Shown one piece after another: positions 1 to 64,000 of a stretch of DNA of 64,000 nt. Source of the DNA: Geosiphon pyriformis (taxonomy: Eukaryota; Glomeromycota; Glomeromycetes; Archaeosporales; Geosiphonaceae); the NCBI GenBank assembly GCA_016748015.1, contig JAAOMT010000523.1:1351595-1415594 (forward strand), in the 5' to 3' direction. Below the pieces are notes generated by a model. That model did not search any database and was not told the DNA's origin. It saw nothing but the letters and a program-made list of their open reading frames with translations. How positions within the stretch are numbered: position 1 is the stretch's first letter; each line of letters starts with the position of its first letter. Made by a program: the position numbers and the translations under genes.

Positions 1-523
1 TTAATAATTTGCGGTTATTACGAAAGTATCGAATTAAATTTCATGGTACCTGGACATACCAAATTTAAGTGTGATGGTAGTTTTGGATTGATTAAAGAGC
101 TTTATCGAAAAACAACAGTAGATTGTGTGGATCATATTGTTGAAGTTGTGAAAAAATCAAGTACAGCGGGATTAAACAAAGCTCAGTGCTATGAAAACGG
201 CAAAGGCTTTCAATACTTAGATCTTAATTCCGTGTTGGGAATTTTTTTTAAGAAATTGAGTGGTTTACAAAAGTATCAGCATTTTCTATTTGAAGCAGCT
301 AACCCTGGCATTGTCAAAGCTCAGCTGGTTGCTAATGGTACTTATACTGAGTTTAATTTGTTAAAAACTAAAAAAGCAAATTACCAAAGAAATTAAGTCC
401 TTTTCAATCCTAGTACTAATCCCTTCTCGTTTGGATTACAGAAGGCAAGAATACCTTTATCACAATATTCGTCCATTTGTCCGGGATGAATTCAAAAATA
501 TCACTTGTCCAGAACCAATCTAA
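1..523 (+). pseudogene. 3' end of a multicopy hypothetical protein gene (DUF7869-like), frameshifted
   Basis: An open frame enters from the left edge and runs to a stop at 394-396. It includes the stretch NFMVPGHTKFKCDGSFGLIK, which I recall from large fungal families annotated as DUF7869. The protein-like sequence continues in the next frame from about 380 to a stop at 521-523, with YLYHNIRPFVRDEFKNITCP near the end. The switch falls beside an A-rich tract around 365-375, so a 1-base indel is more likely than an intron; no convincing splice sites are seen. An AATAAA lies at about 536. The function is unknown, and the upstream part lies outside the window. Confidence 0.55.
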
Positions 524-705
524 TCTACACTGCCAATAAATAAAACATATTTATATTACCAAAGCTGTAGAAATATGAATACAGGCAAACCTGAGATAAT
601 TCATACTCTTGGTAAATACAAATTGCTATGGGTTATTACAGGTTATGGGTTTTTTCAGGTTTAAGTATATATAGTATACATATAATAAAAATAGATATAA
701 TATTA
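524..705. other. short AT-rich spacer
   Basis: No coding or structural signal is seen between the end of the first gene fragment and the transposase relic. Confidence 0.5.
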
Positions 706-1925
706 TTAAAAAATAAATTTTATTTGCATATTCTTATAAGAATTTTTAAATAGTTTATGCAATATTAAAAAAACTTGTAAGAGTTGTTTGTTTTTGTTTA
801 TTTTGTATTTTTTATGAAGTATACATTTAACATAAGCAAGCTTACTAACTGCATCATAAAATTTCTTGCTATTTTTAAGCTCTATAAACTGTTCAAGATT
901 TGTAATAGCAGTTAATACATTCTTAATACTCATTACTTTTTGTATCTCTTGTTCTTTATTAGAACTATTATGCTTTGTTTTACAATTTTTTATAATATAA
1001 TTTGCAATCTTATTATTATTCAGATGTTCCAAAATAATTGTATTGTTTTCTTTAAATAGATTTATCAACTTTTCAATTAATAAGTATATATAATTTGGCT
1101 ATGTACAATTGAACTCTTTGTAATAATTCTTAATTTTTTCTAATACTATCTTTTAATTATAATTAGCTTTTATTTCCAAGTTTGCAGTTTTATTCTGAAA
1201 GTTGTTATTTGTATTGATTAAAAAAATGCCAACTTTGTATTAACAATAAGCAATTATTTTATTTAAAACATTTTTTTATGTTTTATAAATTAAACACATT
1301 GCTTAAAATTGATTAATTGCATAAATATTATTAATATTATTATCAAAAAAATTCAATACATGATTAAAAAAATAGTGACAGTAATATGTCTTAAAACAAT
1401 AAATAATTCCAGTATCTATAGGCTGAATATGTATTATTAAGTTAGATATAAACTGTCTTATATGAATATTTGTAATAAATTTTGTATTATAATTGTAATT
1501 AGTAAAATTGTTTATTAATAACAATATGTTTTGGGTTTTTTTATACAGCTAATAATTCTAATTAACAAGGCATTATCAAAAAATATAACCAGTTATCTAA
1601 GCACAAGTGTTTAAATAATACTAAAAACCAAGTTGTTTTTTTGTTTTTTTTAAAAACAACATGAACATTTAGCATAACCAATAATAAGTGGTGGCAAATA
1701 CTTAATTCTATTAATATTGGTTGTAAAAACAAATATCAGTTGTACTTTTGATTGTTTGGTGTTATGTATAGTATTGTAGCAAAATTTTGATTTGGTAATA
1801 TAACATAAAATAATGAGTTTTATCTATATTAAAAATATTATATAACTTTCAATTAGCAAAAAGTGTCATTACATACACTTACTTAATGCTTATTTTTTAA
1901 AATATTCAATTAATTATAGAACTTT
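706..1925 (-). pseudogene. decayed DDE_1 (pogo/CENP-B-like) transposase
   Basis: One minus-strand frame, broken only by in-frame stops, carries landmarks of the DDE_1 transposase superfamily in the right order. FNIDKT near 1825 corresponds to the family's NMDET with the first catalytic Asp. LPPLIIGYAKC follows at about 1690. LLLINNF at about 1510 is the second catalytic block (LLLxDN), with Asp changed to Asn. HIQPIDTGIIYCFKTYY at about 1400 corresponds to the xQPxDxGIIxxFKxxYR block. After stops at probable Trp codons comes the ending YKVGI (1235-1255), and the frame continues into a Lys/Asn-rich C-terminus ending at 706. The N-terminal helix-turn-helix region is not recognisable and terminal inverted repeats were not found. 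Active transposition is ruled out by the stops and the lost Asp. Confidence 0.7.
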
Positions 1926-2203
1926 ATGCCAACAGCTTAAATTACATTTTCAATAAGTATTATTTTATGCAATTTTGCCTCTTAAACAAAAATAACAAAT
2001 GCTTTATCAAAATTAGAATTACATATTGTATATATATACTTGCTAATTAAATCATATATTATATTTGCTTATAAATAAAAATTTGATTCATTTTTAATCT
2101 AAGTTGAAACTTAAGACTATTTTATATATAAAAAACTGTTTTTTTTAAAGTGTTTTGTAGTTTTTAATTGGTTTTTATTATTTGTATAATATTAATTAAG
2201 CAC

Positions 2204-3023
2204 TGTTACAGGGGATTATTTCTGCTGTTGAAGTAAATAACAACCCATAACTTGGTGCTCAAAAGCTACTTCCATTGATAATGTTCTAAAGATATTATAT
2301 CTAAAAGTTTTGATAGAGTCTTTTGTATAATGGACAGATATTCAATAGTATCGATAGTAGATGTATCTTTCCAAGAGTTTTCCCAATTTCTTTCTCAGCA
2401 TGGTGGCCAGATTTAGTCTGACAGTTATGTCTTTCTGGTAAGCTATCTGATAATATATAAAATCCTATCCTTATTTCTGGGTCTTTTACCAGGCTATCCT
2501 TGATGTCAATAACTCAGTGCTTAATCCTTTTACTCAATTAGTAAACAACAAAAGAAAATAAAATAAAGAAAATAAAAGAAAATAAAGAAGAAAAGAAATA
2601 AGTCCAAGTGGTTTAACAGGTTAATATTCCATCAATAGCCATGATCAAGAGCTATTGTTCCAGTGTGGTTAAGTATCAATTACTATTAACATGAAGTGTT
2701 GATAGTAGAGAGAAGATTGAGATATGGAATAATTATTTATTTGATGATTTTGTTTTTTGGCTAAAGATTCTGTGATATCGATTCTGTCTTTTCAGTTTTT
2801 AATACTACTGTTATATATACATAATTGAGATTCCTTAATTCCTTAATTCTTCATGACAGGAATTCTGGAATTCCTGGAATCCTGCAATTCCTTGTTGAGG
2901 AATCCTGAAATTCTTGGAATCCTGTAATTACTGAGAGGAATCCTGGAATTCCACATTTACTATGCTTACTTCTGATTGGCTAATAATTATGCTAATATAT
3001 TTCCTATATTTCTATAAGTAACA
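2204..3023 (-). repeat. 3' LTR of element 1 (820 bp)
   Basis: It runs from TGTTAC to GTAACA. On the minus strand the order is an array of GGAATYC motifs (U3, about 2850-2955), a TATA-like run at about 2812-2822, two stem-loops (2633-2657 and 2682-2706) and a pyrimidine-rich tract. It differs from the right LTR mainly by transitions and by the number of U3 motifs. Confidence 0.93.
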
Positions 3024-3044
3024 TTATTCTCTTCTTTTAATATT
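3024..3044 (-). other. polypurine tract of element 1
   Basis: Immediately inside the 3' LTR, the minus strand reads an A/G-rich run ending AAAAGAAGAGAATAA against the LTR. This is the expected primer site for plus-strand DNA synthesis. Element 2 has a similar tract at 41398-41418. Confidence 0.75.
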
Positions 3045-3700
3045 GAGCTCCATCAAAATCTAACTCATGTAATTCCCCCTTTTGAAGTATTTCCTGGATT
3101 TTGTTTTCAAGAATTACTTGTGTTATTTGGGTCTGTAATTCTTCAAATTGAGCATTGGTGATTTTTTCCAATTGATTACTGGTAATTATATCCATTGCTT
3201 TGTTAAGCAATATTTCTGGTTTATCCTGAAACGTTGTGTGTATGCAGTATATGACTCGGGCTTATGTAGATAAGTTGTTTTTTCCCACAAAATGTTCTAA
3301 TTGTTGTAGTATTTTTTTGTCAAATAATCACTTGGTTTTATCCGTATATAGATTCTGGATATTTATGTATTGTCCCAAGTAAAAATAACAATAGTTTTGT
3401 GGAAATTGTTGTATCCACCAATTCCAAGTTTCTTTAGTTAACTCTTGATATAGTGACTCTTTTGTCGATTTTTTTATTGCTAATTTTACTTTCACAATAA
3501 TTTTGTCCACCATATTTTCAGTTTTCTTTGGTGTTCTGAGTTGCAATGTCTTTCTAGTATCTTAATATCGAATGATTTGTTGATTGATTGTAATCTCTAT
3601 TTCCTGGTGTTGGATTAATTGAAAGAGTTGTTGTGCTAGTGTGTGAATATTGTCTGTAATTTCCATTTTTCTAATATTTCCTGTTGCATCTATCCTATCT
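3040..3700 (-). pseudogene. C-terminal tail of element 1 polyprotein
   Basis: Interrupted coding sequence corresponds to the tail better preserved in element 2 at 41411-41872. It includes NYCYFYLGQYINIQNLY (3328-3546) and ends near the LDFxGAQY motif before the PPT. No known domain was recognised. A related ending is seen in the family II element near 30880-30925, so this tail is shared by distinct gypsy families here. Confidence 0.55.
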
Positions 3701-3782
3701 TTATATATTCTTTTAATTGATCAATTTAACATTTGTTGTTGATAATAATGATTGGTTCCAGATCTCGTGGAATCTCATCTGG

Positions 3783-4080
3783 TCAGACTAGTATTCTCTG
3801 TACTCCTAATTGTGGAATATTATTGGTAGATGGTAGTGTGATGTCGCAATATGGCTTCAGTTGATCTCCATGTACTGCTTTGGTTAAAATTTTGTTATCC
3901 AATCTTAATTTGTAAGCTCCATTTCCTAGAATTTCTTCTATGTGAAATGGTCCGTCCCATTTGGGGTCAAATTTTTTACTCCATTGTTTTTCCACTTTGG
4001 TACAATGTAGTAATACTTTGTCTCCAATCTTGAATTCAACTGGTTTGTTTGGTAGTTGATTATCGTGTCTTTTTTTCTGT
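3783..4080 (-). pseudogene. integrase C-terminal domain, element 1
   Basis: The translation has DPKWDGPFHIEEILGNGAYK and HGDQLKPY. This is the small beta-barrel (GPF/Y-like) module that follows the catalytic core in Ty3/gypsy integrases and contacts DNA. It is in a different frame from the core at 4118-5101, so an indel separates them. No chromodomain was recognised after it. Confidence 0.75.
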
Positions 4081-4117
4081 TTTTTTTGTGACTTTGAATA
4101 TTATCAGCTGCTTTTCT

Positions 4118-5101
4118 TCATTTGTTTTTCAATGTTTCTATTAAGTCATATGTTCTTCTCAGCAATGTTTCTTGAAAATTTTCTTCTGTTATTGGTTCAG
4201 CTGGATATGTATTAATTTTTCTCTCTACTGGTAACATTGTTGTTCTTCCATATACTAATTTAAATAGTGTTGCCTGTGTAGTATCTTGTTTCATTGTCCG
4301 ATAAGCAAATAGTACTGATGGTATGAACAAATCTCAATCATTCTGGTTTTCTTGGCTGAGCTTAGCTATTGCTTCACACAGTGTTCTATTGAATCTTTCT
4401 ACTAATCCGTTGGTTTGTGGATGGTATGGTAATGATAATAGTCTCTTAATTCTGAATCTTTGGCTTAATTCTGTTAATGTTCTGTTCACAAAATAAGTTC
4501 CTTGGTCTGATAATAATTCTTTTGGACATCCATGTTGACAAATCAAATCCTGATGAACGAATTTGGCAATGGATTCTGCATCTGCTTTTTAAATTGCTTT
4601 TGCCTCTGGCCATTTAGTGAAATAGTCCATAGCTACTGCTATGTATCTGTTTTCTCTACTGGTAATTGTTAATGGTCTGACTAAATCAATTCCAATATGG
4701 TCAAATGATTGTCCTACTTTGATTGGTTTTAATGGTTCACTGGGTCTTATTCCTCCTCTTCACTGACAAGCATCACAATTTTGAACATATTGAATGATAT
4801 CTGAGTATATTGATGGCCAATAGTATCTCTTTCTGGTTCTTTCTATGGTTGTTTCTTTGTGAAAATGTCCTGCTGTTGGATTTGAGTGCATGTTGAATAA
4901 TATTGTCTCTTTTTCTGGCTCCGTAATTACTCTGGTTGGTTGATCTGGATCCTTTCTATTTTTCTGATAAAGTATATTTTGGTGAGTGATAAAATATTTT
5001 GATTGTTGTTTGATACTCTTTCGTTCTGTTTGAGATAAATTCTCCTTGAACTGTTGAGTATTTATATAATGTTGCAATTGTTGATATTTTTGTATGTTCA
5101 T
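4118..5101 (-). pseudogene. integrase (HHCC finger and DDE core), element 1
   Basis: One minus-strand frame is broken by stops. The zinc finger is HSNPTAGH followed by CDAC. The catalytic core shows GIDLVRPL (first Asp), LLSDQGTYF (second Asp) and GLVERFNRTL (Glu), so all three acidic residues survive. Stops fall at a codon that is Gln in element 2 (after WPEAKAI, near 4590), at the probable Trp before DLFIPS (near 4334) and after CQ near 4757, where element 2 has CAA; a CGA ancestor would explain both. This integrase is better kept than that of element 2 at its catalytic residues. Confidence 0.85.
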
Positions 5102-5189
5102 CTTTTGTTGTATTTTTCCATTGGTATTGTTCTGGTTTTGTTATATTTTTGGGTTGAAATGTTCTTAGATTTGTCTCATTCACAATAAA

Positions 5190-5509
5190 CTGTTCGCATT
5201 TCTGTTGTCTTTTCCTTTTTTATAATGTATAGTATACTTATATGGTGCAAATGCCATTTTCTATCTTGACTGTCTTCCATCTCCAAATTCAGTATATTGC
5301 TAAGTGTTCTTTTTCTGGTGTTCCATAGTTCTTTTCGGCTGGTATATGCCACTGGATGTTCTCTGCCATCTGGTCCTCTCTAAGATAATACTGCTCCTAA
5401 TGTCTAGCCGGATGTATCCGTGGTGATGATGAATGGTTTGCTGTGATCTGGATAGATCAATACTGGAGCTTGTATAAGCTTTCTTTTTTAGAATATCAAA
5501 AGCTTCTTG
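5190..5509 (-). pseudogene. RNase H region with internal deletions, element 1
   Basis: By comparison with element 2 (43538-43990), about 86 bp are missing near 5290, corresponding to 43664-43749 of element 2. A further short stretch is missing near 5342. The lost part includes the segment equivalent to EIYTDHKGL, so this RNase H cannot be functional. The 86-bp loss also breaks the frame. Confidence 0.7.
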
Positions 5510-6103
5510 TTAACTTTCAGTCCATTCATATTTTGTATCTTTGTTTTGCAGTTGGTTGAGTGGCTGCACTATCTTGGAAAAGTTCTTGATAAAACATTGA
5601 TAGTAGCTGGCAAATTCCAAGAATAATTTCAGTTCTGTCATATTGGTTAGCACTGAAAAGTTCTTTACTATCTCTATTTTCTCCAAATCTGTTTTGACGC
5701 TGTCTTTGCTGACTATATGTCCCAAGAATTTTAGTTCTGTCTTGCCGAAGAAGCACTTTGTTGCATTTAACTTTAGTCCTGCTCTTCTTAGTCTTTTGAA
5801 CACTTGTTAAAGATGATGAAGATGATCATCAAACGTTTTTGAAAATACATTGGTGTTGTCCAAGTATACAACTACTGATTTCCACAATAAGCCAGTATAA
5901 ACAATTTCCATTAGCCATTGAAAAGTTGCTGGAGCATTGGTTAAGCCAAATGGCATCACTTCAAATTTGAAATTCCCTTCTCTAGTAGTAAATGCCGTCT
6001 TCTCTTTGTCAGCTGGATTCATGGCTACTTGCCAGTAACTACTGTCCAAATCTAATGTTGAAAACCATTTGTTTCCACTGAAAGTGTCGAATAATTCTTG
6101 TAT
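5510..6103 (-). pseudogene. reverse transcriptase core, element 1
   Basis: The sequence includes FSTLDL, FGLTNAPATFQ, and VVVYLDNTNVFS at the active site, followed by GLKLNATKC and FLGHIVSK, all in the same frame as the upstream dUTPase ORF. The catalytic YxDD is YLDN here, so the second Asp is lost; element 2 has the same change. Stops occur at the codons after PTP (near 6103) and HHL (5804-5806), and after EWTES (near 5510). Confidence 0.88.
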
Positions 6104-7288
6104 TCATGGAGTTGGATAACTGTCTCCATGAGTTACACCATTGAGTTTTCTGTAGTCTACACAAAACTGGATTTTTCTATTCTTCTTACAGATGAGTACT
6201 ACTGGTGATGACCATGGACTCATTGATGGTTGAATTAGCCCATTGTTAAGCATTTTGTTTATCTCTTGACAAATGATTTTGTGGCTGGCTGGCGGCACTC
6301 TGTATATTCTTTGTTTGATTGGCATTGTATCTCCAGTCTTGATCTGATGCTGGATGATGTCAGTTTGGCCAAACTCATTTTCACTGGCAAAGATGTCATT
6401 GAAATTGTTAAGTAACATCTTAAGCTGCATACATTGGAGTGGATCTAAGTTTTCCATGTTCATTTGTTCCAATTGTTCCAGTTGGAGCAAATAACATTCA
6501 TCTTGTTCATAGATTGTTTGTGATGTGATGTCAACATATCCACAAAGTTGTGGAAAGTCTGGAATAGGGTTTGGTGGTTGGTCTTCTATTTCTGTAATTA
6601 AATATCCAATGGTGGTTCCTTCTGGTATGTTGATGACATTGCCAGTATTATTGTAGATGGGAATTTTTATGCTATTATAGCTTTTGGCTGGTATGTAGAG
6701 ATTGATCAACCTAATCTTTCCTGATTCACAAAGGTTTGTTTCAGCTTCAAAAATTTGTCCTTGCTCCTTTTTTTTTCTTCCTATTGCTAACATGTACTGG
6801 TTATATAGTAGAATGGAAATAGCTTGACCAGTTGAGATAATTTCTCCTTGGCCAACAATTTCTTCCTCCGCCATATTAACTGGTACCTCTATTCTACCCA
6901 TTGATCCAAATCCTTGTATTCCTCTCGCTGTTATTTCTAATTTTTTCCTCTTTCCTACTGACACTAACTGAGCTACTCTAATCAGAGACAAGAATATTGT
7001 CTGTGCTATCTTTTTGTTGGGCTCTATTATATAGGCCTTTTTTGAGTCATTTTGTAGCATGGTGATGATATTTCCTATATATTCCATGTTAATTATTCCT
7101 CCTCTTATATTGATCCCTCTTTTCGCTAAACTACTCCTAGATGCTAATTGAACTATTGTTGTTGCCAGAATTTCTAGTGTTATTTTCAGATCAATGCAGG
7201 TGTGTGAATGCAGTTCCAATTTAATGGTATCTTTTCTTGAATATCTCAGATCAAACTCTGTATCCGTATCATGTGCACGTTCTGGCAT
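6104..7288 (-). CDS. dUTPase domain plus linker and N-terminal RT of gypsy element 1 (394 codons open)
   Basis: Residues 1-135 carry all five dUTPase motifs in order: FDLR (about 12-15), ASRSSLAKRGI (49-59), GGIINMEYIGNI (63-74), KIAQTIFL (93-100) and RGIQGFGSMG (122-131). dUTPases hydrolyse dUTP to dUMP and keep uracil out of DNA. Motif 3 has Asn where element 2 has the catalytic Asp, so this copy is probably inactive. A linker follows, with the IPIYNNTGNV and IPEGTTIGYL elements common before gypsy RTs. From about residue 340 comes the RT start, with SPWSSPVVLICKKN and FCVDYRKLN. The first Met codon follows an uninterrupted upstream frame with stops, so it is an internal residue of the polyprotein rather than a true start. 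Confidence 0.88.
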   Translation of the reverse strand: MPERAHDTDTEFDLRYSRKDTIKLELHSHTCIDLKITLEILATTIVQLASRSSLAKRGINIRGGIINMEYIGNIITMLQNDSKKAYIIEPNKKIAQTIFLSLIRVAQLVSVGKRKKLEITARGIQGFGSMGRIEVPVNMAEEEIVGQGEIISTGQAISILLYNQYMLAIGRKKKEQGQIFEAETNLCESGKIRLINLYIPAKSYNSIKIPIYNNTGNVINIPEGTTIGYLITEIEDQPPNPIPDFPQLCGYVDITSQTIYEQDECYLLQLEQLEQMNMENLDPLQCMQLKMLLNNFNDIFASENEFGQTDIIQHQIKTGDTMPIKQRIYRVPPASHKIICQEINKMLNNGLIQPSMSPWSSPVVLICKKNRKIQFCVDYRKLNGVTHGDSYPTP

Positions 7289-7525
7289 AATACCTTTCCC
7301 ATTGTCACTATATCATTTTAACTCTTGTTCCTTAAAGAGATCTGGTAATGCAATGTATTGTTCGTAGTTTAAATCAGAGTTTGAATCTGAGTTGGCATTA
7401 GTATTATTGTTGTCGCCATATTAAATGGAGTTGGAACTGGTGTTTTCATTGTTATCATTGTCAGAGTTTAAATTGGGATTGAAAATTGATTCCGATTCTG
7501 ATGCACATCTGCTAATTGGTTCTTT

Positions 7526-8190
7526 CTATTCAGAGATTATATAGATCATGTGTGGTGGTAGATTGTAAATAAGGTCACACTCATCACAATATTGGAAGTT
7601 ACAGGAAATTAGGCAGTGTTGACATAGTCGAGCATTTAACTGCTCTAACTGTTGTTTTTGTTTTTCCCTTGTGGGTGCTAATTCTTGGTAGTGTTTGTGG
7701 AATTGTTCCGGATCTAGGAGATTTATGATGGGTTCTGCATCCCAGTCAAGCTCTAAAGATTCTAGAGGGTTGTCTTTAATCATTTTTATTTCCTTAGGTG
7801 ACATCCCTTCAATTTTGGCAAGTGCCATTCACCAAATTTTGTCGTTATCATATGAACAACTGTCCAGTCGCTATATGGCTCTTCTTCAGACTGATTCTAT
7901 TGGGGTTCCTTTTCTTACCCAGTTGCTTATTAGAATCGTGTATTGACACAATACGTCACACGTTCCTTTACGTCCTGGGATGTTATTTCACATTCTTTCA
8001 TCTAAGAGAGTTTCTTTACAGGCTATACATGGCATATTATCCCATTTTCCCATTCGTTTTGGTCTGCCAAAACATTCGATACAGCATGCGCGGCAATAAA
8101 ACTTGGTTGCCGTCTGATATTCTTTGTCGTCACCACAGCATGTGCCCATCGACGACAATTTCTTACTGCAATCAATGCATATCAATTTGG
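7526..8190 (-). pseudogene. Cys-rich putative zinc-binding region between protease and dUTPase, element 1
   Basis: This minus-strand frame, shared with the protease and dUTPase, has a chain of CxxC knuckles: CIDC, then CC, CRACCIEC and CIAC (7988-8185), and further on CQHC with YCDEC (about 7560-7625). A helical, Lys/Glu-rich segment (7640-7828) lies between them. Element 2 repeats the same pattern at 46020-46690. The spacing suggests two zinc-ribbon or treble-clef-like modules. I do not recognise the family, and binding of zinc is inferred only from the Cys pattern. Confidence 0.6.
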
Positions 8191-8614
8191 GTCAGTGATA
8201 GGTCGATGGTTGTTGTTGACTGTAGGTGTATGGGATATAAGTATTGTTGACTTGAGTGTTTTCTTCTTCTTTCTCTTTCCCTTTTCCCTTTTTTTTTTTG
8301 TTTTTTTTCCAATTTCAGCTTGAAGTCAGTTCGCTCTTGTCATTGTCGGTCCAGGTCAAGTCATCGGTTTCCCAGGTAAATTCTTCTTTTTGTTTCCCTT
8401 TTTCATTGTCGTTGTCATTCCAAGGAAGTATTGGCGGCAGTTTGTTGTGCTTTTCATCAGCCCACAACACTTGGTAGGCTTCCCAGATAGGTTTCTTTTT
8501 CTTCTCCTCCAGTTCAATTAATAGTTTTTCTCTTGGAGGAGTCTTGAAGTGGCTACACGTGGCCGGTACACATATGTGTTGGCCCTAATATGTTAGCTGG
8601 AGTTTTTGGGTGTT

Positions 8615-9250
8615 CTAGTCTAACATTGTGTTGACTTTGGATAACCAGTCATTACCAACGAGAGCTTGGTATTGAGTGGCTTCCATCACTAAAACTTTAA
8701 TGAGAGTCATGATGCCATTGATTTCGAAAGGGAAGTCGTCAATTTCGCCAATTGGAGTTTTGTCCACTCCATCAGCTGTGATGATTCTGGCACTGGCAGC
8801 TTGATCAACTCGGTGACCTAATTGTTCCATGAGTTGCCATGTGATGATACTGTCTGCTAAACCACTGTCAAGGATTAATTTAATGGATTGTCCCTCGACT
8901 TTGGCATCAGTGTACATTGCAGTGATTGGTTTGGCTTCAAGAGCAGCTCCACTAAATAATGGTGTTGCAGCTGTTTCCTTGAATTTGAATAGAAAGATAG
9001 CAGCCAAGGACTTGTCTTCGGTGATGGTAGCAAGTGGAATATTACTGGTGAGTGGTTGTTTTTGGGCAAATGCTGGGTTATTGGTTGAGGTGTCTTCTGG
9101 AGTGACCAGAAGACTTAAATAGTTCTGGGAATTTGGGTTTTGGGCTTGACCAGTACCCAAATTCTGCTGGCATAATCCAGATAATTGCTGTGAAGAACTG
9201 GAGATCAGTTGATAAACTACTATTGCCAATCTCCAGCTCTGTTGAGTCAT
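8615..9250 (-). pseudogene. retropepsin-like aspartic protease region, element 1
   Basis: It is open for 211 codons. The active-site block LILDSGLADSIIT lies near 8850-8880. The second block, ALVGNDWLSK, lies near 8645-8670, in the order expected for gypsy proteases, which act as dimers to mature Gag-Pol. The third residue after DSG is Leu here; element 2 has DSGSAD. The frame upstream is gag. Confidence 0.8.
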
Positions 9251-9529
9251 TTTCAGTCTTTGTGTTCTGTTGGGTGGTAAGCTTTGGAGTGGTGTTTGGA
9301 TTTGTTGGGATTGATAGATTATTTGTGGCTGCGGTTGTTAATAAATCACTTGTGGCTGTGGTTGATAGATTGGAGCTTGGTACACTGGAGACTGATAGAT
9401 GAATGTCTGTGTCATTGGTAGGTAAGCGGATTGGTTTTCATTTGGGTATTGATTTGGAGTTTGGAACTGGCAATCAGGGTTTCAATATTGATTTCCTGAT
9501 TGTTGGTTATTTAAATGCTGGCAACAGTC

Positions 9530-11651
9530 AATTTAGATGTGTTCTTGTTTACCACAATAGTAGCAGATACACGTTTCTTGTTGCCACCATTAATTGGTCA
9601 ATGAAGATGGATGTGGCTGATTTTGGGCATGATTAGAGTTTCCTTGATTATTGCATCGTTGTGAAGGCTAATAAATGGCATGATTGTCAGCTAAGTATCC
9701 TTCCAATTTCTTATTAATTGATTCACTGAACTTCTCCAATTTAGAATCCAATTCAGATGATCCGTTCATTACTAGATTAATGGCTTGGGCATAGTTGGTC
9801 TTTGACTCAGCAGATTCAAAATTTCTGGCATGTGTAACTGCATCTTAAAGGGTACCTGAATGCAACGGACATACATGTTGCAAGATGCTGCTGCACAGGC
9901 CACAAATAAACTAATTGAGTATCTGTGGTGCTGTGAAATAGTTGGCATCAATTGCTTGAACTTAGCATAGATTTTGATGGAAGTGTCCTAGGTAAGTGGT
10001 GACTGCTTTAGTTTCTTCTTGTTTCATGGTGATGAATGTATTGACTAGGCAATTGATGCTGTTATTGTTGCTAAAGTATCTTAGGAATTCCACTTTGAAG
10101 ACATTAAAATCTTGTGGTTTATTAATTAGGCTGGTACCATGAATTGGCAGTATCCTTGAGAAAGTAGAGAATGACTTGCATTGCTCGAGCGTCATTCCAT
10201 CCATTGGCTGCAATGGCCTTTTCTATATCATTCAGCCATACTTGAGCATTATCCTCTTTGTCAGTAAAGTTGTCAAGTTTTGCAATTGGTACATAGGTCA
10301 TTGGATCTAAGTTAGATGGTTGTGGTGCTGTTGAAGCAGTTGTTGTTATACTGGTTGTTGAGGTGGTAGTTGAAGTGGCTACTGTATGGGTTCGGCTATG
10401 GAATTAATTAGTGGTTGATTGATGACAATTACCGGAGGTAAGTTTTGCTGATTAATTAATTTGGAGTTTGGATTGTTCTGCCTTTAATGATTCGGAGTTT
10501 TGATTTCTGAATTTTCTAGATTTGGATTTTGCTGAGTTTGAAAATTTGGGGTTTCAACTTCCAGGTTTTCAGTGATTGGGCACTGATAAGTGAATTCTTG
10601 ATCCTCTGATTCTTCTTCCTCTTTTTCTGATTCTGCTGCTTCCCACGGATCAGAGATTCTGAAATCTGGTGGAGGCAATGGTGATCAAAGTTCTAATGGA
10701 GCTGATGATCGTGAATTAAATCCCTTAAAGTATTCACCGTATGGTCCTAACAATTCTGTTTTCCTTTGTCTACTTTGGAATGGAAATCGTCCAAATGCTA
10801 ATGTCGCAGTTGATGGAAATGTGTCTGTTAATGATATGTTAATGGCACTTCTAGGTGTATAGTGGTAGGATGGGTTGCTTGGGAATTCAACTCTGTTTTT
10901 CTTCCAAGCAGGTGGCTGTATTTTTCTGGGTGTTACTGCTGGTGTTTGTAATTTTCCCTTGTCTTTACTAGCATATGTAATTGGATATCTTTGTTGAGTG
11001 TGATGTTCAATTTCTTTGTTGATCTCAGTGATGATGGATGTGAAATTATGATTTGTTAGTAGATTGGTGTTTTGAATTAATTCTTTATAAAAAGTTTTCT
11101 TTGCTGATTCAGTATTCACTGGTGTTTCTAATAAAGAGGAAATCTTTTCATTGACATAGAAATTGAAGGCTAATTCGGCGGATATATGATTGTGGTTTAA
11201 TTCCAAGTATTGACAATAGTGTTGAAATAAGAATTTTGCGAATCCTAAATGGTTTGCTCCTATATTTTCTGATTCTGCCACNNNNNNNNNNNNNNNNNNN
11301 NGTTACTGCTGGTGTTTGTAATTTTCCCTTGTCTTTACTAGCATATGTAATTGGATATCTTTGTTGAGTGTGATGTTCAATTTCTTTGTTGATCTCAGTG
11401 ATGATGGATGTGAAATTATGATTTGTTAGTAGATTGGTGTTTTGAATTAATTCTTTATAAAAAGTTTTCTTTGCTGATTCAGTATTCACTGGTGTTTCTA
11501 ATAAAGAGGAAATCTTTTCATTGACATAGAAATTGAAGGCTAATTCGGCGGATATATGATTGTGGTTTAATTCCAAGTATTGACAATAGTGTTGAAATAA
11601 GAATTTTGCGAATCCTAAATGGTTTGCTCCTATATTTTCTGATTCTGCCAC
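9530..11651 (-). pseudogene. Gag region of element 1 (capsid-like domain, Q/P-rich linker, CCHC knuckle)
   Basis: Gag begins at a GTG at 11649-11651 (duplicated at 11279-11281 because of the gap). No in-frame ATG is seen for about 198 codons. The N-terminal domain (10685-11281) is followed by a stop at a probable Arg codon, an acidic and Gln-rich linker (10484-10678) and a Retrotrans_gag-like domain with FLRYFSNNNSIN (near 10060). The zinc knuckle CYYCGKQEH...IDC is at about 9530-9565 and carries a stop inside it. The product would form the particle and package RNA. This copy is broken by several stops. Confidence 0.8.
10932..11651. other. exact 350-bp duplication flanking a 20-N gap (assembly artefact)
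   Basis: Positions 10932-11281 and 11302-11651 appear identical base for base on reading, with N at 11282-11301 between them. The unit is the start of gag. Element 2 has one copy of this segment. This looks like two overlapping contig ends joined by a gap rather than a real tandem duplication. Confidence 0.92.
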
Positions 11652-11693
11652 TTTTGGTTTGGTGTTGTCAGTACTGGTTCTCTGTAAGATTAT

Positions 11694-11711
11694 ACCTCAC
11701 AGGGAGCACCA
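11694..11711 (-). other. primer binding site of element 1
   Basis: On the minus strand, TGGTGCTCCCTGTGAGGT starts 2 nt inside the 5' LTR. It is complementary to a tRNA 3' end ...ACCTCACAGGGAGCACCA. Counting back, complementarity stops at tRNA position 59, just before the usually methylated A58, which gives the classic 18-nt PBS. The pattern CCTCAC...GAGCACCA resembles elongator tRNA-Met of fungi and animals (from memory). Confidence 0.75.
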
Positions 11712-11713
11712 AA

Positions 11714-12571
11714 TGTTATAGGGGATTATTTTTGCTGTTGAAGTAAATAACAACTCGTAACTTGGTGCTCAAAAGCTACTTCCATTAATAATGTTCTGAA
11801 GGTGTTGTATCTGAAGGTTTTGATGGAGTCTTTTGTATAATAGACAGAGATTCAATAGTGTCAATAGTAGATGTATCTTTCCAAGAGTTTTCCCAATTTC
11901 TTTCTCAGCATGGTGGCCAGATTTAGTCTGGCAGTTGTGCCCTTCTGGTAAGCTATCTGATAATATATAAAATCCTACCCTTATTTCTGGGTCTTTTACC
12001 AGGCTATTCTTGACATCAATAACTCAGTGTTTAATCCTTTTACTCAATTAGTAAACAACAAAAAAAAATAAAATAAAGAAAATAAAAGAAAATAAAGAAG
12101 AAAAAAATAAGCCCAGGCGGTTTAGCAGGTTAGTATTTCGTCAATAGCCATGATTAAGAGCTATTGTTCCAGTGTGGTTAAGTATCAATTACTATCAACA
12201 TGAAGTGTTAATAGTGGAGAGAGGATTGAGATATGGAATAATTATTTATTTGATGATTTTGTTTTTTGGCTAAAGATTCTGTGGTATTGATTCTGTTTTT
12301 TCTGTTTCTAATACTACCGCTATATATACATAATTGAGATTCCTCAATTCCTCAATTCTTCATGACAGGAATTCTGGAATTTCTGGAATCTTGCAATTCC
12401 TTTGAAAAGAATCCTGGAATTCTGGAATCCTGCAATTCCTCATCGGAGAATCCTAAAATTTCTGGAATCCTGTAATTCCTGAGAGGAATTTTGGAATTCC
12501 ATATTTACTACACTTACTTCTGATTGGTTAATAATTATGCTAATATATTTCCTATATTTCTATAAGTAACA
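11714..12571 (-). repeat. 5' LTR of element 1 (858 bp)
   Basis: It runs from TGTTAT to GTAACA and has the same layout as the left LTR. The TATA-like run is at 12321-12329, read on the minus strand. It is longer than its partner mainly through extra GGAATCC-type motifs at about 12370-12500. Confidence 0.93.
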
Positions 12572-12724
12572 GCACCAAAAACTTATTATAAAGTGTAGTA
12601 TCCTTATAACTTTGTAAAATACAAGCTAAAAAGATAATATGTTTTTTGTTATTAGATATAGTAAAATTAAAAAACAAAGAAAAAGTATGATTAAGACTCT
12701 GATCAGATAAAACTGATTCAAAAA
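12572..12724. other. AT-rich flank of element 1
   Basis: This starts with the TSD copy GCAC (12572-12575). No other signal is seen before the minisatellite. Confidence 0.5.
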
Positions 12725-13525
12725 TTTGACTTAATTACTTATATAATTAATAATAATTTAAAACTTAAAACAATTTAAAACTCTAATTTAAAACTTGGGA
12801 CAATTCGAAACTCTAATTTAATTACTTATATAATTAATGATAATTTAAAACTTAGAACAATTTGAAACTCCAACTTAATTATTCATATAATTAATAATAA
12901 TTTAGAACTTGAAACAATTCGAAACTCTGACTTGATTACTTATATAATTGATAATAATTTAAAACTTGAAACAATTTGAAACTTTGACTTAATTATTTAT
13001 ACAATTAATAATAATTTAAAACTTGAAACAATTCGAAACTCTAACTTGATTGTTTATACAATTAATAATAATTTAAAACTTGGAACAATTTGAATTTCTA
13101 ACTTGATTATTTACAAGATTAGTAATAATTTAAAACTTAGAACAATTCAAAATTCTGATTTAATTACTTATACAATCAATAATAATTTAGAACTTGGAAC
13201 ATTTAAAACTTTGATTTAATTATTTACAAAATCAGTAATAATTTAAAACTTAGAACAATTTGAAACTCTAACTTGATTAGTTATACAATTGATGATAATT
13301 TAAAACTTGGGACAATTCAAAACTTCGACTTAATTACTCATATAATTAATAATGATTTAAAATTTAGAACAATTTAAAACTATGACTTAATTATTCACAA
13401 GATCAATAATAATTTAAAACTTGAAACAATTCAAAATTTCGACTTGATTACTTATACAATTAATGATAATTTAAAACTTAGGACAATTCAAAACTCTGAT
13501 TTAATTATTTATATAATTAATGATC
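12725..13525. repeat. minisatellite, about 57-bp unit, about 14 copies
   Basis: The repeating blocks are 'aattacttatataattaata', then 'ataatttaaaactt', then 'gaaacaattcgaaactctga'. Unit starts are spaced close to 57 bp (for example near 12871, 12928, 12985, 13041 and 13098), with one partial unit near 12782. Units differ almost only by A/G and C/T exchanges. No coding capacity is seen. Confidence 0.9.
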
Positions 13526-14456
13526 ATTCTGTTAAATAAGTAATATTATATTATCATATAGCATTTTTAATCATGAAAATATTGGTTTGTTTTATTGTAG
13601 TTTTACCAGAATTAGCAGAATTTAAACTAAATCTAGCACTTAAAATAATTTATACTAACAGTAAAAAATTATAGATTATTGAATATTACAAGTATAAGTT
13701 ATAAACATAAAAATTTTTTAATTACTAAATTAATAAATTCAAAATACTATGGTTTATTACAAATTATGAGTTATCTCAGTATGAGTTATTTTAAATTTAA
13801 CTGTACATTTTTTTTAAAATACAAAGCAAAAATTATAACAAAATATAATCTATTTTATGTCATATATTAAACATAATTTACATATAACCAGCTATTTAGA
13901 CTTATGTTAAAATTATATTAAACTAGACTTTAATACTTAAATTTAATTTCTTATTTATCTTGATTTTAATAACTTGATTTATTATTTTAAACTTTTAAAG
14001 AAGTTTTATTCTTTTTTAAAATAATAATAAAACATGTTTTTTTATTGAAATTTTCAATAATATTTAGCAATAAAACATTAAATTAATCAGTAGTTTATAT
14101 ATAAGAAATAAAATATTTTTTAATATAAACATTATAATATAATTAAAAAAAATAGTTTTATCAAAAATAAAATAATTTGAATTTTAATACTTGTTATAAT
14201 ATTAATAATTAAAGGTTTTTTGTATTAATTATCTAATATTACATAATTAGTCATTTTATTTTTGGATAATAATTATTAACTTAATATATAATTTAATTAA
14301 TAATTTTTTTTTATTAAATTTAATATGTATTTTAATTATTATTTAATATAAAGAATTAAATTAAATAATAAATATTGGATATATTTTATGTATTTTTTAT
14401 ATATAATTAAATATAAATTTAATTTAAACTAAACTATTATTATGAATAAAAACTAT
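13526..14456. other. AT-rich non-coding stretch
   Basis: Very AT-rich sequence with no convincing gene. About 14215-14300 resembles part of the family III repeat (tattaatt...ataattagtcattttattttt), a possible additional worn copy. Confidence 0.4.
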
Positions 14457-14648
14457 AATTTTTATTAATTATTACATATATTAGTTACTAATATTATATA
14501 ATTAGTCATTTTATTTTTAGACAATAAACAATAATTTTATTAATGATTTAGTTATTAACTTAACTATTAATTTAATTATTGACTTAATTATTAACTTAAT
14601 TACTAATCTGGTTATCAATTATTTTAAATAGCTATATAAATAATATAT
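14457..14648 (+). repeat. left part of family III repeat, split by LINE A
   Basis: The segment matches 30945-31080, sharing ttattaattattacat, ataattagtcattttattttt and aatagctatataa. The match ends at a TA-run where the LINE A tail begins and resumes beyond LINE A at about 21440. Because the repeat carries a TATA-like box (AGCTATATAA) it may be an LTR of an unidentified element. Confidence 0.6.
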
Positions 14649-14781
14649 ATATATATTTTTTTTCATTTAATGAGTAAAGTCTAAACACTGCCAGTATTAT
14701 ACATCATATAAATAATCTAAACTAAATGTGAATTATGCATTTTCTACATATGGCCAGCCATTTAGGCCAATCAGAACAATA

Positions 14782-15790
14782 CTAAACACCTATATGAACA
14801 GAAACTGTGTTCTTTATATCTGAAAAAAACAAACAAAATTTATGAAACTTAAAACTCACACTAACTATTTCAGCAACACCCAATAACTTAACCACATCAG
14901 CTGAAAATGTCAAAGGAAACCCAGAAACTGGAACAAAAATAGAATCATTATGTGAGATCAGACTATTTTTCTTCATAAATACTCAGTGCTTGGCACAAAC
15001 CAACCAAATATTTTCTTAGAATGCAAGACAAAATTTGCACACAAAATTCACAATATTCTGATTTGCAATCTTAGAGTTCTTGAAAACAGAAACAAATTCA
15101 CAAAACCAAACATTAAAAACAAAACTCTTAAACAGAATAGTGCTAACCACAACATCAGAAACACAAGTAGACAACAACTATGAAACACATAAAGAAGAGC
15201 AAAATAAACCAGAATGTGAACTCCAAGTAGATATATAGACATTCATCAATAGAGCATAATCAGCAGCATCAAATAGGCAAGAAAAGGCATGGTCTGAGAC
15301 CTTAACATTACCACAAAACAAACACACTATACTGGAGTAGCACCTATCATATAGTCACTTATACACAGCAACAAAAAGCCAATGATGAAGAGTCTTTATA
15401 AAATATGTCCAAGAACTAGTGGTCTGTTTGCTAATGAAACCAGCAGCCAAGTAAAAATCTGGATGCCACACCAAAAATGATTTGAACCTATCAATATCTG
15501 CATACAGACTGTCAACCACTACTTGAGAGCCAGAACCAATCTTCTAACATATATAATAAACAGACTAAAAAACCTTCTAAACAAAATGTCTAGAGTTATT
15601 AAAAACAACAACACCATTGGTCTTAAGATAACATTTACTAACCAAATAAAATAGGTGCCAATTAGAGAGGGCAGCTGTTTTGGCTAACACATTAGCATGC
15701 TTATTACCCAAAACACCAGAGTGATCCTTAACTTTATGCCAACTAACATCCAAATTCTTATGATAAATAATGTTTACAATGTGGTGATGT
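14782..15790 (-). pseudogene. LINE A ORF2 C-terminal part
   Basis: It continues from RNase H with the HSGVLGNKHANVLAK block (about 15670-15730), then the C-terminal finger region (CLFCGNVKVSDH...C, near 15270-15330). It ends SVHIGV at 14782. The same ending, SVHIxx, closes LINE B (23259) and LINE C (51742), so the C-terminus is intact in length. Stops interrupt it at several places. Confidence 0.75.
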
Positions 15791-16200
15791 TTAATTCAGC
15801 ACCAATTTCTGAAATCTGGATAAATTAACTTCAATTTAGACTTGTATGCATCCAAAACAGCTTGGCTGTTCATAAACAAATTCACTAAAAGAAAAAAGAA
15901 AACACACTCAAGAGCCAAAGCAATGGCTTGCATCTCTGCCATAATGGAAAACAACAAACTGGAAATCTGTATACCTAATCCCAAATTAATGTCCTCAAAA
16001 AAAACAGCCATACCAGTTCTCACATTAAGAGTTTTCAGACCACTCAAAGATTCATCCATATAAACAGAAAAACAACCAGCATTAGTATGTAAGAGATTGT
16101 TACTAATAACCCCAAACTCATAAGATTGAAAAATATCTGAAGAGCTATGACCACCCAAAATTAGAGAACAGACAGATAAAATAGCTATGCTACTAAGAAA
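15791..16200 (-). pseudogene. LINE A RNase H domain, first half
   Basis: An open stretch of 120 codons (15796-16158) shows VYMDESLSGLK, corresponding to the YTDGS motif with the first Asp retained. A Glu follows in IALALE, and NSQAVLDA replaces the DSQ block, so Asp has become Asn. It ends FRNWC followed by TGA and IKHHHI; LINE B has a Trp codon at that TGA. Confidence 0.82.
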
Positions 16201-18300
16201 TTGAACAGAAAGCTTAAATCAGATGAGAACAGGACCATGGAAGTCCAACCACTTCTACTGTTTGAAAATTTTCCAATTGAAAACAGCACCATTTTGTTCA
16301 TACAGCTGGTCTACAAAAGTTATTCCATAATGTTGAAGCAAAGAGACATACTTAAAATAAACCAACTTGCTAAGAACAAAAGACATAAGAGTTCTACTCC
16401 GAAGACAAAAAGAATTGGTTAGAGAGTTACCTAAAAACAGATTGTATTCAGAAAATATATGTATCACACCTGCTAAAAAATTATTTAAAAGATTGACTTT
16501 GACATGAGCCAAAAACTGCAAAGGGTAAAGTAGATGCCAGCTGAAAATCTGTAGATTGTGCAATCTGTGAGAAAATAACTGGCCCAAAATACCAGCAGAA
16601 TTCACAAAAAAACAACCAAAACCAATTTGTTTTTAGCCTGAATCTGCTTAAACATTTTCAAATCATACAAAGAAAGATGATAGATTGCATCATTAGAGAA
16701 ATTGAGTGGCAGACCAGACTTAGACTTCAAATTCTTGCAAATAAGAGCATTCCATTTATTGTACATGTTAATAGGAATGAAACTAAATTGAGTTTTGTAA
16801 CTAATAATTAAATAAAAAACTGCTGACACTAAATACGTGAACTATTTATCTAAGATTGCTTTCCTTAAAACAAGATTGACAAAAAACTGAACATCTGAAT
16901 ATGTTTTAGTCAAGTTAGACTTTGACAAACTCTTAGAAGATAAAAAAATATCCAGATAGTGGTAAGATTTCTGTTTTTTGGTGATAAAAATGGGCAAACT
17001 GCTGATCTTAAGATAAGGATCTCTGATCCAACAGTTGATAGAAATGACCACAGTCTTATTATTATTAATAAAAATGTTATTAAACCTAAAAAATTTACTT
17101 GCAATATTGAAAATGTGTTGTGTAGTAGCTTGGCTATTACCAACTCAGATTATATTATTGACAAAAGCACTGGCAGCAAAAAATGAGTTCAACCCAGCTT
17201 GAGATTCTGCTCAGCCAGTTTTGGAAACAAAATAAAAAATTAATCTATAACTATACACACTCTTTTGTCTTTTGATTTTACACAAAAGCAAATTATAGAA
17301 TATGTACTAAAGAAAAGATGAGAAAACCTCTTCTTGATCCAACTTATTATAAACATGATATCCACTAGTTAAGCTAAAGTTCATCATCACTTTGTTAATG
17401 CGATCATTGTAAATGCTACCAAAAAATCTAATGAATTTGTCACATATCTTAATCGTAGCCAAACTTTTTTTAAGATGCTCTCACTCAACAGAGTTATAGA
17501 TCTTATGCATGTCCTACAAAACCAGCCACAGTTCCCAGTTTTTCTCCAAGGCATCTTTAATTACAGAACTAATAGCAAAAATAGAAAATTGTATTAATGT
17601 ATTCTTCAACACAGAAAAATTGTTTCCACAAAGAACATCAAAAGTGCTGCAGACCAGAGAAATCCTGTCTGAAAAAACTTTGGAAAGGACTTTGCAGGCT
17701 GTCTCAATCAAAGCAATAGAATGAGTATTCATAAGAACACCTTTCTATTCATAAGGTTTGGAAATTATTGAGGCTCAAGCTTCTCTTCAAGGCCCAAGCA
17801 TTAATTCACAAGTTAAACAAAAGTTTAAAAGCACCAAAAGCATATCTAAAACCAACTTGTCACAATGCCTCCACAATTTATTCAAGATGTCAAAAAGACC
17901 AGCCACTTTTTTATCAGACAGATCTGAGACCACAGCAAACATCTTATTGAACACAATTAGACACATTACATTGGAAAAAGCATTATCAAAAACATAACCC
18001 AAAGGCTGATATTGGTAAGACCAATCAAGAAAGATATCAAATACCATCTTATGCTTCCTAGTCTAATCTTCTATAATTTCATTTACCTTAGATTTAACCA
18101 AATTGGGTTCTAATACCAACTTATTACTTATAACCAGATGATTCAGTACTACTTTGTAGAAAGAATGCTCTAAAACACTTCTGATAATATGACTTTTGTC
18201 TAATTCAAAATTTTCTATTCTTTTATTAATAGCTGTCTTGATATAAGACTTCTTAGCATGCCTAGATTCTAGCATTTTAGAAGAACAGTAAGACTTTCTT
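16201..18300 (-). pseudogene. LINE A reverse transcriptase domain
   Basis: In order the sequence has the fingers/palm region (PKPYEW-like and RISLVCSTFDVLCGNNFS at 17514-17732), the active-site block AFVNNII followed by TGA at 17145-17165, YLDIFLSS (about 16905-16935) and the thumb (16255-16829). FVNN replaces FVDD, so both catalytic Asp residues are Asn. There are frameshifts at about 17050-17500 and near 16610. Confidence 0.85.
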
Positions 18301-19464
18301 GTCTTAACCAGAGCCAATCAAATCAAGTCAAAATTAGAACCCAAAAGAAAAAAAAATTTTACTGCCAATACACCAATAGTATCAAGTCTACCCCATGTAT
18401 TCAACAACAATAGAAATTCCCTACTAGAAACTAAACAAAAAGCCTTAACCAGCTTGGACACTAACAACCCCAGCTTATGAAACCTGAAAGACTCCTTGGT
18501 AAACACATAATCATAACCCTTAAATCATTTTTTTTGAAAGTTTTATTTGCCAAAAGAGTTACTATCTTGTAAACAATATTTCACATAGTATTTAAATCCA
18601 AAAATTTCACAGAGGCAGCAAACTTATCCAAGAACATTGTAGCATTGGCTAATATAGTACATCAAAAATTGTTCCATTTATTTTTATCAGCACCCTTGAA
18701 ATCAAACTTCCATTAATCCTTATTTGCTTGTTTACAAAAAGAGTTTAACTGTATATCCAAAAGTCCACCCAAACCAATAAACACAGATACAGCTTAGTAA
18801 TTCATGTCAAAATGTTTACTAACATCTAAAACATCACAACATACTATTGCATTAACCAGATTTAGAGAAACAAACACATAATTAATTGTTTTTATGACAC
18901 CTCTGGAATTTTCTCAAGTAGGCTTTTTTATTACTGTGTTACTAACTAAAGAATTAACCAGCCTCAAACTGAGGCACTTTTTAAAACTTGCACACTTGTG
19001 AAGACCATCTTCATTGAAATTACCACCAAGAATAATGAAAAAAAACTCATTTATAGCTTTGGCAATAAAAGAGTTGATATTACCAGCTTAAAAAAACTGA
19101 ACCACTGAAAAAGCACCAGCATAGAGCCCTAATATTAACACAAAAAGTTTATTTTTGAAAAGTAATTTGATAGATAAGAGCCAATCAAGCATCTCAAAAA
19201 TCTTGTATACATGCTTTGCCAAAAAAAAGTCCATGATGACTATGATACCAGCACCCAAATATCTAGATTCCAGACTAAAAATAAACACTTGAATGCCATC
19301 AAATTTGTCAACAATCCAAAGACAAATTTTTTCTTTAAGTTTTGATTCTGTAAAAATAGAAACTAAATTGTTTATGTTTTTGTGCCAATGAATAATATTA
19401 TCCTGCTTTACAGAATTGTTTATTCCTCTAATGTTACAAGTGGCAACTTTCTAAACCAAATTAC
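18301..19464 (-). pseudogene. LINE A endonuclease domain (APE-like)
   Basis: Motifs are CNIRGINN (start, near 19430), FTESKL with the catalytic Glu, ILGLYAG, GGNFNEDG (19014-19027; GDFN expected), TINYVFVS (IDY expected) and FDMNY followed by a stop at 18793-18807 (TDH expected). Three catalytic positions are therefore lost, each by C-to-T or G-to-A. This enzyme would nick target DNA to prime reverse transcription. Confidence 0.85.
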
Positions 19465-21310
19465 TTATTGAGAAAGAGATTGGGAGAGCATACTATCAGT
19501 TAGAACCAAACTATCAAAGCATGCCAACAGACTTAGCATCAAAGCAGAAAGGCCCTTCAACATGTTTTCTAATTTAACAACCTCAGGAGAGGCAGACAAA
19601 ACTGAAACTGAAGCAGTTTTGTCACTAATGAATTCACTCAAACTTTTTTTTATTACTACATTGCTCACTTGATTCTGTGATAAAGGAATCACTGGCAGCT
19701 GATATCCAGGGCTAGGCTGGGAAACCATCAGCACAAATAAATTCAACTTCTTAGCCAACTGATCAATTTGTTTCATGAGGCTGACAAGACTGTTCTCAAT
19801 GCTAACCAAATATAACTTTAAACCATTTGCAACAGGCAGGAAAGATTTTATCTTTGAAGAGAAACCAAGTTTGACTGAAACATTATGTGCAGAAAGGAGA
19901 AAGAAAGAAGACTTACCAATAATACTTACTCATAAAGCACCACTAAAAGCTACTGGTCAGACAACAAAAACCGAACTTCTGGTATAAATGATGGCCAGCC
20001 TGCTTTTATTTGTTTCTGAAAATACTCTATGCTATAAAGCACTAAATAGAAATTTCCCACCAATTGCACAGCCCAAAAATGTATAATCTGAGTTCCCACA
20101 TTTAGCATACTTAGCAGAAACCAAACTAGACCAGTGCAAATTGGTACCTCTTAAAACTGGTGTGGTTTTCAACACACCAGCCAATGATTCAGGAGATTCA
20201 AAGCAGATAACCACACATTTGGCTCGAATGTAAGTAACCAAATAATGGTCAATAACACACATTTTTCTACCCACAAAGCCAATAAAATCCCAGATGTTAT
20301 AAGCATTGGTTTTTACAGAAAAAGTATAGAGCAGCACTTTATGAAGATTTTTAAAATCTCATGTTTGTTTGTTAAGATTAGCTCTGGTCACACAAACAGC
20401 ATCTTTTTTAATGAAAATGGACCACTTAGAAGCCAAAAAATCAGCTTGATTCTGATTATCTAATTTGATAATTGCCTTTTACTATAGACTTACCAGTTGT
20501 ATTTTGATTGACTTAATTGACCCAAATTTAGATAGTGCAGCATACACAGTCTTAGCAGATGTTCTAACTGGAATTTTTTTCAATACTACAGTCTGATTTA
20601 AATGTTTAGTGGTTTTCTTGAAATCAGTATTTATTATAATCTTCACACCAGTAGCCATTTCAGTAGTTTTTATTAAATCCAATTCAGAAATAAATGTTGC
20701 TCTAATTATTTCTGAAAATTTTGAGAGGATAGAAACCCCCTCAAAACTATTGATTTTTGAAAACAATTTTTTGATCATAACCAGCTTTTCCTGAGATGAG
20801 TTTCTAACAACATTATTTAAATTAATATTCAAAACAAATAACTTCTTGACAGCAACATTAACCAAATTTTTCAAAGAGAGAGGCAAAGAAAAAGAAGCAT
20901 CCAGTAAAATATTATCACTATTACTATCACTTAGAAAGTTAATCTTGTCAAAAGAAGTGCCCAAGGCTTTTTTAGTTTTTACATATGGATCTTTTAATGT
21001 ATGGTTGGATTTTTCTCTACCAAACATAATTTTTTCTCCATAATCAATACTAGTTTCCTCTACCAAACATTCTGCCTCCATATCAATACTATTAAACTCA
21101 GTTGTATTACCAGTTTCAGAACCCTAAGAATGCTCAGTTGAAACTTCAGTAGAAACTATCTTGCCACCAACCTCATCTTTCAAGACATCACCCTTTCTCT
21201 TTTTTCTGGAAAGCATCTGCTTACTATTACCAAAACCTGAATTTTTCACAGCCTTTTTTATAACAGCAATACTAAAACCAATAATGGCCTTATAGTCAAG
21301 CAAAAATAGT
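19465..21310 (-). pseudogene. LINE A ORF1 protein
   Basis: Coding segments 20482-21081, 20032-20337 and 19465-19809 share one frame, separated by stops. The middle has an RRM-like stretch, VVLKKIPVRTS...KFGSIKSIKI (about 20500-20570). A degraded zinc knuckle, YAKCGNSDYTFLGC (about 20060-20120), looks like CxxCxxxxHxxxxC with the first Cys and the His both turned to Tyr. The last part predicts coiled coil (LVSLMKQIDQLAKKLNLF). ORF1 proteins of LINEs bind element RNA. ORF2 follows within a few bases of the stop at 19465. Confidence 0.75.
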
Positions 21311-21439
21311 TTGGATTTATTATATTAAATTGTAAAAACTTCTTTCAAAAAACTTTTTAACTCTTTTTTGGGAATTTGAAATGAGAAAGAGAAAGAAGTT
21401 TAAAAATTTTATATATTTTTTAGCTTTAAAAAAGCATAT

Positions 21440-21740
21440 TTTAATATATAAGACATATATAAATTAAAATAATAAAAATTACTTCTATAATATTTAATCT
21501 TTTTTAATTTACTTAATTTTTATTTAAATATTTAAAAAATTTTATAATAAAAACTACTTGTTAGTATTTATCTGTAATTGTTAGTTTTAAAGATTATTTA
21601 TTAAAAAATACAATTAATACTTGATATTAAATTCTAAAAATACTAATGCATAAAATTATACTAATGTATTATTTTTTGTTAATAATATAGATTATTTTTC
21701 TACTTTTAAATTTTTTGTTATTATAAAACTAATCTTATAT
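21440..21740 (+). repeat. right part of family III repeat, split by LINE A
   Basis: This segment aligns with about 31110-31420: agaca...taaataataaaaa, aaaaactacttgtta and tacttgatattaaattctaa. It completes the repeat begun at 14457-14648, and almost all differences are changes toward A or T. It shows that LINE A inserted into an older repeat. Confidence 0.6.
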
Positions 21741-23139
21741 ATTAAATTTATTCTAATTTATTTTATTTTTTAAAATTTATTTTATTTTTGATTATTTTTA
21801 TTACTATATAATTTTATTTTATTTTGTTATCTATTAACTTATTATTTTAATTTATATATTATATTAAGTCTATAAAAAAAATTTATTTTGAAAAAACATT
21901 TTATTAATTAAAAAACTATTATTTACAATATGTTTATTTAATTATTTAACAGTTTTATTAAAATTAAACTTAATATTAACAGATTAATGCTTTCAAAAAA
22001 TAAGTAATTTAATATAAACTTTATTATTTAAAAAACGATTATCACAATTTTTTATATAATTAGTATTAAAATTACACTTAATTTTAATTATAGTTATGTT
22101 TAAAAAAAGTTTATTTACAATTTTACCAAAAATAAACACTTTACTTTAAATAATATTAATTATATTTTTAAGTTTTATATATAAAACAAAAAAAAGTTTC
22201 AAAAAAATAGTAACCAAAAAAACCAATAAATCAATTAGCTTAACAAAAAACTTAATTAAAATAGGCAAATTTAAAATTTAATTACAGGATTAATAACAGA
22301 AACAATTAAAAAAACAACCAAAAAAACAGAAATCTTAGCATAAAATCTTTTATTAACATAAAATAATACAAAAAACTTGAAATTAACAGCAAATTTGAAA
22401 AAAAATCTGAAAAAAAGAAATAATAATATTTTATAATTTAAAACCAAATACTTAAAAATTTAATATTTAAAAGTTTTTTACTATTTTTTAAAATATTAAT
22501 TTTTAATAATAACTGTATTAAATTTTTTTTAAACTTAAAAGTAATAATAATATATTAAAATTATTTAGCAGATTCAAAAAAATAAAAAATAAAACAAGTA
22601 TAATTATCAATTTAAAAAACCAATTTACTAATTTTAAAGACTAAGCAAAAAGAAAATTAACCAATTTGGTCTTATTGTTTTTTAATTATCAAAAAAAATT
22701 TTACACTTTTTTTGTTTATTAGAATTAATCAATTAAAAATTATGTTTTATTATTAATTAATTTTTTTTAATGATTTTTGTATTTATAATTGAAAATATTT
22801 TATTGTTTTTATAGTTTTAGATATTAAATAAGATCTTATATTCCTAATTATATTTTTATTTGCAGAAAAAATATGTTTAAAAGCAATAAATAATTTTTAA
22901 ATTATTAAATAATTATAAATTATATATATAAAATAAAATAATTATGTTTAATATATTTAAATAGCAAATTTTTAATAAAAATAATAAGTTAAATAAATAT
23001 TTTTTACTATATTATTATATTTATTTTTTTATTGGCTATTTTTTTAAAGATATAATAATTAATTTTGTTAAGTTTTTTTATTATTATTATTAAAGTTTGT
23101 TTTTAATAATTAATGCTATAGTATTATTATTTTTTATTA
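21741..23139. other. extremely AT-rich stretch, no gene seen
   Basis: Long homopolymeric A and T runs with no coherent reading frame. It may be transposon remains mutated beyond recognition. Nothing is assigned. Confidence 0.4.
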
Positions 23140-25830
23140 AAGCTTAATAAATGAAGTTCAACTACTATCTAATATAAAGCCAAACTAAGTGGCTCAAACT
23201 AAACATAACTCATACACTTACTACATATGGCTAGCCATTCAGACCAGACAAAGCAACATTACACACCTATATGAACACAAACATTACCACCCAAATTAGA
23301 ATAAAAAAGACAAGGCTTTTGATGGCCAAAACTAACAGCAAAAGACTCAACAATACTGAGCATCCTGACTGCACCATCTGAAAAAATAGACACCAAACTA
23401 CAAGACAAATCTGACACTACACCCTTGTCTCCAACCAAACCAGTTTTCTCTATATAAACTCTAAATTTAAACCTCAACAACTATGCCCTAGAATGATATA
23501 ACTCCACCAGGTATTTTACAAAATTAACAACAGCAGAGATGGCTTTTTTTCTACAATTAAAAATCTCAATGGCCTCTGCAAATTTATCTCTAAGCACAAA
23601 TTCTTTGCACACAACAGCATAAATTTCAGAGTCTGATAAACAATAAAAAAGCATTTTCAAAATGACAGACAAAAAAAACAGACCAAAAACATCTGCCAAA
23701 ACAGCCCATTACATGAAAGCTTCTGCCAAAATCTCACTCTGAATACCAATATCTTGACCACAAATGAAAATGTGATCCAACAATTCTACTTTATCATACA
23801 ACAAGCACAGCATGCCAGGATAACTTTTATCATACAACCTTTTTTTAACAACCACAGACAACTACCAATGTACTACTTTCATCAAATAAGTACAAAAATT
23901 GGACAATATCTAACTTGTAAAACCAGCAAGCATGTGTAAGTCTAGATGTCAAACTTTTACAGTAATGTCCTAATTAATATTTATGACAAATAAACCAGGA
24001 ACCACATTACAGCCAAGATTAATCTTCCACCAAGCATAACAAACAGATTTAAAAATATTCTTGATGAAATAGTAAGTATTGTCAAAAACAGCAGTGTTCT
24101 TAGCCATTAAAAAACGTTTATGCACACCCATTGGCAAATAAAAAGAAGAACCAACAGTCATGCTAACAGCAGTATCTGCTTTATCATTACTACAAACTCC
24201 AGAATAATCTTTGACCTTAACCTAACTAATTGTGAGATCTTTATCCCTAATTAAATTAAAAATATGTCTTCTTTCAATCCAGCATTGGTTGTGGAAATTA
24301 AGTGTAGCCAATGCCACCTCTAAAACACATTCATCAATGGCAGCTTGGCTGTTGAAATGTAAAACCAAGGAACAAAAAGATGGCACACACTTCAAAGACA
24401 AAACAATAGTCTGCAACTTAGCCATAGTAAAAAAGACAAGGCCATGTACTCCAACACCAACACTCTTGTTCAATGCCAGAAAATATGCAGCAGCATCACT
24501 AATTACACTAGCAGAGCCAGTATTCCTCAATAAACCATCTGAATAAACCTTAAACAAACCAAACCAAACCTTATATAAATCATTTCACATCTTGACAAAC
24601 TCTCTAAAATTCAAAATACTCAACTTAGCTGGCTAAAAAGAAACAGACACAACTGGTAATAAAGAGCCATTACTGTACAGAAATCTTGATGTAACATCAA
24701 ACCAGTAAAGAACAGGACCTCTGGAATTCAATTTCTTTTACTGATAGAAGGTTTTCCAATTCATAACACAGCCTTTCTTATCAAAGAGTCTATCACCAAA
24801 AGCAACTCCAAAATGTTTCAAAAAATAAACAAAACTGAGATATAAAGCCTTTCCAAGAATTAATAACATAGAAAAAACACCAAGACTACAAAAAGCATTG
24901 GGCAAATTTTTTGCCAAAGACAACTCATTACTTAAAAAAATCTTAACCACACCAGCCAAAAAATTGTTTACAGAACTAACAAACAACTTAACAGAAAACT
25001 GCAAAGAATCCAGAGGAGCCCACTTCAAAACCTGCAAGTCCAAAAACTTATGATGAAATAACTGACCAATAATACCAGGAGCATTAGAAAATAAAACCAC
25101 AGAAGCCAATTTACTCTCCAATTGTACTTGCTTAAAAGACTTTACATTATATAATGACAGATGATGCAAAATCTTACTAAAAAAATCACATGACAAATAC
25201 ATCTTAGATTTAAGGCTCTTTTTGACTATAACATCTCACTTGTGACACATATTTGATAATATGAAACTAAACTGGGTCTTGTTATCAACAATGAATTGCA
25301 AAATAACAGACACCAAATAAGAAAATTGTTTGTCCGTAATAGTCTTCTTAAGCACCATATTTACAAAAAAATGCACATCTGAATGAGCTTTTGCCATACT
25401 TGGTTTAAACAATCCCTCAGTTGACAAAAAAATTCCCAGATACTTGTATGTTTTATTCTTTTTGGCTATTAATATAGACTGGCTACTGATACTCAAAGCA
25501 ACAATCTTAACACCCTGATTAATTAGAATAGCCACTGTCTTATCAGTATTAATAGAAATATTATTGATTGAAAAAAACTCACTGGTAATGTTCAAAGCAT
25601 ATTGTGTTGAAGCCAGACAATCACCAATCTAAATCATATCATTTATGAACACACCAGCCACAAAAAATGAAAACAAACCATTACTATTCTCAATTCTGCC
25701 AGTTTTTGTTACAAATTTAGTGTTAATTTGATAATCACACAAATGTTTATGTTGTTTGACCTCACACAAGAGTGGATCATAAAAGATTCTCCAAAGAAGA
25801 AGGGAGAAAACTTTACTCTAATTCAACTAT
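23140..25830 (-). mobile_element. LINE B: 5'-truncated copy of the LINE A family
   Basis: Homology starts abruptly inside RT at the LDQ block (near 25825). It continues with SLLLWRIFYDPLLCEV, FINDMI plus TAG (25629-25649; FVDD expected), YLGIFLSTEGL, the thumb (24738-25202), RNase H with VYSDGLL (24222-24557), a retained Trp in CWIERRH (near 24280) and a C-terminus ending VCVHIGV at 23259. A 3' region with a T/A-rich tail ends near 23140. Such 5' truncation is usual for LINE insertion. Stops and frameshifts leave it dead. No clear target duplication was found. Confidence 0.85.
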
Positions 25831-26265
25831 AATATTACTAAAATTGTTATTTAATAAAAAATTATTATTTAATATAAATATAATAATTAATATGTACTTT
25901 ATTTTAAAAAAAATACACATTTTAAAGATTTATTTATTATGTAAAAATTGAAAAATAAAACTATTTGAATAAATAAATAATATATAATTTTTTTATTTTA
26001 TTAATATTATCATTTAAATTTTTTTTCTTGAATTAAATACAGTATAAAACATTATAATTGTATTTGTTTTAAAGTAATATTCAATTAACTTTCTTTTTTC
26101 TATTCTAATTACTATAACAAATAATAAATCTAATATTAAATATATTAAAATAAATAAATTCAATTGAAATTATAATACTTTATTAGATTTATTATTATTA
26201 ATTGTGTCTTTAATGTAATTAAAAATAATATTAAAGAAAAAATATTTAAAAAAACAATATTATGA
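25831..26265. other. AT-rich spacer
   Basis: Nothing recognisable is seen between LINE B and the LTR relic. Confidence 0.4.
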
Positions 26266-27030
26266 ATAGATTTTTGAGTAAGTATTAATAATTTCTGTAA
26301 TTTGGTGTTCAAATTAGTTAAAATATATTTTAAAAGTGTTTTAAAAATTTTGTATTAGAGTTTTTTGTATAATAAACAGAAATTTACTTAATAATAGTTA
26401 ATAATAATTTTAATAATTTTTTTGGCTTAGTAACTAGTTTATTTTAGTGTTTGTACTTTTTTAATAAGTAATCTTAGTTTTTAATTATATTCATGCTTTT
26501 TTCTGGCATTTTTTATTAAACAATTTTTAATATCATAATTTTAGTACTTTTTTATAATTAATTAGTAATTTTAACAAATATAATTAACAAATTAATATAG
26601 TAATTAATTAGTATCTTATCAATAACTATGATCAAGAATTATTGTTCTAGTTTTGTTTAAGTAATTATAATAAATTTAAATAACATTAATATAATTATAA
26701 TATTAGTTTTAACTTTAATAACTTTGAAATTATTTATGTAATAAATATAATAAAAGTTTATTAATAAGTTAATTAATTTGTAATTATTAATAAAATTAAA
26801 AGTAACTAAACTAATCTTAAAATTGAGTTTGTCTTTTTTTTAACTTATTAATTAATATATATACATAAATTTTTATAATACAAGATTTTTAAAATTTTTA
26901 CTATTTTTTTGAGTTATTGCTAAAATTTTTAATATTGTTACCAATAGAATTTTAGCTATTAATTAGCACGAAATTACTCTTATAATTCCTATTATTAATT
27001 AGTATATATTATTATAATTTCAATTATTAC
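26266..27030 (-). repeat. worn solo LTR relic of the element 1/2 superfamily
   Basis: Landmarks of the other LTRs occur in the same order and orientation: taatttggtgttcaaa (26300), ttttgtataataaacag (26365), ttctggcattttttatta (26500), the stem-loop CAATAAC...AATTATTG (about 26620-26645) and ttctag after it. Most differences from the intact LTRs are C-to-T or G-to-A. The ends are unclear and no internal region is present. Confidence 0.65.
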
Positions 27031-27099
27031 TTATTATTTAATTAATTATCAAATATCATCATTTAATTAATAATCCGATTTGTACCATAAAAATTAAGA

Positions 27100-27600
27100 T
27101 GATCAAATTACACAATACTCTGAACCATTTAACATAGTCAAAATTCGCCGAAATTAATGAAAATTGGCCGAAATAATCAATAGTTTAGAGAAATAACTTG
27201 TAGTTTACTAAAATGTATCTTTAGTTTGCCGAAATTGTAGCAAAGAGAAAAGTGCAAGTTCAAAGACTAGTATTATAGCAAGTTGTATAAAAAAAGAGCT
27301 TCTTTCTTCAAGAAAATGTATTTTACCATAGTATTTTACTTTAGATATCTTAATTAAAACAAATCACTTTTTACATATCTCAAATAAAAATTAAATATTT
27401 GAAAACCCAATTCTTTGATTATTACACTTGAAATTCCTTTAAACACAACTAACATTTTAAAATTGATTAGCTACCAATTTCAGTAATCTGTTAGTAATTT
27501 TAGGCCTGAATAAAAAACGTTTCTCTTAATAAAACTCTACTTCTTTTACATTTCTTTTATTTTTTTTTTCTTTTCTTATTATAATTATTAGAATAGTCTA
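27100..27600 (+). repeat. putative 5' LTR of family II gypsy element
   Basis: Five variants of a GCCGAAAT-type motif, often preceded by TAGTTT, occur within 27127-27240. They are followed by a TATA box, TATAAAAAAA, at 27286-27295 and then a pyrimidine-rich stretch. The gag of a plus-strand gypsy element begins about 370 bp downstream of this segment. It is unrelated to the LTRs of elements 1-4. Exact ends and the PBS could not be fixed. Confidence 0.5.
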
Positions 27601-27964
27601 CAGACAAGATTCCTGTAGAAGAGTTGACTTTTACAGCAAAGTAACTACACATTTTAGTGAACTTCCGGACAAGCAATTTTTGGAAAAAAGTTGATGTTTA
27701 CTACAACATAACTACATAAAATAACTGGCACAGAATTGGCCATTTTACTTATAAGCCCAGCAATTCAAATTATAGGAGATAATTTGAAGATAAATTCAGT
27801 TATTGGAGGTTCAACTACTTCTAGAAAACGTGAATTTACAGCAAATAAACATTAATAACATCCAAGAAAAGAAACCAAAAACTTTTGGTAACATTTAATG
27901 CTTTCTTATGGAAATAATACAGCAATAACAACTTCAAAGTAGTAATCACACCAGACACAACTAC

Positions 27965-29300
27965 TCTAGAGTATTATTAGTTAATTTACACTCACTACAA
28001 GCAAAGATTTAACATCCAAGATGGAATTGAAGTTTTCAAGAAAACATTATACCAATATATTAAAAACTGCATCAACAATTATTTTTTTGGAAATTACAAC
28101 ATTTCAAAAGTTAGAAGCAGCCTCTACCATAATTTACTGTATTATTCACAATTGGAAACTGAAAACCTTAATAGTAAAACACTTGACACCTACTTTCAAG
28201 AACTTAACTTTAGCATTATTTAGTATTATGAAGAAAAATATTCAGTACAGTCCAAATATCTTATTGACTTTGAATCAGAAACAGAAACAAGCAACAAAGG
28301 CAAACAAATTGAAACAATACTCAAAAATCACTCCAACCATTTCAAAAACACCAAAAATAACTGCCAAACACTTGCAAACTTCAGAACAAAGAACCAGCAC
28401 CAAACTTCCACTTTCAGTTATATTATTTTCAATTTTATTTGCTCAATTATAAACACCAAATTCACCACTTATCTGTTTCTTAAGATTAGAAGATTTTCAG
28501 TCATTTAAAAGTTCTATTCAACAGCAGAAACCAATATTAACCAGCACCAATATTTTCGACTACTTGAAAGAAAATCAAAGTCATTATTTAAAGAACTTAG
28601 AAAATGAAAAAATCGAATTAGAACAAGAAAAAATTACCAAAACTGAAGAAGAAATAACAACTGCTTATATTGCAAAGATTCCTGAATTTACTGGTAAAAA
28701 TAATAATATCAGTTCACAAGAATGGCTTGACAAAATCCAGAAAGTAAAAGATGCAAACAGATGGACTGCCACCAGAATGCTCAAAGCAATTCCTTATTTT
28801 CTTTAAGAAACTATAAGTGAATAATTCAAAAACTTGGCTGAACTTTTTGAAGATTGGCAAGCATTTAAAATTGCTTTTCTAAAACAATTTACTGACAACA
28901 ACACTTCTATTATACTCTGAAACTGATTCTAAAACATCAAACAAAAACCATCTAAATCTGTTATAACTTATCTTAAAAAATTCAACAAACTTTTTAGACA
29001 AATTCAACAATTAAAAACCAATGACTATTACTCCAATACTCAGATTCTGGATCAGTTTATTGCAGGATTGAAAGACAAACTTATTAAAAAAGTTTGCTTA
29101 CATGCTTCAGAAGACTTAGTTATAGCCATTCAATATGCAAAAAATTATGAAATAACAATAAAAAAAGCAAACTACACCAAACGTGTTAACCTAACAATTG
29201 GAAAAACCAGCTCAGCAGCTGAAAAAAAAATAGATCAACTTACAAGAAGAGTTAAAAACTACTTTACAAACCAACAACACTAGTAGTAACAACCACAAAG
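27965..29300 (+). pseudogene. Gag of family II Ty3/gypsy element
   Basis: The N-terminal part is readable at about 28023-28300 (LYQYIKNCINNY, TLDTYFQELNFSII) and shifts frame near 28300. It then continues with AKHLQTSEQRTS and LENEKIELEQEK (28564-28806), and a capsid-like domain with IPEFTGKNNN, WQAFKIAFLKQFTDNN and LDQFIAGLKDKLIKK (29068-29283). Several stops occur at probable Gln or Trp codons. The protein is clearly different from the gag of elements 1-3 although built the same way. Confidence 0.75.
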
Positions 29301-30330
29301 ATATTAATCATCATAATAACAAAATCAAAACAATTTTGAATTACTATCTAACAACCAACCTTAAAATTGTTATTATTGTGGAATTCCAGAACACTGGAAA
29401 TGAGATTGCAGGAAATTGCAAAGAGACCAACAAAACAAAAATAAATAGCATTACTTTTTACCACAACAATTTTATTACCAACTTCTACTACCAACTTATT
29501 ACTCACCAAAATCACAAAATCAAAACAGTTACTATCAACATATTTTACAACCAATGTAGCAACAATATTAGCAATCTTTACCAATTCAGCAATATTAAGC
29601 ATTATTCACTTAACAATATCAAATACCAGCTCAAAAATTGATTCACCAAAACCAATTTACATCTCAAAATCAATTTCAGAATAATAACAACAGAATCAAT
29701 TCAAACAACCAGTTGGTTTCTTAAAATTCTGGTCAGCAAAGACCCAATCACTACCACACTCAATCTAGTTATTTCATAATACTTGAAAAACAGAATTTTC
29801 AACAAACTGCACTTTTTAAAAGTAAAGCTGCAATGCCAAAATCAAATCCTTTTAACAATACCATTTAACCAGCCCAAATTGCCCAAAATACCAATCTTTC
29901 AGATATATTCCCATTCGAATTTAAAGCAAATAAATCACCATTTTTGCTTAGTAATACAGCAATCAATAAACAAAAAGCAATCACAACTATGTATACTAAA
30001 GCTGAAGTAAAAAAAAAACCAATTTGATTAATTCTAAACAGTAGATCTGCTGGAAATATCATTACTTACTAGCTGATAGTATGAAGAAGACTCCAGTAAG
30101 AAAAATTAACAACTTTCCTTTTACAATTGATAAAATCACCATTTCAATCAAAGTTCTTGTTATGGATGCACCCTAATATCAAGCTCTTATTGGAAATAAT
30201 TGGCTTCTTAAAACCAATACAAACTTGGACTGAAAAACTTGGGAACTCAAAATTTCATATCAAGAACAATATACCATAGTACCTGCTACTTGTAGTACTT
30301 TTAACAAATGATCAGAAAAAGCTCTGGTGT
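29301..30330 (+). pseudogene. Family II zinc knuckle, Q-rich linker and protease
   Basis: The knuckle CYYCGIPEHWK.DC lies at about 29366-29410 (CX2CX4HX4C), with TGA in place of a probable Trp. A Gln/Asn/Tyr-rich linker full of stops follows. Protease remnants are LILNSRSAGNIIT at about 30028-30065, where DSG has become NSR, and ALIGNNWLL near 30180-30205. The catalytic Asp is lost. Confidence 0.68.
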
Positions 30331-30930
30331 TTGAATTTGAGAAGAAAAAGAAAATGTTATTTACTAAAACTTATATAGCTCTTGGATCAACATTCAATTA
30401 GATTGAAAAAACAGAACAAAAAATTTTCAAAAAAACAAGGAAAAAAAAAAACCACTACCAGAAGAGAAAAAATTGGTAGCAAAATGGATAAGTATTTACT
30501 GGAAAGCATAACAACAGCAATACTTATACCTTCTATGACAATTGAAAAAATGATTAAGGAAATCTTGTCCATAGACAAAAACTTGTTATATGGAAGACAA
30601 CTAGAACTCTATAGTCATCTTAGTAAAATCATAGAAAAAATGAAGCTCATGAAGAAAACAACTTCAGAGATACAAGTGGAAATTTTGGGCATTATACATT
30701 TAGATGTCCCAAGAGTTTTGACTATTGCAAGAAGAGCCAAAACTCTTATACAAAGATTTGGTCTCTTGGATACAAAGCTTATTTTGCCTCAAATACTATA
30801 CATTCTATCCACAAAAGACTTCAACAAACTAGTTAGGTTTGAGTTAGACAAAACCCTTTAATTAGAATACTCTATAAATAGCTTGATTTTGCTGGAGCTC
30901 AATTTCTTTGGAAAGGATAATATTATGGTT
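30331..30930 (+). pseudogene. Family II distal remnant, most of pol missing
   Basis: After the protease, a coding-like stretch of 159 codons (30382-30861) is probably partly out of frame. It ends with LDFAGAQFLWKG near 30880-30925, matching the very end of the element 1/2 polyprotein (LDFSGAQY). No RT, RNase H or integrase is present, so most of pol is missing. No 3' LTR of this family was found next to it. Confidence 0.5.
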
Positions 30931-30939
30931 GAAACTCAT

Positions 30940-31420
30940 AATTTTTATTAATTATTACATGTATTAGTTACTGATATCATATAATTAGCCACTCTATTTT
31001 TAGATAGTAATTATTAACCTAATCATTGACTTAGTTATTGACCTAATCATTGACCACTTTCAATAGCTATATAAGCAATGAGTCTCTTAGCTATAGAAAA
31101 TCATCTCTCAGACAAGAATTAAATAAATAAAAATAACAACTTTCCTCTCAATTACTCTCTTATCACTAATTTTTCTTTTCTTATCTTCAAGTATCTGAAC
31201 ATCTTAGGATAAAAAATTACTTGTTGGCCTTTTCCTGACGTATATAATTGTAGTATTTGAAGATTATTTGAATAAATATGACTGAAAAGCACAAGTTGAT
31301 ACCTGATATTGAATTCTAAGAACACTGATGTAAGGCATAGAATTATACCAATGGTGATCAATTGTTAATAGTATGGACTATCCTTTTACCTTCAGATTCT
31401 CCAGTTATCTTTGAAAAGAA
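30940..31420 (+). repeat. family III repeat, copy 2 (possible LTR)
   Basis: This is the less mutated partner of 14457-14648 plus 21440-21740. It contains a TATA-like AGCTATATAAGC at about 31059-31070 and leader-like sequence after it. On the minus strand, 31358-31549 could encode 63 residues (MNKLNEYGFNVQDQFHK), of unknown identity. Whether it is an LTR or another repeat type is open. Confidence 0.5.
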
Positions 31421-31559
31421 TAGTAACTGAGATATTTTATGAAACTGATCTTGCACATTGAATCCATACTCATTTAATTTGTTCATTGAAATTAAATTCC
31501 CTTTGATTATTTCTATCACCCTACAATTCTGTTCTCCCTTGCTATCCATTAGCTTGTTA

Positions 31560-32230
31560 TTCTAACCCGTAACAATATAACTATTAGAATACCAAACCAA
31601 ATTGTTTTTATTTGATTAAAGTTTTTAATCAAAAAAAGATTCAAATATTTAGAAATATATTTGCTTTTTTATTAAATTACATTACAAATTTTTAATAAAA
31701 TATCAAGTATTTATAAAGATTATTTTGTTATTAGCCATTAAAAACCTTTTATTAACTTAAACAAAAAGCAAAAATCTTGATAACATATTATTATATGCTA
31801 AAAAATCAATTATTTTATTATTTAAAACATTAGAATATCTCTTAACTTTTAATTATTTAACATTAATTTCTTTTTTTAACTATTAAATTATAAATATAAT
31901 GTTTTTAATCCAACATTTATTGCAAAAATCAGATCTGAACAAGCCAAATTCCATATTATATGTATCTAGTAATGCCTAATTATCTGTAAAATAAAAATAA
32001 AAATAAAAATTTGTATTATATTAGAAATTATATATATTAATATGTTTATATATATTTTTTAAATTAAAAAAGAAATTTATTGTTGATTTTTATGTACCAA
32101 AATCATTATGTTATTGTTATTAAAAATGAATTTTTAAAGTTTTGGTGTGGGTGTAATTTTTTAAATATTTTTTCTATTACAGTTACTTAAATTAAAATTA
32201 TCAAAAAGAATCATTAATCTGTTTTTTTAT
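31560..32230. other. AT-rich spacer before the gene island
   Basis: No gene or repeat is recognised. Composition changes sharply near 32230, where CpG-containing, more balanced sequence begins. Confidence 0.45.
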
Positions 32231-32558
32231 CTATCATCTGATATCGTGATGCTCGGTGACGTTTAATTGACGCCCATCAAACTTTAAAACGGTACACCTC
32301 TTATCGCCGATATCTCAACGTGTTAAGCAAAGTCTGGTTTGAATGGTCTCATAATGATTCAAAATTTCGTTATCATGTGTCAAATTTTTATCATGATCGT
32401 ATTGAGTGATCAACTTACATATAGAGGTTAAACACCTGGCTCTAAATCAAAATTTGGTTGGTGGAATACTATGATATCGAAGAAACTCTAGTTAATACGC
32501 TGCAGTAAAATTTTGCATTCATTAACGCCCGAGCGCAAAATTGTTAATTGAGATAAAG

Positions 32559-32714
32559 TTATCGAAAGATTTTTTTTGCCTCGTGAATTTCTTCTTCACA
32601 GCTTGGCTCAATCATTTGCCATTCATTGCCATATTGATAAAATATGATATCCCCAGGAGAAAATTGCATTATAATACTTACAATATATCCGATTTCTTTT
32701 ACTTGAGCATTCAT
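32559..32714 (-). CDS. small ORF of unknown function, 51 aa
   Basis: ATG at 32714 and TAA at 32559-32561 bound a 51-residue frame, with MNAQVKEIGYIV at the start and FSPGDIIFYQYGNEWQMIEP in the middle. It lies in the non-repetitive island, has mixed composition and looks protein-like. It contains a GTAAGT near its start (after GYI), so it could instead be part of a spliced gene. No family is recognised. Confidence 0.3.
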   Translation of the reverse strand: MNAQVKEIGYIVSIIMQFSPGDIIFYQYGNEWQMIEPSCEEEIHEAKKIFR

Positions 32715-32892
32715 CTTAAGCCTTTCTTGGCCTAATTAGAATTGTTTTTTTTTAGGGAAAGAATAGATTTAAAAGAGTAAAATTCAATTACATTTATTAT
32801 TTCTTGAAAATAAATGCGGGAATTCGGCGTTCTATCAACATCTAGAAAGTCTGCAACGCTAACAATTAAGCTTTACCGGGGATTTTCTGCAG

Positions 32893-33252
32893 ATGAAAGC
32901 GCTTAGACATTGTAGTGGCCAATACTTTTCACACCTTGAATTCAAAAAGAGTATTCGATTTCGTAGGGTCACGAGGACGAAAAAAGGTGGTGATAAACTA
33001 GACTTTCCTTTCTTAAAGTTGTTTTACCATTATTTTGGTAAGTCTACTAATGCTGATCTTAATAATAATAGCTCTTGTTTAAGATCCTGCGGGAAAAAGC
33101 AGATAGTAACAATGGTTTGCATATATATTCCGAGCAGCAAAAAATTCAGATTTCAACTTTTTGTCATCATAGAATCCAAAGTGAGCCATCCTAGTCACGA
33201 TGATTTGAAACTTTTCTCGCCCATCTGCAGAAACGCAAAATTATCTATTTGA
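32893..33252 (+). CDS. hypothetical ORF, 119 aa
   Basis: Opens with ATG and ends with TGA at 33250-33252. It has 119 codons with basic N-terminal and Ser/Asn-rich middle parts. It lies in the unique island 1.6 kb upstream of KCS1. No family is recognised, and the opposite strand also has short protein-like stretches here. It may be chance, or an exon of an unresolved gene. Confidence 0.25.
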   Translation: MKALRHCSGQYFSHLEFKKSIRFRRVTRTKKGGDKLDFPFLKLFYHYFGKSTNADLNNNSSCLRSCGKKQIVTMVCIYIPSSKKFRFQLFVIIESKVSHPSHDDLKLFSPICRNAKLSI

Positions 33253-34200
33253 CCCATTGCATTGTATTTATATGAACTTGTCCTACAGTAAGTTTTCATA
33301 CTTTTCGCTTTCGAAAAATTTTCACTTGTAATTTGGTCATATGTTACGCTGTACAACTCTTTTCGGAGAACAACGCCTTCTATGGTTAATCAAACCCCAT
33401 TAACAACACTTAAAGGAAAACAAACAATTTCAAAGAGCTAGCGTCTTTATATTTAATCACAATAGGTTACTTCTTTCTATTTCTGGATAGATACCAGTAA
33501 ACGAGTTTCGAAACCAGGGTCATGTTCATGATATTCTTAATCTCCCGCGCGTGCGAATGCACGAGCTTTGAACTTGAACGCTAAGGAATCATCAACCAAA
33601 TTTAGCACAACAATAGAACTGGCAGCCTTAAGAAGCAACTTGAAGCCAAAGTAGTTGAATTTTTCAATGATGTTAATTAGAGTAAGAAATTCTCGGCCTT
33701 TATTATTACAGTATTCACCTTGAACCTGGACACATTTGAAACTTAATTATACAACGGCTATCATCACCCCTCTGAGGTTACCCACCCTCCGAGAGCTGGG
33801 CAATGGTTAACTGTGTAACCAGAAAGAAACCAAACTAAAATAAATTGTTCTGGGGTCTTTGTGGGATTTTCGTTGGTCCAGACTTTTATCGCTTTTGGCG
33901 GTAGAAGTTGCGGGGGTGGGGGGTGGACGTCAAAATGCAGTGGAAGAAAATGTCAAAAAAAAAACTGTAAAAACGGGAGGTGTGAAAAGCGTCAGAAACG
34001 TAGAAAGAACAAAAACGAAGTGAAAGGCGAACGGGGCTCGGGTATATTGTAGCTTGTGTTTATTTCAAGAAAAACAAACATTTTCGAACGACCTTTATCA
34101 AACCAAATATCTTTAACTTTTTCTGTGGGAATGCATAATCTGTGTTACGTGACATTAGCTTAATTCTATTATCATCAACCAGTAATCATCCCTTTTCATA
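33253..34200. other. unique intergenic sequence upstream of KCS1
   Basis: Mixed-composition DNA with CpG-rich patches (for example near 33541-33560 and 33900-34050). No coding frame could be supported. A TTACGTGAC site, like a CRE/bZIP target, is at about 34144. Confidence 0.4.
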
Positions 34201-34229
34201 ATCATAATAGCTGTTGGGGAATTGTAGAA

Positions 34230-34247
34230 TATATAAATATGACCAAT
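34230..34247 (+). promoter_or_regulatory. candidate KCS1 core promoter (TATA and CCAAT)
   Basis: TATATAAATA at 34230-34239 is followed by CCAAT at 34243-34247 and then a pyrimidine-rich leader (tttgttctttctccgctcag, 34278-34300) about 30-60 bp downstream. The predicted ATG at 34929 is about 690 bp away, so the 5' UTR would be long or contain an intron. Confidence 0.4.
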
Positions 34248-34928
34248 CTCAAGTTAACTGCTGCCCAAGTTTTGTCTTTGTTCTTTCTCCGCTCAGTTTA
34301 AAACAAAAGGCTCCGTTGAGAAAAACACAGCTTTATTCAAACTTTTACTAACTCACGTGTGCGCATACACACTAACTGTGTAAGCTCAATTACTTCTCGG
34401 CGAATTTCTTGATTCTTTAACGACTATATACTTGTGATAGAAAACTTATTTCCCATTCCTAATCTTCAAGTCAGGCGACCTAGAAATTCTTAAGTTACTC
34501 TATCCAGCACTTGTGTTATCACGATTTGACGGGTTCTTCTCCATAGCAGGTAGCTATTTCAACTTCTATTCGGGGTTTTCCTTCTGATAAATGCAAATCA
34601 AAGGCTTGAGCCTTTTATCGAAGGGTTTAACTAATGTTTGATAACTTGTTAAATTTTAGGTCCTTTTTCTGGCTCAATATTAGTGAAAAAACCCTCAAAT
34701 TTCACACCATCCCTTCTCGTCAAAACATAGCACTGGTATACAGAATTTCAGATCAAAGAACTGTTAGCTTTTTGTAATTTTTTAAAACGAAGGGATTTAA
34801 AAAAATTAAACTTATATACTAAAATATACTATAAATATATAGCAAATATAATACTAAGTATAGTACTCAGAACATTGAATATAAAAGACCCTCAAGATAC
34901 ATATTTATCGAACCCCGATATCGTTTCG

Positions 34929-37693
34929 ATGCTTACTTTAACTGAAACATCTTCCCCCTTCAAACATACCGCTTGCTCTGAGCATTACCGCACTTCCCCT
35001 ATTTTGTCTATGGACAAAAAGATGCTTCCGAGCAACAACCAAACAATTACCACAATTAACTGCCAGAATAACTCTGCAAGGTGGGGAGGATTTCATTTTG
35101 ATTTTAATTGATCAAGGTTACACCTACACTTTGAAGTAAATCTATCTTGGTATTTGAATAAGTTTCTAATTGATCAATATTTTTAGGTCAGGGCTATCAT
35201 CCGCTTTTAAAAGGCGATCTATTGGCTCTTTGCAACCTGTGATAGGCTTAGGATCAGCCCCTTCTGGTACCAAGACACCAACGGCAGCAGGAGCATCATC
35301 ACCATCATCAACTTTATCAACAGCAGCAGTAACAGAAGCTTCCAATAAGCCCTCAAGTAAATTAAAAAGGTCATCTTCGTCGTCATCATCGAAACCTAAT
35401 AGATCTCAGAGTTCGACATCTAGCTTGGGCAATACTTCAAGGCCTTCCTCGCCAGCAAACCCAAAGGTTACTTCTCCAATTTCTACTCCTCAGAAGGAAA
35501 GTGGCACATTATATTCAAGTATCGACTCCTTGGATATTCTATCCGGGAGTCATAGTGGCCGCAAATCTTCTATATCGTTGAATCTCTTCAAACCTTCATT
35601 ATCAGAAAGTGATAAAGAAGCACCGGCTTTCACTATTACTGACAAGCCAGCTCCATGTACGCCAACTTCTTCAAATTCAGAGCAACCCTCGGCCGATTAT
35701 TTTAGTCGGCCTATAAAGCCTCCATGTCTTTTAAACAAACCAACCAAAAGTCCTAATTATGAAGCAGGGACTCCAGAACCTGAAGAAATGGACGATGACG
35801 AATTGAATGATGATGAGATTGATAGTTTCTTCAATTCATCTGATTCTCCATGTTCGATGCCTTTGACACCTTTCGCTAATCAAGTTGGTGGGCACACGTC
35901 CTTTTTTCGCTTTTCTAAAAAAGCTGTATGCAAGCCTTTATGCCGAAGGGAGCAGGAATTTTACGAAGTTTTAGAGACTCAACATTTGGAGCTTTTACCC
36001 TTCGTACCTCAATATCTTGGAGTTTTGAACGTCACATATAGATCTCTCGAGAATGGGCAAAGCATGCCAGAAGTAGTCTTTGAACAAAACAAGCATATAC
36101 TACCAAAATGGATGCTTGGCAAAGTAAAAGGTGGGGACGAAAATCGTGAATATGGAAAAGGCTCTACACGGGTTAATAAGAAATTACAAGAGCAAGTACT
36201 TCGTGAAGTATTCTCCCCTCATGCGATAAAGTCTCGAATACGTCAGGTTCGAGCATTACAAAAAGAACCTTCTATGAAAAGAAGGCATTCTATGCTTACC
36301 ATGGCATCGTTGTTGAGGCCGGACAATAATAATACCACAGAATTATCCCGTAGCTTTACAGAGATCGGTATTTCTTCACATAAGAAACCCCAAAATAATC
36401 GTTCTATCTCATGTTCTAAAATGAATCTTGAAGAAAAATGCGAATCCGAGGATTTATCATCTGAATCGTATGATCATTTTCCAACATCAAAGGATTTCGA
36501 CATTAGTCCTAATAAATCGGAAATAGCTTCTGTATTTAGTAAGGATGAAATAAGTTCTCTGGCTCCATCTTCAAGATATCCTCGAATGCCGATAGGAACT
36601 TCTCAACATCTTAACGATCAAATTGAAAATGAAGAGCTTCATCATCTCCCTAATTCAACGAACAATACTTGGTCGAAGGTCAAGACAAATAATCCATGGT
36701 CGCTTCATTGTTTCACGACCCAATTGACAAAATTGCAAAAGTCGAATAATTCGAGCGCAAACCAGCTTCAACAGTTTCTCCTTTTAGAAGATCTGACGGG
36801 TGGGTTAAAAAATCCATGCGTTTTGGATTTAAAAATGGGAACTCGACAGCATGGGATTGACGCGACCCCTGAGAAACGGAAGAGTCAAATGAAAAAATGT
36901 GCCAAAACCACCAGTAAAACTTTGGGTGTACGGATCTGCGGAATGCAGGCAAGTCTCTGAATTTTTTTACATTAAGTAAGGGTAAAGGTTGGGTCTGGCA
37001 CCTACTGAACGTGGATTTTGTTCCCTAAAAGACATCTGTGCGCAAAGTTGGGCCTGCATTCCACCTCGAAGTTTATTGAACGTGCATTTTGCCCGAGGAA
37101 AGGCACTTGCTCAAGAGTTGGACTCTAGCCCTTGACCACTGATCCCCATTTATATTCAGTAATTTTTTTCCTTAACTTACTTTAAATTTTTTTGTTTTTG
37201 AAAATAGGTATACAAGATAACCGAGCAAGAATTTGAATTTCAAGACAAATATTATGGACGATTATTGACTCCAAATACATTTCACGACGCTCTAGCCAAT
37301 TTTCTGCATAACGGGGAAGTTCTTCTAGTTCATCAGATACCGATCTTAGTGAGGAAGTTGCGTCGATTGGCCAAAATTATCCGTGGATTGGATGGATATC
37401 GTTTCTATGCCAGTAGTTTGTTACTTATTTACGATGGGGATATTCAGAATCCGCGGGAAATCGATATAAGGATAATAGATTTTGCTCACTGCACGAGCGG
37501 GAATGATTACGCACCCGAGGACATCCATTACTCCCCCTCACATTCAGGTTTTGATGCCGGCTATCTTTTGGGTGTGAAAAATTTAGTAAAGTCATTTGAA
37601 TTAATATACCGTGATCATACTGGTATATTGTTGAAGGATAATACCGAGGGAGATGTGTTTAGCGACATAAGAGATGATGACTTATCCGAGTGA
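34929..37693 (+). CDS. KCS1: inositol hexakisphosphate kinase (KCS1 type); join 34929-35080, 35187-36948, 37208-37693
   Basis: The three exons add to 2400 nt, exactly 799 codons plus a TGA stop. The protein is an IPK-family kinase that phosphorylates InsP6 to 5-PP-InsP5, the inositol pyrophosphate used in phosphate signalling. Residues 50-215 are Ser/Thr-rich and probably disordered. The family signature PCVLDLKMG (PxxxDxKxG) is at about 594-602 in exon 2, followed by TRQHGIDA and GVRICGMQ. Exon 3 carries YGR, the SSLL block (about 706-710), IIDFAHC (metal-binding Asp, about 725) and FDAGYLLGVKNL near the C-terminus. All key residues are present, and codon use is free of the decay seen around it. 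The start at 34929 is the first in-frame ATG; the frame upstream is AT-rich with no ATG. An ATTAAA at 37889 could be the poly(A) signal. Confidence 0.92.
35081..35186 (+). other. KCS1 intron 1 (106 bp)
   Basis: The donor is AG/GTGGGG and the acceptor TTTTTAG/G, with a branch-like CTAAT about 20 nt upstream of the acceptor. Without splicing, a TGA at 35109-35111 would end the frame. With it, the split codon gives Arg and the frame continues. The weak donor leaves some doubt about the exact 5' boundary. Confidence 0.7.
36949..37207 (+). other. KCS1 intron 2 (259 bp), GC-AG type
   Basis: Exon 2 ends ATGCAG and the intron starts GCAAGT. It ends AAATAG before GTATACAAG. Splicing joins GVRICGMQ to VYKITEQEFEF in phase 0, matching the family. 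The intron contains two diverged copies of a roughly 80-nt sequence (about 36985-37135). Confidence 0.88.
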
Positions 37694-39085
37694 ATGAGCG
37701 AGTGAGTGAGTAAAAACGCGTGGGAAAACTCAAAGGAGGTTGATGGTGTAGACCCATTTGGCAGTGAGACCTCCTTGCCGTTCGCTTGGGGAAGTATTTT
37801 GATCCATTCTAGTACTTTGTACCTAATACATATTCTTAACTTTGAGCCGAGGATCGGCGGAGAATGTTAGGAAATTGGAAAGTTTCTTATTAAAGATTTT
37901 ACACAGACAGAAAGACATTTTCAATTAGCACCTTTTGATCGCATCTACCTTTTAATTTCTCTCCTTTCTTGTACATCCTTGCCCTTTTCTTATTTCTTTT
38001 TTCTTGTGAAAATTGATTTTTTGAGTAAATAATTTGCTAGCTGATAGTTTCTATTACGAGTTGTACATATTTTTCTAAAAATTTATTAGATTAATTAACT
38101 TTATTAATCTATAATTCACACTTGTGTATTCTTTAGCAGAATTATGTGATAAAAATTTACACTGATAAATTGGTTAAATTCGAAAGTTGTTTTTTCACAC
38201 ACAAAAAACATAATAATATGTTGTTATAATTTTGTATAAATATAATTTATAAAATATATGCATTTGACCAATAATTATATTAAATTTAATAATTTAATTT
38301 GTGATTCGGATGCTGATCGAAGAAAAGTCTAGTGACTTACGATTTTAGGCTATTCGATGAATATCACTTTTACTGAATATTACACAATGGGACAGAAGTT
38401 CTCTAAATATATTTTTATACATGACGTAAGCAAAAAATATGTATATTAATGTATTAATTTTGTTATTATTTCAAAAATTTTTTGGTTAACTTCAATATCT
38501 TTTTATGAAAATTAATTTGGTTTTTTAATATGATTTTATATGTTAATATATACATTAAATAAAACTTGTATTGCAAACAAAAAATTTTTAACTTAAAAAT
38601 ATTGTATTATTTATTTTAATTAATATTAAAAACTTTATTTTATTTTGAACTTTTTAAAAGAAATCAACCATTTATTTTGGCAAAAAAACTTTGTTTATTG
38701 GCGAATAAAAATTTGTTAAATATTATATAATAAAATCTTAATTATTAAATTTAATAAAATATGTATATTTTTTATATATAATATTAAAATTAATATATAA
38801 TTAATTATTTAAACTTATTAAAATTTTTTTTAGATTAAATAAAGAAAACAAAATTTTGTGCATCTATTTTGTTAATACAACAATTTAAATAATTAATTAC
38901 AAATAATTTAATTTTTTATTATCTTTAATAAAAAAATCTAAAATATAATTAAATTATTAAAAGTGTTTTTATTTAAAAAAAATTCATATTATTATTTATG
39001 TTTTTATTATTTAAATAATTAAAAACAAAAATATTTAAAAAAAAAATCAAAAGTTTTTGAAAAAAGTTTTTTACTATTTAATATG
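37694..39085. other. KCS1 3' flank passing into AT-rich repeat territory
   Basis: Mixed composition to about 38000, then AT-rich sequence with no recognised gene up to the start of LINE C. There is no RNA gene or repeat I can support. Confidence 0.45.
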
Positions 39086-39115
39086 ATAAATTCGTTTCTG
39101 GCCACTGGTGCTTTT

Positions 39116-40016
39116 GTTGATGATACTATCTAAGTTGATAGCAGCCAGACTGCTACACAACACATCCTCAATGTTGCTAGTGATTTTTTTCATTTAAATG
39201 ACATTTCAATAAACAATAACAAGACTGTGGCCATTCCTATTAACTGTCAGGTCACTGCTTCTTATCTGACTATCAGTGGTCTACCAATTTCCATCGCTAA
39301 AAAAGATGAATCTCATCATTATCTGGGGATTTTTTTGTCTTCTGAAGGTTTTTTGAAGCTTAGCTTGGTTAAAACGCATTCAGATGTTTGGTTTTTTGTC
39401 AATCTCATTTTAAGAAAAGTTATTTCAGATAAACAGTTTGCCTATTTGGTGTCTTCAATTCTCTTTCCAATTGTCAGCTACAGAACTCAGTTCAGTTTTA
39501 TTCCTCTCAGTATGTGTAATAAATGGGACACTTTGATTTGCAAGAGCCTGAAATCCAAATCTGGACTGCCTCTGGACTTTCCCAATGATGCGCTTCATCA
39601 TCCTTCCTTGTACAATTTAAAAACTTTTGAGCAGATTCAGGCTGAGAGCAAGTCAGCTTCTGTCATTGCTTTTGCGAATTTGGTTGGTGTTTTAGGTCGC
39701 TTGTTTTCTCATAGGTCTCACGATCTCCAGATTCTCAGCTGGCATTCTTGTTACTCTTTGTTGTTTCCTGTTTGTGTTAGAGTCAGCCCTTCAAACAACT
39801 TTTTGGCAGATGTGGTTTGTATTTTTTCTGGGTGTGATTTATCTTTGGGTGGCTCTCTGGCCAACGCTTTTTGTCTTTGGAGTGGTACTCCTATGTCTCT
39901 AGTTCTCGGCAAAACAATTTTCTTCAAATGTGTCTCTTTCCTTAGACATTATGGTATTGCTTTTGTAGAACAGCTTTGTGACCAGAATGGCATTGTTTTT
40001 GATTAGAAGACTTTCA
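39116..40016 (+). pseudogene. LINE C RT palm and thumb
   Basis: After AFVDDTI and TAA at 39131-39133, the frame is open for 259 codons (39227-40006) with YLGIFLSSEGF, VSYRTQFSFIPLSMCNKW, GLPLDFPNDALHHPSLYNL and FVEQLCDQNGIVFD. The stop at 40004-40006 falls at the expected Trp before KTFKHWKRLDPRGPVP. Both catalytic Asp residues remain. Confidence 0.85.
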
Positions 40017-40492
40017 AGCATTGGAAAAGACTAGACCCTCGTGGTCCAGTCCCCTCCTGGTTTGATCTCTCTGTTTGTTTTCTTGGTGGTGTTGCTTTTC
40101 CTATTGGTCATTTTTCTCATGTGGGTGTTGGTGGCTCTTCTGACATCCGTCAGTCTTTTGGTTTTGGTGTTATTTGTAATGATCTGTTGAATATTGGTGC
40201 TGTCCGCCTCTCTGTGTACACAGATGGATCTCTGAGTAACTTGGGCATTGTTAATATGTTGACTGGTGCTGTGGTTTTCTTTGAAGACATTGATTTGGGT
40301 CTGGGTGTAGAGATTTCTGGTTTGGTTTCTTCTACTTTGGCAAAGTTGCAGACCATTGCTTTAGCTCTTGAGTGTGTTTCTTTTTTTCATTTGGTTGATT
40401 TGTTCTCGGACAGCCAGGTGGCTATTGATGCTTGCAGGTCAGAGTCATTATCGGCTAGTCCTGATTTCAGGAATCATTGTTGAATTGAGCAT
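40017..40492 (+). pseudogene. LINE C RNase H, first half
   Basis: KHWKRLDPRGPVP is followed by the open stretch 40121-40483 with VYTDGSLSNLG (first Asp), the Glu in IALALE, and FSDSQVAIDA (second Asp), all kept. It ends FRNHC, TGA, IEH at the insertion point of element 2. The other half starts at 50743. Confidence 0.85.
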
Positions 40493-41397
40493 TGTTATAG
40501 GTGATTATTTCTGCTATGGAATTAAATAACAACTCTGTAACTTGGTGCTCAAAAGCTATCTTGATTTCTATTAATGTTGGTATTGGTAATCTGAAGGTTT
40601 TGATATCTGAAGGTTTTGGGTTGAGTTTTTTGTATAATAAACAGAGATTCTATTGTAATTGTAATAGTCTTCAAAATCACAATTCCGTCCAATTTCTTTC
40701 TCAGCGTAGAGACTGGATTTATTCTGGTAGTTCTGTCCTTCTGGTAAGCTATCTGATAATAAATAAAATTCTACTCTTATTTCTGGGTCTTTTACCAGGC
40801 TATCCATGATGTCAATAACTTAGTGCTTTTAATCCTTAATCAATTAATATAAAACAACAAAGCAAAAACAGAAAAAAAAAGAAAAGAAAGAAAGCAAATA
40901 ATATAAAATAAAGCAAATAAGCCAAGGCGATTCTAATTCATATCCCGTCAATAGCCATGATCAAGAGCTATTGTTCCAGTATGGTTAAGTATCAGTTACT
41001 ATCAACACTTCATGTTGATAGTAAAAAAGAAATTTGATATAGTGAATAATTATTTTATTTGAAGATTGTGGTAACTAAGCTAAGAATTCTTGGTGTCAAT
41101 TCTGTTTTTTTCTGCTTTTAACACTACTACTATATATACATATTTGAGATTCTTTAATTTCTCAATTCCTTGCAACAAGAATCCTGGAATTCCTGGAATC
41201 CTGTGATTCCTGATGAAAAGAATCCTGCGATTCTGGAATCCTGTGATTTCTTGTTAGAGAATTCTGAAATTCCTGGAATCCTGCAATTCCTCTAAGAGGA
41301 ATCTTGGAATTTCACATTTACTATGTCTACATCCTATTGGCTAATATCTACTGACTAATAATAATAATACTATATTTCCTATATTCTATGAGTAACA
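40493..41397 (-). repeat. 3' LTR of element 2 (905 bp)
   Basis: It runs from TGTTAT to GTAACA. Stem-loop 1 is at 40949-40973 (CAATAGC/GCTATTG, 11-nt loop) and stem-loop 2 at 40998-41022 (ACTATCAAC/GTTGATAGT, loop acttcat). The U3 array of GGAATCC motifs is at about 41175-41310. It is followed inside by the PPT at 41398-41418. Confidence 0.93.
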
Positions 41398-41410
41398 TTA
41401 TTCCTTTCTT

Positions 41411-41872
41411 TTAATATTGAGCTCCACTGAAATCTAATTCTTTTAATTCTCCCTCTTGAAGTATTTCCTGAATTTTGTTTTCGAAAATTACTTCTGTTAT
41501 TTGAGTCTGTAATTTTTCAAATTGAGCCTTGGTAATTTTTCCCAATTGATTACTGGTAACTATATCTATTGCTTTGTTGAATAGGATTTCTGGTCGATCC
41601 TGAAATGCTGTATGTATCCAGTATATAGTTCGAGCTTGTATAGATAAGTTGTTTTTTTCCACAAAATGTTCTAGTTGTTGTAGTATTGTTGTGTCAAATA
41701 ACCACTTTGTTTTATTCATATATAAGTTCTGAATATTCACATGTTGTTCCAAGTAAAAATAACAATAATTTTTTGGAAATTGTTGTGTCCACCAAGTCCA
41801 AGTTTCTCTGATAAGTTCTTGGTGTAATCTGACTATTTGTTGTTCTTTTATGGCCAATTTTATTTTGGTCAT
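41411..41872 (-). pseudogene. C-terminal tail of element 2 polyprotein
   Basis: Open for 153 codons, Gln/Glu/Trp-rich, with NYCYFYLEQHVNIQNLY and ending LKELDFSGAQY next to the PPT. No known domain is recognised. Its conservation in elements 1-3, and its end motif in family II, suggest a retained role, perhaps in integration or particle assembly (speculative). Confidence 0.55.
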
Positions 41873-42155
41873 AATCTTGTTGACAACATTTTTAAGTTTT
41901 TTCTGTGCTTTGTTTTGTGGTATCTTTGCTGTATTTTTGTAATAAATGGTTTGTTAATTGATTGTAATTTTCATCTCCTGGTGTTAGATTAATTGAAAGA
42001 TTTGTAGGCTAGTGAATGGATATTGTCTGTAATTTCTATTTTTCTGATCTTTTCTGTCGCGTCAACCATGTTTTTATATATTTTTTTGTCAATCAATTGG
42101 ACGTGTTGTTGTCAATGATAATGATTGGTTCCAAATCTCGTGGAATCTCATCTGG

Positions 42156-42490
42156 TTAGACTAGTATTCTCTGTACTTCTAATTGTGGAATATTATTGAT
42201 AGATGATGATACTATATGGTGGTATAATTTCAGTCGATCTCCATGTGCTGTTTTGGTCAAGATTTTGTTATTCAACCTTAATTTGTAAGCTCTATTTCCT
42301 AGAATTTCTTCTATGTGAAATGATCTGTCCCATTTGAGGTCAAATTTTCCACTCCATTGTTTTTCCACTTTGGTATAATGTAGTAGTACTTTGTCTCCAA
42401 TCCTGAATTCAACTGGTTTATCTGGTAGTTGGTTATTATGTCTTTTTTTTTGTTTCTCTTGTGACTTTTGTATGTTATCAGCTGCTCTTT
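42156..42490 (-). pseudogene. integrase C-terminal domain, element 2
   Basis: It contains KQWSGKFDLKWDRSFHIEEIL and GNRAYKLRLNNKILTK, matching the GPF/Y-like module of element 1, with Gly-to-Arg changes (WDRSF for WDGPF; GNRAY for GNGAY). It shares the frame of the integrase core. Confidence 0.75.
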
Positions 42491-42491
42491 G

Positions 42492-43475
42492 TCATTTGTT
42501 TTTTAATGTTTCTCTTAAGTCATATGTTCTTCTCAACAATGTGTTTTTGAAATTCTCTTCTGTTATTGGTTCGGTTGGGTATGTGCTAACTTCTATTTCC
42601 ACTGGTAGTGTTGCTGTTCTATCATATACTAATTCAAATGATGTTGCTTGTGTAGTATCTTGCTTTATTGTCCGATAAGCAAATAGTACTAATGGTATCA
42701 ACAAATTCCAATCATTCTGGTTTTCTTGGCTGAGTTTAGCTATTGTTTCACACAATGTTCTGTTGAATCTTTCGACTAATCCATTGGTTTGTGAATGGTA
42801 TAATAATAATAATGGTCTCTTAATTCCGAATCTTTGGCTCAATTCTGTTAATGTTCTGTTCACAAAATGAGTTTCTTGATTTGAAAGTAATTCTTTTGGA
42901 CATCCATGTTGACAGATCAAATTTTGATGAACAAATTTGGCAATGGATTCTGCATCCGCTCTTTGAATTGCTTTTGCCTCTGGCCATTTAGTGAAATAGT
43001 CCATGGCTACTGCTATGTACTTGTTTCCTCCGCTGGTGATTGTTAATGGTCTGACTAAATTAATTCCAACACAGTCAAATGGTTGTCTCATTTTGATTGG
43101 TCTTAATGGTTTACTGGGTTTTGTACCTTCTCTTTGCTGACAAGCATCATAATTTTGAACATATTGAATGATGTCTGGATATATTGATGGCCAATAGTAT
43201 TTTTTTCTGGTTCTTTCTATGGTTGTTTTTTTGTGAAAGTGTCCTGCTGTTGGATTTGCATGCATGTTGAATAATATTGTCTCTTTTTCTGGCTCTGTAA
43301 TTACTCTGGTTGGTTGCTTTAGATCTCTTCTATTTTTCCAATACAGTATGTTTTGGTAAGTGATAAAATATTTTGATTGTTGTTTAATACTCTTTTGTTT
43401 TGTTTGAGATAAATTCTCCTTGAACTGTTGAGTGTTTATATAATGTTGCAGTTGTTGATATTTTTGTATGTTCAT
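42492..43475 (-). CDS. integrase of element 2 (327 codons open, catalytically broken)
   Basis: The frame is uninterrupted from the zinc finger to the end of the core. HANPTAGH is followed by YDACQ, so the first Cys of the CxxC is Tyr. The core has GINLVRPL (first Asp is Asn, near 43060), LLSNQETHF (second Asp is Asn, near 42880) and GLVERFNRTL with Glu kept. Element 1 has Asp at both positions, so the losses are recent and all G-to-A. The open frame is therefore misleading: the enzyme cannot be active. Confidence 0.88.
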   Translation of the reverse strand: MNIQKYQQLQHYINTQQFKENLSQTKQKSIKQQSKYFITYQNILYWKNRRDLKQPTRVITEPEKETILFNMHANPTAGHFHKKTTIERTRKKYYWPSIYPDIIQYVQNYDACQQREGTKPSKPLRPIKMRQPFDCVGINLVRPLTITSGGNKYIAVAMDYFTKWPEAKAIQRADAESIAKFVHQNLICQHGCPKELLSNQETHFVNRTLTELSQRFGIKRPLLLLYHSQTNGLVERFNRTLCETIAKLSQENQNDWNLLIPLVLFAYRTIKQDTTQATSFELVYDRTATLPVEIEVSTYPTEPITEENFKNTLLRRTYDLRETLKNK

Positions 43476-43537
43476 TTTTTGTTATATTTTTCATTGGTAT
43501 TGTTCTGGTTTTGTTATATTTTTGGGTTGAAATGTTT

Positions 43538-43990
43538 TTAGATTTGTCTTATTTGTGACAAACTGTCAGCATTTCTGTTGTCTTTTCTTTTTTTATAATG
43601 TATAGTATAATTATATGGTGCGAGTGCTATTTTCCATTTTGACTGTCTTCCATTTCCAAATTCTTGTTTTTGAAGTAATGTTAGTCCTTTGTGATCTGTG
43701 TATATTTCAAACTTCTGGCTCAAGTATTCTTTCCATTTCATGACTGCTCAGTATATTGCTAAGTGTTTTTGTTCCAGTGTTTCATAGTTCTTTTTGGCTG
43801 GTGTTAAACCTCTACTAGCATATGCTACTCAATGTTCTCTGCTGTCTGGTCCTCTCTAAGATAATACTGCTCTCAATGCTTGGCCAGATACATCAGTAGT
43901 GATGATGAATGGTTTGCTGTGATCTGAATAGATCAGTACTGGAGTTTGAATGAGCTTTTTTTTCAGAATATCAAAAGCTTCTTGTTAACT
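43538..43990 (-). pseudogene. RNase H of element 2
   Basis: It shows FIITTDVSGQALRAVLS, KNYETLEQKHLAI, FEIYTDHKGLTLLQKQ and KKRKDNRNADSLSQ (43538-43741), the usual Ty3/gypsy RNase H and tether sequence after RT. Stops occur at Trp and Gln-type positions. Unlike element 1, there is no internal deletion. Confidence 0.82.
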
Positions 43991-44705
43991 TTCTGTCCAT
44001 TCATATTTTGTATTCTTGGTTTGCAGTTGGTTAAGAGGCTGCACTATCTTGGAGAAGTTTTTGATAAAATGCCAATAGTAGCTGGCAAATTCCAAGAATA
44101 ATTTCAGTTCTGTCATATTGGTTGGCATTAGAGAGTTCTTTACTATCTCTATTATCATTGGATCCGTTTTAATGCTGTCTTTGCTAACTATGTGTTTCAA
44201 GAATTTTAGTTCTGTCTTGCCAAAGAAGCACTTTGTTGCATTTAACTTTAGTCCTGCTATTTTTAGTCTTTCGAACACTTATTGAAGATAATGAAAATAA
44301 TCATCAAATGTTTTTGAGAATACATTGGTGTTGTCCAAATATACAACTACTGATTTCCACAATAAACTGGTGTAAATGATTTCCATTAGCCATTGGAAAG
44401 TTGTTGGGGCATTGGTTAAGCCAAATGGCATTATTTCAAATTCAAAATTCCCCTCTCTAGTAGTGAATGCCATTTTCTCTTTGTCAGCTAGATCCATGGC
44501 TACTTGCCAGTAACCACTGTTCAGATCTAATGTTGAAAACCATTTGTTTCCACCGAAAGTGTCGAATAATTCTTGGATCTGTGGCGTGGGGTAACTATCT
44601 CCACGAGTTATTCCATTGAGTTTTCTATAATCTACACAAAAGCGAATTTTCTCATTCTTTTTCCAGATGAGTATCACTGGTGATAACCATGGGCTCATTG
44701 ATAGC
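43991..44705 (-). pseudogene. reverse transcriptase of element 2
   Basis: SPWLSPVILIWKKN, FCVDYRKLN, FSTLDLNSGYWQVAM, FGLTNAPTTFQ, VVVYLDNTNVFS and GLKLNATKC give the full finger-palm series in one frame with a stop at about 44279. The active site is YLDN, the same change as in element 1. Confidence 0.88.
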
Positions 44706-44977
44706 TAAATTAGCCCATTGTCAAGCATTCAGTTTATCTCTTAATGGATAATCTTATGGCTGGCTGGTGGTACTCTGTATGCTCTTTGTTTAATTGGCAT
44801 TGCATCTTCAGTCTTAATCTAATGCTGGATGATGTCAGTTTGGCCAAACTCATTTTTGCTGGCAAAAATGTCGTTGAAATTGTTAAGCAACATCTTAAGT
44901 TGCATACATTGGAGTGGATCTAAGTTTCCCATGTTCATTTGTTCCAACTGTTCTGGTTGGAGCAAATAACATTTGTT

Positions 44978-45763
44978 TCATCCATATATTGTTTGTGATA
45001 TGATATCAACATATTCACAAAGCTGTGGAAAGTCTGGAATAGTGCTTAGTGGTTGATCCTCTATTTCTGTGGTCAAATATCCAATGATGATTCCTTCTGA
45101 TATATTAACAACATTTCTGGTGTTGTTGTAGATGGGAATTTTGATGTGGTTATAGTTCTTGGCTGGTATGTGGAGATTGATGAGTCCAACTTTTCCTAAT
45201 TCACAAAGACTTGCTTCTGCTTCAAAAATTTGTGCTTGGTCTTTTACCTCCCTCTTTATTGTTATCATGTACTGGTTATATGATAGAATAGAAATTGCTT
45301 GACTGGTTGAGATAATTTCTCCTTGGCCAACCATTTTTTCTTCTGCCATATTGACTGGCACATCTATTCTACCTGTTGATCCAAATCTCTGTATTCCTCT
45401 CGCTGTTATTCCTAATTCCTTCCTCTTTCCCACTAATACTAACTGAGCTACTCTAACCAGAGGCAGGAATATTGCCTGTGCTATCTTTTTGTTAAGCTCT
45501 ATTATATAGGCTTTTTCTGAGTTATTTTGTAGCATAGTGATGATATTTCCTACATATCCCATGTCAATTATTCCCCCTCTAATGTTTATTCCTCTTTTCA
45601 CTAAACTACTCCTAGATGCTAATTGAATTATTGTTGTTGCTAGAATTTCCAGTGCTACTTTCAGATCAATACAGATGTGTGAATGTGGTTCCAATTTGAT
45701 GGCCTTTTTTTCTGGATATCTCAGATCAAATCTTGCATTAGTATCATGCACTTGTTCTGGCAT
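44978..45763 (-). CDS. dUTPase domain and linker of element 2 (261 codons open)
   Basis: The five dUTPase motifs are FDLR, LASRSSLVKRGI, GGIIDMGYVGNI (catalytic Asp and Tyr present), KIAQAIFLPL and RGIQRFGSTG (one Gly replaced by Arg). The domain covers about residues 1-135, close to a normal trimeric dUTPase subunit length. It sits in the same frame as the protease upstream and RT downstream. The rest is a linker with IPIYNNTRNV and IIIGYLTTEIED. As in element 1, its first Met is internal to the polyprotein. Confidence 0.88.
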   Translation of the reverse strand: MPEQVHDTNARFDLRYPEKKAIKLEPHSHICIDLKVALEILATTIIQLASRSSLVKRGINIRGGIIDMGYVGNIITMLQNNSEKAYIIELNKKIAQAIFLPLVRVAQLVLVGKRKELGITARGIQRFGSTGRIDVPVNMAEEKMVGQGEIISTSQAISILSYNQYMITIKREVKDQAQIFEAEASLCELGKVGLINLHIPAKNYNHIKIPIYNNTRNVVNISEGIIIGYLTTEIEDQPLSTIPDFPQLCEYVDIISQTIYG

Positions 45764-45895
45764 GATACCTTTGTTATTATCACTAAACCATTTAAGTTCT
45801 TGGTTTTTGGTGAGGTCAGAAAGTGTAATATATTGTTCGGGATCTGAATCGGAGTTTGAATCTGAGTTTATACCATTGTTATTGTTATTGCCATT

Positions 45896-46690
45896 TTAAC
45901 TGAAGCTTGAACTGTTGTTATTGTTATCGTCGTCAGAGTTTGAAGTGCAATTAATTGGTGATTCTGATTTCGATGTGCAGCTGCTGATTGGTTCTTCTTC
46001 CTCTGAGATTATGTAGATTATGCGTGGTGGTAGATTGTAGATAGGGTTACACTCATCACAATACTGAAAGTCACATGAGATCAAACAGTAGTTACATAGT
46101 CGGGTGTTTATCTCTTCCAAGCATTGCTCCTGTTTCTTTTTCATGAGTGCTAATTGTTAGTAGTGCTCATAGAATTCCTCTGGATTGTCTTTAATGTCAC
46201 CGAAAGCATTGAAGGTTTGGACATATTTAGGCTCAGGTAAAGATAGTGGGTTGTTTTTAATTTCTCTTAGCTCCTCTGTTGTAGCGCCTTTTGACATAGC
46301 ATATGCCATTCTCCAGATTTTATTTTCATCATGTGGGTATTCTTCTAGATGTCTTAATGCTTGTTTCCAGGCGTTGTCAATGGGCATTCCCTTTCATACC
46401 CAGTCATTGATTAGGATTGTGTATTGGCATGTCTCATCGCATGCTTTTCCTCTTCCAGGAATGTCTTTTCACATTCCTTTATTTAAGAAAGTATCTCCAC
46501 AAGCTAAACACAAGGTGCCATCCCATTTTCCTATTTTTGGTGGTTGTCCATCACGTTCGAGGACACATGGGCAACAGTAATATTTGGTTGTGATGGACTA
46601 TTTCTTATCTTTGTTGCAACATGCGCCCATTAATGACAATTTCTTGCCACAATTGATGCACACTAGCTTGAGTCGACAGTATTGAGCTGG
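45896..46690 (-). pseudogene. Cys-rich putative zinc-binding region, element 2
   Basis: The Cys pattern of element 1 is repeated: CINC, CC, CCPC and CLAC (about 46480-46660), then CNYC with YCDEC (about 46030-46110), followed by an acidic Ser/Asn-rich segment leading to the dUTPase. Between them lies a helical part (46157-46387) with LEEYPHDENKIWRMAYAM. The function is unknown. Confidence 0.6.
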
Positions 46691-47049
46691 GAGTTGGCAA
46701 GTGTATGAGACATAAGTTGACTCATTGGCTAGTGTTGGCTCTTCTTCTCGTTCCTTCCCTTTTCCTTTTTTTTCCCAACTCCATTCAGTGGTTGGTTTGC
46801 TCTGGCTGTCATTACTCCATGCTCCTAGGTTTGGCTCTCAAGCAAGTTCTTTTTCTTCCTTCTTCTTTCCCTTGTTATCTCATGAGAGTATGGGTAGTAG
46901 TTTGTTGTGGTTGACATCGGCCCAGGAAACTTGGTAAGCTTCCCAGATAGGTTTTTTTTTCTTCTCCTCCAGTTTGATCAATAGTTTCTCTCTTGAAAGA
47001 GTCTTGAAGTGGCCACACATGGCTGGTACACATATGTGTTGGCCCTAAT

Positions 47050-47710
47050 ATGTTAGCTGGAGTTCCTGGGTGTTTCAGTCTAACATTGCATTGACTTGGA
47101 ATAGCCAGTCATTACTAACGAGAGCTTAGTATTGGGTGGCTTCTATCACTAAAACTTTAATGGAAGTCACGATGTTGTTGATTTTGAAAGAGAAGTCATT
47201 GATTTTGCTGATTGGAGTTTTGGTCACTCCATCAGTGGTGATAATTCTGGTACTGGCAGTTCAGTCAACTTGGCGACCTAATTAATTCATAAGTTGTTGT
47301 GTGATGATGTTATCTGCTGAACCACTGTCAAGGATCAATTTGATGAATTGTCTTTCAACTTTGGCATTAGTGTACATCGCAATGATCAGTTTGGCTTCAA
47401 GAGTGGCTCCACTAAATAATGGTGTTGCAGTTGTTTCCTCGAATTTGAATGAGAAGATAGCAGCCAAGAACTCGTCTTCAGTGATGATAGCAGGTGGGAT
47501 ATTACTGGTAAGTAGTTGTTTTTGGGCAAATACTGGATTATTGGCTGAGGCATCTTTTGGAGTGACCAGAAGACTTAAATAGTTCTAGGAATTCGAGTTC
47601 TAGGGTTGACCAGTATCCGAATTCTACTGGCATAATTCAGATGGTTGTTGTGAAGAACTGGAAATCAGTTGATGGACCACCATCGCCAATCTTCAGCTTT
47701 GTTGAGTCAT
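47050..47710 (-). pseudogene. protease region of element 2
   Basis: KLILDSGSADNIITQQLM (near 47295-47345) is the intact active-site block, and ALVSNDWL lies near 47105-47130. Several stops (Trp/Gln codons) interrupt the frame, which is continuous with gag and dUTPase. Confidence 0.78.
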
Positions 47711-47851
47711 TCTTGGTCTTTGTGTTCCATTGGGTGATAAGTTTTGGAGTGGTGTTTGAATTTGTTGGGATTGATATATTATTTGCAGCTGTGGTTGTTG
47801 ATAAATTACTTGTGGCTGCGGTTAATAAATTGGAGCTAGATATACTGGTGG

Positions 47852-49771
47852 TTAATACATTGATTGCTGCGTCATTGGTGCATAATAAGGTAAGTATTGG
47901 TATTGTTCTTGATTTTGCTGGGAACTCGGAGCTGGGAACCAGCGATCAGGGTTTCGATATTGATTTCCTGATCGTTGGTTATTTAAACATTGGCAGTAAT
48001 CAATTTGTATGTGTTCTTGTCTACCACAATAGTGGCAAACATGCATTTTTTGTTGCCACTGTTGATTGGCCGGAAATGATAGACGTGACTGATTTTGGAC
48101 ATGATTGGAGTTTCTCTGATTGTTGCATTGTTGTGGTGGTTGATAGATTGCTCAATTGTTAGCTAAATACTCCTCTAATTTTTGATTAATGGAATCACTA
48201 AATTGTTTCAATCTAGAATCCAATTTAGATGATCTATTCATTATTAGATTAACAGCTTGGGTGTGGTTAGCTTTGAGTTCGGCTGCTTCAAAATCTCTGG
48301 TGTTAGTGATGGCTGCTTGTAAATCTGCTGGGTGTAGTAGATGTATGCACTGGAAGATACTACTGCATAAGTTTCTGATAAATTGATTCAAAATAAGGGC
48401 CATTGTAAAATAATCAGCATTGATAACTTGGATCTGGTGCAGGCATCTATAGAATTATCCCAAGTATGTGGTAACAGCTTCAGTGTCCCCTTGTTTAATG
48501 GTAGTGAAAGTATTTACCAAATGATTGATACTATTATTATTACTGAAGTATCTTAGGAACTCCTGTTTAAATGCATTGAATGTTTGAGGTTTTGTGGCTA
48601 AGCTTTAATACTATGAATCCGCAGTATCTTGGAGGAAATATGGAATTGTCTGAAGAGCTCTATCGTTGTTCCAATTGTTTGCCGTAATTGCTTTGACAAC
48701 GTTATTCAACCAAGCTTGAACATTATCCTCTTTACTGGTGAATTTTTCTAATTTGGCGATTGGTGCATAGGCCATTGGTACTATAGGTTGCTAGGGCTGT
48801 TGAGGCGGCTGTTGCTGAAGTTGTTGAAAAGGTAACAATTGTTGGGGTGGTACTTGAAGTGGTTGAATTGGCTTACTGATTGGCTCAATTAGTGGTTGAT
48901 CAATGACAATAATTGGAGGTAGGTTTTGCTGATGAATTAAATCAGGGTTTTGATTTCTTTGATTTGGTAGGGTGTGAATATTCAGAGTTTTGATTTCCAA
49001 ATTTTCTAGATTTAGATTTTGCTGAGTTTGAAGATTTGGGGTTTCAACTTCTGGGTTTTTAGTGATTGGATGCTGGTAAGTGAATTCTTGATCCTTTAAT
49101 TCTTCTTCCTCTTTTTCTGATTCCGTTACTTCTCATGGATCAGAAATTCTGAAATTTGGTGGAGGCAGTAGTGATCAAAGTTCTGATGGGGTTGATGATC
49201 GTAAATTAAATCCCTTAAAGTATTCGCCATATGGTCTTAATAATTCTGTTTTCTTTTGTCTACTTTGAAATGGAAATTGTTCAAATACTGCTGTCGTAGT
49301 TGATGGAAACACATCTGTTGATAATATGTTGATGGCACTTCTAAGTGTATAGTGATAGGATGGGTTGTTTGGGAATTCAATTCTGTTTTTCTTCCAAGTA
49401 GGTAATTGTATTTTTCTGGATGTTACTGCTGGTGTTTGTAGTTTTCTTTTGCCTTTACTAGTGTATGTAATTGGATATCTTTGTTGGATGTGATGTTCAA
49501 TTTCTTTGTTGATCTCAGTGATGATGGATGCAAAATTATGATTTGTTGGTAGGTTGGTGTTTTGAATTAATTCTCTATAGAAAGTTTCCCTTGCTAATTC
49601 AGTATTCACTGGTGTTCTTAACAAAGAGGAAATTTTTTCGTTGATGTAGAAATTGAAGGCTGATTTAGTGGATATATGATTGTGGTTTAATCATAAGTAT
49701 TGACAATAGTGTTGAAATAAGAATTTTGCGAATCCTAAATGGTTTGCTCCTATATTTTTTGATTCTGCCAC
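47852..49771 (-). pseudogene. Gag of element 2
   Basis: It starts at GTG 49769-49771 with no in-frame ATG nearby. The N-terminal domain (49175-49771), the Gln/Pro-rich linker (48791-49000), the capsid-like domain with FLRYFSNNNSIN and LNQFIRNL (48152-48720) and the zinc knuckle VCHYCGRQEHIQIDY (about 48000-48045, last Cys now Tyr) follow in order. Stops are scattered, and the same frame leads into protease. Confidence 0.82.
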
Positions 49772-49813
49772 TTTTGGATGGTGTTTGTTGGTGTGGGTTT
49801 TCTGTAGAATTAT

Positions 49814-49831
49814 ACCTCACAGAGAGCACCA
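49814..49831 (-). other. primer binding site of element 2
   Basis: TGGTGCTCTCTGTGAGGT on the minus strand, 2 nt from the LTR, is the same site as in element 1 with one base different. It is compatible with an elongator-tRNA-Met-like primer. Confidence 0.75.
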
Positions 49832-49833
49832 AA

Positions 49834-50738
49834 TGTTATAGGTGATTATTTCTGCTGTGGAATTAAATAACAACCCCATAACTTGGTGCTCAAAAGCTAT
49901 CTTGATTTCTGTTGATGTTAGTATTAGTAATCTGAAGGTTTTGATATCTGAAGGTTTTGGGTTAAGTTCTTTGTATAATGAACAGAGATTCAATTGTAAT
50001 TGTAATAATCTTCGGAATTGCAATTCCATCCAATTTTTTTCTCAATGTGGAGGCCAGATTTATTCTGGCAGTTGTGCCTTTCTGGTAAACTATCCAATAA
50101 TATATAAAATTCTACTCTTATTTCTGGGTCTTTTACCAGGCTATCCGTGATGTCAATAACTCAGCGCTTTTAATCCTTAATCAATTAGTATAAAACAACA
50201 AAGCAAAGACAGAAAAGAAAAGAAAAGAAAGAAAGCAAATAATATAAAATAAAGCAAATAAGCCAAAATGATTCTGATTTGTATTCTGTCAATAGCCATG
50301 ATTAAGAGCTATTGTTCCAGTATAGTTAAGTATTAGTTACTATCAACACTTCATGTTGATAGTAAAGAAGGAATTTGATATAGTGAATAATTATTTTATT
50401 TGAGAATTGTAGTAACTAAGCTAAGAATTCTTGGTATTGATTCTGTCTTTTTCTGTTTCTAATACTACTGTTATATATATATATTTGAGATTCCTCAATT
50501 CCTCAATTTCTTGCAACAAGAATCTTGGAATTTCTGAAATTCTGCGATTTCTGATGAGAGGAATCCTGAGATTCTGGAATCCTGCAATTCCTTGTCAGAG
50601 AATCCTAAAATTCCTGGAATCCTGCAATTTCTCTGAGAAGAATCTTGGAATTCCACATTTACTACATTTACATCCCATTGGCTAATATCTATTGACTAAT
50701 AATAATAATACTATATTTTCTATATTCTATAAGTAATA
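49834..50738 (-). repeat. 5' LTR of element 2 (905 bp)
   Basis: It starts TGTTAT and ends GTAATA (C-to-T in the terminal GTAACA), with the same length as its partner. The stem-loop 2 loop is acttcat here too, so this form predates the insertion. A TATA-like run is at about 50471-50483. Confidence 0.93.
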
Positions 50739-50742
50739 GCAT

Positions 50743-51742
50743 CATCACATCGCCAATGTCATTCATCGCAAAAATTTGAATGTTAATTGGATTAAGATTA
50801 AGGGCCATTCGGGTGTTTTAAGCAACATGCATGCTAATGTGCTGGCTAAGGATGCTGCTCTTTCTGCCTGGCACTTGCCTCACTTAGTTAGTGAAAGGTT
50901 TTTGAAGGCTGGTGTTGATATGGTTTCTGGTAATTTGAGACATTTTGTTCATAACATATTCAGGTCAATCCATTGTGCACATTGGGAGATTGGTTCTGGT
51001 TCTTGGGTTGTTTCAGGTTGTTTGCATGCTAATATTGACTGGTTAAAGTCTTCTCTAGTGTAGCATCCGGATTCTCACATGGCAACTGGTTTTACTAATG
51101 TTTAGATGGCTGGTTTTTGCACATATTTTATGAAAGCCCTTTATCATTGCCTTTCTGTAGCTGTGCGAAAGTGTCTGTATAATAGGGGTTATTCCAGTGT
51201 AGTTTGTTTGTTCTGTGGTAAAGTTGAAATCTCAGACCATGTTTTTTTTTGCTCTTCTAACACTGATATTCGCACCAGTTTGTTGAACACTTATGCAGCT
51301 GCTTGGAAGGTGCGTTCTGGTCTGTCTCACTCTTTTTCATGCATATTGCAGTTGTTGTTGACTTGCATTTCAAATGTGACTGTCAGTATGGCCCTGTGTA
51401 AGGGCTTTCAGTGATTGGTATCATAAAGCTGTTTCTGTTTACAAGGATCCTAAAGTGGCAGTGGTTAATATTGTGAATTTTGTATGTGAGTTTTGTCTTG
51501 CATTTCATGATGATATCTGGCTGGTCTGTGCAAAACACCAGGTTATTATGGAGAGGAATAAGTTGATTCCACATGATGGTTCTATTTTTGTTGCTGTTTC
51601 TGGTTTTTCTACATGGCTTTCGGCTGGGGTGATTAAATTGTTGGATGTTGCTGATGCACTTGGCATTAGTTTTGGATATTGTAAGCATTGTTTGTTTTAT
51701 GCAGATGTTGGTAACATGGCTTCTGTTCATATAAGTGCATAG
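50743..51742 (+). pseudogene. LINE C RNase H second half and C-terminus
   Basis: The frame resumes with HHIANVIHRKNLNVNWIKIK and GHSGVLSNMHANVLAK, the end of RNase H. It then has HPDSHMATGF, and a finger CLFCGKVEISDHVFFC (about 51208-51260) typical of the end of this LINE. A frameshift near 51410 moves it to the frame that ends SVHISA at about 51742. Confidence 0.85.
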
Positions 51743-51929
51743 TGTTGTTTTGACTAGTCTGAGTGTCTGGTCACGTGTAGCAAAGGCATGATTCGTGCCT
51801 AGTTTAGATTATTTGTATGATGTATAGTACTAAGTAGCATTTAGACTTCACTCACTAAACTTTTAATAATAAAATAATAAATCCAAACCATTTTTGCTTA
51901 ATTATAAGACTATTATTAACTCTAATATT

Positions 51930-53690
51930 ACTGTTATAAAAAACTTTTAAAAATTTTGGCTTTAGTGTTGGTGTCAAATCTGCCATATCTAAAAAGAAAA
52001 AAAAGATAATATTAATAACAGAGAGATTTTTGTTAAGAAATTAAGTAATTGTTTATAAAGTTCAGAGATTGGTAATATTACTAAATCTAATAGTATTGAC
52101 ATAGAAGAAAAGTGTCTGGTTAAAAAAATCAGCTTTGATTATAGTGAAAATAATGCTTTTACTAAAGAGAATTCTAATTAAATACCTAAAAGTTTATGGA
52201 TAAAAACCAAGAAAACATTAAAAAAACCATTAAAAAAAATTAATTTCTTAAGTAATAATGATAATAACATTCTGTTGGATGCTTTTTTAATGTTTTTCCT
52301 CTCTTTTAAAAACTTGGTTAATGTTTTTGTTAGAAAATCTTTTACTTTGAATATCGGGCTAGACAAGGTTGCTGGCAAAATATCACAAGAGAAATACATA
52401 ATTATTGAAAAATTATTTTTAAAAATCAATGGTTTTGAAGAGTATTTACCTCTTCAAAATTTGCTGGAATTATCAGAGCAACTTTTATTTTTAAATCAAG
52501 TTTAATATAAGCTATTAAAAAAACTAAAAATGCAAAAATTCTGGTAAACACCAATCTCAAAAAATTTTCTGTGTATTCAAATTGGACTGTAATATTAAAA
52601 AAATCTCAATTGGTATTTTAACTAAAACTGTACATGCTGCACTTTCTAAATTCAGGTTAATTAAGTCAATCAAAATACAATTAATAAGACTGTAGCAAAA
52701 AGCTGTGGTCAAATTAAATGAAGCAGATCATGCTAATTTAGTCACAACAAGATAGTTTGTTTTAATTAGAAAAAATACAATACATATAGCTAGGGCTAAT
52801 AAAAACAAAAAATCATAAAATACAAAAGATAATTATAAAGCATTGTTATATACTCTATTAATAAGAACAAATGCACATAATATTTGAAATTACATTAATT
52901 TAGTAGATAGGAAAACATGTGTTATTAATTATTATTTAGTTATATATGTTTGAGCCAAATGTGCAGTTGTTTGTTTTAATTCTGTCACATTATTAAATAC
53001 TGTTATGGGAATCACACTAGTGTTAAAAGGTGCTAATTTATACTGGTCTTATTTAGACTCTACCAAATATGTTAAGTAAGAGAATTTAAGTCATATGTTA
53101 TTGGACTGTTCTGTAAATAAAAATTTTTTTTTTGGTGTTTTATCTTAAAAAATATTGTTGAATACAAATAAAAGCAGACTGGCAGTTATCTATGCCAAAT
53201 ACTTGGCTTTTGTTACTCATTTAATTGCTTTTGGCAGTGTTTTTTAAGCAAAGATTGTTGATAGATTTTTTTTTTCTCTTTCTGCACATAATAGTGTATT
53301 AGATTCTGGTTTTTTCTAAAGATAAAGTCTATCTTGTTAGTTTCTAATAAATTGAATAGTAGGTTTGCTGCTCTTGAACACAGTTTTGTTAGTCTTGCAA
53401 AGCAAGTTAGTAAGCTGGCTAAGAGGTTAAATATATTTAGGCCAATGGTTTTTTAGTCTAGTTCTAAATGTCAGCCATTAGTAACTTTTTTATTACAAAA
53501 TCAAGAAATAGATATAGTAATAAGTAAGAATTTGGGTGTGATTACTAATGGTAAAACTGTAATAAAAGTAGTATTAATAGATTAAGCAACTGTCAAGAGA
53601 TTTGAAAAGAAATTAAACAATTTGTCAAATATGGTTATGGACTTGTTAATTAAGTTAAACAATAAAAGTTTGAATTCAGATATTTCTTTT
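51930..53690 (+). pseudogene. LINE D ORF1 remnant
   Basis: Fragments match LINE A ORF1: SIDIEEKCLVKK, IKTKKTLKKPLKKINFLSNN, FKNLVNVFVRKSFTLNIGLDKVAGKISQEK (52275-52505), an RRM-like ISIGILTKTVHAALSKF and a Lys-rich coil near 53390-53440. Many stops and frameshifts are present. Confidence 0.7.
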
Positions 53691-53699
53691 TATCAATAA

Positions 53700-54720
53700 G
53701 TAGTATGATTTGGTTTATTGTTACATGTAATATTAGAGATATGAACAATTCTACAAAACAAAAGGATACTATTTATTGGCATAAGAATATGAACAATTTG
53801 ATTTTGATTGTTACTAAAACAAAACTAAAAAGAAAGATCTGCACTTGAATTGTTAATAAGTTTGATGATGTTTGTATATTTGTTTCTGGTATGAACTCTG
53901 GCTACTTGAGTTTTGGTGTTGTAATTATTATAAATGTTGTCTTAGCAAGACATGTGTATAAAATTTCTAAAATTCTTGGTCACTTTTTTTCTGTTAAGTT
54001 GCTCTTTAAAAATAAACTTTCTGTATTAATTCTGAGACTATATACTAGTACAATATTAACAATGTGTTTATCTTAAGCTGAAAAAATTAACTCTTTAATT
54101 GTAAAAACTGTAAACAAATCCTCTTTTGTTATCTTAGGTAGTGATTTCAATAAAGGTGGTTCTTATAGATATGCTAGTTTTAAGAGATGCCTTAGTTTGG
54201 GACTGGTCAATTCATTAGTTCGGAGCTCAATTGCAAAAACATTAACATAAATAAATTTTAGAGGTGTCATAAAAACAATTGATTACATTTTTGTTTTTTC
54301 AAATTTGATTAGTATAGTAGTAAATCATAATATAGTGAATGTTAGTAATTACTTTGACACTAATTACCAGACTATTTTTGTTTTTATAAGATTAGGTGAC
54401 TTATTAGATATGCAATTAAATTTTTTGTGCAAATAGGCAAATAAAAAAAATTGAAAGTTTGACACTAAAAATACCAATGAAAAAAAATAAATTAAGTTCA
54501 AAAATGCTATAGTAACTAATACAACAATATTTTCTGACAAGTTTATTACCTCTAAGAGGTTCTTAGATCTAAATGTAATATGAAATATAGTTTGCAAGAT
54601 AATATGTCTTTTAACTAACAAGATATTCAGAAAAAAATGGTTTAAGAACTTTGATAGTATTTTTATCAAAGTCTTCTTTAAGTTTCATAAATTGGAAATC
54701 TTGGTATTAAAAATTGTCAA
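53700..54720 (+). pseudogene. LINE D endonuclease domain
   Basis: VTCNIRDMNN starts it near 53725. VTKTKLK follows (Glu of TESKL now Lys), then SGYLSFGVVIII and KLSVLILRLY (53891-54076). GSDFNKGG (Asp kept), KTIDYIFVF (Asp kept) and FDTNY (TDH now TNY) come next. It is inactive by at least two catalytic losses plus stops. Confidence 0.8.
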
Positions 54721-56040
54721 GTTTTTACGTGTGAATACTGATAATAAGTTTGCTTATTTAATGAATTGCTGGACTTTTTTGAATAATAATTAGTTCTCAA
54801 ATATTGAGATTCTATTAGATTTAATGCTGGTTTTAATTATATACATTCTGCTTTTTTTGGTACAAAAAAATCATATTATATTTGCAAACTTGCCAAGTTT
54901 CTAAGAGCTAAAAAAATAAACATTAAATCTGTTATCAATAAGAGAATAAAAAATTTTGAAATCAATAAAAGTCATATTATTAGAAATGTATTAAAATATC
55001 TCTTTTAGAAGATAGTTTTGGATCATTTAATTGTAAATAATAAGTTGATTCTTAATCTAATTGAAGTCAAATCTACTGTTAATATAATAATAAAGGATTG
55101 AACAAGGAAAAAATTGGTAATGAATGGTGTTTTTAACATATGAAATTGTTAATATTTACTATTAAAGTATATCAATAATAATGCTTTTTTTAGTGTTATA
55201 ATTGCTGTTAGTTTTGATAAATTATAGTGCATAATAAAGAATCTACTTGACAAAAAAACTGCTAGTTAGTCTGGTATTATCAACAAACTATAGATGCATA
55301 ATAATGCCTCTATTTTTATGATGCTCTTAGATCTTTTGAACTCTTATTTAATATGTAAATTTGTGTTTTGCTCATAGAAAGAAGCTTGGGTGTTAATAAT
55401 TCCTAAGTCTTATGAATAAAACAAGGTTTTAACTAATATTAAACCAATTGCCTTGATTAAAACTGCTTATAAAATTTTTTTTTAAAATACTCTTTAATAA
55501 GATTTTATTGGTTTGCAGTAATTTTAATGTTCTTTGTGATGATAATTTTTTTGTGCTAAAGAGCACTTTTACTCAGTCTTTTATTTTTGTTGTAGGCTTA
55601 ATAATTGAGGATGTTTTGAAAAAAGATTGCAAACTTTGATTTGTTTTATAAAATATGTGGAAAGTTTATAACTCTATTAAGTGGTATTATTTTAGGAATA
55701 GTTTTGGTTTGGATTAAAATGTGTAAGAATTTCATCAGGTTTTTTGACAGTATTTATAATAATAGAATAAACTGAATTATAACAAATTATGGACTTACTA
55801 ATAAATACTATGTACATAATAGTTTAGACTAAGGCAAAGTTTTTTCTTCTCTGCTTTGAAAAATCTTTTATGATCTTCTTTTATGTAAAGTTAAGAGATA
55901 TGAAAGCTTTTATGATTACCATATTGATACTAGATTTATTGTCAAAACTGACAAAATAAAATTACAGAATAAATTGTGTTTGTTTCTAGTGGCTAGTGCT
56001 TTTGTTGATAACACAATTTAGGTAGAAAATAGTTAGACAG
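54721..56040 (+). pseudogene. LINE D RT, part before element 3
   Basis: Remnants include IKSVINKRIKNFEINKSHIIRNVL (54925-54990), KPIALIKTAYKIFF (near 55445) and the active-site block AFVDNTI plus TAG (55998-56021), so the second Asp is Asn. It is broken off at 56040 by element 3 and resumes at 60911 in frame for the next codons. Confidence 0.78.
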
Positions 56041-56818
56041 TGTTATAAGTAATTATTTGAAGTCTTAAATCAAATAACAAACTCATAACTTGGTGCTTAA
56101 TTGCTATGTTGGCATTGATATCTGAAGTTTTGTGGATCTGAAGGTTTTGTTGTGGAGTTTTTTGTATAATAGACAGAGATTTAATTGTTGTTTCAGTAGC
56201 CTCCCAGAATCACAATTCTGTTGAATTTCTTTTTCAGCATGATGTCTGGTAATTCTTCTGGTAAGCTATCCTCAAATCTATAAGTGTTTTACCCTTGTTT
56301 TATGGGTCTTTTACCAGTCTTTATGATGTCTGTACTTCAGCACTTAATCTTTAATCAATTAGTAAAATCCAAAAGAAATAACAACAGAAAATAAGAAAAA
56401 ATAAAAGAGAATAAAGAAATGAGTAACAGCAATTGCAAATTAGTATCCCATCAATAGCCATGATCAAGAGCTATTGTTCTAGTATGGTTAAGTATCAGCT
56501 ACTATTAATATGAAGTGTTGATAGTGGAGAATGGATTTGAGATAGAGAATAATTATTTATTGAATTGAAAGATTGCTTAGATCAAATCTAAACTGCGAGG
56601 TCTGTCTTTTCTACTTTTAATACTACTACTATATATACATAATTGAGATTTTTTAATTCCTCAATTTTTCACACCAGGAATCCTGGAATTCTAGAATCCT
56701 GAAATTTTTGGAATCCTGCAATTCTTTTGAGAGGAATCCTAGAATTCCAAATTTATTACAGTTACTTCTAATTGGCTAATTTATATGTTAATATACTTCC
56801 TATATTCTATAAGTAACA
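56041..56818 (-). repeat. 3' LTR of element 3 (778 bp)
   Basis: It runs from TGTTAT to GTAACA, followed by PPT-like sequence. It carries the same two stem-loops, the A/G-rich tract (about 56370-56420), TATA-like run and U3 motifs, but diverges clearly from the element 1 and 2 LTRs, especially in the first 150 bp. Confidence 0.92.
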
Positions 56819-57479
56819 TTATTTCTTTCTTTTTAATATTAAGCTCTGTCAAGATCTTTTAATTCTAATTCTTCATCTTTAAGTATTTTTTGAACTTTTT
56901 TTTCAAGAATTATTTGTGCTATCTTATTCTGTAAATCTTTGAATTGCACATTTGTTATTTTTTTTATTTGGTTAATGGTAATAGAATCCATTTCTGGATT
57001 GAGTAAGATTTTTGGTCGATCTTGAAATCAAGTGTGTAGCTGGTAAATGGCTTTTGCTTGTGTGGTTAAATTGTTTTTTCCCACAAATTGTTTTAGTTGA
57101 TGCAGTATTGTTGTGTCAAATAGTCATTTTGTTTTATTCATGTACAAGCTCTAAATGTTCAAGTGTTGTCCCAAATAAAAGTAATAAAAGTTTCTTGGAA
57201 ATTGTTGTATCTACTAATTCCAAGTTTCTATGGTTAACTCTTAATATTGGGTGATTTTTTGTTGTGTTTCTATTGCCAATTTCACTTTTGTGATTATTTT
57301 GTTAACAGTGTTTTCTGTTTTTCTCTGTATTTTCTCTCATGATCTTTTTTTGGTATTTGTATATTTAATAGTTTGTTGGTTGATTGTAATTTCTATTTCC
57401 TGTTGTTGGATTAGTTGAAAAAATTGTTGTGCTAGTAAGTAAATATTATTAGTAATCTCTATTTTCTGCTGTTTTTGTC

Positions 57480-58020
57480 ACATATACTATGTCTTTATAT
57501 ATTCCTTGGTTGATCAATTTTACATGTTCTGTTCAATGATTATAATTGGTTCTAGATCTCATGGAATCTTATTTGGTTTGACTAGTATTTTCTGTATTCT
57601 TAATTGTAAAATATTATTGGTAGATGATATTATTGTACTGTGATATTGTTTCAGTTGATTACCATGTATTGCTTTAATTAAGATTTTGTTATTTAACCTT
57701 AATTTATAAGCTTTATTTTCAAGAATTTTTTTTATGTGAAATGGTCCATCCTATTTGGAGTCAAATTTTCCACTCTATTGTTTCTCTGCTTTGGTATGAT
57801 GTAGAAGTACTTTGTCTCTAATCTTGAATTCAACTGGTTTCTCTAATAGTTGGTTATTATGTCTTTCTTTCTGTTTTTCTTGTGACTTTTAAATGTTATC
57901 AGCTGCTTTTTGCTGTGTGTTTTCTAGTGTCTCCATTAAGTCATATGTTTTTCTCAACAGTGTTTTTTAAAAATTCTTTTCTGTTATTGATTCTGTTAAA
58001 TATGTCTTAACTTTTGGGTT
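57480..58020 (-). pseudogene. integrase C-terminal remnant fused to gag, element 3
   Basis: The region encodes TYLTESITEKNF, KTLLRKTYDLMETLENTQQK and GPFHIKKILENKAYKLRLNN, matching the end of the integrase core and the C-terminal module. At about 58010-58020 it switches to the gag linker (QIQTPPQNFTSK). The junction shows only a base or two of shared sequence. The tail equivalent (56830-57480) is also present but full of stops. Confidence 0.75.
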
Positions 58021-60042
58021 CCATTTTGAGGTAAAGTTTTGTGGTGGTGTTTGAATTTGTGGGGGTTGATAGATTACTTAAGGCTGTGGCTAATAGATAG
58101 ACTGGAACTGTGGTTGATAAATTACTGGTATTGTTGGCTAATAAACTGGTGGTTGATAGATTGGCTGTTGTGTCATAGGTAGGTAATTCAGTTGATACAG
58201 TTTTGAGTTTGATTAATAATTTGGAGTCTAAAACCTGTGATTGGGGTTTTGATATTAATTTCCCAATCATTGGTTATCTAGTTTTAACCTACAGTCAATT
58301 CTCAAATGTCCTGGTTTACCACCATAATGGCAAATATGTATCTTCTGCTGCCACTGTTGATTGGTCAAGGATGATGGACATGACTGATTCTGGGGACAAT
58401 ACACAGTTCCTTAATTATTGCATTGTTGTAGAGATTAATAAATTATTTGATTGTTAGCTAAGTATCTCTTTAATTTTTTATCAATGGAATCACTGAATTG
58501 TTTTAGCTTAGAATCCAATTCAGATAATCTGTTCATTACTAGATTGATGACTTGAGCATAGTTGGCTTCAAGTTTAGCTGCTTTAAAATCTTTGGTGTGT
58601 ATAACTGTGGCTTGAAGATCTGCTAGATGCATTGAACATATGTATTGTAGGATGCTACTGCATAATCCACAAATAAACTGATTCAGGATCTGGGCTGCAG
58701 TAAAGTAATTGGCATTAATGACTTGTATTTGGTGCAAATTTCAATGAAAATATTCCAGGTAAGTTGTGATTGCTTCAGTATCTCCCTGTTTGATGGTAGT
58801 GAAAGTATTGGCCAAGCAATTAATGTTGTTGTTATTACTAAAATATCTTAAAAATTCTAATTTAAATGCATCAAATATTTGAGGTTTCTGAACTAGGCTA
58901 TAATACCATGAGTTGGCAGCATCTTGAAGAAAATAGAAAATTGCTTGAAAGACTTTGGTGTCATCCCAGTTATTGGTAGTGATAGCTTTGGCAATGTCAT
59001 TAATCCATGTTTGGACATTGTTTTCTTCACCAGAAAACTTTTCTAACTTTGTGATGGGTGTGTATGCCATTTGTGCAATTGGTTGTTGTTGTGCTAGTGG
59101 TGGTTAAAGTTGTTGTTGCAGCTGTTGAAGTGGTTGTTGTGGTTGTTGTGGTGGTTGTAATGGTTGTTGAATAGGTTGCTAAAGTGGTAACTGTTGAATT
59201 GGTTTGATAATTGGTTTAACTGGTGGCTCATTAATGACAATTACTAGAGGTAAGTTTTGCTGATTAATTGTTTTGAGGTTTGAATTGTTTAAAGGTTGCT
59301 GGGTTTAAATGTTCAGAGTTGTAACTTCCAGATTTTCTGGAATTGGGTTTTGGTAAGTAAATTCTTAATCTTTACTTTCTTTTTCTTTTGATTCAGTTAC
59401 TTTCCATAAATTCGTGGTTCCAAAATCTGGTTGAAGTGGCAGTAATCAAAATTCTGATGGTGTTGGTGATTGCAATTTAAATCTTTCAAAATATTTGCCA
59501 TATGGTCTTAATAACTCTGCTCTTTTTTGTTTACTTTGTAATGGAAATTGTCCAAAGATTAATATCATGATTAATGTAGATGCATCTGCTGAAAAGATAT
59601 TGATGGCACTTCCTGGTGTATAATAATATAATAGATTAGTTGGTAATTCAACTCTGGTTTTCTTTCAAGTAGGTGGTTGTATCTTTTTGGGTATTACTGC
59701 TGGTGTTTGCAACCTTCTTTTGCCTTTGTCTGTGTAAGTGATGGAAAATTGTTGTTGAGTGTACTTTTTAATAGTTTGATTAATTTTTCTGATAATTGGT
59801 GTGAAACTGTAATTTCTTGGTAAGCTGGTATGTTGAAACAGTTCTGTATAGAAATTTTCTCTTGCAGATTCAATGTTAATCATTTCTTCTAAGCAATCCA
59901 TAATTTTATCATTGACATAGAAGTTAAAGGCTAATTTTGCTAAGAAATAGTTATTGTTTAATCCTAGTTGTTGGCTGTACTGTTGAAACAAGAATTTGGC
60001 GAATTCTAAATGGTTTGCTCTTATGATTTCTGATTCTGCCAC
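58021..60042 (-). pseudogene. Gag of element 3
   Basis: GTG start at 60040-60042 as in elements 1 and 2. The N-terminal domain (59665-60042) is followed by a stop at a probable Trp, a Gln-rich linker, the capsid-like domain MAYTPITKLEKFSGEENNV...FLRYFSNNNNIN (58741-59070), LNQFICGLCSS (58435-58737) and the knuckle ICHYGGKPGHLRIDC (about 58300-58345) with the second Cys now Gly. Frame shifts between blocks are small. Confidence 0.8.
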
Positions 60043-60084
60043 TTTTAGATGATTGTTGTTGGTGCTGGTTTTCTGTAGAATTAT

Positions 60085-60102
60085 ACCTCATAGAGAGCAC
60101 CA
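60085..60102 (-). other. primer binding site of element 3
   Basis: The minus strand reads TGGTGCTCTCTATGAGGT, the element 2 site with one G-to-A change, again 2 nt from the LTR. Confidence 0.72.
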
Positions 60103-60104
60103 AA

Positions 60105-60906
60105 TGTTACAAGTAATTATTTGAGGTCTTAAATCAAATAACAAACCCGTAACTTGGTGCTTAATTGCTATATTGGCATTGATATCTGAAAGTTTTGTGG
60201 ATTTGAAGATTTTGTTGTGGAGTTCTTTGTATAATAGACAGAGATTTAATTGTTGTTTCAGTAGCCTTCTGGAATCACAATTTCGTCAAATTTTTTTTTC
60301 AGCATGATGGCCAGTAATTCTCTTAATAAGCTATTCTTAAATCTATGAGTGTTCTATCCTTGTTTTATGGGTTTTTTACCAGTCCCTATAATATCTGTAC
60401 TTTAGCACTTAATATTTAATCAATTAGTAAAATCCAAAAAAAATAACAACAGAAAATAAGAGAAAATGAAAGAAAATAAATAAATGAGTAACAACAATTG
60501 CAAATTAGTATCCCATTAATAGCCATGATCAAGAGTTATTGTTTCAGTGTGGTCAGGTATCAGCTATTATTAACATAAAATATTGATAGTAGAAAGTGGA
60601 TTTGAGATAAAAAATAATTATTTATTGAATTGGAAGGTTGCTTAAATCAAATCTAAACTGCAAGATCTGTCTTTTTTATTTTTAACACTACTGCTATATA
60701 TACATAATTGAGATTCCTCAATTCCTCAATTTTTCACACCAGAAATTCTGGAATTCTGGAACTCTGCAATTTCTTGTACAAAAATCTTGAAATTCCTAAA
60801 ATCCTGCAATTTTTCTGAGAGGAATCCTGAAATTCCACATTTACTACAGTTATTTCTAATTGGCTAATTTATATGTTAATATACTTTCTATATTCTATAA
60901 GTAACA
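60105..60906 (-). repeat. 5' LTR of element 3 (802 bp)
   Basis: It runs from TGTTAC to GTAACA, with the same design as its partner. Extra U3 motifs account for most of the length difference. Confidence 0.92.
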
Positions 60907-60910
60907 ACAG

Positions 60911-61800
60911 CTACTTAACATATTTTGGATCTGACAAGTTTTTCAAAATTAATAACATTTTGATTAATAATAAGAAGACAATAGCCATTCTTATTAATTA
61001 AAAAATAAAAAATGTCTCATTATTAATAGGTAGTTTACCAATTTTCATTGCATAAAAAGAGGAGTTTTACAAATATCTTGGTATTTTTTTGTTTTTTAAA
61101 AGTTTGTTTAAACTTAGTTTAGCAAAAGCTTATTCAGATATCAAATTTTTTGCTAATATAATTTTAAAAAAAGCTATTTTGAATAAGCAGTTTTTTTATT
61201 TGGTTTCAGCAGTACTGCATCTTATTATTAATTACAAGACACAATTTAGTTTTGTTTTTAAGAGTGTATATAATAAATAAAACATGTTAATCAGGAAAAA
61301 TTTAAGAATAAAAACTGGCCTGTTCAAAGATTTTTCTAATAAGATCTTTCACAATTCATTTTTGAATAGTCTGAAATTTTTTGAGCAAATACAAGTAGAG
61401 AGCAAGTTAATTTCAGTGCTATAATTTTCAAAAGTTGATAAAATTTTTGGTCATTTGTTTAACCATAAATCTCTGAATTTGCAAGTCTTAAGTTGGTTTC
61501 CAATGCATTTTTTACAAATTTTTATTAGGCTAAAAATTAGTTCAGTTAATAACTTTTTGGTTAGTATAGTAAAAATTTTTTTGAATTATGATATATCTCT
61601 GAATAATATTCTCTTTTCTGCATTTTAGTTTTTAGAAAACACTCTGATGTCTTTTATTTTAGAAAATTCTGTGTTTTATAATATTTTTAAGTCATTTAAA
61701 AGATTTGGTATTGCTTTTATTAAACAATTATACAATAAAAAGAGGTTAGTTTTTGATTAAAAAAACTTTTGTCATTGGAAAAAGCTTGATCTTAGGAGTC
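60911..61800 (+). pseudogene. LINE D RT, part after element 3
   Basis: It continues with TAT, stop, HILDL (the sequence after the active site in the other LINEs), then INNKKTIAILIN in a shifted frame, YKYLGIFLFF, FFANIILKKAILNKQFFYLVSAVLH (61089-61280) and thumb fragments to about 61780. The frame holds across the insertion site and shifts about 20 nt later. Confidence 0.78.
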
Positions 61801-61929
61801 CAGTTTCTGTGTAATTTAAACTTGTATGTAAATATTTAATTAACTCTCTTTGTCATTATAATATATAGCTTTTTTTTAACAGCTTCTAGCTTTCAAGTGT
61901 TTTCAATTTTAACAGTTTTTTACAGTGTG

Positions 61930-62220
61930 ATAGTGTTTTTCTAATGTTAATTTGGATTTCATTAATATATACACAAATAAATTACTTAATAACTTAAAAA
62001 TACATAAGATAAAGTACAATGAAGTTGCATTTTTTGCTAACTTAAATCTGGATATTGGTGTGAAAATTGGTGAATTGATTTTTTTCACAATAGTTAAATT
62101 ACAGACTGTTTTGAATGCATATACTGCTAAATTAAGATTGGTATTTTCAGATTTCTACAATCAATGTTGAATAGAAAGACATAGTGTGATGAATTTTATT
62201 AAAAATAAAAGACTTGACAT
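61930..62220 (+). pseudogene. LINE D RNase H, part before solo LTR
   Basis: INIYTNKLLNNLKIHKIKY corresponds to YTDGSLSNLG with Asp changed to Asn. FSDFYNQC, TGA, IERHSVMNFI follows, with the TGA again at the Trp position retained by LINE B. It is cut at 62220 by the LTR. Confidence 0.78.
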
Positions 62221-63161
62221 TGTTACAAGTAATTATTTAAGATGTTGATACAAATAATAAATCTGTAACTTGATGCTTAATAGCTGGTACAATTGGTAAT
62301 TTCTGAAGATTTTTGTGATTTGAAGATTTTGGTTAAGTTTTTTGTATAATGAACAAAGATTCAATAATTGTTTTAGTAGTCTCTCAAAATAATTATTCTG
62401 TTAAATTTTTTTTTTCAACATGATAGCCAGTTTATTTTGACAGTTGTGTTCTTCTGATAAGCTATTCTTAATTTTTGAGTTCTCTATCCTTATTTCAGGG
62501 TCTTTTATTAGGCTATCTTTGATATCAAATTACTCAATGCTTAATTTTTTTAATTAGTTAGTAAACAACAATGAAAAAATAAATAAAATAAATAAAAAAA
62601 ATAAAAAATTAGTATTTTGTCAATAGCCATGATTAAGAGCTATTGTTTTAGTATAGTTAAGTATTGGATTCTATTAACATAGAATGTTGATAAAATAGAG
62701 ATAATAAATATTTCTTAATTAAATAACAATAACATGAATTTAGGTGATAATTAATATTTTATTGATATGTGATAAGATTTTGTTTTAAGTTGTAAAAAAC
62801 TACCTTTTAAAGAAAAAAATAAAATATAATTAATTAAGTATTAATTCTGAATTAAATTTTCGAATGAATTTTTGGATTAATTTTTTTTTTTTGCTTTTAA
62901 TACTCTCACTATATATATATATATATTTTTTGTTTTATAAGATCTCATATTTTTTGAGTAATGTATTCTAATTTACTAATATTGCTCATATTGCTAAGCA
63001 GTATGCCTTAATTTATTGACATTGCTCATATTGTTAAGCAGTATATTATAATTTGTTAGCAATGTATTATAGTTTTCTGACATTGTATTCACATATTAAT
63101 TACTATTCTTCTATTGGTCTATTTTCCTATTTGTTTTTTTTTGTATTTTTTATAAGTAATA
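62221..63161 (-). repeat. solo LTR inserted in LINE D (941 bp)
   Basis: It starts TGTTAC and ends GTAATA, with target copies ACAT (62217-62220) and ATAT (63162-63165) differing by one C-to-T. It contains the conserved tract after TGTTACAAGTAATTATTTA, the stem-loop CAATAGC/GCTATTG (about 62620-62645) and an AT run at 62911-62930. Three related blocks containing ttgctcatattg or a variant lie at about 62978-63060. No internal sequence is present, so it probably arose by LTR-LTR recombination. Confidence 0.88.
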
Positions 63162-63165
63162 ATAT

Positions 63166-64000
63166 GTTTTGGTTTAAAATCAAGAGCCATTTGTGTATTT
63201 CCAGTAATAAACATGCTGATAAGTTGGCCAATTTAGCTTTATGTTTGATTTTGGTATTTTTTGTTCTTGTTAAGAAAAATTATATTAAGATTAATAGGAT
63301 AAATGTGTCTGGAAATATTTGTCATTTTATTTATGATATTTTTAAGACTGTTCATTAGACTTGTTAGAATGTTAGATTTAAATTTAATATTATTAATATA
63401 AATATGATTGAAAATGTAAATTGAGATTAAACTTCATTAGTTTGGCACTCTAACTTGTATATAGCATCTGGTTTTATAAGTAAATATACTGCTAATCTGT
63501 ATTTGTATTTTATAAAGACTTTGTATCATTATTTGCCAGTTGCTGTTAAAAAATACTTGTATAGTCAAGTCTACTTTAGTGTTTTGTGTCTTTATTACAA
63601 GGAAATAAAACTTTTTAATCACTTATTTACATGTATAATAGATTTTGTTGTTTATAAAAAATTGAATAATTTGTATTTGATTTGATAAGTCTTTATATTG
63701 AAATTAAACTTGTTATTGGCTTGTATTATATAAATGCTTTCCATATGTGCTTTTAATCTTGAAATGTATATAGCTTTATGTAAAATTTTTTAGGAATTAA
63801 TATTTGAAAGCTTTGTCTGTTTTTGGCTGTGCTAAAATTGCTAGCAAGTTGATTATTAATCTGGTGAGAAACTTAAAAGTGGCTTATAGAATAAAAGTAT
63901 AGATGATAAAAGTTAGGTTTAAAATAAATATAGAAAAAAAAGATTTAATTGCAAATAATAGTTCAGTATCTCTTGAAACCTGTAAGTTTTTGTCATTACT
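63166..64000 (+). pseudogene. LINE D RNase H end and C-terminal region (runs off window)
   Basis: FWFKIKSHLCISSNKHADKL continues RNase H in frame across the LTR. CLYYKEIKLFNHLFTC (63590-63635) is the degraded terminal finger. ALCKIF near 63775 and KALSVFGCAKIAS (63808-63846) match later C-terminal blocks of the LINE family. The ORF2 stop lies beyond 64000. Confidence 0.7.

What the first reader, a model, noticed from the sequence alone, without database searches (positions are those of the whole stretch)
6883..7288. dUTPase domain inside a Ty3/gypsy polyprotein, between protease and RT
Seen: all five dUTPase motifs in order in element 1 (6883-7288) and element 2 (about 45359-45763), in frame with protease upstream and RT downstream. 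Known: dUTPases occur in some retroviruses (beta-retroviruses, non-primate lentiviruses, ERV-L-like) but are not part of the standard Ty3/gypsy set. Inferred: this lineage captured a dUTPase, perhaps to keep uracil out of reverse transcripts where dNTP pools are unbalanced. The position after protease resembles beta-retroviral organisation, probably by convergence.
Basis: partly seen in the sequence, partly recalled or inferred. Interest (0 to 1): 0.88.

Follow-up and report, generated by a model that had tools for sequence, protein, structure and literature searches.

The report
Jumping gene carrying a uracil-removing enzyme
Two old, broken copies of a retrovirus-like jumping gene in the fungus Geosiphon carry, between protease and reverse transcriptase, a domain related to the enzyme that keeps uracil out of DNA; similar captures are already known in other fungi and in rotifers, but here the enzyme follows a cysteine-rich module that matched no known family.

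Summary
On the minus strand, 7312-6893 (element 1) and 45796-45368 (element 2) encode dUTPase domains (PF00692, E 5.7e-19 and 4.6e-16) between protease and RT of Ty3/gypsy-type elements with LTRs (2204-12571; 40493-50736) and 4-bp target duplications. Both window copies are dead: stops in both, and element 1 has Asn for the motif-3 catalytic Asp. The host is Geosiphon pyriformis. In 62 copies none has the domains out of order; 31 of 62 keep nine key residues. The 16 element dUTPases put in a tree form one group apart from the intron-split host dUTPase. Rates fit long-term constraint, near protease's and weaker than RT's, but in copies like the window's the test is equivocal. A dUTPase between PR and RT of Ty3/gypsy elements is in print for fungi and rotifers, so the capture is not new. 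The betaretrovirus comparison is wrong: there the dUTPase precedes PR. New here: a conserved 15-cysteine module before the dUTPase without a match at any curated cut-off, and a weak hint that the dUTPase-RT linker is a decayed dUTPase-like domain.

The parts
2204..12571 (-). Element 1, Ty3/gypsy-type LTR element; LTRs 11714-12571 (5') and 2204-3023 (3'), TSD GCAC
   Evidence: self-BLAST; LTR ends and flanks; LTR K2P 0.083, 60 ti / 3 tv
8600..8938 (-). Element 1 aspartic protease
   Evidence: tblastn; PF13975 E 2.9e-9 on ORF 9250-8615
7577..8191 (-). Element 1 Cys-rich module between protease and dUTPase (interrupted by stops)
6893..7312 (-). Element 1 dUTPase domain; motif-3 catalytic Asp replaced by Asn
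6419..6850 (-). Element 1 linker between dUTPase and RT, possible decayed dUTPase-like domain
5702..6268 (-). Element 1 reverse transcriptase
40493..50736 (-). Element 2, same family; LTRs 49834-50736 and 40493-41395 (true ends a base or two further), TSD GCAT
   Evidence: K2P 0.118, 91 ti / 4 tv
47060..47398 (-). Element 2 aspartic protease
46049..46678 (-). Element 2 Cys-rich module (interrupted by stops)
45368..45796 (-). Element 2 dUTPase domain; catalytic Asp kept, motif-5 GFG is RFG
   Evidence: PF00692 E 4.6e-16
44894..45325 (-). Element 2 linker between dUTPase and RT
44177..44740 (-). Element 2 reverse transcriptase
42492..43475 (-). Element 2 integrase ORF (H2C2 zinc binding and core)
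   Evidence: PF17921 E 2.1e-15; PF00665 E 1.3e-7, 32.2 bits against a cut-off of 32.6

Best explanation
These are two decayed copies of a large Geosiphon Ty3/gypsy-type family whose Pol carries PR - Cys-rich module - dUTPase - linker - RT. Shown: the domain, its order across copies, one group of element dUTPases apart from the host gene, a dUTPase-type predicted fold. Inferred: protease releases the dUTPase, or a Cys-module/dUTPase piece, which trimerises in the particle and hydrolyses dUTP near the RT, lowering uracil in cDNA made when host dUTPase is scarce; the Cys-rich module probably binds zinc and may tether the enzyme to nucleic acid or to the particle. The domain was gained once, before the sampled subfamilies split, and kept under constraint in active lineages; the copies then decayed.
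Against: In the eight RT-chosen copies dUTPase omega is 0.48 (0.36-0.68), overlapping the neutral expectation (0.68; 5-95% of pairs 0.42-1.24), while RT is 0.18; the window pair gives 0.46 vs 0.21. The 60-locus sample was picked by dUTPase score and so favours intact dUTPases (13 stops in 62 dUTPase hits of up to 151 codons, 94 in 54 RT hits of up to 191 codons). Only half of the copies keep all nine key residues. Both window copies have damaged motifs. No expression, activity or uracil data. Single changes are not skewed to G>A over C>T (A: 108 vs 125; B: 42 vs 69), so no cDNA-uracil signature is visible. The models have mean pLDDT 48 and 56.
Confidence: 0.75

Rival explanations
1. The dUTPase fold is retained for a non-catalytic role, such as trimeric scaffold, RT cofactor or signalling, and catalysis is dispensable.
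For: Motif 2 is RSS in place of the RSG of the host enzyme; the catalytic Asp is Asn in 8 of 62 copies including element 1; weak constraint in the RT-chosen copies.
Against: Catalytic Asp kept in 54 of 62 and in 8 of 8 RT-chosen copies. RSS also occurs in a cellular enzyme, Entamoeba 3lqw. In element 1 the loss is one G>A change (compare), the kind that with C>T dominates decay.
Confidence: 0.12
2. A passenger: an old capture that is now drifting in the window's subfamily, without benefit to the element.
For: RT-chosen copies: dUTPase omega 0.48 (0.36-0.68) vs neutral 0.68.
Against: Present in 8 of 8 copies chosen by RT; protein divergence between subfamilies close to protease's although synonymous sites are near saturation; catalytic Asp kept in those 8.
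Confidence: 0.1
3. Recent or repeated capture of the host dUTPase gene by individual elements.
For: The host has its own dUTPase as a possible donor (L029).
Against: The host gene is intron-split, best matches 4oop, an Arabidopsis dUTPase (E 3.5e-58; name), has mean 29% identity to the elements, and lies on the cellular side of the split.
Confidence: 0.02

Closest known systems
Fungal dUTPase-bearing Ty3/gypsy elements (PosPlaTy3-5 of Postia placenta; Phanerochaete elements; Tuber Tmt1)
   Same: dUTPase between PR and RT in PosPlaTy3-5 (PMC2864245, passages); Ty3/gypsy order
   Different: The passages seen do not mention a Cys-rich module before the dUTPase (Zn-finger marks in its figure legend are CCHC and HHCC). 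A supplement legend there speaks of chromodomain-containing elements; here a Pfam scan of the ORF behind the integrase gave no chromodomain and the integrase tail was read only by eye. Relationship of the dUTPases not tested: no sequences held.
Rotifer Juno, Vesta and TelKA elements
   Same: dUTPase between PR and RT; Juno has an extra zinc knuckle after it (PMC5408684, passages)
   Different: Here a larger Cys-rich module precedes the dUTPase
Betaretroviral NC-dUTPase
   Same: dUTPase joined to a nucleic-acid-binding protein, NC (PMC4531489, passages)
   Different: Lies before PR and is made across reading frames; here after PR and in the frame of PR
Non-primate lentiviral dUTPase
   Same: dUTPase in Pol; FIV and EIAV structures among the better matches
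   Different: Location in lentiviruses, between RT/RNase H and integrase, is recalled, no call

Membership tests
Ty3/gypsy (Metaviridae) LTR retrotransposon | LTRs with 5'-TG...CA-3' ends and short target duplication | tested here: met
   element 1 TG...CA with GCAC; element 2 GCAT, one LTR end reads TA instead of CA
Ty3/gypsy (Metaviridae) LTR retrotransposon | Pol order PR-RT-RH-IN | tested here: met
   PR before RT; RVT_1 then RNase H-like in L007; integrase downstream of RT in element 2
Ty3/gypsy (Metaviridae) LTR retrotransposon | RT falls in the Ty3/gypsy clade of an RT tree | not tested
Chromovirus | chromodomain after integrase | tested here: inconclusive
   GPY/F-like stretch seen by eye, no chromodomain hit for ORF 41872-41414 or for the integrase ORF; the stretch between them is broken by stops and was not scanned
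Homotrimeric dUTPase | significant family profile hit | tested here: met
Homotrimeric dUTPase | five motifs with catalytic Asp/Tyr, motif-2 Arg-Ser, motif-4 Gln, motif-5 R and GFGST | tested here: inconclusive
   31 of 62 copies have nine key residues; element 1 lacks the Asp, element 2 has damaged motifs 1 and 5
Homotrimeric dUTPase | trimer and dUTP hydrolysis | not testable with these tools
   needs bench work
dUTPase-bearing fungal Ty3/gypsy elements (PosPlaTy3-5 type) | dUTPase between PR and RT | tested here: met
dUTPase-bearing fungal Ty3/gypsy elements (PosPlaTy3-5 type) | common descent of the dUTPase | not tested
   protein searches listed only Geosiphon proteins and P0012 (top 120 of 3291, 41)

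The most novel reading that the evidence does not exclude
The insert between PR and RT is a three-part device: an undescribed 15-cysteine zinc module that tethers a trimeric dUTPase to nucleic acid, the dUTPase, and a second dUTPase-like domain that has lost its active site and remains as the linker to RT. If the PR-RT linker of Ty3/gypsy elements in general descends from such a domain, dUTPase would be an ancestral part of the lineage, lost or reduced many times, and not a repeated capture.
Probability: 0.1. Interest if true: 0.7.

Novelty: new variant of a known kind. Interest (0 to 1): 0.38.

Why it matters
It extends dUTPase-bearing Ty3/gypsy elements to a Glomeromycotan fungus, in a family with at least 150 dUTPase sites over the Pfam cut-off in one genome, and points to one old gain with long retention. 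With betaretroviral NC-dUTPase and rotifer Juno it is a further case of a Cys-rich, zinc-type module beside a retroelement dUTPase, which makes tethering of uracil control to reverse transcription testable.

Tried and rejected
Rejected: chance (E 5.7e-19); host gene recapture. Prokaryote or viral donor: the genome-contig scan gave 176 pattern matches, none confirmed; the viral-contig scan gave 159, of which one was confirmed, a viral-contig dUTPase at 31%. Both scans use short patterns and are weak.

Led nowhere: protein searches were flooded by Geosiphon copies (48 of 49, where only the 7992 candidates with most shared words were scored; all 120 listed of 3291; 36 of 36), so other fungal gypsy dUTPases, and retroviral or poxviral ones, are not in the tree. 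Among the seven cellular sequences support is mostly low (host with yeast 63.6/48), so the host gene's exact place is open. The organism behind P0012 stays unknown. G>A excess as a uracil mark: none. Pfam on the linker: PF00692 at E 0.12 in 1 of 10 scanned and 0.097 in 1 of 4, probably the same window stretch both times, below the cut-off. Cys-rich module: best Pfam match zf-Vps39_C, E 0.013, 15.5 bits against a cut-off of 24.7, in 1 of 3 members; NCBIfam none; PDB best 0.17; its fold was not tested alone, and in the one model that includes it confidence is low apart from a helical part (about residues 421-490, block means 63-85). Dating in years was not attempted: no rate. The Foldseek search of the second model was not run; only its VIA second look was.

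Sampling told: L001-L020 are the 20 best dUTPase hits; L033-L072 are 40 of the other 130 listed rows, in rank order with some rows skipped; two window copies make 62. L074-L081 are eight consecutive rows of the 150 RT hits, from the first with RT identity under 75%; that they resemble the window's subfamily is judged by eye. Tree one search used 15 of the 62 plus P0012. The neutral simulation used rates set by hand. The shuffle control for the linker was run against the cellular and the element profile, not against the mixed one.

Full report
Setting. The window is from Geosiphon pyriformis: polyprotein searches return G9A89 proteins on contigs with lengths seen in the window's genome, for example 550891 for C262 (taxonomy). 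The genome held is 124.7 Mb in 406 contigs.

Observation. The dUTPase is on the minus strand. PF00692 matches at E 5.7e-19 (ORF 7288-6104) and 4.6e-16 (ORF 45763-44978); by comparison with a family member the domain spans 7312-6893 and 45796-45368, downstream of protease and upstream of RT in the same frame. The elements are bounded by LTRs: 2204-3023 / 11714-12571, and 40493-41395 / 49834-50736, with 4-bp duplications GCAC and GCAT read from the flanks. LTR distances are K2P 0.083 and 0.118, with 60 transitions to 3 transversions and 91 to 4. Both copies are dead: many stops, catalytic Asp to Asn in element 1, damaged motifs 1 and 5 in element 2.

Family. The genome gives at least 150 dUTPase sites over the Pfam cut-off out of 3181 first-look candidates, of which only 150 were scored. 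Of 62 copies, 49 show PR, Cys-rich, dUTPase, linker and RT in order; 13 show a subset in the same order; none is out of order. One copy, L007, is open over the 1132 aa held, with Pfam hits to protease, dUTPase, RT and RNase H. P0012, from an unnamed 19-kb contig, has the same layout at 43% identity. Eight copies chosen by RT alone all carry the dUTPase, one of them partial.

Selection. Between subfamilies A and B (25 and 35 copies) pooled nonsynonymous difference is RT 0.214, PR 0.286, dUTPase 0.306, Cys-rich 0.380, linker 0.497, with synonymous sites near saturation. Within B omega is 0.19 for dUTPase, 0.15 for PR and RT, 0.25 for Cys-rich. Under a mutation spectrum set from the copies, neutral simulation gives a median of 0.68 (5-95% 0.42-1.24) for dUTPase and 0.61 (0.35-1.00) for RT. 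Against this: the sample was chosen by dUTPase score, and stops are scarce in dUTPase (13) compared with RT (94), PR (41), Cys-rich (91) and linker (42). In the eight RT-chosen copies omega is 0.48 (0.36-0.68) for dUTPase and 0.18 for RT, so there constraint on the dUTPase is not shown. Within A, dUTPase and RT are alike (0.41 and 0.42) and protease higher (0.52).

Origin. The host has its own intron-split dUTPase (L029), best matched in PDB by 4oop, an Arabidopsis dUTPase (E 3.5e-58; name). In a tree of 16 element and 8 other sequences the elements fall on one side of a split with 98.1/100 support, the host gene on the cellular side; no retroviral or other fungal-element dUTPase was in the set. 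This fits one gain before the sampled subfamilies split. The donor is not found.

Comparison. PR-dUTPase-RT order is in print for Postia placenta, with earlier reports of dUTPase-bearing elements for Phanerochaete and Tuber (PMC2864245, passages), and for rotifers (PMC5408684, passages). Entomophthora muscae shows PF00692 enriched together with retroelement families (PMC11105155, passages). No paper in the held library has both Geosiphon and dUTPase; of those with dUTPase, retrotransposon and Glomeromycot- the only one is PMC2864245; two papers have dUTPase and Rhizophagus, seen as listings only.

What is new. Between PR and dUTPase lies a Cys-rich module of about 200 aa. Of the 19 cysteines of L007, 15 are kept in at least 79% of 34 copies of other subfamilies, while other residues average 34%; 13 are invariant across L007, L019 and P0012. 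It has no match at a curated cut-off in Pfam (best E 0.013, a zinc finger, in 1 of 3) or NCBIfam, and none in PDB under 0.1. Zinc binding is inferred from paired cysteines. The linker after the dUTPase aligns in register with the stretch from motif 2 to motif 4 of dUTPases: hhalign P 0.0044 against a mixed profile, 0.013 against element dUTPases (0 of 100 column shuffles reach the score), 0.056 against cellular ones (3 of 100). HHalign probability is under 10% in each, so this is a hint only.

Verdict. A true dUTPase domain in a Ty3/gypsy-type family, a new variant of a known kind. The uracil-control role is the likeliest reading; activity is untested.

Noticed in passing
8191-7577 and 46678-46049 (-): Conserved Cys-rich module without a match at a curated cut-off, between protease and dUTPase.
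   Followed up: partly
6850-6419 and 45325-44894 (-): Linker to RT weakly resembles the motif 2 to motif 4 part of dUTPase.
   Followed up: partly
56041-60906: Third element of the family with LTRs 56041-56818 and 60105-60906 (K2P 0.124), TSD ACAG, lacking the stretch from protease to integrase; junction near 58013.
   Followed up: partly
62207-62724: Further partial LTR-like copy; no partner LTR seen in the window.
   Followed up: no
41872-41411 (-), and the matching stretch behind the integrase of element 1: Open frame of unknown function between integrase and 3' LTR, similar in both elements.
   Followed up: no
10932-11281 and 11302-11651: Identical 350-bp flanks on both sides of a 20-N gap, probably an assembly artefact.
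   Followed up: no
25 subfamily A copies: Single changes are mostly C>T and G>A (233 of 312), about equal per site on both strands; the C>T rate is about three- to sixfold higher at CpG (0.19-0.21 against 0.03-0.06), as expected for methylated CpG.
   Followed up: partly
11713 and 49833 downward (-): Possible primer-binding site TTTGGTGCTC(C/T)CTGTGAGG next to the 5' LTR; the tRNA was not identified.
   Followed up: no
12716-13528: Tandem repeat array with units of about 57 bp next to element 1 (spacing).
   Followed up: no
L029 (G000:C262:402677): Host dUTPase gene, split by introns, canonical motifs.
   Followed up: yes
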